The notes: generated by a model not told the origin, from the letters alone. Shown: positions 1-46,118, counted from the first letter of the stretch. The stretch is 46,118 nt of DNA from Syntrophobacteraceae bacterium (GCA_031292195.1 JARLHP010000150.1:1-46118), one strand, 5' to 3'. Program-made: numbers and translations.

Positions 1-2
1 AA

Positions 3-452
3 ATATATAATCGCTTCAAAACAGTGTTCGGAGTGAAGCTGGACAGGGAGGTTGCGGCGCTGTTTGGAATCGACCAGGGCGATTTTTCCAGGAGAAAGAG
101 TCGCGGAACCCTGTTGGAATTGATGATAGATTATGGACATGATCGAAAAGTCAATTTACATTGGCTTTTGACGGGTGAAGGTGCACCTAGGATTGAAGAG
201 GCCAGAAATATCGAAGCCGATGTTAAGGAAAACGCCGAGCTGGGGTCCCTCCTCTCCCAGGCTAAAAAGGTGCTGACCAGCGGAAATGAGCAAGCCGTGG
301 ACGCCCTGGAGAAAAATATCAAGTATTTTGCCCATGCTATCGAGGTGGAAAGAAGATTGAGTAGGCTGGAGAAGGAAATGGAGGCGATAAAGGCCCTGAT
401 CGGGAGCAAGAGGTCACCCGAGGCCGGGTCGCCGCAAGAAGAGGCAATCTAA
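3..452 (+). CDS. Phage CI-type repressor HTH protein, 5' end outside window
   Basis: The frame is open from the window edge. The first residues look like a phage CI repressor N-terminal HTH: a relaxed helix, then REVAALFGIDQGDFSRRKSRG, then a helix ending in the hallmark NLHWLLTGEG. That last motif is typical of Phage_CI_repr HTH domains. A GTG at 24 could start translation, but the upstream in-frame codons (Y-N-R-F-K-T) still fit the first helix, so the real start probably lies outside the window. The C-terminal half is charged and probably coiled coil (heptad-like ERRLSRLEKEMEAIKAL), with no S24 peptidase, so any oligomerisation would be through the coiled coil. It is likely a prophage remnant or a stand-alone regulator. 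The family call is fairly sure; the target is unknown. Confidence 0.7.
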   Translation: MYNRFKTVFGVKLDREVAALFGIDQGDFSRRKSRGTLLELMIDYGHDRKVNLHWLLTGEGAPRIEEARNIEADVKENAELGSLLSQAKKVLTSGNEQAVDALEKNIKYFAHAIEVERRLSRLEKEMEAIKALIGSKRSPEAGSPQEEAI

Positions 453-483
453 TTTATGTATACTTTTATAAAAGGCCGACCAT

Positions 484-1263
484 TTAAGTATCGGCAAGCA
501 GAGCATCTCTGAACACGTCCGAGAATGTCGAACTTCGACGCTGAGCTAGGGCCTTTACGCCAGCGACAAGACCGGACTCGATTCTAAAGGTCACGAGCTG
601 CTTGGCACCAAGATTGGTCAAATTCAATTTCGGCAAGGAATCCGCCGATAAGAGACTGAAAGATGAACCACAAAGTACAACGTTATTCTCTAAGGTCTCC
701 AAAATGATGGCCGGAAGTCTCCCCTTGATCAGGGGCCAGAGTCCCCCGGGAGCAAAATAATTGTTGAGGATATAGGAGCGCAGCTTACACTTAACGAACT
801 GCGAGACCCGGGATTTACCAATAGTTGATAAGGGTCCAACAATTCCGGAGGCTAACCTGGTGGAGATCTTCTCCGTCCCATTCTCGTCGCCATAGCAAGC
901 GCTCAAGATCTTTCCGTAGAGGAGGACGTCGCCATCTATGCCGAATTTTCCAACCTTCGGTGAATAATCAGATAGAAAGAAAGATAAAGTCGGCAAAAAA
1001 TGTCCGGACTGGCCGTTAGCAGGCCGACCTCCAAGGCACAATTGAAATGCGTCCTCAATTTTCATCTCGGACACACACAACCCCTCGATCACAATAATCG
1101 GATCATAGAGGCCAAGGACGTATTCTGCGCTCTGCCTATATCCTTTGACGTAGCCCAGGATCATGCCCTCGATCGTCTTCTCCGTTGTTAGCTCAACCAT
1201 CGTCGGTTCCTCACTGAAACAACTATTGGGACTTCCCCAAAACACACCGACCTCTATGCCCAT
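484..1263 (-). CDS. Unknown protein with ribbon-helix-helix-like C-terminus
   Basis: A 259-residue protein that I do not recognise over most of its length. The last ~35 residues (VTFRIESGLVAGVKALA, then a helix ending SDVFRDALLA) look like a ribbon-helix-helix (CopG/Arc-type) DNA-binding unit: one beta strand, helix, turn, helix. The ATG at 1263 is preferred over the GTG at 1272 because AAAGGAG lies about nine bases before the ATG and overlaps the GTG. It is transcribed leftward, and its upstream region carries many copies of a TTTGTATGGCA box, which suggests autoregulation through the RHH tail. The remaining ~220 residues have no obvious signal peptide or membrane helix. It faces the CI-like gene convergently with only ~30 bases between them. 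Confidence 0.55.
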   Translation of the reverse strand: MGIEVGVFWGSPNSCFSEEPTMVELTTEKTIEGMILGYVKGYRQSAEYVLGLYDPIIVIEGLCVSEMKIEDAFQLCLGGRPANGQSGHFLPTLSFFLSDYSPKVGKFGIDGDVLLYGKILSACYGDENGTEKISTRLASGIVGPLSTIGKSRVSQFVKCKLRSYILNNYFAPGGLWPLIKGRLPAIILETLENNVVLCGSSFSLLSADSLPKLNLTNLGAKQLVTFRIESGLVAGVKALAQRRSSTFSDVFRDALLADT

Positions 1264-1285
1264 AATGCACACTCCTTTCGTTCAA

Positions 1286-1510
1286 TTTGTATGTCACCTT
1301 ACCATACACTGCGAGGAGACGGAACCACCAAAATTTCATTTTTCAAAATTTTTTGTATGGCAATCGTGTACGGCACAAAATCAATCCCCAATATTGCCAA
1401 GCCAGTATAACCAAATATATTCCATAATTTACAAAATGCCATACAGAATATCCAAGCACAACGAATTTGTATGGCATTTGTATGGCATTTGTATGGCATT
1501 TTGTATGGCA
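1286..1510. repeat. TTTGTATGGCA box array (possible operator/iterons)
   Basis: Four direct copies of TTTGTATGGCA lie at 1466-1476, 1477-1487, 1488-1498 and 1500-1510, spaced 11, 11 and 12 bases, about one helical turn. Further copies lie nearer the leftward gene: TTTGTATGGCA at 1352-1362, a one-mismatch TTTGTATGTCA at 1286-1296, a related GTGTACGGCA at 1366-1375, and inverted copies TTACCATACA at 1299-1308 and TGCCATACA at 1437-1445. Helically phased copies upstream of a gene encoding an RHH-like tail suggest cooperative operator binding. Replication iterons are the alternative. Confidence 0.65.
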
Positions 1511-1563
1511 GCCAGCCGCCCATCAGTCCGGTCCGAAAGGTTGACAGTCATCATTCGGAACCG

Positions 1564-1708
1564 GTTTTGAGCGCAGCAATTCCCGGAGCTATCATGGCTT
1601 CTGGAGCCAAGAGCGTGCCTTTTGACCCAATCAGCCTACGAGGGAACGAATTGTCGAATCGCATGATGACACAATCCGAAGGACCTCCGGGAATTGCTGT
1701 TTTGAGCG
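1564..1708. repeat. Inverted plus direct repeat element
   Basis: CAGCAATTCCCGGAG at 1574-1588 has an exact inverted partner CTCCGGGAATTGCTG at 1685-1699. The same two places also share a direct repeat GTTTTGAGCG (1564-1573 and 1699-1708). The 96-base interior contains no convincing ORF. It may be the remains of a small mobile element or a recombination site. A second short repeat, AGATAACCTGTCAAA (near 1722 and 1846), follows. Confidence 0.45.
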
Positions 1709-1915
1709 TCAAGGGGTGATGAGATAACCTGTCAAAAAATTCAATCCCGCGCCAAATTGCTACGATACGAATCATTCCATTATAATCGCCAACCCATTAA
1801 TTTCACTCACGTCAATCTTCTTCAGGCCTCTTCACCCTTTTTCTAAGATAACCTGTCAAATCACAGTGACGAACCAAAGTTTCGTCCTCGTTCAAACCGC
1901 GTCCGTGGACGTGGC

Positions 1916-2085
1916 GGCCCCGCTGTTAGCTGGCTGTTCTTCATGCTGTTAACCTGGCTGTTAGCTGGCTGTTAGCTGGCTGTTAATTTCGTCCCCTAAA
2001 TCCAGTAATGTCAAGTAAATCAGAATAATGCGGAAAATGGGGAGAAAAAAAGCCGTATTAACAGCGTAAAACAGCCAGCGGGGCC
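1916..2085. repeat. Tandem/inverted repeat block downstream of modC
   Basis: GGCCCCGCTG at 1916-1925 is matched by the exact inverted copy CAGCGGGGCC at 2076-2085. Just inside the left arm, the 11-base unit TGGCTGTTAGC repeats at 1955, 1966 and 1977 (the last imperfect), and GCTGTTAA (1945) has an inverted partner TTAACAGC (2058). There is no ORF inside. It sits just beyond the modC stop, so it could fold in the mod operon 3' end, or be a MITE-like element. Confidence 0.5.
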
Positions 2086-2098
2086 TTCTAAAAACGCT

Positions 2099-3181
2099 TT
2101 AAAATAAGACCCCGTGGGAGACGGCCACGCTCTTGATAATGGCGAAAACAGGCATGCCGGGCTTCAAGTCCAGTTTTGCGAGTCCATTGGGAGTTATTCT
2201 GGCCAGCAGGGGACAGCCGATATCGAGTTTCACATCAACCAGCGTTCCGTTGCCGGTGGTAATTTCCTCGACTGTTCCCGGCAGGATGTTCTGAACGCTG
2301 GTTTGTTCGGGGGAAACCAGGGCAATGGCTACACTTCTGGCCTCGATGCGCACCCGCACTCTGCTCCCGATTAAGACTTCGAGACGGGGGACCTTCAAAA
2401 TGCCTCCCTGGAAACGCAAATCGCTAAGCCCCGCCGCCTCATGGTGAGATTCCACAACGGTCGATAACACCGCGCCGCAATCGGTGTATCCGGTCAATGC
2501 CTGCAGATCGCGGCGGCTCATCAGTTCTTCGATCGCACCCGAGGCGACTGTGCGGCCACCCTCGAGCACTACCATGGAATCCGCCAGGTTTAGAATTTCT
2601 TCGAGCGAATGGCTGACATAGAGTATGGGAATGGAAAACCGGCCGGCCAGGCGGGCGATGAAGGGCAGCACTTCCGCTTTTCTGGCAAAATCAAGAGAAG
2701 CCAGCGGTTCGTCCATGAGCAGAACCGAAGGGCTGGTGAGCAGCGCCCGCCCGATCGCCACCCGCTGCTTTTCGCCACCCGAGAGTTTGGCGGGCCGGCG
2801 GTCGACCAGGTGTTCCATACCCAGCAGCTCCACGACCTGGTCGAACTCCACGTAGCGCTCGGCTCTGGGAATAAGGCGCATTCCGTAGGTCAGGTTCGAG
2901 CGGACCGAAAGATGGGGGAAGAGCCGCCCCTCCTGAAAAATATAGCCCACACGCCGCTTTTCGGGAGGAAGGTCGACCGAGTTCTTTGAATCGTACAGGC
3001 ACCGGCCGCCAACGATAATGTGGCCCTCGTCCGGGCGGGCCAGTCCGGCCACCATGTTGATGATCGAGGTCTTCCCCGCGCCGGATTGGCCGAACAGCGC
3101 CGTCACCCCCGCCGCCTCCGACCGGAATATGGCATCCACGGTGAAATTGCCCTGCTTCCTTCTGAGGCTTACATCTAGCAC
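2099..3181 (-). CDS. modC: Molybdate ABC transporter ATP-binding protein ModC
   Basis: A 360-residue cytoplasmic ATPase that powers molybdate (or tungstate) import through ModB. Walker A GQSGAGKT is at about residues 31-38, followed by the signature LSGGEKQRVAIGRALL, Walker B VLLMDEP and the switch histidine in YVSHS. The last ~120 residues form a TOBE/MOP-type region (GTVEEITTGNGTLVDVKL), which in this family binds oxyanion and distinguishes ModC from generic ATPases. It starts with GTG, with AAAGGG about eight bases upstream. It is the last gene of the DUF364-modA-modB-modC operon, 12 bases after modB. Tungstate rather than molybdate as substrate cannot be excluded. Confidence 0.93.
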   Translation of the reverse strand: MLDVSLRRKQGNFTVDAIFRSEAAGVTALFGQSGAGKTSIINMVAGLARPDEGHIIVGGRCLYDSKNSVDLPPEKRRVGYIFQEGRLFPHLSVRSNLTYGMRLIPRAERYVEFDQVVELLGMEHLVDRRPAKLSGGEKQRVAIGRALLTSPSVLLMDEPLASLDFARKAEVLPFIARLAGRFSIPILYVSHSLEEILNLADSMVVLEGGRTVASGAIEELMSRRDLQALTGYTDCGAVLSTVVESHHEAAGLSDLRFQGGILKVPRLEVLIGSRVRVRIEARSVAIALVSPEQTSVQNILPGTVEEITTGNGTLVDVKLDIGCPLLARITPNGLAKLDLKPGMPVFAIIKSVAVSHGVLF

Positions 3182-3193
3182 GAAATGAACCCT

Positions 3194-3892
3194 TTAGCCT
3201 TCCAGGCGGGCCGCATAGCGCCTGGCCAGAATCTCGGACGCCACCAGGGCGGCCAGTCCCAGGACTATGGCGATTCCGCACAACCGCATCGCCGCCCATT
3301 CACCGCCGGGGACCTGGGTAAGTGTGTAGAGAGCCAGGGGAAGGGTCTGAGTCTCCCCCTGGATATTGGAGACAAAGGTGATGGTCGCCCCGAATTCGCC
3401 AAGGCTGCGGGCGAAGGCCAAAATGGCCCCCGCTATCACACCGGGGACCATAAGGGGCAGCGTTACGGTGAAAAAGACCCTGAGAGGTCCGGCGCCAAGC
3501 GTTCGGGCTGCGGCCTCCAGACCCCGGTCCACATTTTCGATCGAAAGCCGGACGGCGCGCACCAGCAGCGGAAAAGCCATCACCGCGGACGCCAGCGCCG
3601 CCCCTTTCCAGGTGAAGATGAATGTGATCCCAAACACCCTGTGAAGCCAGGCGCCAAGCATCCCCCTGCTTCCGAGCAGCACGAGCAGCAGGTAGCCCAC
3701 CACCACCGGCGGCAGGACCAGCGGCAGGTGGATCAGGCCGTCGAGTGCGGATTTTCCGGGAAATTTGAGCCGCGCAAGGACCCAGGCCGCCAGCACGCCG
3801 AACGGCAGGCTCACGGCCACAGCCCACCCGGAGACCCAAAGGCTGAGTCTTAATGCTTCGCTTTCTACCGGGGTAAGCCCAAACCAGCTCAT
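3194..3892 (-). CDS. modB: Molybdate ABC transporter permease ModB
   Basis: A 232-residue inner-membrane protein with five or six hydrophobic helices. The cytoplasmic EAA loop (EAARTLGAGPLRVFFTVTLP) docks onto ModC, and it is followed by the typical permease stretch ARSLGEFGATITF. Length and motifs fit ModB (the CysTW/ModB permease family). The start ATG overlaps the modA stop in an ATGA junction, so translation is probably coupled to modA. modC follows closely. Confidence 0.93.
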   Translation of the reverse strand: MSWFGLTPVESEALRLSLWVSGWAVAVSLPFGVLAAWVLARLKFPGKSALDGLIHLPLVLPPVVVGYLLLVLLGSRGMLGAWLHRVFGITFIFTWKGAALASAVMAFPLLVRAVRLSIENVDRGLEAAARTLGAGPLRVFFTVTLPLMVPGVIAGAILAFARSLGEFGATITFVSNIQGETQTLPLALYTLTQVPGGEWAAMRLCGIAIVLGLAALVASEILARRYAARLEG

Positions 3893-4674
3893 TTAATGCT
3901 GAAGCCGTACTTTTCAAAAATCCCGCGCGCTTTACGCGTCTTGAGAAATTTGAGGAAACTTTTGGCCACAGGGGTATCATGTCCGGCAACCAGCGCCGCC
4001 GGGTAGACAATCGGCGGATGGCTGCTCTCCGGAAATACTCCCACCACCTTGACATTTTTGGAGATGGCGGCATCCGTGGCGTAAACGATCCCCAGGGGCG
4101 CCTCGCCGCGTTCGACCAAAACAAGCGCCGACCGGACGTCGGAGGCACGCGCCAGGCTGCCTTCCACGCTCTTCCAGGCCCCCAGAGTCTCCAGGGCCTG
4201 CTTGGCGTAGATTCCCGCGGGCACATGCGCCGGGTCGCCCACCGAGAGCCTTCCGCCCGCCAGGAGCCCTGCCAGATCAAAACCCTTGGTGATCTCGGCC
4301 TTTTTGATCTTGCTGTTCCCCGGGGCGATCAACACCAGCCGGTTGCCCAGCAGCTTGCTGCGGGTGGCCGGATCTATCAGTTTTTTATCCGCCAGGTAAT
4401 CCATCCACTTTTCATCCGCGGATATGAAAACGTTGACGGGCGCTCCGTTTTCGATCTGTTTGGCCAGGGTCGAAGAGGAGAGGTAGGAAGGCGTGAAGGT
4501 GCTCTTGGTCTTTTGGGCAAATAGTCTGCCGATATCGTTCAAACAGTTCGTGAGCGAGGCGGCTGCGAATACGGTCACGTTTCCCTCCGCGCGCGCCGCG
4601 ACATTAAAGCCAACGAGAAAACTCAACACCAACAGTACCGCAAATACACTTCGAGCAATCCGGTTTCGCTGCAT
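3889..4674 (-). CDS. modA: Molybdate-binding periplasmic protein ModA
   Basis: A solute-binding protein of 261 residues from the chosen start. It begins with a Sec signal peptide (MQRNRIARS followed by a hydrophobic stretch ending AARA). The mature protein opens VTVFAAASLTNCL, the classic ModA oxyanion-site motif with its serine ligand, and later has DPAHVPAGIYAKQALE, another ModA hallmark. The ATG at 4674 is chosen because GGGAGG sits about seven bases upstream; the longer frame from 4713 would put 13 residues before the signal peptide. It captures molybdate or tungstate in the periplasm and hands it to ModBC. It lies 19 bases after the DUF364 gene and overlaps modB. Confidence 0.93.
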   Translation of the reverse strand: MQRNRIARSVFAVLLVLSFLVGFNVAARAEGNVTVFAAASLTNCLNDIGRLFAQKTKSTFTPSYLSSSTLAKQIENGAPVNVFISADEKWMDYLADKKLIDPATRSKLLGNRLVLIAPGNSKIKKAEITKGFDLAGLLAGGRLSVGDPAHVPAGIYAKQALETLGAWKSVEGSLARASDVRSALVLVERGEAPLGIVYATDAAISKNVKVVGVFPESSHPPIVYPAALVAGHDTPVAKSFLKFLKTRKARGIFEKYGFSIK

Positions 4675-4693
4675 GATCACCTCCCATAAATGC

Positions 4694-5503
4694 TTATGGA
4701 AATCGAGTCCCATTGTCCAAACGCATCAGGACCTTCCGGCTGAACTGGTGTATGACGGGAGTTCCCGCCCCGTGCCGCACAGCCCTCAATACGGCCTCGC
4801 CGTCTACTGCCACCGTGCCGGCCAGCACGCGGACGGGCAGCCCTGCGAACGCTTCGCCGACCATCGGAGTGCTCGGCCCGATCATGATCGCCTGAACCCC
4901 GGGACTGATGTGGCTCAGCACCTCTTCGGTCGTGGAGTTCAGAATGGAGGTGGAGGTCATAATCAGCACTTCCGCCCAATCGGACAGCTTGTCGTAGAAA
5001 AGCGCTTCCTGGCCGCCGTGCAGGAACCGGCCAAACCCGAAATCCCCGCCCCCCATGTGGTGCGCATTTCGCTCGATCACTACCACGTCCGCCCCCCTGT
5101 GTCTTAAAATCTTTAGGAGGGGCCGGAATAACCCGACCATGGCCACGCGGCTCCCGACGCCGATGCCCAAACCATCCATCCAGCCGGCGTCCGAGTCCTC
5201 TTCGGCAAGCCCGCTCGCAGTCTCATGGTTAAGAGAGTTTATTAGCGCCAACGCCATGCTGCGGTCAAGCGGTGATGGACTTTTGATCAATTTTAGCAGC
5301 TCCGCCGCACTTTCGCCTTCGTAGTTCCGATAATTTTCAGGCCTCGGGCAGCAACTCCCGCCTTCCGTGTACGTGAAGGCTATTCCCGTTGCGCCCGCCT
5401 CGGTCACCACCGCCGTGTAGCGTAAACCCGCGCAGAGGTGGACAACCTTTGTCCCCTGCGCCCTGGCATAAAACAAATCATAGAGATTTTCAACCAGCCC
5501 CAT
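4694..5503 (-). CDS. DUF364-type Rossmann-like putative metal-chelation protein
   Basis: A 269-residue cytoplasmic protein of the DUF364 / putative heavy-metal-chelation family. The N-terminal half has the DUF4213-type EAGATGIAFTY and GGSCCPRP stretches. The C-terminal Rossmann-like half has VAMVGLFRPLL, VVVIERN, WAEVLIMTSTSILNSTTEEVL and IMIGPSTPM, which are characteristic of the family. The start ATG at 5503 has GGGAAGG just upstream. Family members often sit beside metal or molybdenum transport genes, and here it leads the modABC operon, so a role in handling molybdate/tungstate or its chelate is likely. The biochemical activity is unknown. Confidence 0.8.
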   Translation of the reverse strand: MGLVENLYDLFYARAQGTKVVHLCAGLRYTAVVTEAGATGIAFTYTEGGSCCPRPENYRNYEGESAAELLKLIKSPSPLDRSMALALINSLNHETASGLAEEDSDAGWMDGLGIGVGSRVAMVGLFRPLLKILRHRGADVVVIERNAHHMGGGDFGFGRFLHGGQEALFYDKLSDWAEVLIMTSTSILNSTTEEVLSHISPGVQAIMIGPSTPMVGEAFAGLPVRVLAGTVAVDGEAVLRAVRHGAGTPVIHQFSRKVLMRLDNGTRFP

Positions 5504-5591
5504 GGGAATCCTTCCCAGCCGCAGGTCGGGCCTTCCGGTCCGCGCTGGGCCGCCGGCGGTTCCCGCCTGGAGAAGCGAGAATAAAAATTGA

Positions 5592-5629
5592 TGTAGTATT
5601 TAAATAGCACTTGACAATTATAAACTACA
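5592..5629. promoter_or_regulatory. Palindromic candidate operator between divergent mod operon and receptor
   Basis: This AT-rich patch in a GC-rich gap holds the perfect palindrome TATTTAAATA (5597-5606). It is bracketed by the inverted pair TGTAGT (5592-5597) and ACTACA (5624-5629), with TTGACA at 5611-5616. It lies between the leftward DUF364-modABC operon and the rightward TonB-dependent receptor, so it is a natural place for shared control, possibly by the XRE-PBP regulator at 11660. No clear -10 at ideal spacing was found, so the promoter part is uncertain. Confidence 0.35.
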
Positions 5630-5714
5630 CTATTAGCCTCCTGGACGTGCAGAATGTCGTGTTAGAATAAATACCAACTACTCCTTTTACCTGCCTTAAT
5701 CAAGGCCAAAAAGA

Positions 5715-5769
5715 AATACCGGGCGGTTGCGCTCGGTCCGCTCTTTTCATCGCAAAAGGGGCGGGTATT
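5715..5769 (+). promoter_or_regulatory. Possible structured leader of the TonB-dependent receptor mRNA
   Basis: About 100 bases before the receptor start, AATACC (5715-5720) can pair with GGTATT (5764-5769). They enclose a small hairpin of GCGG (5723-5726) with CCGC (5738-5741). A long leader (roughly 230 bases from the AT-rich patch) with nested pairing is compatible with an RNA regulatory element. I could not match it to the Moco, cobalamin or any other riboswitch consensus from memory. Confidence 0.25.
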
Positions 5770-5867
5770 CGTTCTTACGGCGTTCGTCTTCGAATCGGGG
5801 GGGCCTGATTTCCAATTCCAATCAAGCAGGAGAGAATAGAGATTTTTCTCGAGGGGGAGGAGACGGT

Positions 5868-8021
5868 ATGGGAGGTATGGTGAAGGGTGCCTGCGCGCTG
5901 GCGCTGGCCGTGGGGTTGTGTTTTACGGGAGTATCCGGGGTGTGTGGTGCACAGGACCAGGCGGCCTCGCCGGGCGCCGACGAGCAAGGGCTTTCTCCGG
6001 ATGGTAACAAGCCGGATCAGGTCAACGGCGCCAATACGGGGTCTGCCAAAGGCAAAGAGAGCGAAGCGAAGAAAAACCAGGTATTCACACTGGGTGAGGT
6101 CGAAGTTGTAGGAAAAGAGGACGAGACCAAAAACACCACGATTGAAAGACTTTATTACGACCAAATGCGCCTCTTCGATGCGAACAATGTGGCAACGGCC
6201 GCCAACCTCGAGCCCGGCGTCACGCTGTCCACGAGCGGTCAAAGGAATGAAGAGTATATCAATATCCGAGGCTTTGGCCCGAGGGATATTGGGATTTTCC
6301 TGGATGGAGTGCCCATAGGCGATACGTATTTCGGCTATCCGCCTCTCGCCGAATTCACCACCTACGGCCTTTCGGAGATGACCATCTCCAAGGGCTTTAC
6401 GTCGGTCCTCTACGGCCCCAACACCATGGGGGGCGCCATCAACCTGATCACCATAAAGCCTCAGAAGGAATACGAGATAAACGGGGGCTCAGGCTATGGC
6501 TCGGGCAACAGCTATCACGGCTTCGCGAATTTGGGGACCAACCAGGGAAAGTGGTACTTTGAAGGCGGGGGCTCCTACGAGAACCAGGATTACTTCAATC
6601 TGGCGGATAGTTTTACGTCCACCCCGTACTGGGGGAAGGGACTGTCGGGCTTCCAGGGGGCGGGGGAAAGGGTTAATTCGGATTCCAACGAGTGGATAGC
6701 ACATGCGAAAGTGGGGCTTACGCCAAACGATACCGACGAATACGCTCTTTCCTTCATGAGACTGGAAGAGGAAAAAGGTTCGCCGCCCTACGTCGGGTCT
6801 GACCCGAACAGCAGGACCTTCTTTTGGAGATGGCCCTCCTGGGATTTCCAGGACGTGCACTTCAACTCGAACACCGCCATCTGTGGGGAAAGCTATGTTA
6901 AAACGACCGCTTTCTACGATACCTACGATAATAGTCTTAACAGCTATACCAATGGTAACTACGATGTGATCAAGTCGCCTCCCAAATATTCGTTCTCAGA
7001 CGCCTATGGCGACTACTCGTACGGAGCATCGGTGGAATCCGGGACCAAGCTCGTGCCATATAACTTCATCAAGGCCGCGTTCCATTTCAAAGACGACGTT
7101 CACTCGGAGTGGGGGTACATCCCCTATTATCCGAAATTTCGTGATGAAGATCGTACCTTTTCCTTTGGGGTCGAGGATACGATCGACTTCACCAAAAGGC
7201 TCTATTCGATTGTAGGGGTTAGCTATGACTGGATGACCACGGTCGAAGCCACTTACAATAGCCAAACCGTACCGCTTCTTTCGCATAACACCTGGAACCC
7301 CCAGGTCGGGCTTTTCTACAAACTCACCGATACCGGCACGATCCACGCCAGTATAGAAGATAAATCGAGGTTCCCTACTCTCCAGGAGAGGTATTCCAGC
7401 GGCGGCGGCCTGGTGGGGAACCCGGAGCTAAAACCTGAGAAAGCGACGAACTATGAGATTGGCTACAAGGACCTTTTCGCCGGAAAACTGGCCTTTGAAG
7501 CCACCGGATTCTACGATTACGTTCATGACTACATAATCGGCTTCCCGGTGACGTTGTCTAACGGGCCCTGGGGTCCCGGGGGGTTCTACCACGAAGAGCT
7601 CAACGTCGGCCACGTCGACCTGTACGGCATAGAACTGGGATTGAGCGGGCACATATTGCCCTGCCTGAAAGGCGGCATGAACTACACGTATCTTCAATAC
7701 ATCAATGTCGACAACAGTTCGTTGATAACCGATCTTCCACACAACAAGGTCTTTGCCTACCTGCAGTACTTCACGCCCGTAAAGGAGTGGAGCATGCTGG
7801 GGTCGGTCGAATACAACAGCGCCCGGTACAGTGATTCGGCATACGCGCCGGCCATTGCCGGGGGATATGCGTTGGTAAATTTCAAGGAAATCTACGAGAT
7901 TTCGCCGGGCGTTACGCTTGAAGGCGGCATCAACAACATATTGGACGAAAATTATGAGCTCCAGTACGGCTATCCCCTCTCGGGGCGCACCTTTTTTGTG
8001 CAGATGAGGTTTAAGTATTAG
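5868..8021 (+). CDS. TonB-dependent outer-membrane receptor
   Basis: A 717-residue outer-membrane receptor. The ATG at 5868 is chosen because GAGGGGGAGGAG precedes it and a signal peptide follows (hydrophobic core ending VCGA); the longer frame from 5727 lacks both. The mature N-terminus has an unusually hydrophilic ~40-residue spacer before the TonB-box-like LGEVEVVG (about 75-82). The plug follows (EEYINIRGFGPRDIGIFLDGVP, GPNTMGGAINLIT), then a 22-strand-type barrel with the FPTLQERY and LKPEKATNYEIGYK motifs, ending in the aromatic YPLSGRTFFVQMRFKY expected of barrel proteins. The neighbours (modABC, DUF364, FmdE, tonB, XRE-PBP) suggest the ligand is a molybdate or tungstate chelate; iron-siderophore or cobalamin uptake is the default alternative. 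The barrel sequence alone does not name the substrate. Confidence 0.93.
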   Translation: MGGMVKGACALALAVGLCFTGVSGVCGAQDQAASPGADEQGLSPDGNKPDQVNGANTGSAKGKESEAKKNQVFTLGEVEVVGKEDETKNTTIERLYYDQMRLFDANNVATAANLEPGVTLSTSGQRNEEYINIRGFGPRDIGIFLDGVPIGDTYFGYPPLAEFTTYGLSEMTISKGFTSVLYGPNTMGGAINLITIKPQKEYEINGGSGYGSGNSYHGFANLGTNQGKWYFEGGGSYENQDYFNLADSFTSTPYWGKGLSGFQGAGERVNSDSNEWIAHAKVGLTPNDTDEYALSFMRLEEEKGSPPYVGSDPNSRTFFWRWPSWDFQDVHFNSNTAICGESYVKTTAFYDTYDNSLNSYTNGNYDVIKSPPKYSFSDAYGDYSYGASVESGTKLVPYNFIKAAFHFKDDVHSEWGYIPYYPKFRDEDRTFSFGVEDTIDFTKRLYSIVGVSYDWMTTVEATYNSQTVPLLSHNTWNPQVGLFYKLTDTGTIHASIEDKSRFPTLQERYSSGGGLVGNPELKPEKATNYEIGYKDLFAGKLAFEATGFYDYVHDYIIGFPVTLSNGPWGPGGFYHEELNVGHVDLYGIELGLSGHILPCLKGGMNYTYLQYINVDNSSLITDLPHNKVFAYLQYFTPVKEWSMLGSVEYNSARYSDSAYAPAIAGGYALVNFKEIYEISPGVTLEGGINNILDENYELQYGYPLSGRTFFVQMRFKY

Positions 8022-8205
8022 GCTTTTGCGGGCGGAAGGCCGCAGCCCCGCGGCCTTGGCCAGGTAAGGATCGGCCGCGGTTGCCCCACCGCATCCGGTC
8101 CGTCGGTGCGCGTTACTACGGGTCCGTATCGGGTTTTGAGGCCGTTTCCCGTTGCCTGCGGCCGTTCCCGAAACGGTCCCGGATAACACGTTGAGGAGGC
8201 TGATC

Positions 8206-8820
8206 ATGAATGAAGATTTCAAGGCCCTGCTGGGTGAAGCCGTAAGGTTCCATGGCCACCTCTGCGGCGGGCAGGTCATAGGCGTAAGAATGGCCATGGC
8301 TGGCCTAAGAGAGCTGGGTATCAAGGAGCCCCGGGGAAAAGAGGGCCGGGACTTGGTGATTTTCGTCGAAATCGACCGGTGTCCCGTCGACGCCATCATT
8401 GCCGTCACCGGCAGGACTCCGGGCAGGCGGAGCATCAAGATGATGGACTACGGCAAGCAGGCGGCGACCTTTGTGGATGCCGGCGCCTCGAGGGCCGTTA
8501 GAGTGAGCGTAAAAACCGGCTGTTTTGAAAAAGCCGCCTTGATCGCCCGGACCCTTGCCGGCTTCCAGGATGAACAGCAGGCTCTTTACGAAGCCCTGGC
8601 TGCGATGGACGAAGAGGAGCTCTTGAGCATCCGCCGGGTGAGTGTGGCCATAGAGCCGCGGGACCTTCCCGGGGAAGCGCTCCAGACCGTAGTCTGTCAG
8701 AAGTGCGGAGAAACGGTGAAGGACATGCGACAGGTCGGCGGCAACGGGCTTATCCTTTGCAAACCCTGCGCCCTGGGCCTTTGCTATTACAAGGAGATCC
8801 CAAGTGAAACCGATGCTTGA
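8206..8820 (+). CDS. FmdE family protein with C-terminal zinc ribbon
   Basis: A 204-residue protein of the FmdE family (named from the molybdenum formylmethanofuran dehydrogenase operon). Near the N-terminus it has FHGHLCGGQVIGVRMA, the family's signature His/Cys motif. It also has EIDRCPVDAI and GKQAATF, and a C-terminal zinc ribbon (CQKCGETV ... LCKPC). The ATG at 8206 has GAGGAGG just upstream; the 18 earlier in-frame residues have no support. The family is linked to molybdenum/tungsten enzymes, but its reaction is not established. It is probably translationally coupled to the next gene, whose start lies inside it. Confidence 0.88.
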   Translation: MNEDFKALLGEAVRFHGHLCGGQVIGVRMAMAGLRELGIKEPRGKEGRDLVIFVEIDRCPVDAIIAVTGRTPGRRSIKMMDYGKQAATFVDAGASRAVRVSVKTGCFEKAALIARTLAGFQDEQQALYEALAAMDEEELLSIRRVSVAIEPRDLPGEALQTVVCQKCGETVKDMRQVGGNGLILCKPCALGLCYYKEIPSETDA

Positions 8821-9616
8821 CTGGAACGAAATTTGGCGAAGTACTCAGGTCGAAAAATGTAGTCTGCACCGCGATCCCGCTTTTTGGGACAAGCGGGCGC
8901 CCGAGTTTACCCGCCATGCCACGGAAAGCGACTATATAGGCCAGTTTCTGCGGATCATGAAACCCGAGCCTGACTGGAGCGTGCTCGACATCGGGTGCGC
9001 GGCGGGGACCCTGGCCGTTCCCCTTGCTCCGGCGGTTAAATCCATTACCGCCCTCGACCCTTCCGATGTGATGCTCTCGCTTCTCGAAGAACGCTGCCGC
9101 AACCGGGACATTTGCAATATAAGGGCCGTAAAGGGCAGGTGGCAGGACGACTGGAATGACCTGGGCATTGGCATCCACGATGTGGCCATAGCCTCGCGGT
9201 CCCTCATGGTGGAGGACCTGCGCCAGGCTGTCCTCAAGCTCCAAAGCTGCGCGCTCAAGAGGGTTTACATCACTACCCTGGTCGATGACGGCCCTTATGA
9301 CCGCAGGATTGTCGAGGCGGTCAGCAGGAAGTTCTCCCACGGGGCCGATTACATAGTCGTATACAATCTGCTGCGCCAGATGGGAATTTACGCCAACATC
9401 AACATTACCGTGACCCCCAAGGACGAAACTTACGCCAGCCTTGAGGAGGCCCTCGATTCGATGCGCTGGATGATTTACGAAATGTCCCCTGTAGAAGAGT
9501 ATAAGCTCCGGAGCTACCTGCGGGGTTGCCTTGTCCTGGATGGCGGAAGGTGGAAATTGCCTTATGCGCGGATCGAACGCTGGGCGGTTATTTGGTGGAA
9601 TAGAACCCGGGACTGA
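8804..9616 (+). CDS. Class I SAM-dependent methyltransferase
   Basis: A 270-residue cytoplasmic methyltransferase. The SAM-binding motif I VLDIGCAAGTLAVPLA is at about residues 63-78, followed by acidic ALDPSDVML (motif II) and an AIASRSLMVEDL post-motif. A GTG start at 8804 has AAGGAG seven bases upstream; an ATG at 8813 is possible. It overlaps the end of the FmdE gene by 17 bases, suggesting coupled translation and a shared job. The substrate is unknown. Modification of a metal-binding ligand or cofactor is a guess from the neighbours. Confidence 0.85.
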   Translation: MKPMLDWNEIWRSTQVEKCSLHRDPAFWDKRAPEFTRHATESDYIGQFLRIMKPEPDWSVLDIGCAAGTLAVPLAPAVKSITALDPSDVMLSLLEERCRNRDICNIRAVKGRWQDDWNDLGIGIHDVAIASRSLMVEDLRQAVLKLQSCALKRVYITTLVDDGPYDRRIVEAVSRKFSHGADYIVVYNLLRQMGIYANINITVTPKDETYASLEEALDSMRWMIYEMSPVEEYKLRSYLRGCLVLDGGRWKLPYARIERWAVIWWNRTRD

Positions 9617-9708
9617 ATTGATTCGGAGCTCGCTCCTCAATTTCGCCTGTATGGGGTCTGCGGTATGCTTGCGGGGTCGCAGCCTCCGGATGATCGGGGG
9701 AAGCTGCC

Positions 9709-10746
9709 GTGTGCTGGGATGATGTGGCCCTGGCTTTTCCGGGCTCTTTTGAGGAAGGCCTGCCCGGGGAATCGAACCCGGTGGAGGACATCGAGATTTC
9801 CGAATGGGTGTTCGGAGGATTTCGGGCCTCTCAGGCGTGTCGTCGTGAAACCGCTGTGGGACTGGTGCTAGCCATTTGTCTTCACGTCGCCATACCTGCC
9901 CTGATTTTGCTTCTGGGTTTTCTTTTGGCCGTCCCGTCCGTATCCCAACAGCCTTTTGTAACGGTTAGCCTGGTAAGCCTGCCAGGTGCGGGCAAAGGCT
10001 TGGGAGGTTCTCCTGGCGCCCCCGGGTCACCAGGGGCCGGTGTGTCCGGGGCCGAGGGAAAACTCGCTTCTCCGAACCCGCCAAAGAGTCCGGCGGAGGC
10101 GCCAAAGAAACCGCAAACGGTGCCGCGGATTGTATTTACGCACTCCGTAAAACCGGCCGAGCATATATCGATCCGAAAGCCTCGTCCTTTCCGCCGCCCG
10201 AAGGAGAAGGTCGAAAGGACTGCCGAACCTTCTGCTGAACTTTTTTCCAAACCGGCGCCTCACCGGGATGTGGTGCGCGGTGATCCGCCCGATAGGCCTG
10301 CATTTCCTCCTGCGGGTGGGCCGTCGGCCCCGGTTGCGGCCGCTTCCGGCACAGGGCAAGGTTCCAAAGGCCGTGGAGTCGGCGCTGGCTCGCTTCCAGG
10401 CTCAGGCGGCGGAGGAGGTCGGGGAGGTTCGGGAACTGGAACCGGATCGGGAGGACTCGGCTTAAATCAGGTTGACATACCGCCTGTTCCGATTAAAAAA
10501 GTGGAACCGCAATTTCCCGATTTCGCCAGACAAATGGGTATTTCGGGCAAAGTGGTGCTCAGATTTTTGGTGGGGCCGGATGGAAGGGTCGCCAGGGCTT
10601 CAGTCGTCGCCGCGCAGCCTCAGGGGGTTTTCAATCGATGCGCGCTGGAAGCTATAGGCGAGTGGAGATTCAAACCCGGCCGCTACAGGGGAAAACCGGT
10701 GGCGGTCTGGGTCGAACTGCCGGTGAGTTTTCGGCTCTCCAGGTAG
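9709..10746 (+). CDS. tonB: TonB energy-transducing protein
   Basis: A 345-residue inner-membrane/periplasmic protein. An N-terminal cytoplasmic stretch is followed by one membrane helix (about 50-75), a long proline- and glycine-rich periplasmic linker (PPKSPAEAPKKP, then a Gly-rich run), and a C-terminal TonB domain (about 255-345). The TonB domain has PQFPDFARQMGISGKVVLRF, GPDGRV and ALEAIGEWRFKPGRYRGKPV, as expected. It would pass proton-motive force to the receptor at 5868. No exbB or exbD lies nearby, so it must use ones encoded elsewhere. The start is a GTG with GGGGGAAG upstream; the ~45 residues before the helix are longer than usual. Confidence 0.88.
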   Translation: MCWDDVALAFPGSFEEGLPGESNPVEDIEISEWVFGGFRASQACRRETAVGLVLAICLHVAIPALILLLGFLLAVPSVSQQPFVTVSLVSLPGAGKGLGGSPGAPGSPGAGVSGAEGKLASPNPPKSPAEAPKKPQTVPRIVFTHSVKPAEHISIRKPRPFRRPKEKVERTAEPSAELFSKPAPHRDVVRGDPPDRPAFPPAGGPSAPVAAASGTGQGSKGRGVGAGSLPGSGGGGGRGGSGTGTGSGGLGLNQVDIPPVPIKKVEPQFPDFARQMGISGKVVLRFLVGPDGRVARASVVAAQPQGVFNRCALEAIGEWRFKPGRYRGKPVAVWVELPVSFRLSR

Positions 10747-10761
10747 ACAGAGGAGATTTGT

Positions 10762-11289
10762 ATGAAAACCGTGATGAAGAGCATACAAGACGGTGATTCC
10801 AAGGGATTTGCGGGCAACGCGCCGGAATCCGGACAGGCCGGCGCCATCCCCTTTGCCGGGGCTCTGCGGGTAACCGGCAGAGTCAAGGAGCCTCTTGTCC
10901 TTTCCCTCGAAGAGCTTGTCGGGATGGAAACGGAGGAGGCAGGCGACATAGCGGTAAATTGCGGAGAGGGGACTCCCGTGGGAAGAATCGAGAGCTGCCG
11001 GGGAGTGCTCCTGGAAAACGTGATCGGAAAGGCCTCGGTCATCAAGGAAGATCACAACGATACGAAAAAGATGTTCATCGTGGCTTCGGCCTCCGATGGC
11101 TATAAGGCCGTCTTTTCCTGGCAGGAGATATTCAACACTCCAATAGGCGGCGGCGTGATGGTCCTGATTGAAAGGGATGGAAAGCCGCTTGGGTCTGGTG
11201 GCCTCGAACTTATTTCCCTCCAGGACTATTTCAGCGGACCGAGATATGTAAAAGGGCTGGAGACCATCGAGGTTCTTATGGTCGCATGA
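10762..11289 (+). CDS. Small sulfite-oxidase-type molybdopterin-binding domain protein
   Basis: A 175-residue protein made up almost entirely of an oxidoreductase molybdopterin-binding fold (PF00174-like): VTGRVKEPLVLSLEELVGM near the start, a conserved cysteine in AVNCGEG, the SCRGVLLENVI stretch, DGYKAVFSWQEI, and the ending ISLQDYFSGPRYVKGLETIEV. No signal peptide or dimerisation domain is seen, so it is probably cytoplasmic. It has a good ribosome site (AGAGGAG) and lies 15 bases after tonB. It may bind the cofactor rather than act as a full oxidoreductase. Its place in a Mo/W uptake locus fits a storage, delivery or sensing role, but that is inference. Confidence 0.78.
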   Translation: MKTVMKSIQDGDSKGFAGNAPESGQAGAIPFAGALRVTGRVKEPLVLSLEELVGMETEEAGDIAVNCGEGTPVGRIESCRGVLLENVIGKASVIKEDHNDTKKMFIVASASDGYKAVFSWQEIFNTPIGGGVMVLIERDGKPLGSGGLELISLQDYFSGPRYVKGLETIEVLMVA

Positions 11290-11338
11290 GCGTTCGACCG
11301 AGAGGCCCCGGCGCCATCTTCGCCCGGGGACTCGAACC

Positions 11339-11379
11339 ACCGCCTGTCGGCGCGATCCTCTACCGTGGCGGCAGGCGGT
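11339..11379. other. Inverted repeat in 11290-11659 intergenic region
   Basis: ACCGCCTG (11339-11346) pairs with CAGGCGGT (11372-11379) around a 25-base loop. It lies 50 bases past the molybdopterin-binding protein gene and lacks a T-run, so a factor-independent terminator is not supported. The rest of this 370-base gap has no ORF I trust. Confidence 0.3.
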
Positions 11380-11586
11380 TGTAACGGCCCGCAAACGGCC
11401 TGTTTACCTTCTTTTACGTCCACTACTACGTCCACTACCTCCCTTCGAACACGTTCGCACGCTGAGCTTCCTATCGTTTCTTTTCTCTGAGCTGATTTAT
11501 CGAAAAGGCAGGCAGAAGCCAGGAATGCCGGGAGCCCTGAATTCTTTGGCTTCTCGCAGTGGATGTCAAGGTGTATAGTGGTAATT

Positions 11587-11609
11587 ATAAGCTTTTCGTC
11601 ATAAGCTTT
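11587..11609. promoter_or_regulatory. Direct-repeat operator candidate before the XRE-PBP regulator
   Basis: ATAAGCTTT occurs twice, at 11587-11595 and 11601-11609, 14 bases start to start, about 50 bases before the regulator start. Each copy contains the palindrome AAGCTT. A repeated box so close to a gene for an HTH regulator is consistent with autoregulation. Confidence 0.35.
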
Positions 11610-11659
11610 ACGGCCGTTCCTGTCCCGGAGACCGGGGAAAATGCTGCGGAGGACATACC

Positions 11660-12778
11660 ATGAAGACCGAAAAGGAGCAGGTTGTTTGTAATCTCAGGTC
11701 GGTTCGCAAGGCAAGTGGGCTTTCTCAGAGCGAACTGGCCGCGAGAGTGGGCGTAAAGCGCCAGGCCGTCTATGACATGGAGACCGGGCGGTATGTGCCC
11801 AACACTGCTCTTGCGCTCAAAATTGCAAGAGAACTGGGCTGTAAGGTCGAAACTCTATTTTCCCTCGATGACTCGGAAGACGAAAAACCCATAACGTTGG
11901 TTGAAAAAGCTGAAGCCTCCAATACCAGGGTTTCGGTGGCCTGCGTTCGGGATCGGCTCTTTGCCTACCCGCTGGACGGAAAGTGGCTTTTAAGGGATGG
12001 CTTTCAGGCTGCGGACGGCCTGCTCTCGCCCGATAGCGGCCATGTGCAGCTCCTTCAGGGGGGGCGAATCGACCGGAAGATTTTGTTGCTTGGCTGCGAT
12101 CCGGCCTTTGCCATCCTGGCTGCTCGCGCATCCGTGCGGTCGGCGGACGTGGTCGTCCAGTGCCGATTCGCTTCGAGTCGCCTCGCCCTGGAAAGAGTTG
12201 CCTCGGGTTACGCCCATATCGCAGGAACGCACCTCCACAACGTGCCTTCGGTCGAATCCAACCTGTGCTTCGCTCGCAAGATGCTTCCCGGCGCCAAAGC
12301 CACCGTGGTCGCTTTCTCGTCTTTCGAGGAAGGTCTCATGGTTGCGGCCGGAAATCCACGCCGGATACGTTCGGTGGCAGACCTTGCAACAGAAGGCACC
12401 AGATTCGTTAACCGCGAACCCGGCGCCGCCCTGCGCACCCTCCTCGATGAACGTTTGGCGCAGGCCGGGATTTCGGGCGATGCGATCGATGGATACGACA
12501 GGCTCCTTCCCAGCCACAACCTGTGCGCCCAGATGGTTGCCTTCTGCATGGCCGACGCCGCCCCGGGGCTTCGGGCGGTAGCCGTCGCCTACGGTTTGGA
12601 CTTTGTTCCCATGGAGGCCGTGCGTTGCGATCTGGTGATCCCTTCCGATTTTATGGAGCTTCCCGCCGTCAAGGTCCTGCTCGACGTACTTCAGATGCGC
12701 TCGCTCCGCGACGAACTCTCCGCTTTGCCCGGCTACGAATCTTCCTGCACCGGCAAGGTGATCGGAGAGGTACCCTGA
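11660..12778 (+). CDS. XRE-family regulator fused to a molybdate-binding-like (PBP) domain
   Basis: A 372-residue one-component regulator. Residues ~8-62 are a Cro/C1-type HTH (SGLSQSELAARVGVKRQAVYDMETGRYVPNTALALKIARELG). Residues ~85-365 resemble a periplasmic-binding-protein fold of the kind found in 'transcriptional regulator of molybdate metabolism, XRE family' (COG1910-like): LLGCDPAFAILAARA, SGYAHIAGTHLHN, FVNREPGAALRTLLDERL and SHNLCAQMVAFCMADAAPGL are family hallmarks. It presumably senses molybdate, tungstate or the molybdenum cofactor and controls this locus. GGAGGA precedes the ATG, and a repeated ATAAGCTTT box lies upstream. The ligand has not been shown by anything in the sequence itself. 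Confidence 0.88.
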   Translation: MKTEKEQVVCNLRSVRKASGLSQSELAARVGVKRQAVYDMETGRYVPNTALALKIARELGCKVETLFSLDDSEDEKPITLVEKAEASNTRVSVACVRDRLFAYPLDGKWLLRDGFQAADGLLSPDSGHVQLLQGGRIDRKILLLGCDPAFAILAARASVRSADVVVQCRFASSRLALERVASGYAHIAGTHLHNVPSVESNLCFARKMLPGAKATVVAFSSFEEGLMVAAGNPRRIRSVADLATEGTRFVNREPGAALRTLLDERLAQAGISGDAIDGYDRLLPSHNLCAQMVAFCMADAAPGLRAVAVAYGLDFVPMEAVRCDLVIPSDFMELPAVKVLLDVLQMRSLRDELSALPGYESSCTGKVIGEVP

Positions 12779-12782
12779 GCTT

Positions 12783-13360
12783 ATGTCCAGTCTTTTTGAA
12801 AAAACCTCCATTAAGTCTATCGAACTTGACAACCGGTCCATCCGCAGCGCCACCTGGTCGGGAGTGGCTGACAAAAGAGGCTTCGTGACCGTCCTGGCCA
12901 TGAGTTTCTATGGTCGTCTTTCCATGGGAGCATCAATCAGTTTCTTTCAGGGGCCTCCAACCGCAGGTCCGATGCGTATGGCGGAGACATTACCGGGCGC
13001 TACCGCTTCCTTGGCGAAGTTATGGAATCGGTCAAAGGGGCTGTGGGGAGAGACTACCCGGTTCTCGTCAAACTCAGCGGAAACGACTGCTTCGAAGGGG
13101 GCCTTACGACCGGGGAATGTGTCGACGTGGCGCGCCGGTTGGTTGACGACGGGATCGACTGCATCGAAGTTAGCGCCGGGAGCAGGGCGTCAGCCGGGGG
13201 GCATGGTCCCGTCTCGGACTCATATGGTGCGGGAGGAAGACGAAGCATATCTTGCCCAACTTGCCGGTCTTTTCGAGGAGAAGGTCTCTGTGCCGGTTGT
13301 CACCGTGGGCGGGATTCGGTCTCTACCCGTGATTTCCCGAATTCTCTTCAAGGTCTGGGC
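12783..13360 (+). pseudogene. Degraded NADH:flavin oxidoreductase (Old Yellow Enzyme family)
   Basis: The pieces of an OYE-family enzyme are spread over two frames. Frame 1 gives the N-terminus (LFEKTSIKSIELDNRSIRSATWSGVADKRGFVT), which then loses similarity. In another frame, around 12930-13200, comes INQFLSGASNRRSDAYGGDI, then TGRYRFLGEVMESVKGAVG and YPVLVKLSGNDCFEGG, typical of the middle of the family. The frame then shifts back to give EEDEAYLAQLAG and VPVVTVGGIRS. About 130 residues between the first two pieces are missing, and so is the end. At least one deletion and two frameshifts make a functional product very unlikely. It starts only four bases after the regulator stop, so it may once have been co-transcribed. 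Confidence 0.8.
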
Positions 13361-13830
13361 ATATCCTGCAAGGTCCAAAGAAAACAAAAAGAACGCGGCG
13401 GTCGGATGTAATCCGAAAAGGAAGGTTTCACGCTTCCTTCGTGCGCTATTCGGAATTTTTCTCGCGCACGCGGAAAAAACAGAAGCCAACCAGTGGGGCA
13501 GACCGGTCGGCTTCGAGGAGGAAAGAGTTGGTTTTCGCTTTCATAAGAAAAGCAACTTTAATACCAGGTAGATGTTTAACCCTATTAAAATAATGAATAC
13601 ACATAGTTATACAGTGTGTGCCACTGATTGCCGAAAATAAAATCCAGCCGAAATCCAGCCATTTATCGACGAATTACGCCATGATCGAGTCATCTGTACG
13701 GCTGTTTTAATGGGGTGAATCTGGTAAGCGACAGCAAGGTCCGGGAAAACATCAGCGCTAAAAGTTAAATTGCCCGCATCGGGGCGATCGAATATACTAC
13801 TGAAAAATCCTATCGTGCCTGGGGGAAGTG
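13361..13830. other. Intergenic, no gene seen
   Basis: The region between the decayed oxidoreductase and the CysQ-like gene. In-frame readthrough after the pseudogene has no family resemblance. Small repeats are visible: a GGAAG/CTTCC hairpin near 13422-13440, an ACACA/TGTGT inverted pair near 13600-13620, and AAATCCAGCC twice near 13640. No promoter or RNA could be assigned confidently. Confidence 0.4.
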
Positions 13831-14664
13831 ATGGACCTCGATTTTGTGCGTGATCTTGTGGTGGAAGCGGGAAGGGGCGTCCTCGACGTCTGTGAAGAGG
13901 CCTTGAGCGCTGGAAAAGAAATCCTCTCATTATTGGAACTCGCATCGGGCAGGGCTCACCGTATTATCTCCCGGGGGCTCCAGTCCTGCTGTCAGGACAT
14001 CCCCGTGATCTCGAAAGAAGATAGAGATGCGGCCCGCTCGCCCGGAGTGGATTTGTCCCGATTTTGGCTTGTCGACCCACTGGATGGCGCCGGCGAAGGC
14101 ATGTTGGACAGTGGCGAGTTCACAGTCAATATTGCTTTGGTAGAACGGGATATGCCTGTTTGGGGAGTAGTTTACGCTCCAGTCCGGCAGACCCTGTATC
14201 TTGCGGCCAAAGGGGAGGGTTGTTGGAAATTGCATGACGGTAAAAGGGAGCGGCTGCAAGTGAACGTTCCGGCCATCGGGGCGCCTACGCGTGTTGTGGT
14301 CAACCGATCCCGTATATCGCCGGATACCGTGTTGCTTATCGATTTTCTGCCCAGCAGTGCGACCGTTGGCAGGGAGAGTGCTCTCAAATTCTGCTCGATA
14401 GCCGAAGGGGAGGCCGATTTCTATCCTCAGTTGGATGCTACACGCGAGTGGGAAACGGCCGCCGGCCAGTTAATAGTTATGGAGGCTGGAGGGGTAATGA
14501 CGGATTTGGAAGGCAAACCCTTCACCTATAACAAGGCCGGTCTTGAGAACGGCCCGTTCCTTGTGGCGCCGAGCCTGGGCTGGTTAGAAAATATGAACCT
14601 TCTCAATTGCCGCAAAAGGCTTGCTGAATGGCAACTGGACTACTGCGCCATGTCATGCAGGTAG
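13831..14664 (+). CDS. cysQ: CysQ-like 3'(2'),5'-bisphosphate nucleotidase (inositol monophosphatase family)
   Basis: A 277-residue protein with the lithium-sensitive phosphatase metal site WLVDPLDGAGE (canonically DPLDGTKE), then GEFTVNIALVE and the second motif LDATREWETAAGQLIVMEAGG (canonically WDTAAGQ...EAGG). The layout and length match CysQ, which removes the 3'-phosphate from PAP during sulfate assimilation. Oddities are DGA-G in place of DGTK, EWETAAG in place of WDTAAG, and SKED where SEE is usual. These departures could mean altered substrate choice within the inositol monophosphatase family. GGGGGAAG lies just before the ATG. Confidence 0.8.
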   Translation: MDLDFVRDLVVEAGRGVLDVCEEALSAGKEILSLLELASGRAHRIISRGLQSCCQDIPVISKEDRDAARSPGVDLSRFWLVDPLDGAGEGMLDSGEFTVNIALVERDMPVWGVVYAPVRQTLYLAAKGEGCWKLHDGKRERLQVNVPAIGAPTRVVVNRSRISPDTVLLIDFLPSSATVGRESALKFCSIAEGEADFYPQLDATREWETAAGQLIVMEAGGVMTDLEGKPFTYNKAGLENGPFLVAPSLGWLENMNLLNCRKRLAEWQLDYCAMSCR

Positions 14665-14684
14665 ACTGCCGGGGGAGATCGCTG

Positions 14685-15080
14685 ATGAACAAGATTATCA
14701 CGGCCGCGGTTATCTTTGCCCTGCTGGGGTTGTTTGCCCCGGCACATGCCGGGACGATCACTCCGGAAGAAGCGGCGAAGTTCACAGGCAGCCAGGAGAC
14801 TGTTTGCGGCAAGGTTGTCCGGGCCTTTTACGCTGCTAAGGCCAAAGGGCAGCCCACTTTGTTGAACCTGGCCGGTGTTTCCTCGGATCGGGTCTTCACC
14901 GTGGTGATCTGGGGGGAGGACAGGAACAAATTCGAAAAACCTCCTGAATCCCTGTATAGCGGAAAGAAGGTTTGTGTGACTGGAAGGATAAAGGTCTATC
15001 GCGGTCGCCCCGAGATCATCGTAAGAGACCCGTCACAGATAGAAGCGAGGGGTGTGCCGGAGGTTGAAACACCCAAATAA
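14685..15080 (+). CDS. Exported small OB-fold-like protein
   Basis: A 131-residue protein with a clear signal peptide (MNKIITAAVIFALLGLFAPAHA). The mature part, ITPEEAAKFTGSQETVCGKVVRAFYAAKAKGQPTL, then FTVVIWGEDRNKF, GKKVCVTGRIKVYRGRPEIIV and a final PSQI, reads like a small OB-fold (tRNA_anti/thermonuclease-neighbour type) of the kind found in exported nucleic-acid-binding-like proteins. Two cysteines are conserved in spacing. The start at 14685 is supported by GGGGGAGA upstream; the frame extends further 5' without support. It lies 20 bases after the CysQ gene, so it is probably co-transcribed. Its function is unknown. Confidence 0.65.
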   Translation: MNKIITAAVIFALLGLFAPAHAGTITPEEAAKFTGSQETVCGKVVRAFYAAKAKGQPTLLNLAGVSSDRVFTVVIWGEDRNKFEKPPESLYSGKKVCVTGRIKVYRGRPEIIVRDPSQIEARGVPEVETPK

Positions 15081-15380
15081 GTTGTCCTTTTTGAAAGCTG
15101 TCATGAAAACGGCGTGGCCGTGGTCAGCGGTCGCCATGGGAAAAAATAGCGCTGCCGCCACAGGCTTAAACTAATCTGTGCACGCACAGCCAGCCCCCTA
15201 ACGCTCGGGTTGCAGACCTGTCACAAACGCGGAAATCTCGCTCGCGAGAATGAAAGACAAGGGGCGACCTCACCTGCCGGCGATATTTTCTTGCCAACGT
15301 GCCCTCGAATGCTCTATTTTTCAGGTCCTTAGCCATTGTTTGATATTTGCTGTCTAACCGCCGCTGGGAGCTGACTTTCG
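15081..15380. other. Intergenic, no gene seen
   Basis: A 300-base gap upstream of uppP. I see no ORF, tRNA or clear terminator. A promoter for uppP is expected here but no convincing -35/-10 pair was found. Confidence 0.3.
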
Positions 15381-16241
15381 ATGATGTATTTTAAAATAAT
15401 AATACTGGCGATCCTTCAGGGGGCATGCGAACTCTTGCCCGTATCGAGTTCGGCCCACGTGATAATCGCCGAAAAACTCATGGGCATTGATCCGGTTACC
15501 CCTGCCATGACTCTATTGCTCGTCATGCTTCACACCGGGACAATGTTTGCCGTCATTCTATACTTCCGCCGAGCTTGGAAAGAGAGCTATTTTAAATCCA
15601 AAGAGACTTTCCGCAGCGCTGCCTTGCTCGTTTTGGTGGCCACGTGTCTGACTGTGGCTATTGGTTTTGTTCTGAAAGAAATTATCGAGAAGATTTTCCT
15701 GCGGGGGACGCCTCATGCGCAAGTGGAGATGATATTCGGAAATCTGGGTCTCATCGGGACCTCCCTATTGGTCGTGGGCATTTTGATAATCTTTTCGGAC
15801 CGGCGGGAAAATGGCCGACGGGTGCCGAGGGACGTAAGCTTGAGGGAGTCGGCGTGGATTGGGGCCGTTCAGGCGCTCTGCCTCCCCTTCAGGGGGTTTT
15901 CCCGCTCGGGCGCCACTATTTCAACGGGCCTGCTAACCGGCGTTACTAGAAAGGAAGTCGAAGAATTCAGCTTTGCACTTGTTGTTGTGCTTACCCCTCC
16001 GATAATCGTAAAAGAGGTGTATCGGCTGCTTGAAGCTCACAGTGCTGTGTCCCGCGGAGCTCCGGGCCTCTTTGACCTTTTCATCCCCAGTATTTTCGGA
16101 ATGGTTGTCAGCTTCCTGGCGGGTCTGCTGGCGCTAAGATGGCTGTCCAACTGGCTCGAGGCGGGCAGGTGGAAGTATTTCGGCTATTGGTGTCTTACCG
16201 TTGCAGCCATCGCACTTTATCTCTATCATACCGGTCTTTAG
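15381..16241 (+). CDS. uppP: Undecaprenyl-diphosphate phosphatase UppP (BacA)
   Basis: A 286-residue integral membrane enzyme that converts undecaprenyl pyrophosphate to the monophosphate lipid carrier used for cell-wall and polysaccharide synthesis; its loss gives bacitracin sensitivity in known members. The N-terminal motif QGACELLPVSSSAHVIIAEKL carries the catalytic Glu and Ser cluster (here E in ACELLP, usually EGLTEFLPVSS). The second motif is ALCLPFRGFSRSGATISTGLL (the RSG(A)T motif). Seven or eight hydrophobic segments follow the family plan. The N-terminal motif departs slightly from the consensus, but the catalytic pattern is kept. The gene is monocistronic and convergent with the next one. 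Confidence 0.93.
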   Translation: MMYFKIIILAILQGACELLPVSSSAHVIIAEKLMGIDPVTPAMTLLLVMLHTGTMFAVILYFRRAWKESYFKSKETFRSAALLVLVATCLTVAIGFVLKEIIEKIFLRGTPHAQVEMIFGNLGLIGTSLLVVGILIIFSDRRENGRRVPRDVSLRESAWIGAVQALCLPFRGFSRSGATISTGLLTGVTRKEVEEFSFALVVVLTPPIIVKEVYRLLEAHSAVSRGAPGLFDLFIPSIFGMVVSFLAGLLALRWLSNWLEAGRWKYFGYWCLTVAAIALYLYHTGL

Positions 16242-16279
16242 CTCCGTGTGTGGCCGTTTGGCGGGATTGATCGACAGAA

Positions 16280-16747
16280 TCATCGGGGCCCGAGTTTGGT
16301 TGCCGCTTTATCTGTCTGCCGGGAGGGGGGTATTTTACCATCCGGCCCGGTCGGCAGGGTTTTGGGGGGTATTTTAGCGGGCGACGGTTCGTGGGATTGC
16401 GGTAAAGTAACCGGAGCCGTTCGATTCTGATTCTTTGGGGTTTTCCCATCGGGCTTGCCGCTTATTTCCGGGCTGAGGGCGGATTCTTCCCCCTTCTTAT
16501 TGTAGGCCGTAACCGCAAAAAAGTAGGTCTTTCCCTCTTTCAGGTCTTTGATGACGACCTGTGTGGCGCGCCTTCCTTTAACCTGGAGCACGTGTGAATA
16601 TTTACCGGGTTTTAGCCCGTAGTGGACCCTGTAGCCGGCGACCGAACGGCCTGGACTGCGATTCCACGCCAGGCGCACCGACGCCGCTTGCGAGGGCAGA
16701 GCCGTGCAGAGAAGCAGGATGGATGCAACCAGAAGTTTGAGCTTCAT
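16280..16747 (-). CDS. Secreted fibronectin type III domain protein
   Basis: A 155-residue protein. It has a signal peptide (MKLKLLVASILLLCTALPSQA), then one fibronectin-III domain at about 22-98: VRLAWNRSPGRSVAGYRVHYG, YSHVLQVKG, KDLKEGKTYFFAVTAYNKKGEESALSPEISG. A low-complexity Pro/Lys/Thr tail of ~55 residues follows. Such proteins are exported and often bind polymers, but no catalytic domain is attached here. The gene converges on uppP, with stops 38 bases apart. Confidence 0.82.
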   Translation of the reverse strand: MKLKLLVASILLLCTALPSQAASVRLAWNRSPGRSVAGYRVHYGLKPGKYSHVLQVKGRRATQVVIKDLKEGKTYFFAVTAYNKKGEESALSPEISGKPDGKTPKNQNRTAPVTLPQSHEPSPAKIPPKTLPTGPDGKIPPSRQTDKAATKLGPR

Positions 16748-17155
16748 TTTTGCTTCCTTTCTCGTGAATACCAGCCCAGCCGAAGGGTGAGCGTCATGTC
16801 CGGGGTCCCCTGACGGAAAGATTTAACAAGCGGATACCCTGGCGTCAAGAGTTCATTCCCCGGCCCTCTTCAGGACTTCAGATTGAGGAAACAGCGCGCA
16901 TGTGAGCACTGTGGTCCTCAAAGCTATTCAGGTGGCCAATTCGCCGGAATTGATGTTGCCTGATGCCAAATTGAAAGCATAGCCAAAATTTCAAACGCTC
17001 GGGTCCATGATCTTGACGTTCTGCTGCTTTCAGTAGAAAATCGATTCAGACTTGGGCAGGTCATAGCTGGTCCACGTCGTTGATGTGCGCGAATTGAGAA
17101 AACCTGCCCGTAAACTCGGCCCAACATGGAAAGCCTTGGAAGGAATGCTGGCCCT
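16748..17155. other. Intergenic, no credible gene
   Basis: The fn3 gene start and promoter must lie at the left end. An open frame at 16924-17256 on the minus strand overlaps the next gene out of frame and has no family features, so it is not annotated. The composition is mixed and no repeat stands out. Confidence 0.35.
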
Positions 17156-17476
17156 TCAGCCTTTCCGGGTATTTTCCATCTTTGCGTGAAGACGGTTTCT
17201 AACTCGTTTTCTGGCTGCCTGCATTCGCCGCCAGAATTCTCCATTCTCAGGGTCATTGAGCATCTGGTCTGTTATCGGCGTTTCGTCGGTATTTCCTTTT
17301 GAGGTCTGCTCTCGATGTTCCCGCAGCAGCTTCCCAATGTCTTCATTTTCGCCGTCCCCTCCTGGTCCAGCCGATTGCGAGCTGCGTTGTCCCGTCAACC
17401 CTTGGAGATTTTCCATCGCAGCGTTCCTCCGGATTTTGCTTTTCAACCCTGAAATTCTTTTCTCTATCGGAGCCAT
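17156..17476 (-). CDS. Small hypothetical protein, phage-like context
   Basis: A 106-residue protein rich in Lys/Arg/Glu, with a Gly-Glu middle linker, and probably DNA- or protein-binding through charged helices (FWRRMQAARKRVRNRL near the end). I do not recognise the family. It starts 16 bases after the HTH gene just upstream, with GAAGG before the ATG, so the two are likely co-transcribed. A terminase-small-like or accessory role is possible but unproven. Confidence 0.4.
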   Translation of the reverse strand: MAPIEKRISGLKSKIRRNAAMENLQGLTGQRSSQSAGPGGDGENEDIGKLLREHREQTSKGNTDETPITDQMLNDPENGEFWRRMQAARKRVRNRLHAKMENTRKG

Positions 17477-17492
17477 TTCGGAACCTTCGGGC

Positions 17493-17687
17493 TTACGTTC
17501 GTCTCTTCGACCATTCCCGCAAATCGCCCGACCAAGCGCAAACGCTTCTTTTTCCGAATCTTTTTCGCCTGTAGAAAATATGGCCTCCGTTTAGAAGCGG
17601 TCCCCTGTATCCACGTATCGACCGCTCAGAGACTCCCAGGAACTGCGCAATTTGTCTCCACCCTATTAGCAGATCGCTTCCGTCCAT
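17493..17687 (-). CDS. Small helix-turn-helix protein (excisionase/small-terminase-like)
   Basis: A 64-residue protein that reads as an HTH unit: a helix GWRQIAQFLGVSERSIRGYR, then a wing-like GHIFYRRKRFGKRSVCAWSGDLREW. This pattern is found in phage excisionases, MerR-like plasmid/phage switches and Nu1-type terminase small subunits. Its length and position just ahead of the 106-residue gene are consistent with a phage regulatory or packaging pair. Whether the pair belongs with the terminase at 23307 is not shown. Confidence 0.5.
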   Translation of the reverse strand: MDGSDLLIGWRQIAQFLGVSERSIRGYRGPLLNGGHIFYRRKRFGKRSVCAWSGDLREWSKRRT

Positions 17688-18004
17688 CGCTTGTCCTCCA
17701 TCTCAATGTGTTTTGGGCTGATTTTGCACCCTGGTCTGTGCATAAATTGCTGCACCTAGCTCCGCTTTGGCGACTTCTGGCTCACTGCGTACCGGCCGAA
17801 AAGCTCTCTAGCATCGTCTGGTTGGAAATCCGCACAAAGGGTAAATTTGTTCATTCAGAATCCGACAAATTTTAGTTAAAACACTTCGAATTTTGTTGCA
17901 AAGTTAACCGATACCTTTTATAACTCCCCTCAGAACTGCGTGAGTGGCATTTAATGAATTGAGACCTTCATCTTTCAGCCGAAGAGCAGGGAGGGTGACT
18001 TTCA
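17688..18004. other. Divergent regulatory region
   Basis: This AT-rich gap separates the leftward small HTH gene from the rightward S24 repressor gene, so it should hold promoters for both. A good candidate for the rightward one is listed separately at 17896-17924. No ORF is seen. Confidence 0.4.
17896..17924 (+). promoter_or_regulatory. Candidate sigma-70 promoter for the S24 repressor
   Basis: TTGCAA (17896-17901) and TATAAC (17919-17924) are separated by 17 bases, about 80 bases before the repressor start. Sequence and spacing are close to consensus. Confidence 0.45.
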
Positions 18005-18757
18005 GTGGCAGAGCATACATCACATAATGACGTACTGTCAATTCAGAAAGCGATGCGAGTGGGGGAAAAATCTCCTTATTCGCAAAGGATGAAACAGGCC
18101 CGCGAAATTGCCGCCGAGGCCAAAGGGCTTACAAAACTCAGTCAGGTAATGTTCGCAAAGATGCTTGGCGTGCACCCGAGTGTTATCAGTCATATTGAGG
18201 CCGGCACCACGCGAATTCAGCCCGATATGGCCCGAATTGTCGAGAGGGAAATCGGCGTCAGACAGGCATGGTTGCTAACGGGCGATGGTCCCGTCAAAGC
18301 AGACGAACCCGTTTCCATCGACCAGGAACCGAAGCGGCCGCCTCTGCGACCGTCCGACTTTTCTTGTGTCAAAAAGGTAAAATCGGTTCTTGGCGGCGGC
18401 ACTGGACAATTGGTCGACGACGAGCTAAGCGATGATGTCTGGTCCTTTCGCACCGACTGGCTGTTACGAAAAGGACACATCTCCGACATGCGCCTTGCTC
18501 GAATAAGCGGCGATTCTATGTTTCCAACCCTGGTAGATGGAGACCTGGTACTGTTCGACACTTCAAAAATAGAACCGTTGGATGGTAAGATCATGGCTGT
18601 AAATATCGATGGACTCCTGTACATCAAGAGGTTGCGGGTTTCTCCGGAAGGCTTTTTTTTGGTCAGCGACAACCGGGCGGTCTATGAGCCATGGCGCATA
18701 AGTCCCGACACTGCGAGGTTTTTGGGGTTGGTTATCTGGCGCTGCGGAGAACTCTAG
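18005..18757 (+). CDS. Phage repressor with XRE HTH and S24 LexA-like peptidase
   Basis: A 250-residue CI/LexA-type repressor. The N-terminal HTH (about 38-95) has LSQVMFAKMLGVHPSVISHIEAGTTRI and the phage-type QAWLLTGDGPV. The C-terminal S24 peptidase has the serine in RISGDSMFPTLVDGD (GDSM), and KIMAVNIDGLLYIKRLR with the expected lysine in the LYIKR motif, as in LexA and CI. It should bind operators, dimerise, and self-cleave when RecA signals DNA damage. The start is a GTG with AGGGAGG upstream. An imperfect inverted repeat just after the gene may be an operator. It is probably the immunity switch of a decayed prophage. Confidence 0.9.
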   Translation: MAEHTSHNDVLSIQKAMRVGEKSPYSQRMKQAREIAAEAKGLTKLSQVMFAKMLGVHPSVISHIEAGTTRIQPDMARIVEREIGVRQAWLLTGDGPVKADEPVSIDQEPKRPPLRPSDFSCVKKVKSVLGGGTGQLVDDELSDDVWSFRTDWLLRKGHISDMRLARISGDSMFPTLVDGDLVLFDTSKIEPLDGKIMAVNIDGLLYIKRLRVSPEGFFLVSDNRAVYEPWRISPDTARFLGLVIWRCGEL

Positions 18758-18816
18758 CCGGTTGCCTGGTGATAGGGACGGGTATTGGGAATTCTCCAAA
18801 CACATCATAATTTGCA

Positions 18817-18846
18817 TTGACAATGCTTCAGAACATGAAGTACACT
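18817..18846 (+). promoter_or_regulatory. Rightward promoter with overlapping operator
   Basis: TTGACA (18817-18822) and TACACT (18841-18846) are 18 bases apart, ~75 bases before the next gene. Between them lies the perfect inverted repeat CTTCA-N5-TGAAG (18826-18840). Binding there would block polymerase, so this is a likely target of the S24 repressor encoded just upstream. Confidence 0.5.
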
Positions 18847-18921
18847 CCGCGCTGAGAACATTCCGACTCTTTCAATACGGCAGGTTTTGATTGTTGCTAT
18901 GGGGAAAAAGGAGAAAAGGTG

Positions 18922-19428
18922 ATGCATTATCTGGACTCTTTCAGGCTGACTTCTCACTCGCCCGCCGGGTGCAAAGAACGAGATAGTCAGGCAAGCACGG
19001 GCCTTGAAGAAGGTGGTTGTCACGCTCCAAGTTTTCAAATCCTTGAATCTTTGATCCGTGAAGGTGCCGCCCTGAAACGTGAAATCGATGACAAAACGGC
19101 GAGGCTTCGCAGTATTAACCTGCTTCTGGCTGAGAGCGCCCCGTTCAAAAGCGGTCAGAAGTCAGCCTGTTTGATCGGAGGGGGGTACAAGGTTAGAATC
19201 AGGTTGCACGAAAACATAACATGGGACCAGGAAAGAATAGCCGCTTTTCGCAAGTACCTGCCGGCAGAGAAGTTCCTGGAACTCTTTAGAATGATCTTTG
19301 AGCCAACGTCCAAAAAAGAAATCGACGGTTTTATCGCTCATGCGGATAAGGAGCTCTCCGACGGTCTCAAGTGGTGTATGAGCGTCAAAGCGGGCGCACC
19401 CCAACTGACGTATGAGAAACTGGATTGA
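18922..19428 (+). CDS. Hypothetical phage-type protein
   Basis: A 168-residue protein of unknown family. A helical N-terminal half (LESLIREGAALKREIDDKTARLRSINLLLAE) suggests a coiled coil. The second half (WDQERIAAFRKYLPAEKFLELFRMIFEPTSKKEIDGFI) looks like a small helical fold seen in phage recombination-module hypotheticals. The ATG at 18922 follows AAGGAG and AAAAGG; a GTG at 18919 is in frame. It is driven by the promoter/operator at 18817 and followed at once by the DUF669-like gene, a common phage early-region order. Confidence 0.5.
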   Translation: MHYLDSFRLTSHSPAGCKERDSQASTGLEEGGCHAPSFQILESLIREGAALKREIDDKTARLRSINLLLAESAPFKSGQKSACLIGGGYKVRIRLHENITWDQERIAAFRKYLPAEKFLELFRMIFEPTSKKEIDGFIAHADKELSDGLKWCMSVKAGAPQLTYEKLD

Positions 19429-19438
19429 GGAGTTGAAA

Positions 19439-20044
19439 ATGGCTTTGTTAAATCTGGACCTTGCTGGTTACCCCGCTTTGGATTCCAATTTGGCGTCAAT
19501 CCCATCAGGCGATTATGAAGTGCTGATAGTGGGATCATGCCTCAAGGAAAGCCCTGCACTTCGCAGATTGCTGCCTGAAGCCGATGAGTGCCATGGGCTC
19601 CGGTCCGAGGGCGCCAGTCATTACAGCGGTCCATCTCAGAGGCCGTTCCAAACCGTCGAGTTTGAATTAGTCGTTCTGGGGCCGGTCTGCAGGGGAGCTA
19701 AGCTGCGAGACAGTTTCGCTTTAGGCGAGCAAACTTCGATGTGCAGAATGAAAGCCCTTGCCGTGGCCGCTCGATGTCCCACCCCGGATTTTATCGGCGA
19801 TACCGTAGAGCTTCACGGGCTTAGGTGCCGAGTACGCGTTGAAAGAAGTGGCGGTTTTCGGTCTTCCGGATGCGAGAATGTCATCTCAGGATACATGCCT
19901 AGTGGTGTGCGGTTTCCACTTCGGTGGTCGTTGGCGGCATCGACGCCCGGTGCCTCCCACTCTTCTGGCAGGCGGTTGTTTGCCGAAAGAATGGAATCGG
20001 TCAGGCATCAACCCTGCACTCGTTCCTATCCATGGAAGGCCTGA
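19439..20044 (+). CDS. DUF669-like phage protein, C-terminus possibly frameshifted
   Basis: From the ATG at 19439 (GAGGAGTTGAAA upstream) the product is 201 residues. Residues 1-155 resemble DUF669, a family in phage recombination modules: IPSGDYEVLIVGS, EFELVVLGPV, GAKLRDSFAL, RMKALAVAA, DFIGDTVELHGLRCRVRV and ENVISGYMPS follow its plan. After MPS the frame runs on for ~45 low-complexity residues unlike the family, suggesting a frameshift or decayed 3' end. An extra ~35-residue insert (ESPALRRLL to PFQT) is unusual. It overlaps no neighbour and lies 10 bases after the previous gene. The function is unknown. Confidence 0.5.
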   Translation: MALLNLDLAGYPALDSNLASIPSGDYEVLIVGSCLKESPALRRLLPEADECHGLRSEGASHYSGPSQRPFQTVEFELVVLGPVCRGAKLRDSFALGEQTSMCRMKALAVAARCPTPDFIGDTVELHGLRCRVRVERSGGFRSSGCENVISGYMPSGVRFPLRWSLAASTPGASHSSGRRLFAERMESVRHQPCTRSYPWKA

Positions 20045-20337
20045 TGAAAGGTACTCCCGTGGTGAAGAGCCTGGCAATGGGACCAGTTTGACTGGCTGCG
20101 CGAGGAGCTGCCCGCGGAGTAGCAACGTTTGCCCACCATATCGGGAGGGAGCGTTCATTGAATTGTTACCGCCCCGGTGCGGCGGTCTTGCATCACAGGG
20201 GCGGCGCGCAAGATGATTTTCAGAAGCTCGGCGTTGTCTTCACCTCATCCTGCCTGCTCGGAAAATACACCGGCGCTCCAAGTTCCTCTAGCTTGTTCGC
20301 TGTCCGTTTGACTCAACCATTCGAACGTTCCCGCCCA

Positions 20338-20949
20338 CTATTCACACTTCCAGCCTCCTCTTTGATCGAACCGCCATGTGCGGGCCGGCACGATCGTATC
20401 GGTCCTTCCCAGTGCTGGAGAGGATGAGGCGTACAGCACAAGTTTGCGGCCGTCAAGTTCTTGTGGAGAACCTTTGAAAATAGCCCCGTCCGCATTGATT
20501 TTGAAGTGGATCAGCGTCGATGACCCTTTGGATGCAAACGAAATTGGGGGCACGATTTGCGAACCGACCATGGGAAGATACGATGACTCAAGCAGTTTTC
20601 CGTATTCATCCATTTTTCCCCACACCAGTTCACCCTCGACGACGTTATCCGCACCGCCGGGCTTCGAATAAACCGGTGGCCCCATTTCATCGAAAGAAAA
20701 ACTGCTGAATACGTGATGGCCGTCGATGTCCATGATCCGCAGGTCATCTGTTTGGGAAAGATCACCCAGGATTGTTGAGAAACGTACGCCGTAACGCTTC
20801 TGCACAAGATCGATCGGGACCTTGTGAGCAATGAATTTGGATATGCCTCTGGCTTCAAGCCTCTGAGCGAACCCTGGTGAATCGAGTGAGTCAAAGGTGG
20901 TAAGGACAAGCATGGGCCCGCTTCCGGCAAAAATTAACGCGGCTATCAT
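20338..20949 (-). CDS. Hypothetical cytosolic protein
   Basis: A 203-residue protein I do not recognise. The start at 20949 (MIAALIFAGSGPMLVLTTFDSL) has AAGGAG eight bases upstream; the longer frame adds 24 low-quality residues. The sequence looks mostly cytosolic, mixed alpha/beta, with a FDSLDSPGFAQRLEARGISKFIAHKVPIDLV stretch that may be a small conserved module, and ILGDLSQTDDLRIMDIDGHHVFSSFSFDEMG. It is not obviously phage, and its neighbours (phage remnants and an ABC transporter) give no clear job. Confidence 0.5.
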   Translation of the reverse strand: MIAALIFAGSGPMLVLTTFDSLDSPGFAQRLEARGISKFIAHKVPIDLVQKRYGVRFSTILGDLSQTDDLRIMDIDGHHVFSSFSFDEMGPPVYSKPGGADNVVEGELVWGKMDEYGKLLESSYLPMVGSQIVPPISFASKGSSTLIHFKINADGAIFKGSPQELDGRKLVLYASSSPALGRTDTIVPARTWRFDQRGGWKCE

Positions 20950-21265
20950 TAGAGAATCTCCTTTCTTGCTTTTCAAGGCCAAACAACTGCGAGGCGCGGT
21001 CCCGCAGGCGAATGCGGCCAAACCTGAGTGAAGCCTTTTCCTTCCGGCCTGCTAGGTTTCTAACAACAGTGCGCCCACCCACTTTTTCAGAGAGCGAAAC
21101 CAATCTGGTTTATGAAGCTGAAGCAAACCTCGTTCCGTTCAGCTCCCTTGTTGGCCATAACTGGTTTTTAGGTAATGAACGAGATGGTCGATGGTTCTTT
21201 TCGGGCCAAATGAACACTTTGGGCGACAATGGACTGTAGCTTGAGAGTTTCAAAAATGGTGGAAA
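20950..21265. other. Intergenic, no gene seen
   Basis: It lies between the leftward hypothetical gene and the end of the ABC transporter gene. An open frame at 21012-21239 on the plus strand has no family features. No terminator with a clear T-run was identified. Confidence 0.3.
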
Positions 21266-23011
21266 TTAACCAGCCAGTTCTATGGGGTGTGAAGAAGCGC
21301 GGTCGCGAAGCTGCCCTATCTCCCAGGCGGGACCGTCAAACACCAGCCTCTCGGAGTGGAATGCCAGCAGCGTTCCTCTGTGTCCCACGCTTACCACCCC
21401 TGAGTTTGGCAAGTACTTTCGGAGAAGTTCATACAGGGCGCCTTCGGTTTCTTCGTCTACCGAGGCCGTGGTTTCGTCGAGGAAGATGAAGTCCGGTTTG
21501 GCGAGAAGGATCTTTGAGAACGCCAACCGCTGTTGTTCCCCTGGTGAGAGCGCATGCGACCAGTCTTCCACGTGTTGCAAAGATGAGCCAAGGTGACCGA
21601 GTCGGCATTGTTCGAGCACTCGCTCGAAATCCTCCTGCCTATATCCGTTCGAATGCGGGTAAGACAGAGCGTTGCTGAGAGTGCCCGGCGGGAGGTAGGG
21701 TTTTTGAGGTAAAAACAGTTGCATGGAAAATTTGGGTGTGATTATCTTGCCCTTCCAAAAAGGCCAAATACCAGCCAGTACCCTGATCAAGGAGCTTTTG
21801 CCGCAACCGGAGGGCCCTGTAATAAGGAGACGGGTTCCCGGTTTAATGTTCAGATTCAGGTCGCGAATCAGGAGGCGGCCATTCGGGAGAAAAACGCTAA
21901 CGGAATCAACCCTTATCGCTTTTCCCGGAGTGGGAAGGCGTTTTGTGTCCGGTGGGAGTTGGGAATTTTCCAGCCTGTCAATCGTTTTGGAAAAGCCTAC
22001 CAGGCGGTTAATCACGGCTTGCCACTTGGCAATTGTCGTATAGCTGCCGACCAGGTATGAAAGAGCCCCCTGGACCGCCGCGAATGCATCCACAGTCTGC
22101 ATGAGTCCTCCCAGGCGTATTTGACCGGAAAAAAAACCGGGGGCTGCCATCAGTAATGGAAAGATGATTGCCGCCAGCCTGTAGGAATTCGTCACCCAGG
22201 AGAGCCGTTTTTGCCGCAGCATGATTTTCCAGAAATTGTCCAGCACGTTTTTGAAGCGATACTTTAGGTGCCTCAGTTCCTGCTCCTCGCCGCTATACAA
22301 CGCTATCGGCTCGCTGTTTTCCCGGACTCTGACCATACTGAAACGGAAATCGGCCTCAAACCTCTGTTGATCGAAATTTAGGCGAACAAGCGGATTTCCT
22401 GCCCAGATGGTCAGCCAGGTGCCGAAAACGGAATAGATCAGCGCGGTCCAAACCATGTATCCGGGGAGCCTGAGGGTTGTGTGACCGAAGAGGGGAAGGG
22501 CGAGCGGGCCCGACAGTACCCACAGAATGCCAAGAAAGGATATAAGCGAGGCTGCCGAAGTCAAGAGTTTCGTTCCAAGTTTGATCGCCAGTTCGGTATA
22601 TTTATCGATGTCTTCGCTTATTCGCTGATCGGGGTTGTCGGTTGCCGCGCCGTCGAAATTCATTCGATAATAGGTTGTGTGGTCGAGCCATTCATTCAGG
22701 TACTTGTTCGTAAGCCAGTTTCTCCAGCGGATCTGCAGCATCTGACCGAGATAGAGCCCATAGGTGGCCTGTGCCACATATGCGCCGGCCAGCAGACCAA
22801 ATCGGAAAATTTCGGGAAGAAACCTCGCCTTATCGCCGGTTTGGAGAACATCGTAGAACTGTTTGATCCATAAATTTATCTCCACCAGGACATACACCAT
22901 CCCCAGGTTCATCGCCACTACCGCGCAAAGCAATACCCGCGCCTTCCACTTATCCTGCGAATTCCAGTAAGGGAGGGCAAGTCTTCTGAACGACTCCACA
23001 AATTCAGACAT
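21266..23011 (-). CDS. SbmA/YddA-type ABC transporter (fused permease-ATPase)
   Basis: A 581-residue half-transporter. The N-terminal ABC_membrane_2-type region has about six helices and the family motifs [24 protein letters not shown] and [20 protein letters not shown]. The ATPase follows: Walker [22 protein letters not shown], signature [19 protein letters not shown] and Walker [15 protein letters not shown]. The family is annotated as vitamin B12/bleomycin/antimicrobial-peptide transport (SbmA/BacA relatives). The ATG at 23011 has AGGGGA upstream. Homodimers are expected. The substrate is unknown; peptide, lipid or vitamin traffic is possible. Confidence 0.88.
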
Positions 23012-23306
23012 GTTCGCAAATCCCCTGTTGCGAATTGCACCCCGAATGCCCAAAGCTTTACTATCGTTTCCGCGCGATCAGCCACCTACCGTTTCGGGTT
23101 CAATTGCGCAACTGTTTCCTGCCGCGCCGCTCCACAATTGAGACGGATAATTAATAATGGTGGGCGGAGATGGTTCTGTCAACCAGACAGACTGTGGCAA
23201 AGTACGGGAGATGGTTAATGGGAGCCTTTCCCGGGAGACTCTTGGGCGTGGGACGAACAGTTAGCTTCTTCCACTTCGACTGTTCGTTGTCAAGGATCCA
23301 GGTTCG

Positions 23307-24842
23307 TCAGTCTCGTTCAAGGGGATCATACTCTGTCAGGGCGAATGCGGCCCGGGGAGGTTGGGAGCGCCTGGCGCTTACCGGGTATGCAAAACTGATG
23401 GCAAGGCAATCGGCCCGGTTTGGCGATCTCAAGCCTCGCTTTTTCATTGCGTCCTTCGGCTCGATCTGGATCTTGCCGTCGACTCGCGCGACGGTTTCAG
23501 GCCCGATCAGATCATTGTAGAGGACCGAATCCTTCGGGATGGCGCCCCCGGCTTTCAGCCAATCACGCATGAGCTTCCACATCTCGGCGCGTTTGTTCGC
23601 ACACCCGGGGTCCACGGAAGCCCCGGCAAACCATACAAGTTGCCACGTTCTTCCGAAGGTCCTTCCGGCAGAAACGATTCCAGTCCCGTAGCCGGCATCG
23701 ATAAATACGGCGTCAGCCTTTTCATCGTCTTCCAGCCTGGCGATAATATTGGCGATATCTATGTCGTTGTCGTTTTTGGGGATAGTCCTCAAGATAGTAA
23801 ACGCCAGTCCCTGCCGCAGACCTATCACCAGTTCGTCGTCACCCTCCCACGCAGGGTCAACAGAAAGTATCTTGGGAGCGAAATCATACTGGTCCCTCCG
23901 CAAATGTCGACCAAAAGCCGCGTCAACATCCGTAACGGAAATGAACTGCCTGGCCGACAGGGAAGGAAATACGCCCCTTACGCGAACCTTCAAAAAATCG
24001 GAGTCTTCTCCGTAGTCCTCCACCCACTGTTGGATTTGTTCCTTGTTGGTAATCGCGCATGTTCTCGAATCTATCTGGCGGGAGACCCAGCGCCCGGCAT
24101 GCTGACCGGCAAAACAATCCTTGAACCTGCCCCTGTTTCGCGTGGGATTGCCAAATACACACCAGATAATTTCAGTCCCCTCGTCGGTGAGCGCTCCCTC
24201 GCTTACCTCCCAGATCACGTCAGGAATGGCGCTCGCCTCATCGAAAACAAGCAGTATGCGTTTTCCTTTGTTGTGAAGACCAGCAAATGCTTCGGTATTC
24301 CTTTCGTTCCACGGAACCTGATCGATGCGCCAAGTCTTCTGATGCTTCTGGTCTGAAGATTGGATGGCCGAGGCGCTAATTTCGAACAGGCCACGCCTGG
24401 CGGCCGGCACACCGCGGGCGAACCAGCACAGATTGAACCATTTGGCCAATTCCGGCCACGTTTTGGTTAGCAGCTGTTTTTCAGTATTGGCCGTAACGAC
24501 TCCCCTGGTATCTTCAAACGTCGAGACCGCCCAAAGAATAAGCCATGCCACAAGGGTTGATTTACCGATGCCGTGTCCTGAGGCGGTCGCTTCTCGGATG
24601 ATCGCTCCCTCAGACACCCCCTCCCGAGAATCCCGGGAAAGCCTGCGGCCAATATCCTTGAGAATGTCCTCCTGCCACTTGTCCGGCCCCGGATAAGAAG
24701 AAAGCTCCGAACCCGGCTCTCCCCAGGGGAATGCATAGAGCACCCATCCATGGGGGTCTGAAGCGTACCTGCCAAGCTCGGCCGCAAGTGCCGCGCAGGG
24801 GCTGGGATTTCGACCTTCCGGGCCTTCGGACCTCTTCGACAT
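23307..24842 (-). CDS. terL: Phage terminase large subunit
   Basis: A 511-residue DNA-packaging motor. Walker A is ASGHGIGKSTLVAW (about 87-100), then Walker B RILLVFDEASAIPD, then an RNase H-like nuclease with ILSVDPAWEGDD, ADAVFIDAGYGTGIV and SPNRADCLAISFA. These are complete and in the right order, so the protein could be active. It is on the minus strand, while the portal gene at 29671 is on the plus strand ~5 kb away. It is flanked by non-phage genes, so it is a stranded remnant or part of a rearranged prophage. No small subunit adjoins it. Confidence 0.88.
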   Translation of the reverse strand: MSKRSEGPEGRNPSPCAALAAELGRYASDPHGWVLYAFPWGEPGSELSSYPGPDKWQEDILKDIGRRLSRDSREGVSEGAIIREATASGHGIGKSTLVAWLILWAVSTFEDTRGVVTANTEKQLLTKTWPELAKWFNLCWFARGVPAARRGLFEISASAIQSSDQKHQKTWRIDQVPWNERNTEAFAGLHNKGKRILLVFDEASAIPDVIWEVSEGALTDEGTEIIWCVFGNPTRNRGRFKDCFAGQHAGRWVSRQIDSRTCAITNKEQIQQWVEDYGEDSDFLKVRVRGVFPSLSARQFISVTDVDAAFGRHLRRDQYDFAPKILSVDPAWEGDDELVIGLRQGLAFTILRTIPKNDNDIDIANIIARLEDDEKADAVFIDAGYGTGIVSAGRTFGRTWQLVWFAGASVDPGCANKRAEMWKLMRDWLKAGGAIPKDSVLYNDLIGPETVARVDGKIQIEPKDAMKKRGLRSPNRADCLAISFAYPVSARRSQPPRAAFALTEYDPLERD

Positions 24843-25128
24843 AGCCTCTTCTCATCTTAGCCGGAACGGATCATCGGGATAAACATGAGCCAACAAGGGA
24901 ATGGGCCGAAGCCGAAATCCCAGCAATGCGTGCAAGAATACCGGGTAGGACCACCATCCTGCCAAACGGCATCCTGAAGCGGCAACGGGGAGCGGAAACG
25001 AGAAGCGGCAATATGGACGGCAAAATTAAGCCCGGAAAAAATGGAAAGATTCGATCGTTTTAGGCGAGAGGAGCTTTAAACTCTCTTCAATTCCATTCCA
25101 CCTTCATCTTGTCGTTCATCGAGGCTCT

Positions 25129-25911
25129 TCAGTCGCTTTTGGCGGTCCTTTCCAGGGCAATCATGGCGGCTCCCAAAGCGCCCGTGAGCTGAGGCTCCGC
25201 GGGAATGCTAAGAGGCCGCCCCAGCTCTTTTTCCAGCCATCGCACAACGCCGATATTCTTGGCGACACCTCCAGTAAAACAGATTTCGCCGTGCATTTTC
25301 CGTAGCCGGGTCATCGCCAGGATTCTGGTAACGATGGAGTGGTGAACTCCCGAGATGATTTCTTCCCTGGGAATACCCTTTGCCAGGTATGAAATCACCT
25401 CGGACTCCGCAAATACGGTGCAGGTGTTACTGATCTTGATCTCCCCCTGGGCCTTGATGGAAAGAGGGCCCATTTGGTCGAGCGGGGTCTCCAAAGCCAT
25501 GGCCAACATCTCGATAAACCGCCCCGTGCCGGCGGCGCATTTGTCATTCATTGCAAAGTCAATGACCTGGCCCGAATCATCAAGATAGATCACCTTGCTG
25601 TCCTGGCCGCCGATGTCAATCACCGTTCTTACCTGCGGCATTGAGCGAACAACCCCGGCGGCGTGGCAGAAAATTTCGGTTGCCTGAGATGTGGCAAAAG
25701 AAATGTTGTCTCTTCCGTATCCAGTGGCGACGATGGAAACCAGTTCTTCCATCTGCTTGCCATGATCCTTCAAGGCTTTTGCGATTGAATCATTGACCAC
25801 GGTCAGGCTGTTGGCGCCAGCTTTTGCGACCCGTTGGGACAGAATCTGATTTCCCTCCAGGAGGACAACTTTTACCGTGTTTGAACCCGCATCGATACCT
25901 GCAACCAACAT
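25129..25911 (-). CDS. 2-hydroxyacyl-CoA dehydratase activator (BadF/BadG/HgdC family ATPase)
   Basis: A 260-residue ASKHA-fold ATPase that delivers a low-potential electron to the dehydratase while hydrolysing ATP. The phosphate loops are GIDAGSNTVKVVLLEG near the start and VIDIGGQDSKVI around 97. The dimer-bridging [4Fe-4S] cysteines are C125 (NDKCAAGTGRF) and C164 (SNTCTVFAESEV). FTGGVAKN and LTGALGAA complete the family set. It lies one base past the dehydratase subunit gene. The enzyme is oxygen-sensitive, which supports an anaerobic host. Confidence 0.92.
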   Translation of the reverse strand: MLVAGIDAGSNTVKVVLLEGNQILSQRVAKAGANSLTVVNDSIAKALKDHGKQMEELVSIVATGYGRDNISFATSQATEIFCHAAGVVRSMPQVRTVIDIGGQDSKVIYLDDSGQVIDFAMNDKCAAGTGRFIEMLAMALETPLDQMGPLSIKAQGEIKISNTCTVFAESEVISYLAKGIPREEIISGVHHSIVTRILAMTRLRKMHGEICFTGGVAKNIGVVRWLEKELGRPLSIPAEPQLTGALGAAMIALERTAKSD

Positions 25912-25912
25912 T

Positions 25913-27148
25913 TTATTTACGCCTCTTGATCAGCTCCAGGAAAGAATCCATTCTGAGTTTTGTCTGAGACTCCGAGTAGCCGCTGGGGTCCGAATGGTCT
26001 GCTTCGATGATAAGGCTCGGTATTCCGAGTTCTTTCTGAAGCATGTCCCTCAATTCGTACTGCCCTATGGAGTACCGTCTGCAGCTTCGGTTGGATAGAA
26101 AAACGACACCGTCAGCCTTATGCTTTTTCACATCATTGACCAGAGTCTTGAACCGGGTGTCAATGCTCATATCCAGCCACACATTGGAGAGAATCTTCCT
26201 GGCATAACCCCGATAGGGATCCGTCATGTCAATGCGGCCTCCCCAGACATAGCGCAGATAGGTTTCCATGACAAAAACCGCTCCGAACTGCTCCACATAG
26301 GAAAAGAGTCCCAAATCGTACCAGATAGGGATATTATCGTATATCAACCGAATCTTCTCATCCGGAATCATCCCTGCCTTCATTTCCACTTTGGATTGCA
26401 ACTCGGCCCGCAATTTTTTATAAAAATCCACGGGAACCTGAGTTCCCAACAACGCAACCAGCGGAAATACATTGCCGCACATTTCCCTGGCCCCAACCGG
26501 GCAGGGAACGGAGGCCCTGAGATCCATGATGTCATCCCAGTAGCCTGCCGCCTCATCCGACAATGCCAAGGCCTTGATAAACTTCTGCTCATCAAATTTG
26601 GTGTGAGTAAAATCCTCAAGCCTACGAATCATCTCTTTTAACTGAACAACGATATAGTCGATTTGATCCTCTGTCGGGGCGTCGTCCACCAAGGGGGCAT
26701 CCAGGATCATGAGGGGACAGTGATACCAATCCTGCAGAACCTCCCACCATTTAACCTGGACCAGGCAAGGGATCCTGGTCGTCACCAGGATATCAGGCGG
26801 AAGGGGAAGGCCCCCGAAAGGCATTTCCGGTTTCTCTTTGTCTTTCCAAAGGAGATCCCCCAGGTTGATCTTCGAGTAAGAACAGAGATCTCTGGAAAAT
26901 CCCGCCGATTCGGCCATTTGACAGAATTCAAGGGCCATCTGCTTCGAGGCCAGGACAGCGGCGTAGTTTTCAGGATAAGCGGGCAGGATCCCGAAGGAAT
27001 AAAGAAGTTCTACCGGTCCGTTTCCGGAGGCCCAGGCCACCGGCTTCCCACTATTTTTTGCGGCATGAAGCTCAGCCCAGTAAGTCTGCAAAATGGGGCC
27101 TGCTTCGTAAGAGGTCTTTAAAGCACGCTTCTGCGATTTTTGACTCAT
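25913..27148 (-). CDS. 2-hydroxyacyl-CoA dehydratase subunit (HgdB/HgdA-like)
   Basis: A 411-residue subunit of the 2-hydroxyglutaryl-CoA/benzoyl-CoA reductase superfamily. ASGNGPVELLYSFGILPAYPENYAAVLASKQ near the start, CSYSKINLGDLL, VTTRIPCLVQVKWW, and a C-terminal DGVVFLSNRSCRRYSIGQYELRDML with LIIEADHSDPSGYSESQTKLRMDSFLELI fit the family. Cysteines in CSYSK, PCLVQ and RSCRR are likely Fe-S ligands. With the next gene it should form a heterodimeric dehydratase that takes a 2-hydroxyacyl-CoA to an enoyl-CoA, fired by the activator. The acyl group is unknown. Confidence 0.88.
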   Translation of the reverse strand: MSQKSQKRALKTSYEAGPILQTYWAELHAAKNSGKPVAWASGNGPVELLYSFGILPAYPENYAAVLASKQMALEFCQMAESAGFSRDLCSYSKINLGDLLWKDKEKPEMPFGGLPLPPDILVTTRIPCLVQVKWWEVLQDWYHCPLMILDAPLVDDAPTEDQIDYIVVQLKEMIRRLEDFTHTKFDEQKFIKALALSDEAAGYWDDIMDLRASVPCPVGAREMCGNVFPLVALLGTQVPVDFYKKLRAELQSKVEMKAGMIPDEKIRLIYDNIPIWYDLGLFSYVEQFGAVFVMETYLRYVWGGRIDMTDPYRGYARKILSNVWLDMSIDTRFKTLVNDVKKHKADGVVFLSNRSCRRYSIGQYELRDMLQKELGIPSLIIEADHSDPSGYSESQTKLRMDSFLELIKRRK

Positions 27149-27152
27149 TTGC

Positions 27153-28283
27153 CTACTTCCTTTTCAATATATCCATGAAGGTCTGGATGCGAGTTCGCAG
27201 CTGTTCCTGGCCACTTAGTCCCAATTCCGCATCAATTACAAGCACTGGAATATTCATTTTTTCCAATTTTTCGTGAAGCAGGGGCTGATCATAGAGATGA
27301 GCATCGCAATATTTTTCCATGACAAAAATGACGCCCTGGATATCTCCCTGACGCACGGAATCGAAAATGAACTCATGGCGATCAGTATTGGGGTGTTTGC
27401 AGGCACAGGGCAATTTATAGAAGTATCGATCACTGATAGCATTGATTGGATCGTTATCTCCTTCTATTGCGTTATCCCAGTAATAACGTGTTCCTGTACA
27501 TAGATCATCCGATACTACATCTCCGCCATATTCGTCTATCATGTCATAGAAGTCAATATCGGTTACCAAACTTCCGGAAATATGAAGTCTTACTTTTGAT
27601 GATTGTTCTGGCGGTTGCTTAGTGCTCAGACGAGATTTAGCATCCGAGATAAAATCGGTTAGAAGGCTGGAGTGAAGCTCTTTGGGAGTAATAAAACTCG
27701 ACAGTACCGCTTCATAGGCCTGTTTGCATGGCACAAGCCCGGTCTCTTTTCTGCGCAAGTTGTAAAGTTCTTTCAGGAGCGAGCGATTTTGGTTGTAGAC
27801 ACGGATTGAATTCGAAAGAGCATCAGGTGATATTTCGTTTCCGATGTATCCCTCCACGGCTCTTTTGAACCGAATAACCTCATCCTGGAAACGGGTATGA
27901 CCTATATCACCCCTGATAAGGCATGGTATATCTAGAAGGTGAAGGAACTTGCCACCCAGGTTCTTTTGCCACAAATCGTAAAGGAGTCTCATTGCATCAC
28001 AGGTATAAGGAATTATCAGACCATCTAAATAGTCGAGCTCTCCTTTTAATCCCAAGTCTAAACTTGATCTAATTACTTTACATACATAAGTTTGAAGATG
28101 GGCGTCGGCATGTGTGACCGGGGCTGGTGAACCAAAGATACGGATGGACAGTATGCCCGCCGCATGAAGAATTTCGTCAGGCACATAGTTGCAAAAATGG
28201 CCCATTACTTTTCCACCCTTGCTTTTCCAATCCGCTGCCAGCTCTTTCTGTCTAATTAACAAATCCTTGAAGTTATTAGCCAT
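27153..28283 (-). CDS. 2-hydroxyacyl-CoA dehydratase second subunit
   Basis: A 376-residue partner subunit of the same superfamily. GHFCNYVPDEILHAAGILSIRIFG, DGLIIPYTCDAMRLLYDLW, LDIPCLIRGD, RLHISGSLVTDIDFYDMIDEYGGDVVSDDLCTG and IQGVIFVMEKYCDAHLYDQPLL-HEKLEKMNIPVLVIDAE match the HgdA/BcrC-like pattern. Cysteines in FCNY, YTCD and DDLCTG are candidate cluster ligands. It precedes the other subunit by four bases. The gene is visibly AT-richer than its neighbours, hinting at acquisition from a different source. Confidence 0.88.
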   Translation of the reverse strand: MANNFKDLLIRQKELAADWKSKGGKVMGHFCNYVPDEILHAAGILSIRIFGSPAPVTHADAHLQTYVCKVIRSSLDLGLKGELDYLDGLIIPYTCDAMRLLYDLWQKNLGGKFLHLLDIPCLIRGDIGHTRFQDEVIRFKRAVEGYIGNEISPDALSNSIRVYNQNRSLLKELYNLRRKETGLVPCKQAYEAVLSSFITPKELHSSLLTDFISDAKSRLSTKQPPEQSSKVRLHISGSLVTDIDFYDMIDEYGGDVVSDDLCTGTRYYWDNAIEGDNDPINAISDRYFYKLPCACKHPNTDRHEFIFDSVRQGDIQGVIFVMEKYCDAHLYDQPLLHEKLEKMNIPVLVIDAELGLSGQEQLRTRIQTFMDILKRK

Positions 28284-28363
28284 TGTTCAATCCTCGAAAA
28301 TTACCTTCGCAAAAGTAATGCTCCATGGAATCATGGTTTTCGACAACTACGCAACTTGGAAAA

Positions 28364-29131
28364 CTATATGGTCAAACACCCACCATCGACAGCAACGACT
28401 GTTCCTGTCAGGTAGGTTGCCGCCGGGGATGACAAAAACAACACCGCGCCAACGATCTCGTCCGGTTTTGCAAACCGTTTCATGGGTATCTGGTTGACGA
28501 GTGCGGTGTGGACTCTTTCCGAGGCCATCAGTCCTTTGGTCATGTCGGTCTCCATGTAATGTGGCGCGACGGCGTTGACACGAATATTGTATCTGGCCCA
28601 TTCCAAAGCAAGGCTTTTTGTGAGCAGAATGACCCCCGCCTTCGAAGCGCAGTACGCCGGCGCACGTGGAACACCCTTAATTCCCCCAGTGGAGGCAATG
28701 TTGACAATGCTGCCGCCTCCTCTTTTGATCATCTCCTTGCCGATATATTTTGAACAGAGGAATGTTCCCCTCAAATTCACCGTCATTATTTTGTCCCACT
28801 CTTCCACCGGTAGATCTTCTGTGGCAGTGTGGCCCAATTGGGTAATTCCGGCATTGTTGACGAGAATGTCCACTTTGTCATTGGTGGAAAATACGTTTTC
28901 CACCATTCGTGCAACGCTGGTTTCGTCCGAAACGTCCAGGTGAACTGTTGTGCAGCGGGAACCAATACTTTCGATCTGCCTCACCGTTTCATCAGGCGGC
29001 GACACGCCGGCAAGAATCAAAGTACACCCGCTTTCAGCCAAACCTAATGCGATCGCCTGTCCCAACCCGCGCGAGCAACCCGTAACGAGTGCCACCTTTC
29101 CATCCAGACTGAACAGTTTCGCGGAATTCAT
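28364..29131 (-). CDS. SDR-family oxidoreductase
   Basis: A 255-residue short-chain dehydrogenase/reductase. The Rossmann motif is VTGCSRGLGQAIALGLA at about 16-32, the NNAG motif is at VDILVNNAGITQLG, and the catalytic set is the serine in VNIASTGGIKG with YCASKAG (Tyr-x-x-x-Lys). The tail VNAVAPHYMETDMTKG and TGTVVAVDGG is typical of 3-oxoacyl-ACP-reductase-like members. As the first gene of the dehydratase operon it could reduce the 2-oxo acid or act on the product, but the family is broad. It is followed by an 80-base gap. Confidence 0.88.
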   Translation of the reverse strand: MNSAKLFSLDGKVALVTGCSRGLGQAIALGLAESGCTLILAGVSPPDETVRQIESIGSRCTTVHLDVSDETSVARMVENVFSTNDKVDILVNNAGITQLGHTATEDLPVEEWDKIMTVNLRGTFLCSKYIGKEMIKRGGGSIVNIASTGGIKGVPRAPAYCASKAGVILLTKSLALEWARYNIRVNAVAPHYMETDMTKGLMASERVHTALVNQIPMKRFAKPDEIVGAVLFLSSPAATYLTGTVVAVDGGCLTI

Positions 29132-29670
29132 CGGTTCCCTCTCGATCCCCTATTGGAAAAAATCGCCCCCTCAAACTCCAGGCCGTTATTCTATTGGGAT
29201 AGACCACCTTTGCCCACCCCGAAATTCCCAGGACTCCGGCGATTGAGAAACTGAACCGACTTAGGGCCGCCGGGGTAAGGAGGGCGGCGCCTGGAGACCT
29301 GTGAAACAGAAGCTACATTCCCGCTATAATGTAGCTTATGCCAAATTGCAGTGTCAACATGTTTTTGGATGTTCGGGTTTTGGGGGCCGCCGCGGTCTGG
29401 GCGATAGTGTTGTGGAAATTGCATTCACTTACCTTTTTTCCGTTTCTGGTTGCCGTTTCAGGTTTCCGTTTCTGGTTACCGCTTCTATTTGCCGCTTTGC
29501 AGCTATTTCCAGCATATCCTAGAGTTCACGTGCCGGGCAAGCGGCGGCAAATAAGAGCGAAATGGGGCTACAGGGATTTGATCGAAGGCTGGTTACCCGC
29601 GATGAGCGGTCGGGTGTTTTGGCCTTAGCGGGGGTCGTGAACGTAGAAGGGAAAAATAGGAAATTCCAAG
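29132..29670. other. Intergenic region between SDR and portal genes
   Basis: Open frames here are hydrophobic or low-complexity (for example 29338-29628) and lack family features. The stretch 29430-29490 contains degenerate copies of TTTCTGGTTnCCG, and a strong palindrome lies at 29310-29337. This region marks the junction between the metabolic operon and the phage module. Confidence 0.4.
29310..29337. repeat. 10-bp perfect inverted repeat
   Basis: AAGCTACATT (29310-29319) and AATGTAGCTT (29328-29337) flank an 8-base spacer CCCGCTAT. It could be an operator, an element end, or a small hairpin; no T-run follows, so a terminator is not favoured. Confidence 0.4.
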
Positions 29671-31398
29671 ATGGGACATTCGACGGAAAACATATTGGCA
29701 AACAGCGGTGGTCCGAAGGTGAGGCAGTTACGGGAGTATGTCGATCGCAGACTGGTCTCGCTCAGGGCGGATCGATGGAGTTGGTGGCAGCACTGGAGGC
29801 AGCTCAGCGATTTCATACTGCCGAGGCGGGGCAGATACTTGGCCTATCCAAACCAGGCGACGCGAGGCGATCCGTTGGGGTCGCGGATAATCAACGAGAC
29901 GCCAATCCTGGCGCACAGGACGCTTGCCGCGGGATTAATGGCCGGCTTGACAAGTCCCGCCAGGCCGTGGTTTCGGCTGTCCATCCGTGATTTCGACTCA
30001 AGCGACAACACGCCGGTTAAACTATGGCTCGATGAGGTCGGCAGACGGCTACAGGTTGTGCTGTCTCAAAGTAACGCCTACAACGCCCTTCATGTCATCT
30101 ACGAGGAGCTGGGGTGTTTCGGCACTGGCTGCATGCTGATCGAGGAGGATTTCGAAGATGTTATCCGGTGTCACACCCTTACCGCCGGAGAGTACTATAT
30201 TGCGAGTTCCTATAGGGATGAGATCGATACTCTCTACCGGGAGTACGTGCTCACCACGGGGCAGATAGTGGAGAGGTTCGGGATCGAGAATTGCAGCCCT
30301 CAAATAAAGTCTTTGTGGATGTCCGGGCAGCTCGATAAAGAGGTACGAATTGCCCAGGCGATAGAGCCCAACGACGAACGGGCCCCTCAGAGCCCCGGGC
30401 TTAAAGGCAGGAAATTCCGGTCGGTCATCTGGGAATGGGGGCAGAATCCGGACTTGGTGCTGGACCTTCGGGGATACTACGAGTTGCCTTTCGTGGCGCC
30501 AAGGTGGTCTGTGATCATGAATGACGCCTACGGGCGCGGACCGGGAATGGAGGCACTGGCAAGCAGCAGGATGCTGCAGCAGCTTGAAAAGCGCACGGCG
30601 CAGGCGATTGACAAGGTACTAAATCCGCCTATGGTTGCCGACGTTTCGATGAAAAACGAGCCGGCATCTCTTCTGCCCGGTGGCGTGACCTATGTGGCCA
30701 ACATGGCCCAAAGCGGCTTCAAGCCGGCCTACCAGGTTCCTCCGGACATTCGCGGGGCGCAACAGAAAATCAACGAGTGCGAGCAACGGATTAACAGGGC
30801 CTTTTTCGCCGATCTCTTCCTCATGATCTCTCAGCTTGATACGGTTCGAACCGCAACGGAGATCGTCGAAAGAAAGCAGGAAAAGATGCTGATGCTGGGG
30901 CCGTTTTTGGAAAGGTCCCAGTTCGAACTGATTAACCCGATGATCGAGCGAGTCTTTGCCATGATGCACCGTGCGAGGCTGATTCCGCCTGCCCCGCGTG
31001 AGATAGTCGGGTCCCATTTCGATATCGAGTGCATCTCAACCCTGGCTGATGCTCAGAAGAGTACGGCCACGACAGGAATCGAGCGGCTAATGGCCTTTAC
31101 GGGAAACCTGGCCGCTGCCTTCGCCGGACAGCCGAACAACCCGCTAGACAATATCAACGCCGACGAAGTGGTCAGGGAATATGCCAATCTCCTGGGGGTT
31201 ACACAAAGGTTGGTTGTGGCCCAGCAGCAAAGGGATGCGACGAGGAGAGCGAGACTGCAGCAGGTCAGGCAGGCGCAGGTCGCACAGATGGCGATGGCTG
31301 CTGCGCAGGGGGCGAAGACGCTTAGCCAGGCCGAGGTGGGTGGTGGCCAGAACGCGCTTCAAATGATGCTGGGTAATGCGGAGGTGGCGCCCCAATGA
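29671..31398 (+). CDS. Phage portal / head-to-tail connector protein
   Basis: A 575-residue podovirus-type portal (head-tail connecting protein family). WSWWQHWRQLSDFILPRRGRY near the start, RIINETPILAHRTLAAGLMAGLTSPARPWFRL, LHVIYEELGCFGTGCMLIEED and the middle NDAYGRGPGMEAL are characteristic. The C-terminal ~130 residues are Gln/Ala-rich, as in many portals. The ATG at 29671 has AGGAAA upstream. The portal sits at the capsid vertex and is docked by terminase. It is directly followed by a Bbp19-like gene with a 4-base overlap, so the phage module is intact at this point. Confidence 0.9.
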   Translation: MGHSTENILANSGGPKVRQLREYVDRRLVSLRADRWSWWQHWRQLSDFILPRRGRYLAYPNQATRGDPLGSRIINETPILAHRTLAAGLMAGLTSPARPWFRLSIRDFDSSDNTPVKLWLDEVGRRLQVVLSQSNAYNALHVIYEELGCFGTGCMLIEEDFEDVIRCHTLTAGEYYIASSYRDEIDTLYREYVLTTGQIVERFGIENCSPQIKSLWMSGQLDKEVRIAQAIEPNDERAPQSPGLKGRKFRSVIWEWGQNPDLVLDLRGYYELPFVAPRWSVIMNDAYGRGPGMEALASSRMLQQLEKRTAQAIDKVLNPPMVADVSMKNEPASLLPGGVTYVANMAQSGFKPAYQVPPDIRGAQQKINECEQRINRAFFADLFLMISQLDTVRTATEIVERKQEKMLMLGPFLERSQFELINPMIERVFAMMHRARLIPPAPREIVGSHFDIECISTLADAQKSTATTGIERLMAFTGNLAAAFAGQPNNPLDNINADEVVREYANLLGVTQRLVVAQQQRDATRRARLQQVRQAQVAQMAMAAAQGAKTLSQAEVGGGQNALQMMLGNAEVAPQ

Positions 31399-31733
31399 GC
31401 ATGAAGCAGGAGCCCTATATGGCCGGCGACCCCGAGCAGGTCAAAGGTCGCAAAGACAAGCAGAAGACCCGGGATCTGCAAAAAAAGGCGGCGTTGCGGG
31501 CCATCATGTCGGAGCCGGGTGGCAGAATGTGGATGTGGGACCTTCTCACTGCGTGCGGGGTCTACCACTCGTCGTTTTCGAGCGATGCCCTTTTTATGGC
31601 TTTCAATGAAGGCCGGCGGGATATAGGCAATCACCTGATAGCCGAGATAAACCGGCTGGACGGAGGACCTGAGCTTTATCGGCGGATGGCCTCCGAAATC
31701 GAGGGTCGGCGGGCGCCGGCGTCCGAGGGTTGA
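31395..31733 (+). CDS. Bbp19-like phage protein
   Basis: A 112-residue protein with the Bbp19-type pattern: RDLQKKAALRAIMSEPGGRMWMWDLLTACGVYH and FMAFNEGRRDIGNHLIAEINRL. The family is named from a Bordetella podovirus and adjoins portal genes in several phages. It overlaps the portal stop (ATGA). Its exact function is not established. Confidence 0.78.
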   Translation: MSMKQEPYMAGDPEQVKGRKDKQKTRDLQKKAALRAIMSEPGGRMWMWDLLTACGVYHSSFSSDALFMAFNEGRRDIGNHLIAEINRLDGGPELYRRMASEIEGRRAPASEG

Positions 31734-32273
31734 GGATTTGTTGTCTCCCGGCACTTTGAATGAAACCGCAATCAATTCCACCCGCTGTGTTAGAGAGGCG
31801 GGAACCTGGACGGCTCTATTTCCACTTGTAAATGGACGCCTGAGGGTCAATGTCACTTACGGCCGTATGAAAATTTCCCAAAAAGCGAGCACACGGGCTT
31901 ATGCTCGGTAATCGCAGTTTTGCCTGCTCTGTGGTCCTTTTGTATAATTATGGCTAAAGTCTCGATTAGTTCGTTGGCTGCATCACTCACCATACAACCC
32001 GGTTATACGGTTAACCCTTGGTTCGTTGCCTATTTCCGTCACTACAGTAATCGTCCTTATCGCCACGTTGCGTCACCAATCTTGGAGAAGTGCCCATTTT
32101 CTGGCGTATTATTAGCGTGCCACTCAAAGATGTCCAGCTTTCCGATGTACGAAACTTTATACCCTATGACGTAATTTTCCCCGTTGCTACTCAAGGGCCT
32201 ACGAGCGGGAAGCGGTGTAGCCTCCTACATGTAACATCCTAACGTTTTTCGATGCACTCATGCTGTATGGCGA
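31734..32273. other. Boundary between phage remnant and BREX island, no gene seen
   Basis: 540 bases between the Bbp19-like gene and the end of brxL. Open frames (for example 31920-32174) lack ribosome sites and family features. No phage capsid gene follows, so the module ends abruptly here. This is a plausible insertion or recombination boundary. Confidence 0.4.
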
Positions 32274-33686
32274 TCACATGACCATTACTTCGGCAACATT
32301 TGGAGAGAACTCAGGATCCATTATCGCCATCTGACTGCGGATATTAGACCGCAATGCAACCGCTGGCCTCAAACAGAATTCATAAAACTCCTCTGTGGTA
32401 ACTGAATGAACATCCGGAAATAGCAGCTTGAGATAACCGCAAGCAAGCCGCTGAATAGCTCGCGTATCTCTCAAATCACCGTCTGCAATCGTATGGTCTT
32501 TTACGAAAGCCATGTGGTCCTGGCGTGAGCGCAGGGAATACAGGACTTCGCCAAAATAGTCGGCGCGGAGAGCGAACGATTGACAGATCGAAGAGGATTC
32601 GATCCTGGGTAACTCCCAGCCCGGCAGTAGCCCATGGAACCTGTCAAGGAGTGCTGTCGCGCCTTGCCCTTTGAGCCATCCGGGTAATTCCTGAAAAAAA
32701 TTGACATGCTGAGGCAGACCATCTTTAATGGGAATATTGCCGAGAATTACAAAACCGGCATCGGCAGAACCATGAAAACCCATGACTCGAAATTCGCCGG
32801 ACTCAAGATACCCTTTAAGAGCTCCGACGATTTCTTCTTCGTCCTTAAGTCGGATCGTTTGAATCTCATCAAGAACAATGGTGTCATATCGTGAGATAAT
32901 GCCTGTTTGCTGCCGGTTCATATCGTAAAACAACTGAGCCCGGGTCACAACACCCCCGCTGATCAGCCAGGCGTGCCGAGACAGCTGACTGAAAATATAG
33001 GATTTTCCAGTCCCTTTCGGGGCGAGTTCCATGATGTTAATCCGTGGCTCGACAAGGGGGATCAAACGAGTCTGCAAAAGCATTTTTTGCCGGGGCGTAT
33101 ATTTCTCCTCCGCATACCCCATGCACCTTGTCAGAAGCACTTGCCATTCAGCTAGAGTGAACTCCTTGCGAATTGCTAAAAAATAGTCAAGATCAATGCT
33201 TGCAGCCTGCATGGGCTTGAAAGCCGTCATGACCACTTCAAAGTGATTCTCTTTTGCCTTCTGGGGCTTCCACATGAGGGTCGCGCTCCCCCATACGTTG
33301 CCATACAGCAGGAGAGGGTTCTCGTCCACGATGTTTTGGAGCACACGGCCGGTAATGTCAAGAGATGGTATCCTTAATTGTAGATGGCCCGTGGTCGGGT
33401 GGACTTTTACGCTGAAGGCGTCAAGAATTTTTAAACGATTCCCCTGGGTCAATTCATACATCAAGGATTCCTTCTGCTTCTTGTCCGGCAAATAACGAGC
33501 AATAAATTTCCTGATCCCATCGCCGTCAACCCCGCCTTCACTGGTGCGGTAGCGGCTAACCAACCAATCAAACACAAACGCCGGGATCACTCTGCCGGAA
33601 AGGCCGACACTTGCAGCAAGGCCCTTGTGAACACAGACATCGGGGAAAAATTCCTCGATTTTTCTATCTAGATTTTCTTTTTCCAT
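32274..33686 (-). CDS. brxL: BREX type 4 BrxL (short AAA+ form)
   Basis: A 470-residue AAA+ protein. Walker A is APKGTGKS (about 222-229), Walker B VLDEIQ (271-276), and the likely arginine-finger region LLDRFHGLLPGW (346-357). It looks like the short BrxL version (TIGR02688-like), ending at about the AAA+ lid, with no C-terminal Lon-type Ser/Lys protease domain visible. The start is taken at 33686, directly after the pglZ stop (TGAAATG); the longer frame overlaps pglZ. It is the last gene of the operon. In BREX, BrxL acts with the others in blocking phage DNA. Confidence 0.85.
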   Translation of the reverse strand: MEKENLDRKIEEFFPDVCVHKGLAASVGLSGRVIPAFVFDWLVSRYRTSEGGVDGDGIRKFIARYLPDKKQKESLMYELTQGNRLKILDAFSVKVHPTTGHLQLRIPSLDITGRVLQNIVDENPLLLYGNVWGSATLMWKPQKAKENHFEVVMTAFKPMQAASIDLDYFLAIRKEFTLAEWQVLLTRCMGYAEEKYTPRQKMLLQTRLIPLVEPRINIMELAPKGTGKSYIFSQLSRHAWLISGGVVTRAQLFYDMNRQQTGIISRYDTIVLDEIQTIRLKDEEEIVGALKGYLESGEFRVMGFHGSADAGFVILGNIPIKDGLPQHVNFFQELPGWLKGQGATALLDRFHGLLPGWELPRIESSSICQSFALRADYFGEVLYSLRSRQDHMAFVKDHTIADGDLRDTRAIQRLACGYLKLLFPDVHSVTTEEFYEFCLRPAVALRSNIRSQMAIMDPEFSPNVAEVMVM

Positions 33687-33687
33687 T

Positions 33688-36006
33688 TCAGAACTCAAAG
33701 TCATCACCAAATTCATCCACCATAGCGCCCCTGGTCTCAATCTTTAGCCCGACAGAGCTTTTTTCTTTGCCAAATCGGTGCCGCATGGTGAATGTCCCCT
33801 TCAGATCAATCAGAATTTCGCTGACGCCTGTGGCATCAAAGGTTGCCTCAAGGCAGCCAACCTGGTTCGGCAGGACCCGCACAGGGAGTGGGGTAACAAA
33901 TTCAATCCCTGGCAGGGAAATTTCTACTATGGTCAAAGCGTAATTATTGGGGTTGGAGAACGAGACCTTCACTCTGTTCTCTTTGCGCTTACGGAATATT
34001 TCACCGTCAATGGCAACACTCGGCTGGATGGCGGGCTCAGACTTTTGGAAAGAGAGCATGAACCAGGGCACAGCAACTTCTTGTGGAGTACAACCGCCAT
34101 GGGTAGCGCCTTTTGGCCTTTTACCAAAGCATGCATATCCCAAGGGGATGGCCATTTCTTCATGAAGGCCGAAAAGGCCGGGTTTCAAACGCCAGATGGA
34201 TTTTTCATCAACATGTTGGACTGATGAAGATTGGTCTATAACGGCACTGCGGGTTTTTCCTGTTTTTGAACCCTGCACATCCAGTTTGCCGATTTTTTGG
34301 GGCAATTCCGTATAGCCATGATCGCTACAGACACCGATGCAAAGATTGGCGCCGAGTTGCTCTTTGACCACTCGTGCGGCCTCAATAATTGCTTCGGCCT
34401 GTTTCCTGATATGGGAATTGTATTTTTCACGACGCGCATAAGGAGTCAATGACGTATGGAGGTATTCCCGGTCAAGCTGGTTATCCAGGTAGAGGTACAC
34501 TTTGGCGGGATTCTGCACCAGCTCGTAAAGCGTGGAGTCTTGATCGGTCGCCGATACCACTTCCGTCTCGACAAGACCGAATGAATCTTGCAGTAGTTTA
34601 CGGTAAAAGGCGGCGTCAGGACGCTCCGGTGGTAGCTGCGAATTCATCCACCCGCAGACCAGGGTTGGTTTGGCGATGAAAGTTTCTGTCGGCAGGAAAG
34701 CAAAGTAGGGCGCAATCCCGTTTTCCGGATAGGCGCCAGCCTGCTCCAGAATGGGGAGCAATACATCCTGCCCCCCAAGATAATCCAGGCCGTCAAATAC
34801 ATAAAGTAGGACGGGGCCGTCTTCCAACCGTGACTTTAATTCACCGATTTGGCGGTACGCCATCCCCGCTCCATCGATCAAAAGATTTGAATAATTCCTC
34901 TTCAGCCAGTTTTCAAACTGCTCGACAAACGGTTCGGTTTTCTCCGTCAGTTTGAGGGTAGCGCAGGAATCATAATAGGGAAGATACTCGTCCCGAAGCC
35001 ATTCTTGGACTATTTCAATTGAAACGGAATCAGGCAGAAAGGAAGGCTCCTTGACGGGCAACAGCCTTCGTGCCAAACAAACAGCTTCCGGGAAGCCAGC
35101 GAGTTGACAAATTCTTTGATAAATATCCCGTTCGAGGGGAATACCCTGGCGCAAAAGAGATTGCAGTTTTTTTAAAAGGAATATCCCCTCAGGTTCCAGT
35201 CTACCAGAAAGGAAAGACAAGGCCTGAAACGGCGACCGGCTCCATTCCTCATCGAGAAAGGCCTTGAGAAAAACGGCGGTTCCCTCCGGGATTGGAATTT
35301 CTAGGCCGGGAAATGACCGAAAGTTCTCTGGCAGCAAATGAAGCGAATTCCATTCATCAACGTGCTGAAACCAGCTTGAAACAATGCTTGAAGGGTATTC
35401 GCGCAACGCCTGTTCCCAGGCCAAAACCTTGGCTCGTTGAAACGGCGCATGGCCGAGCCAACGGAAGAATTCTGCTCTGCCGGAATCACTCATACCCCAC
35501 GCATTCAATCGCTCCATCAGCAGTTGGCGAGTCAAAGGGTGCAGCTTATTCTCATCACGGGTTGCAAGCCATCGGAGGATCTCTGGCAAGGACGCATCCT
35601 CAACCGGCTCCTCAACCTGCCAGGAATGGCCAAGCAAAACACGCAACAGCCATGACTCGGCCGACTCTTGTGACAAGATTTCCTCTTGATCGGCTTTTTC
35701 CAGCAACTTCAGTTCGACAATCCATTCTGGATGGTTTCTGAAAAGGCCTTTGATATCGGAACGATTAAGCCGTTTTGTCAAATCGCCCACAGGATCAAGG
35801 TGGATTACGGTACAGGAAAATCTCCTTGCCGGGGCATCAAACCAGTGGAAAAGAGCCGGATTCTTAACGACGATACACCCAATGCTTTCGTTCGCCTGGG
35901 TTTTCAGCAATTCGAGGGCTTTTTCGTACTGGCTCTCATCCTTGACGAGATAATCGCCAGCCTGGAGCGGATGAAGCCCGAACTTATCGCAGATGATCTT
36001 TTGCAT
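33688..36006 (-). CDS. pglZ: BREX PglZ
   Basis: A 772-residue protein of the alkaline-phosphatase superfamily, the defining BREX gene. The metal-site motifs are LLYVFDGLDYLGG (D405-G406), VCSDHGYTELPQ (SDHG 561-564) and the C-terminal GATHGGCTPQEVAVPWF (around 633-648, compare HGGxSPEE). The last ~120 residues form an immunoglobulin-like tail (NRVKVSFSNPNNYALTIVEI), as in longer PglZ forms. The start overlaps the brxC stop by one base (TGATG). The first metal motif is DGL rather than the commoner DAL-R, which is unusual but leaves the aspartate. Confidence 0.88.
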   Translation of the reverse strand: MQKIICDKFGLHPLQAGDYLVKDESQYEKALELLKTQANESIGCIVVKNPALFHWFDAPARRFSCTVIHLDPVGDLTKRLNRSDIKGLFRNHPEWIVELKLLEKADQEEILSQESAESWLLRVLLGHSWQVEEPVEDASLPEILRWLATRDENKLHPLTRQLLMERLNAWGMSDSGRAEFFRWLGHAPFQRAKVLAWEQALREYPSSIVSSWFQHVDEWNSLHLLPENFRSFPGLEIPIPEGTAVFLKAFLDEEWSRSPFQALSFLSGRLEPEGIFLLKKLQSLLRQGIPLERDIYQRICQLAGFPEAVCLARRLLPVKEPSFLPDSVSIEIVQEWLRDEYLPYYDSCATLKLTEKTEPFVEQFENWLKRNYSNLLIDGAGMAYRQIGELKSRLEDGPVLLYVFDGLDYLGGQDVLLPILEQAGAYPENGIAPYFAFLPTETFIAKPTLVCGWMNSQLPPERPDAAFYRKLLQDSFGLVETEVVSATDQDSTLYELVQNPAKVYLYLDNQLDREYLHTSLTPYARREKYNSHIRKQAEAIIEAARVVKEQLGANLCIGVCSDHGYTELPQKIGKLDVQGSKTGKTRSAVIDQSSSVQHVDEKSIWRLKPGLFGLHEEMAIPLGYACFGKRPKGATHGGCTPQEVAVPWFMLSFQKSEPAIQPSVAIDGEIFRKRKENRVKVSFSNPNNYALTIVEISLPGIEFVTPLPVRVLPNQVGCLEATFDATGVSEILIDLKGTFTMRHRFGKEKSSVGLKIETRGAMVDEFGDDFEF

Positions 36007-39000
36007 CAGGAACCCGTTCCGAAAAAATGTTTTTTCAGAAAATGATACAGAATCATCGTCTTTTCCTTTTCATCAAGACTTCTGCCGATTTGCTCTACAG
36101 TGGCGTCCAGCATGTTTGCCAAGGCGTGTCCGTTTGGGCTTAACTCTTCCACCACCTCAAAAACCCGCCTTTTGCTTTCCCCACTGGGGAAAGCAATGGT
36201 AAGGCCCACATGATCGGGCCTAATGGGATCAAGATCAGGTCCCGACATTGCCCCTGGCATGGCAGGAGGTTCAAAGCTTTCAATATATTTTTTGGCGGAA
36301 TCGAGCTTGGCGCTGAATTTGACCACCATCTCATCCGCCCAGGAAGTGACAGGCAGGCCGGTGAGTTTTTCGGCCAGTCGTATGAGTGAATTTTCGTCGA
36401 TGGCCTCCGTCTCGCGGCAGCAACCGACAAGCACGGCTGGGTCCCCGTGATGCATGAAGTTTTTTGTTTCATCCGGTAATGCATCGAACCATTTCCAAAC
36501 GGAACCAATCCCATCGGAGTCACCTTCAAAATTCTTCAAGCACTCTTCGATCACCTTCCGCCGTAATTTCGCCGGCGCTTCCTCGAACTCACCCTTGATC
36601 TCTTCAAACAGTCTTTCCACGCCGCCCTGTTTTACCTTCTCGCCAGCGTAGAAAACATGCACAAAAGCATCTCGGAGGAGAATTTTCTGCGTGTCCGGAT
36701 CTAATTCCGCAAGTGGCTTAAAAATGTAGTCGCGAAGCATACCCGCGTCGCCGGAAATATTTGCCGTCGATTGAGCATGCCTGGCAAGCCCCCGCCACCA
36801 GAGGCCAACAGACTTTCCAACCTTTTTCACTCGCTCAAGGGCAGGATCGGTGGGTGCGAGCATTACATCGAAAACTTTGGCCATCCCTGCCACCACCGCA
36901 TTCTGGTTGGAGCTGACGTTCACATACACCAGCTTATATTTATCAGGCGCGGCAAAGACCTTTTCCAACGTATCACTTTCAATTGTCGTGATCATTTCCA
37001 CCTGATTCGCCGAGCGCTGAAACTCAAATGAGATATTTCCCAGGGCCAGCTCATGATGGGCGACAGCGGCGAAAAAGATGGGCATAACGCGGCATTTCAA
37101 TCCATAAGGCGACTTCCGCAACTGGGTCACGAGCTTTTTCATCTCCACCGGTCGCTGCCGCGCCTTATTGAGAAAATCGTCGATCAAAACCCAAAGCTGA
37201 TGCGCGCCTGGGTATTCATCGTTGCCGGGCGGTTGGATGACAATGTCACCGGCTTGGTCCTTCCGCAGCAATCCGTTACTCTTTAATAGCAGAGTAATGA
37301 CATGCTGCGGAGCTGCAGCCGTTTCTCTCCATAGGGTTTCAGCCGCATCATTGCCTGCCAGTTTCAAAACGATGTCACGGCATTCCTTGCGATACCCCCA
37401 GTTTCCGCCGAAATCGTCCTGAGCCAGCTTCTGATCACCGATATGTGGACAGAAGGGGAAAGTATCCAGCATGATAGCCGTCGCTAGTTTTTTCAATTGC
37501 CGGCTGTTCTGCGCCTCATGTGCCTGCCCCTTCCAATAGTATTCAAGCGCCTGCTTCTCGGGGGTTACGATGTCGCTTATGGCGTCCGTGAGCTGGGTGT
37601 TTTTGTCCTGCTCCCACACCTGCCATTCCTCATGAAGTTCTCCTCCTTCGGCATAGAGACTGGCCTCGTTTCCTTTCAGATATGCCAGCGCCTGATGTTC
37701 CAAAAGTAGTCTGGCGATCTTGGCCGGCTGCCTAGGGATGGCAAGAACGACCTGCTGGTACTGTTTCCCGGCCAGCGTTGTCTCGGCGATTTTCCTCGCC
37801 TCTTCTATTTCGCCGGAGGTTTCGCATAAAAGCACCAGCAAGAGCCCATCAACAAAACTTCCATTGCCAAGATTCTGGGTAATAATATGAAGCCGTTCCC
37901 GAATCTGGTACATGCTAACAGGTTCCACAGTCAGTTGCCGGTAAACGCCAAAATCGTCACCGTATCCGGTAGCTTCAAGTGAACTGGTCACTGGCAGATT
38001 CGGCCAAAGGGACTTGAGGTAAGGGAGGGACTTCTGGCCGAGCTTTTCCGGGGTATCCTCGATAATTTTCCGGACCTTCTCCATGAGGGTTTCAGTGGAA
38101 CTGCTCACTGCCGGACGATACGAGCCGTCCGATGGCAAACGTATCAGAATATGGTTCTCGTTTTTCAGGTCCGAATGGCGGGCAAGCTCCGTGAGATAAT
38201 GCTCCCGGCTATCAGCAGCTACATCCAGCGAATACAGAAGAATATCCTCTGTCATCTTGAACCGGGCGGGATTGAATACCCGAAAAACAGACACGGCTTT
38301 GAGTGTTCGCAGGCCGAAATTGTCGTCCGGTGTTAGCCGCGCCTTGAGTTGTTCAAAATCCCGGAATATGGAATAGGTTCGTTCCTGCTGCTTGATATCC
38401 CTGGAAAAGTAATCCCACAATCTATCAACAGTAAACATGGGTGGAGCGAGCCTGGATGGGTCCAGCAAAGCCTTGTCCAGGAATCGTCTGAAACTTCCGG
38501 GCTCGTCCTCGCAAAGGCAGGTAAAAAGGGTCCTGTTGTTCTGTGCGACCTTCTCCGAAACCGCCGGCAGACTGTACACCGCCATGGGATGAAGAGGATA
38601 GGCGCCCATCACCACGGTCGCCTTTAACTCATCGCGGGTGAATCCGGTAAAATAATTCAGACGGGCGGTTTCCTGGACCAAGGCATCAAAATATCCCGCA
38701 AATGACGTTGTCAGCTCCTGCCAGCCGGGAGCCTGTCCGTCCGCGACAATGACTCCGGCGATCAACTGGAAGGTCTCATCATCTGTGCTCTTGAGGATAT
38801 ACTGTTTAAAGCGGCCTTCAATCTTCCGCAGGTCATCCTCCAGATTCTGGTGGCTGAAGGATGATGCGCTCCGTGAAATATCGTGGTATTCATTCAGTGA
38901 TCGGTGGCAGAACAGGTAGAGGTGCAACTGGTTCTCGGCGCTGGCGTTGCAACATTCCGCGAAATTCTGAAGGGTGAGCCCCTCCTTGCCGGTCGGATCT

Positions 39001-39803
39001 TTGACAACTTCCTCCATCTTATGGCCGAACTCGTCCCATAACACCACGATTCCGCTGTAGCCATGGTCCTTCCGTAGTTCCCTGTTCACATCTTCATAAA
39101 AAGTTGCCGGGTCGATTCTGGATGTATATTGAAACTGCGAGCCACTGGTTGCTGCCGGGTAAACTTCTCGGAACAGGTCAAAGGCATCCTTTTGATATTC
39201 ACGCAACCGGGTTTTCAACTCATCTATGGTTTTGCTCCTCTCCGCGGCTTCATGTTTCAGAATCTCGAAACTTGCCGGATATTCCTTCTCAAGCTCTTCA
39301 ATGCGTTTGATGGCGCTGTCAAATGCGGTTGGTGGCAATATATTCTCAAGCTTTGCTTCTAGTAGCGCACGGCGCAAGCCCATCATCAAGCTGTCTCCGA
39401 TATGCCCTTCGTCTCCGTAGAGGCCGACTGCCAGATAAGGTGCGGGAACAGCCTGGCGGTGCTGCCTCAAAACCGCTCTTGTATCCGGGTCAAGTTTCTC
39501 GGAAACTGTTTGCAATTCAGGTGTTTCCAACGGCCGCAAGAAGAGATTGAGCAAAACGAGGGCAAGGTGGCTTTTTCCGGTGCCGTACGTACCCATGACG
39601 ATTCTTGAACGCAGGTCGGGTGTGGTCGGGTGCAGTTTCTTGGCGAAATCGAGAATGATTTCCCTCGCCACCTCGGTTGGGATATAGCCCGCCACCTTCT
39701 CCAGATTGTGCCGCTCTTTTCGCAGGTTGACGGCAGCTTTAAAGCCGGGGGAAATCCGGATAAACTCTTTCACTTCCTGTGTCATTTGCTGCTCCACTGT
39801 CAT
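36006..39803 (-). CDS. brxC: BREX BrxC/PglY-type ATPase (DUF6079-like)
   Basis: A 1265-residue P-loop ATPase. Walker A is GTYGTGKS (71-78), then a Walker-B-like VVLWDEFGHKME (253-264) and a long helical, charged body, as in BrxC/PglY. The final stretch carries VEELSPNGHALANMLDATVEQIGRSLDEKEKT. The size matches type 4 BrxC. It is translationally coupled at both ends (ATGA with the small upstream gene, TGATG with pglZ). The N-terminal AAA+ part likely powers DNA recognition or assembly of the complex. Confidence 0.86.
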   Translation of the reverse strand: MTVEQQMTQEVKEFIRISPGFKAAVNLRKERHNLEKVAGYIPTEVAREIILDFAKKLHPTTPDLRSRIVMGTYGTGKSHLALVLLNLFLRPLETPELQTVSEKLDPDTRAVLRQHRQAVPAPYLAVGLYGDEGHIGDSLMMGLRRALLEAKLENILPPTAFDSAIKRIEELEKEYPASFEILKHEAAERSKTIDELKTRLREYQKDAFDLFREVYPAATSGSQFQYTSRIDPATFYEDVNRELRKDHGYSGIVVLWDEFGHKMEEVVKDPTGKEGLTLQNFAECCNASAENQLHLYLFCHRSLNEYHDISRSASSFSHQNLEDDLRKIEGRFKQYILKSTDDETFQLIAGVIVADGQAPGWQELTTSFAGYFDALVQETARLNYFTGFTRDELKATVVMGAYPLHPMAVYSLPAVSEKVAQNNRTLFTCLCEDEPGSFRRFLDKALLDPSRLAPPMFTVDRLWDYFSRDIKQQERTYSIFRDFEQLKARLTPDDNFGLRTLKAVSVFRVFNPARFKMTEDILLYSLDVAADSREHYLTELARHSDLKNENHILIRLPSDGSYRPAVSSSTETLMEKVRKIIEDTPEKLGQKSLPYLKSLWPNLPVTSSLEATGYGDDFGVYRQLTVEPVSMYQIRERLHIITQNLGNGSFVDGLLLVLLCETSGEIEEARKIAETTLAGKQYQQVVLAIPRQPAKIARLLLEHQALAYLKGNEASLYAEGGELHEEWQVWEQDKNTQLTDAISDIVTPEKQALEYYWKGQAHEAQNSRQLKKLATAIMLDTFPFCPHIGDQKLAQDDFGGNWGYRKECRDIVLKLAGNDAAETLWRETAAAPQHVITLLLKSNGLLRKDQAGDIVIQPPGNDEYPGAHQLWVLIDDFLNKARQRPVEMKKLVTQLRKSPYGLKCRVMPIFFAAVAHHELALGNISFEFQRSANQVEMITTIESDTLEKVFAAPDKYKLVYVNVSSNQNAVVAGMAKVFDVMLAPTDPALERVKKVGKSVGLWWRGLARHAQSTANISGDAGMLRDYIFKPLAELDPDTQKILLRDAFVHVFYAGEKVKQGGVERLFEEIKGEFEEAPAKLRRKVIEECLKNFEGDSDGIGSVWKWFDALPDETKNFMHHGDPAVLVGCCRETEAIDENSLIRLAEKLTGLPVTSWADEMVVKFSAKLDSAKKYIESFEPPAMPGAMSGPDLDPIRPDHVGLTIAFPSGESKRRVFEVVEELSPNGHALANMLDATVEQIGRSLDEKEKTMILYHFLKKHFFGTGS

Positions 39804-40225
39804 GGGGTCCAGATAGTTCCTCTACTGTTTTCAGCGATTCCCTTGAGATCCGTCAAGTCTTCCCGGCAGTAGAGCAACAGCACCACGCCATGAGTTACCT
39901 CCATTCGAAGCATATAGCGAAGAAAAGCATAACGTTCCTCTTCCGGCCACTTGCTGTAAAATGGCTCCAGGCTGCTAACCAGGAGAGGCTTTGCAGAACA
40001 CCCCTCCCTAATCTCTTCCTGGATCTTCCATCTGGTGAAAAACGATTCCAACTCCCCTTGGTATCGGGTGGCAAAATCTGTCCGTTCCGCGCCGATCACT
40101 TCGGTCACCTCTTTAATGAGTTCCTCCGGGAAACGATCCTGCCGCGCCGGGGTGATAAGCATCACGCGGTAGCGGCTGTTAACGCATCGGCGCCATTTGT
40201 CAAGAAAGGCATCAAGGAGTATCAT
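39800..40225 (-). CDS. Small BREX-associated protein of unknown function
   Basis: A 141-residue protein that I do not recognise with certainty. It has an alpha/beta look: a strand RYRVMLITPARQDR, helices, then a strand EVTHGVVLLLYCRED. It sits exactly between DUF4007 and brxC, where some BREX loci carry a BrxB-like gene, so a BrxB-equivalent role is possible. The ATG at 40225 is chosen because AAGGTGA precedes it; a GTG at 40231 is in frame. It overlaps brxC in an ATGA. Confidence 0.6.
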   Translation of the reverse strand: MILLDAFLDKWRRCVNSRYRVMLITPARQDRFPEELIKEVTEVIGAERTDFATRYQGELESFFTRWKIQEEIREGCSAKPLLVSSLEPFYSKWPEEERYAFLRYMLRMEVTHGVVLLLYCREDLTDLKGIAENSRGTIWTP

Positions 40226-40232
40226 CGTCACC

Positions 40233-41147
40233 TTATTCTGAAAAGAGATTGTCTTGAGAAGGTTTCTTTTCCAGTTCTCTGACCTCGATCATGCCGGCTG
40301 CCAAGGCATCCAAGGGCGATTCGCCGTCAAGCTCGCGGTAATGAGCGCTCACCAGCGCCAGTGGAGAAACATCCATGATCGAGACCGAATTGAGCCCGGC
40401 GGTGTGGCTTATCCACGCCACGCGCTTTTCGTACCTGTCACCGATCTCAACCAGCAATTGATCGAGACCCTGGCGATCCAGCCTGAGTATCCTGCCGATT
40501 CCCCAGGGCTCTATAAGCTTCTCGAAATAGACGGACTGCCGTTTATGCTGCCGAGCCCAATCGAGTAGGGCATAAGCGGCAATAGCTGGAGGCGGCTCGC
40601 GAAAGCCGGTGGGCTGCCGGAGATATCTGCCGTCTTCGTGGGTTAAGAAAAAGCCAAAATTCCCGCCCAAGCGGGTGCCGTCAAAGACCTGTTTAAATGG
40701 GGAAAAAATGAGCTTGTCAAAGGTGCTGTCGGTCATGGGTTTTTCGTGGTCCTGATTCCACCAATCGCGTAAATGTTTCTCCAGCATGGCCCGGTCAAAG
40801 GTATCCTGGGCAAACTCATTGAAATAAACTGCGTAAAACCAAGCCGGGCTGTCTTCTCGGGCTAGATTATTGTGCAATGCCCACCAGATGCCATCATCAT
40901 CCATGTCCGGATCGTGCCGGGCGATCATTTGGCCAAGGGGGGTGAGTGAAAAATGCTGTTTTTCCTTCTGGAGAATCCCTGCCGACTCGGCCCAGACCTT
41001 TGCCGCTCCCACCTTCAGCTTGCCGATGCGCAGGACGGTTTGTGCTTTTTCTACCGCGCTTGGCAAAAACAAATCGGGATATTCTGGAATCTTCTTAATG
41101 AGCAATCGGAACCAGGTTTCTTCGAAACCGAATTTAAATTCAGCCAT
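40233..41147 (-). CDS. DUF4007 family protein
   Basis: A 304-residue protein of the DUF4007 family: FGFEETWFRLLIKKIPEY at the start (the family's F.ETF..R..WLKK theme), KLKVGAAKVWAESAGIL, FSLTPLGQMI, DDGIWWALHNNLARED, and a C-terminal winged-helix-like DVSPLALVSAHYREL. DUF4007 is repeatedly found beside PAPS-reductase-like proteins in DNA-sulfur and BREX type 4 loci, and here it directly follows brxP with no gap. It is likely a DNA-binding or complex-forming partner of BrxP. No enzyme motif is visible. Confidence 0.85.
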   Translation of the reverse strand: MAEFKFGFEETWFRLLIKKIPEYPDLFLPSAVEKAQTVLRIGKLKVGAAKVWAESAGILQKEKQHFSLTPLGQMIARHDPDMDDDGIWWALHNNLAREDSPAWFYAVYFNEFAQDTFDRAMLEKHLRDWWNQDHEKPMTDSTFDKLIFSPFKQVFDGTRLGGNFGFFLTHEDGRYLRQPTGFREPPPAIAAYALLDWARQHKRQSVYFEKLIEPWGIGRILRLDRQGLDQLLVEIGDRYEKRVAWISHTAGLNSVSIMDVSPLALVSAHYRELDGESPLDALAAGMIEVRELEKKPSQDNLFSE

Positions 41148-42737
41148 CTATTTTTTCCCATTAAAATGCAGAGACTTTACCGCAAGGCAGTCATGCGATA
41201 CACAATGCAAACAGCTAACGCATTTTTCATTGATAATTGAATAGTTGCCAGAGGAACATAAGGCGTGCTGAGAGCAAACTGCCTCACAAGAACCACAATA
41301 GATGCATGATTGTAGTTTCCTTAACTGCTTTTCAATACGTTGTTGGAAAAGACGCGCATTCTTCTTTAAAAGATAATTTATACGAATTGCGCTGTCTTCA
41401 AATCCAATTTCCACACTCGCCAGCACCTCACCCAGATCTTTATCATGAATTAAAAACGTTTCAAAATAGCCATTAGCTTTTACGTGAGTTTGCGGCCCGA
41501 GTGGCCGCAAAAAATGTCGGACTTTCTTTATTTCTCCACCTAATAGCTGGTATGAAACGGCCGTATCTGATAGGAGACATGGTGCTGATTCAATAGTAGC
41601 CTTATAGTGGTCAAAACCACGACCACCTGCTCTAGTACGCCATCCTTTGGAAACAAAATCGTGTGGATTTTGATGGTTAATCCGCATGGCGTGCTGTACT
41701 AAAAATTGAGCCCAACGATTATCTTGAGATGGTAGCCAATAATTTATCATTCGTCCAGACCATTCACTATTGAATGGGCAATAAAGGCAGCCAACTCTCC
41801 TGAACCCTTTCCTGTAAGCAGTATTGAATGTAATATCATGATAAAGCAAGTATATCCAAACTGCTAAATCCGACCATTCTAAGATTGGCCTTGCCAAGAC
41901 TTCTCTCGCAATTTTATGCTGGGTTGTAATTCGTGGGTAAAGTGCTCTACGTGAGGACTCTGCTTTCCGGATACCATCAAAGGTTAAGACCCCGTCAAAG
42001 GGGCTCATACTGTCAATAAGCTTTGACAGCGGGTTTGTCTTATGGGTTGAACAGCACCACCGTAGAATGCGACTGGGTGGACCGATCGATTCTGCGGTTT
42101 TAAAGAAGTCCAGAGGCGACCGGCTGGAGATGAAAGGCGTCAGTGGATGCTCGGTTTGAAACCGCTGGAGGTATTTATAGGTGTCCGGCAACTCAATGGT
42201 TGTGTCGGCGAAAATGTGCAGAATGTCACTCCGGCCGAGCGCATTCATCACCAAGTGCGAAGCAACGGTCGAATCCTTACCGCCGGAAAAGGAGACGAGG
42301 ATAGGGCGCCCCCTAAACTGGGAAACCGCTTCCCTGATAAAACTCTCCGCCTCAAATTGTAATCGTTCAATGTAGTTTTTGTTCGCCTCCCGCAACCGCT
42401 CCAGGGCATCTTTGCGGGTTCTTTTCGCAATAGCCTGGTGGCCTACCCTACCCGGTGCGACGTCAGCAGGGGTGGCGGTCAACTTAAAGAGCACTTTGCC
42501 CTGTGAATAATAGGTGTAATTGACCGGATTTACCCACATTTCCAACTCGCGCAGCCATGGGTGAAGATCCTGAGCAACGTGTTGGCGCAGGTATCTTATT
42601 TCAGTTTTAAAGACGGGAACCACAGTTGCCGATGCGATATTACGTCCTTTTGCGCCGCAAGCGCCGCATAGCTCTCCAAGCAGGGGAACCTGGCAGGAAT
42701 CGCACCAGTATGTTCTTGCGGATGCTGGTTTGCTCAT
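41148..42737 (-). CDS. brxP: BrxP, PAPS-reductase-like protein with zinc ribbon and ferredoxin-like cluster
   Basis: A 529-residue protein. N-terminal CxxC pairs (C12/C15 and C24/C27) form a zinc ribbon. The PP-loop SFSGGKDST (149-157) binds nucleotide. WCCSTHKTNPL (227-237) and CLYCPF (317-322) are the PAPS-reductase/DndC-type cysteines. The C-terminal CxxCxxCxxxC (C478-C488) and CxxCxxCxxxxC (C506-C517) should hold one or two Fe-S clusters. BrxP replaces the PglX methyltransferase in type 4 BREX. By analogy with DndC it may modify DNA with sulfur, but this is inference. It overlaps the upstream gene by four bases (ATGA) and abuts DUF4007. Confidence 0.88.
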   Translation of the reverse strand: MSKPASARTYWCDSCQVPLLGELCGACGAKGRNIASATVVPVFKTEIRYLRQHVAQDLHPWLRELEMWVNPVNYTYYSQGKVLFKLTATPADVAPGRVGHQAIAKRTRKDALERLREANKNYIERLQFEAESFIREAVSQFRGRPILVSFSGGKDSTVASHLVMNALGRSDILHIFADTTIELPDTYKYLQRFQTEHPLTPFISSRSPLDFFKTAESIGPPSRILRWCCSTHKTNPLSKLIDSMSPFDGVLTFDGIRKAESSRRALYPRITTQHKIAREVLARPILEWSDLAVWIYLLYHDITFNTAYRKGFRRVGCLYCPFNSEWSGRMINYWLPSQDNRWAQFLVQHAMRINHQNPHDFVSKGWRTRAGGRGFDHYKATIESAPCLLSDTAVSYQLLGGEIKKVRHFLRPLGPQTHVKANGYFETFLIHDKDLGEVLASVEIGFEDSAIRINYLLKKNARLFQQRIEKQLRKLQSCIYCGSCEAVCSQHALCSSGNYSIINEKCVSCLHCVSHDCLAVKSLHFNGKK

Positions 42738-45061
42738 AGCGCGATTTTGCCCCGGCCTTTCTTCTTTATTGAGATGGAGATCGTGCTTTCTCTGTCAGCT
42801 TTCAAATTTTCTTCTTCCGGGAGGTCAAGCGCGATCTGGCACTGCTCTCTGGTCTGCACATCCACCATTGCGTCTGTCAATTTATGGAGAGGAAGCTGCG
42901 GAGAGATCATTCCAAAATAGTCATCGATACCTTTCAAGAGAATGATCAGCAACAGACTGTGGGCTGCGGGATTTACCAGCAAGGCAATAAGACTCTCTTG
43001 GAGATAAAGACTTGAAAACTTTTGACTCCAGAAACCAGAATTTAAGAAACTTTTCATTGGTTCTTTAATTGCTTTGTTCCTGATCTCATCGGCGTTCAGT
43101 TCGCCTATGCGGCGCATGAGAACATTTTCAGCCTCCACCACCTCGCCCCTTTTATGGCGGGCAAGATAAAAATTGAAAAACCTCTCATTTAGGATCGGCA
43201 GATAATAGGCCCCTTTGTCATTCATACCTCGGATAAAGACACGGGCGAGCACAAGCTTGTACGAGCAATTGTTGTTGGTGGTGACAAACCCCGCCAGGTT
43301 CGCCAGAGCATCGGGCAACAGTTTGATTAATTCAGACATCGACCGCTGTCGCCACCTTTCCGGTCGATCATAAAAACCCTCGCCAATATTGACAAAACGA
43401 CTGCCCCAGGTATGCAATGCCGCTGAAATATTACCTCCGGAATATTCTCCGGCAAGGGTATTGATAATCTCACTCCGCCGCAGCGGCAGATCATGGGTAT
43501 CCAGCAGATCTTCGATGGCCATGGAAACGGAACGGTATCTGCCAGCGCCCCACGCCTTCAGACCATAGGCGCCGCGCTGAATGATCTCGACGGAGTCATA
43601 ACGCATCATCGCCGAATGCACATTGTTGTCGGAAATCCCCCGGTGCCTGATGTTTTCCTTGCGGATAGTAGCGGCAATTTCGCTGAAATGCATGGGTTTG
43701 CCTTTATTTTCGAGAACATGAATGATCAGTTCCTCGATCTTCTCCCCATGGCGGATCAGCCATCGGTCTTGTGGAAAAACCAGATCACCGTGGAGGCGGT
43801 ATTCTCCGCCGGAATCGTCCACCATCTTCTCAATGAATGCTTTGTGAAATTTCTGCGAAGGGGTGGCCTGGCATTGGCTTTGGCAAAGCCGGGCGAGCCT
43901 GTCCCCGACAACAAGCAGGTGATAACTCTCATTCGCCTCGAAATCGAGCGCCGGTAAAAACTCCCCTGGCGTTTCACAAGCGAGACAGGGACAAGGAACC
44001 GTAACCAGATCTCCAGAGACGACAAATTTTTTCTCTTCCTCCACAACGGCGAGAAGTTCGGTCAGGGGGACAAGGTTTGGCAAACTGGGCCAGCCATATT
44101 CTGTTCGCAAGCTCTCGGCCAAGTCTTGGAGGCTTATGATGCCGCCCCCTTCGCAGATCTTTCTGGCAGCCAGTTCCCAGAAATCGGCTAATAGCTCGCG
44201 ATGCGCCTTGACTCGCAAGAGAGCATTACCCCGCTTGAGAATCTGTCGCACCCCTTCCCTTGTCATGCCAAATCGTTCCCCCAACTCTTCAAGGGTCGGC
44301 ATGGCACCGGGATAGTCCAGCCTGCTGCAAACTATTGCCTGGTTCCTCTCACTCTTCAGGCAATGCCGCACAAAACTCGATACCAATTCTTCATAACTGG
44401 AATAATCAATGTCATGCTGGATCTCACTGCTTTTCCGGGCGCAGGCTGCGGCTTGTGTGCCACCCCTCAACACAAAGGAACGGATGATATCCTGGACTTC
44501 TTTCAAACATTTCCGTCCAAAATTCTTCTGTGAGAGGAGTTCGCCGGAAGGGAAAAGCATCACTTCACCGATAGTTTTCAGTCCGAGTCGTTTCAGTATA
44601 TTTGACGCCCGCATGGAAAACACAAAGTCCTGCCAGCGGGTAGCGCCATGAAACTCCGGGTGCAAGTCATTCACCGCAAAATCAACAAGCTGTCGTGAAC
44701 TAAAAATCGGCAGGTACGTGATATTTTCTTCTGATGGCTGCAACTTCAACACATCCTCGGCCGACATGGGGCGGTTCCGGACTTCTGGTCTTGGTTGAGA
44801 TACCTCCCCCATCTGAACGATTATGCCATCGCGAAATTCCATGAGTTCCCTGACGGTTTTCCGGCCACTATTTCTGAGATCGCCAAAGACATTCTCGTCG
44901 CACGACAGGAACTCGTCACGTGAAGAAAAATTCTTTAAAAGCACATTCGTGGCCCGCACCGACAACCCTGCCGACGATATGAACTTTTGCCAGTCGCCCG
45001 GATCATTTTGCGGCGTGAGGTCGGTCGCCGTAACCTGGGAGTCAATAGTCAGCCGTGGCAC
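42734..45061 (-). CDS. BREX-island DNA-binding protein with duplicated alpha-CTD-like, sigma-4-like and HARE-like modules
   Basis: A 775-residue protein. Residues ~24-80 (FISSAGLSVRATNVLLKNF to NSGRKTVRELMEF) and ~144-196 (FVFSMRASNILKRLGLKT, then NFGRKCLKEVQDII) both look like the helix-hairpin C-terminal domain of RNA polymerase alpha. Residues ~250-285 (TLEELGERFGMTREGVRQILKRG) match the HTH of sigma region 4. Residues ~440-505 (EELIIHVLENKGKPMHFSEIAATI) resemble a HARE-type winged helix, and ~510-570 another winged helix. No catalytic motif is evident. The start is taken at the GTG at 45061 (AGAGGG upstream), 19 bases after the nuclease-like gene; the longer frame to 45208 overlaps that gene. 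Neither transcription control nor DNA surveillance can be ruled out. Confidence 0.7.
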   Translation of the reverse strand: MPRLTIDSQVTATDLTPQNDPGDWQKFISSAGLSVRATNVLLKNFSSRDEFLSCDENVFGDLRNSGRKTVRELMEFRDGIIVQMGEVSQPRPEVRNRPMSAEDVLKLQPSEENITYLPIFSSRQLVDFAVNDLHPEFHGATRWQDFVFSMRASNILKRLGLKTIGEVMLFPSGELLSQKNFGRKCLKEVQDIIRSFVLRGGTQAAACARKSSEIQHDIDYSSYEELVSSFVRHCLKSERNQAIVCSRLDYPGAMPTLEELGERFGMTREGVRQILKRGNALLRVKAHRELLADFWELAARKICEGGGIISLQDLAESLRTEYGWPSLPNLVPLTELLAVVEEEKKFVVSGDLVTVPCPCLACETPGEFLPALDFEANESYHLLVVGDRLARLCQSQCQATPSQKFHKAFIEKMVDDSGGEYRLHGDLVFPQDRWLIRHGEKIEELIIHVLENKGKPMHFSEIAATIRKENIRHRGISDNNVHSAMMRYDSVEIIQRGAYGLKAWGAGRYRSVSMAIEDLLDTHDLPLRRSEIINTLAGEYSGGNISAALHTWGSRFVNIGEGFYDRPERWRQRSMSELIKLLPDALANLAGFVTTNNNCSYKLVLARVFIRGMNDKGAYYLPILNERFFNFYLARHKRGEVVEAENVLMRRIGELNADEIRNKAIKEPMKSFLNSGFWSQKFSSLYLQESLIALLVNPAAHSLLLIILLKGIDDYFGMISPQLPLHKLTDAMVDVQTREQCQIALDLPEEENLKADRESTISISIKKKGRGKIAL

Positions 45062-45080
45062 AGATGCCCTCTTTTTTCCA

Positions 45081-46109
45081 TTACAGGTGTCCCAGCAGCT
45101 TGGCGATTTGCTCCGGATCGGGAAGCTGGCCTTGCAGATCGGCCGGCAGGCTTGAGAACATCCGGTACCGCGACACGCCGATAGGGTTATTCGATTCCCG
45201 CAGGGCATACTCGACGATAGTTCTTTTCTTTGTCTTGCAAAGGATTATCCCGATAGAAGGATTTTCGCCCTCTTCCCTGGCCAGATCATCCAGCACTGCA
45301 AGATAGAATTGCATCTTGCCGACATATTCCGGTTGAAACTCGCCAACTATTAATTCCAGCGCCACCAGGGCGCGCAAACGCCTGTGGTAAAGCAAGAGGT
45401 CGATAAAGAACTCCCGCCCCTCGACCTCCAGGCGGTATTGACTTCCCACGAATGCGAAGAGGCCGCCCATCTCGCGCAGGAAATGTTCGATTCGCCCGAT
45501 GAGTCCCCGCTCCAACTCTCGCTCGCTATGTTCCTGGTTCATCTCCAGGAAATCGAAGGTGTATTCGTCCTTGACCGCCAGCTTGGCGTGGTTGCTGGCT
45601 TCTGCCGAAACGGTCCGGTCAAAAGTGGACTGATTGAGGAGGGTCTTTTCGTAGGTCTGGTTCTCGATCTGGTGGACAAGGACGTTCTTCGTCCAGCCGA
45701 ATTTCCGCGCCATCCGGATGTAGAATTCGCGTTCCAGGTCATCCTTGCACTTCTCAAGAATGAGCAGATTATGGGTCCATCCAATTTCTGCAACCAATGG
45801 CTGCAGTTTTTCATTAGATTGATATGTGCGGTAAAAATCCCGCATGTTCCAAAGATTACGGGCAGAAAACCCTTTGATGCCAGGGATCTCAGTTTGCAGG
45901 TCCTTGGCCGGGTTTTCTACGACCGCCTTGCCCCAAGATGTTTCCCGCTGTCGCTCGACGATCATCCGGCCAATGTCCCAATACAAGGCGATGAGCTCTT
46001 TGTTAACCGCTTTGAACGCCTCATATTGCGCCTTCCGGATGCGGTTTTTTATCTCGCTCAATAAGATGGGGTAGCTATCAGGAAGCAAGCCGTTCATGCG
46101 GTTAACCAT
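45081..46109 (-). CDS. YhcG/DUF1016 family PDDEXK nuclease-like protein
   Basis: A 342-residue protein of the DUF1016/YhcG family. The N-terminal winged-helix part has LYWDIGRMIVERQRETSWGKAVVENPAKDL, then GFSARNLWNMRDFYRTY and IGWTHNLLILEKC. The C-terminal PDDEXK part has FIDLLLYHRRLRALVALELIVGEFQPEYVGKMQFYL and NPSIGIILCKTKKRTIVEYAL. The usual ELK of the active site reads ELI here, so the catalytic lysine may be lost. It is the first gene of the operon visible in the window, with its ATG nine bases from the edge, so the promoter is outside. The other end is 19 bases before the alpha-CTD-like gene. Confidence 0.85.
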   Translation of the reverse strand: MVNRMNGLLPDSYPILLSEIKNRIRKAQYEAFKAVNKELIALYWDIGRMIVERQRETSWGKAVVENPAKDLQTEIPGIKGFSARNLWNMRDFYRTYQSNEKLQPLVAEIGWTHNLLILEKCKDDLEREFYIRMARKFGWTKNVLVHQIENQTYEKTLLNQSTFDRTVSAEASNHAKLAVKDEYTFDFLEMNQEHSERELERGLIGRIEHFLREMGGLFAFVGSQYRLEVEGREFFIDLLLYHRRLRALVALELIVGEFQPEYVGKMQFYLAVLDDLAREEGENPSIGIILCKTKKRTIVEYALRESNNPIGVSRYRMFSSLPADLQGQLPDPEQIAKLLGHL

Positions 46110-46118
46110 CTCGAAAGT

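What the first reader, a model, noticed from the sequence alone, without database searches (positions are those of the whole stretch)
42734..45061. Defence-island protein built from RNA polymerase-like DNA-binding parts
Two alpha-CTD-like modules (ASNILKRLGLKT and NFGRKCLKEVQDII are close to the RNAP alpha consensus), a sigma region-4-like HTH (TREGVRQI) and a HARE-like winged helix occur in one protein of a BREX type 4 operon. I know of no BREX component described with this make-up, though I cannot check. It could recruit or block host or phage RNA polymerase, regulate the operon, or read modified DNA; HARE-type domains have been proposed to link chromatin or restriction to modified DNA. It is translationally coupled to brxP (overlap TATGA), which points to a shared role.
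Basis: partly seen in the sequence, partly recalled or inferred. Interest (0 to 1): 0.85.

Follow-up and report, generated by a model that had tools for sequence, protein, structure and literature searches.

The report
Polymerase-like DNA-binding subunit of BREX variant
The first gene of this phage-defence operon makes a large protein strung together from pieces that RNA polymerase normally uses to grip promoters; it is a real, conserved and apparently undescribed part of one branch of the BREX type 4 defence systems, probably the part that grips DNA for the defence machine.

Summary
The gene is on the minus strand (GTG 45061 to stop 42734, 775 aa). It carries two RNAP alpha-CTDs (Pfam 7e-16), a sigma-70 region 4 (1e-6), a HARE-type winged helix (1e-5, just above the cut-off), a conserved Cys cluster and a conserved basic tail. 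It lacks sigma region 2 and the alpha N-terminal domain, so it is neither a sigma factor nor RpoA. Five new orthologues (42-62% identity) keep the three domain types, with DNA-contact residues largely invariant. Wherever the contig continues (4/4), the next gene is brxP. Three loci show the same 7-gene order: this gene, brxP, DUF4007, small protein, SspC-type brxC, pglZ, brxL. Ten canonical BrxP loci (28-37% identical BrxP) lack it. Distant relatives head a BREX with a methyltransferase instead of BrxP, and two Pbe operons. So it marks a BREX4 branch but does not track phosphorothioation. The nearest described BREX component is PglW (type 2), which has an alpha-CTD plus winged helices. Best reading: a DNA-gripping targeting subunit of the defence complex. 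An operon regulator and a promoter-mimic blocker of phage transcription remain possible. Structure prediction failed; nothing was tested at the bench.

The parts
42734..45061 (-). gene of the alpha-CTD / sigma4 / HARE protein, 775 aa, GTG start, stop at 42734
   Evidence: ortholog alignment A3
44834..44989 (-). alpha-CTD 1 (aa 25-76)
   Evidence: Pfam PF03118, 20.2 bits, E=5e-4 on its own, below the family cut-off of 23.8; R36, N39, G66, E72 (= E. coli R265, N268, G296, E302) invariant in 6/6 orthologues
44462..44659 (-). alpha-CTD 2 (aa 135-200)
   Evidence: Pfam PF03118 3.7e-12; 19/46 residues identical to the genome's own RpoA C-terminal domain; R151, G182, E188 invariant
44192..44404 (-). 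sigma-70 region 4-like domain (aa 220-290)
   Evidence: Pfam PF04545 1e-6, profile vs PDB sigma factors 1e-10; recognition helix R268 E269 R272 Q273 invariant
44006..44191 (-). presumed winged helix (aa 291-352, GGGIISL..)
   Evidence: conservation in A2/A3; no Pfam hit; fold is inference
43862..44005 (-). Cys cluster, C359-x2-C362 ... C393-x3-C397, probably a zinc site
   Evidence: invariant in 6/6 orthologues; zinc is inference
43544..43747 (-). HARE-type winged helix (aa 439-506)
   Evidence: Pfam PF05066 1e-5 to 1e-6; full-length match in the distant relative L047 (1.1e-3)
43346..43543 (-). second winged-helix-like segment (aa 507-572), the most conserved part
   Evidence: 26 of 66 columns invariant; no Pfam hit; fold is inference
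42917..43345 (-). C-terminal domain of unknown fold (aa 573-715)
   Evidence: 42-73% identity to orthologues; no Pfam hit
42737..42778 (-). conserved basic C-terminal tail SISIKKKGRGKIAL
   Evidence: kept in window, L110, L111, L113 after a variable acidic linker
41148..42737 (-). brxP (PAPS-reductase-like, 4Fe-4S-type C terminus)
   Evidence: PADLOC BrxP 2e-83, Pfam PAPS_reduct 3e-32
40233..41147 (-). DUF4007 protein (SspB/BrxA-like)
   Evidence: Pfam 4e-24, PADLOC SspB 6e-23
39800..40231 (-). small protein, 143 aa, at the place of a BrxB/BrxF-like iSTAND
   Evidence: conserved in L110 and L111; no family hit; iSTAND is inference from the L047 counterpart (AAA hits)
36006..39803 (-). SspC-type BrxC ATPase
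   Evidence: PADLOC SspC 7e-81, BrxC 2e-22
33688..36006 (-). divergent PglZ
   Evidence: NCBIfam PglZ_4 5e-10, far below its cut-off; PADLOC PglZ 3e-7
32274..33740 (-). brxL
   Evidence: TIGR02688 3e-122, over cut-off
45081..46109 (-). YhcG/DUF1016 nuclease gene just upstream (not conserved at this place)
   Evidence: Pfam 2e-60 and 3e-48; absent upstream of the orthologues L110 and L111

Best explanation
A dedicated DNA-gripping subunit of a BREX type 4-like defence complex. Shown by sequence: it strings two alpha-CTDs, a sigma-region-4 helix-turn-helix and a HARE winged helix on one chain, and is encoded first in, and translationally coupled to, the modification and restriction genes of one BREX4 branch. 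Inferred: it clamps duplex DNA at several points (minor groove by the alpha-CTDs, a major-groove motif by sigma4, further contacts by the winged helices) and, through its C-terminal domain and conserved basic tail, docks the DNA onto BrxP/DUF4007/BrxC, so that host DNA is modified and unmodified phage DNA is engaged. It would be the counterpart of the alpha-CTD/winged-helix half of PglW in BREX type 2, here as a separate protein.
For: Close orthologues directly precede brxP in 4/4 readable cases, with three identical 7-gene operons; 0/10 canonical BrxP loci carry it (Fisher p=0.001 if treated as independent). Frames overlap or abut the next gene in window, L110, L111, L113 and also in L044, L045, L047, typical of stoichiometric partners. 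DNA-contact positions are enriched among invariant residues (alpha-CTD1 5/6, p=0.002; sigma4 4/4, p=0.005). The PglW profile matches the alpha-CTD-to-winged-helix stretch in one collinear match (8.6e-10) and also its two halves separately in the same order (2.6e-4 and 0.067). Several DNA-binding modules in chains of 568 to about 1300 aa, far larger than a usual operon regulator. No 9-mer is shared by three or more upstream regions, so no sign of a common operator.
Against: No structure (two single-sequence predictions failed, pLDDT 35 and 45) and no binding data. It is the first gene, where regulators such as BrxR also sit. Canonical type 4 BREX works without it. alpha-CTD2 keeps only part of the DNA-contact set across orthologues (3/6, p=0.10), alpha-CTD1 alone is below Pfam's cut-off, and the distant relative in L047 has no recognisable alpha-CTD. 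The PglW match on the sigma4/winged-helix half alone is weak.
Confidence: 0.5

Rival explanations
1. It is the transcriptional regulator of its own operon: it binds the operon promoter through alpha-CTD/sigma4 and activates or represses the defence genes.
For: First gene of the defence operon in window, L110, L111, L047, L044 and L045; made of domains that read promoters; canonical BREX4 often has a small HTH-like regulator (PMC12839542) that was not seen here.
Against: Very large, several DNA-binding modules, translationally coupled to the effector genes; no shared sequence motif among seven upstream regions; in the window only 19 bases separate it from yhcG, and no promoter of its own could be examined.
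Confidence: 0.2
2. A promoter mimic: without being RNA polymerase it reads UP-element and -35 DNA and so competes with RNA polymerase at strong phage promoters, or loads the defence complex there.
For: Both halves of upstream promoter recognition are joined on one chain; the sigma4 residues that contact -35 DNA (R584, E585, R588, Q589 equivalents) and the alpha-CTD1 R265/N268/G296/E302 equivalents are invariant in six orthologues; a constant, not diversified, recognition helix suggests a universal target.
Against: Family members may use the same folds for general DNA binding; the alpha-CTD surface that touches sigma4 (E261) is not kept by eye; no direct evidence.
Confidence: 0.15
3. A reader of modified DNA: the HARE domain detects phosphorothioate or other marks and gates restriction.
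For: HARE-type domains have been proposed to recognise modified DNA (PMC10853773); the operon has a sulfur-inserting BrxP homologue.
Against: The module persists with a PglX/DrmMI-like methyltransferase (L047) and in Pbe operons with a radical SAM protein, so it does not follow one mark; the HARE match is marginal and partial in the window protein.
Confidence: 0.1

Closest known systems
PglW, BREX type 2 kinase (NF033442)
   Same: alpha-CTD followed by HTH/winged-helix modules inside a BREX component; collinear profile match 8.6e-10 over 183 aa (PMC12839542)
   Different: no NERD nuclease and no kinase domains here; score 37 bits against a cut-off of 990; type 2 not type 4 context; no second alpha-CTD or HARE domain is described for PglW in the paper
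MzaA, sigma-like protein of the MZA defence system (NF041931)
   Same: sigma-70 region 4 in a defence operon (1.3e-5)
   Different: matches only the sigma4 segment; 24 bits against a cut-off of 800
Canonical BREX type 4 (BrxP, DUF4007, BrxC, PglZ, BrxL)
   Same: same gene kinds in the operon
   Different: BrxC is SspC-like, PglZ is below the type 4 model's cut-off, BrxP 28-37% identical, and canonical loci lack this gene
Pbe (phosphorothioate-blocked DNA exclusion) operons L044 and L045
   Same: distant homologue of the same protein heads the operon (E 2e-21, 3e-19)
   Different: other effectors (PbeA, PbeC), a radical SAM protein, longer chain
RNA polymerase alpha subunit and sigma-70
   Same: source of the alpha-CTD and region 4 domains
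   Different: no alpha N-terminal domain, no sigma regions 1-2

Membership tests
RNAP alpha C-terminal domain (PF03118) | score over Pfam cut-off | tested here: met
   58 bits vs 23.8 for the whole protein; 6/6 orthologues match; the first repeat alone is below the cut-off
RNAP alpha C-terminal domain (PF03118) | DNA-contact residues R265, N268, G296, K298, E302 | tested here: met
   present in both repeats of the window protein; R, G and E invariant in both repeats of six orthologues, N only in repeat 1, K298 varies in one orthologue of each
RNA polymerase alpha subunit (RpoA) | N-terminal assembly domain | tested here: not met
   no such Pfam match; the genome's own rpoA is elsewhere, contig C143
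Sigma-70 region 4 (PF04545) | score over Pfam cut-off, -35 contact residues | tested here: met
   28.5 bits vs 24.1; R, E, R, Q invariant
Sigma-70 factor | region 2 for -10 binding and core RNAP binding | tested here: not met
   no Sigma70_r2 in any member
HARE-HTH (PF05066) | score over Pfam cut-off across the domain | tested here: inconclusive
   26.3 vs 25.9 bits, only positions 5-36 of 71; all six orthologues match at E<=1
BREX type 4 | BrxP (PAPS reductase), DUF4007, BrxL | tested here: met
BREX type 4 | type 4 PglZ model (NF033445) | tested here: not met
   38.7 bits vs cut-off 140
BREX type 4 | type 4 BrxC | tested here: inconclusive
   best PADLOC match is SspC (7e-81) rather than BrxC (2e-22); only weak match to BrxC of canonical loci
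BREX type 4 | DNA phosphorothioation | not testable with these tools
   needs mass spectrometry
PglW | NERD and kinase domains, score over NCBIfam cut-off | tested here: not met
   37 vs 990 bits, only the alpha-CTD to winged-helix part aligns
MzaA | score over NCBIfam cut-off | tested here: not met
   24 vs 800 bits

The most novel reading that the evidence does not exclude
A defence protein that recognises promoters as RNA polymerase does (UP element by alpha-CTDs, -35 by sigma4) and uses phage promoters as the landing site for a BREX complex, so that transcription start sites become the place where phage DNA is caught or silenced.
Probability: 0.15. Interest if true: 0.9.

Novelty: new variant of a known kind. 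Interest (0 to 1): 0.6.

Why it matters
It defines a branch of BREX type 4 by a core subunit that the one detailed 2026 survey read here (PMC12839542) does not list for type 4, and shows that related sigma4/HARE chains, mostly with alpha-CTDs, recur at the head of three kinds of defence operon (BREX4-like, methyltransferase BREX, Pbe). How BREX complexes find and hold target DNA is open; a separable, conserved DNA-binding subunit with predicted contact residues makes that testable by simple point mutations. If the promoter-mimic reading is right, it would be a new way to tell phage from host.

Tried and rejected
Plasmid, phage and IMG/VR collections: no relative of the window protein; a profile search of IMG/VR gave only phage sigma factors. 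The genome-contig scan gave only a housekeeping sigma factor. A search for PglW in the phylum to compare domain by domain found only an NERD-kinase protein without alpha-CTD. A common operator in upstream regions: none. A diversity-generating retroelement acting on the Lcl_C domain of the L111 orthologue: no template repeat in that draft genome. Idea 'sigma factor' rejected: no region 2. Idea 'general BREX4 part' rejected: 0/10 canonical loci.

Full report
What is there. The feature is a minus-strand gene, GTG at 45061 (GAGGG site upstream) to a stop at 42734, 775 residues; its end overlaps the start of brxP. Pfam gives two alpha-CTDs (7e-16 together), sigma-70 region 4 (1e-6) and HARE-HTH (1e-5, barely over the cut-off). 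Fragment scans confirm each piece alone, although the first alpha-CTD on its own falls below the Pfam cut-off (20.2 vs 23.8 bits). Regions 1-2 of sigma and the alpha N-terminal domain are absent, so the protein cannot be a sigma factor or RpoA. A public relative (AP024153.1, L047) is annotated 'RpoD' but also lacks region 2.

Orthologues. A single-sequence search of 395 genomes of the phylum gave two distant homologues, L044 and L045. A profile of the sigma4-to-HARE core (A2) found no further full-length member there; the many other hits listed are to the region 4 part only, and those inspected were sigma factors. In 213 genomes of the order of G398 it found five more: L109-L113. These five are 42-62% identical to the window protein, and alpha-CTD, sigma4 and HARE are found in all six. 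The number of alpha-CTDs varies: two in the window, three in L112 by eye.

Residues. In alpha-CTD1 the equivalents of E. coli R265, N268, G296 and E302 are invariant and S299 is T throughout; in alpha-CTD2 R265, G296 and E302 are. In sigma4 the equivalents of R584, E585, R588 and Q589 are invariant. Four Cys (359, 362, 393, 397) are invariant. Contact positions are enriched among invariant positions for alpha-CTD1 (p=0.0016) and sigma4 (p=0.005) but not clearly for alpha-CTD2 (p=0.10). The E. coli numbering was mapped by eye from my own knowledge. The HARE and following winged-helix segment are the most conserved parts; linkers vary.

Context. Window, L110 and L111 have the identical order: this gene, brxP, DUF4007, small protein, SspC-type brxC, pglZ, brxL; L113 shows this gene then brxP before the contig ends; L109 and L112 end inside the gene. 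A BrxP search in 194 genomes splits into two groups: 64-74% identity (G513 and G481, both with this gene) and 28-37% (canonical; none of those examined has it); G567 holds only a stop-broken BrxP remnant. With the five loci, 0 of 10 canonical loci have the gene; in one of them (L064) the contig ends just upstream of brxP, but that genome (G405) has no full-length family hit anywhere. The tenfold absence and fourfold presence share ancestry, so the Fisher p of 0.001 overstates independence. Distant relatives: L047, a BREX with a PglX/DrmMI-like methyltransferase in place of BrxP but DUF4007, BrxC, PglZ and BrxL kept, whose head protein has sigma4 and a HARE-like match but no recognisable alpha-CTD; L044 and L045, Pbe operons (PbeA 5e-222, PbeC 5e-174, PbeD 2e-5 in L045). 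So the module follows defence operons, not one DNA mark.

Relation to the known. PMC12839542 describes PglW of type 2 BREX with an alpha-CTD followed by three winged helices and an iSTAND domain, and lists no such protein for type 4. The PglW model matches the window protein collinearly from alpha-CTD2 through sigma4 into the next winged helix (8.6e-10). The window operon has a separate small protein in the place where an iSTAND is expected; its identity as iSTAND is inference. I therefore read the protein as a free-standing counterpart of PglW's DNA-binding half.

Mechanism. Shown: domain content, conserved contact residues, operon membership, branch specificity. Inferred: binding of duplex DNA at several points and delivery of that DNA to the BREX complex. 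A regulator cannot be excluded, since the gene is first in the operon; the lack of any shared upstream motif and the tight coupling speak mildly against it. The promoter-mimic model is the boldest reading that the data allow.

Limits. No reliable structure; one phylum plus one plasmid sampled; literature limited to open-access papers held; no experiment.

Noticed in passing
L044 11726-13117, L045 8940-10382: The two Pbe-like operons end with a radical SAM protein with a weak B12-binding match (Pfam 3.4e-6 / 1.2e-6 for radical SAM, just under the cut-off); no dnd modification genes in the short contigs. Possibly another DNA-modifying enzyme paired with Pbe.
   Followed up: partly
L111 1905-2400: The orthologue in G481 carries an N-terminal Lcl_C (DUF1566) domain (5e-32) of the kind diversified by retroelements; no template repeat was found in that draft genome.
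   Followed up: partly
window 45061-46118: L109 and L110 share an N-terminal extension (about 65-90 aa, ..KIFSASKYT..) that the window protein lacks; a YhcG/DUF1016 nuclease gene ends 19 bases before its start, so the 5' end may have been replaced. The contig ends 9 bases beyond the YhcG start codon.
   Followed up: no
AP024153.1 (L047) 26-1732: Public annotation calls the sigma4/HARE protein 'RNA polymerase sigma factor RpoD' though region 2 is absent: likely misannotation.
   Followed up: yes
L047 1733-14383: BREX variant on a plasmid with a PglX/DrmMI/type IIG-like methyltransferase combined with DUF4007, SspC-like BrxC, PglZ and BrxL.
   Followed up: partly
L123 (G567:C98) 6795-7181: Stop-broken remnant of the branch-type BrxP without the neighbouring operon genes.
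   Followed up: partly
L110 2286-3788: A Schlafen AlbA_2 / HATPase / wHTH protein (7.8e-21) lies just downstream of brxL in G513, a combination known as a backup effector near BREX (PMC12839542).
   Followed up: no
window 25129-28283: Three genes in a row resembling a 2-hydroxyacyl-CoA dehydratase/benzoyl-CoA reductase-type set (activator and two subunits), judged by eye from the translations.
   Followed up: no
window 23307-31733: Two ORFs (511 aa minus, 575 aa plus) look by eye like a phage terminase large subunit and a phage portal protein, far apart and on opposite strands.
   Followed up: no
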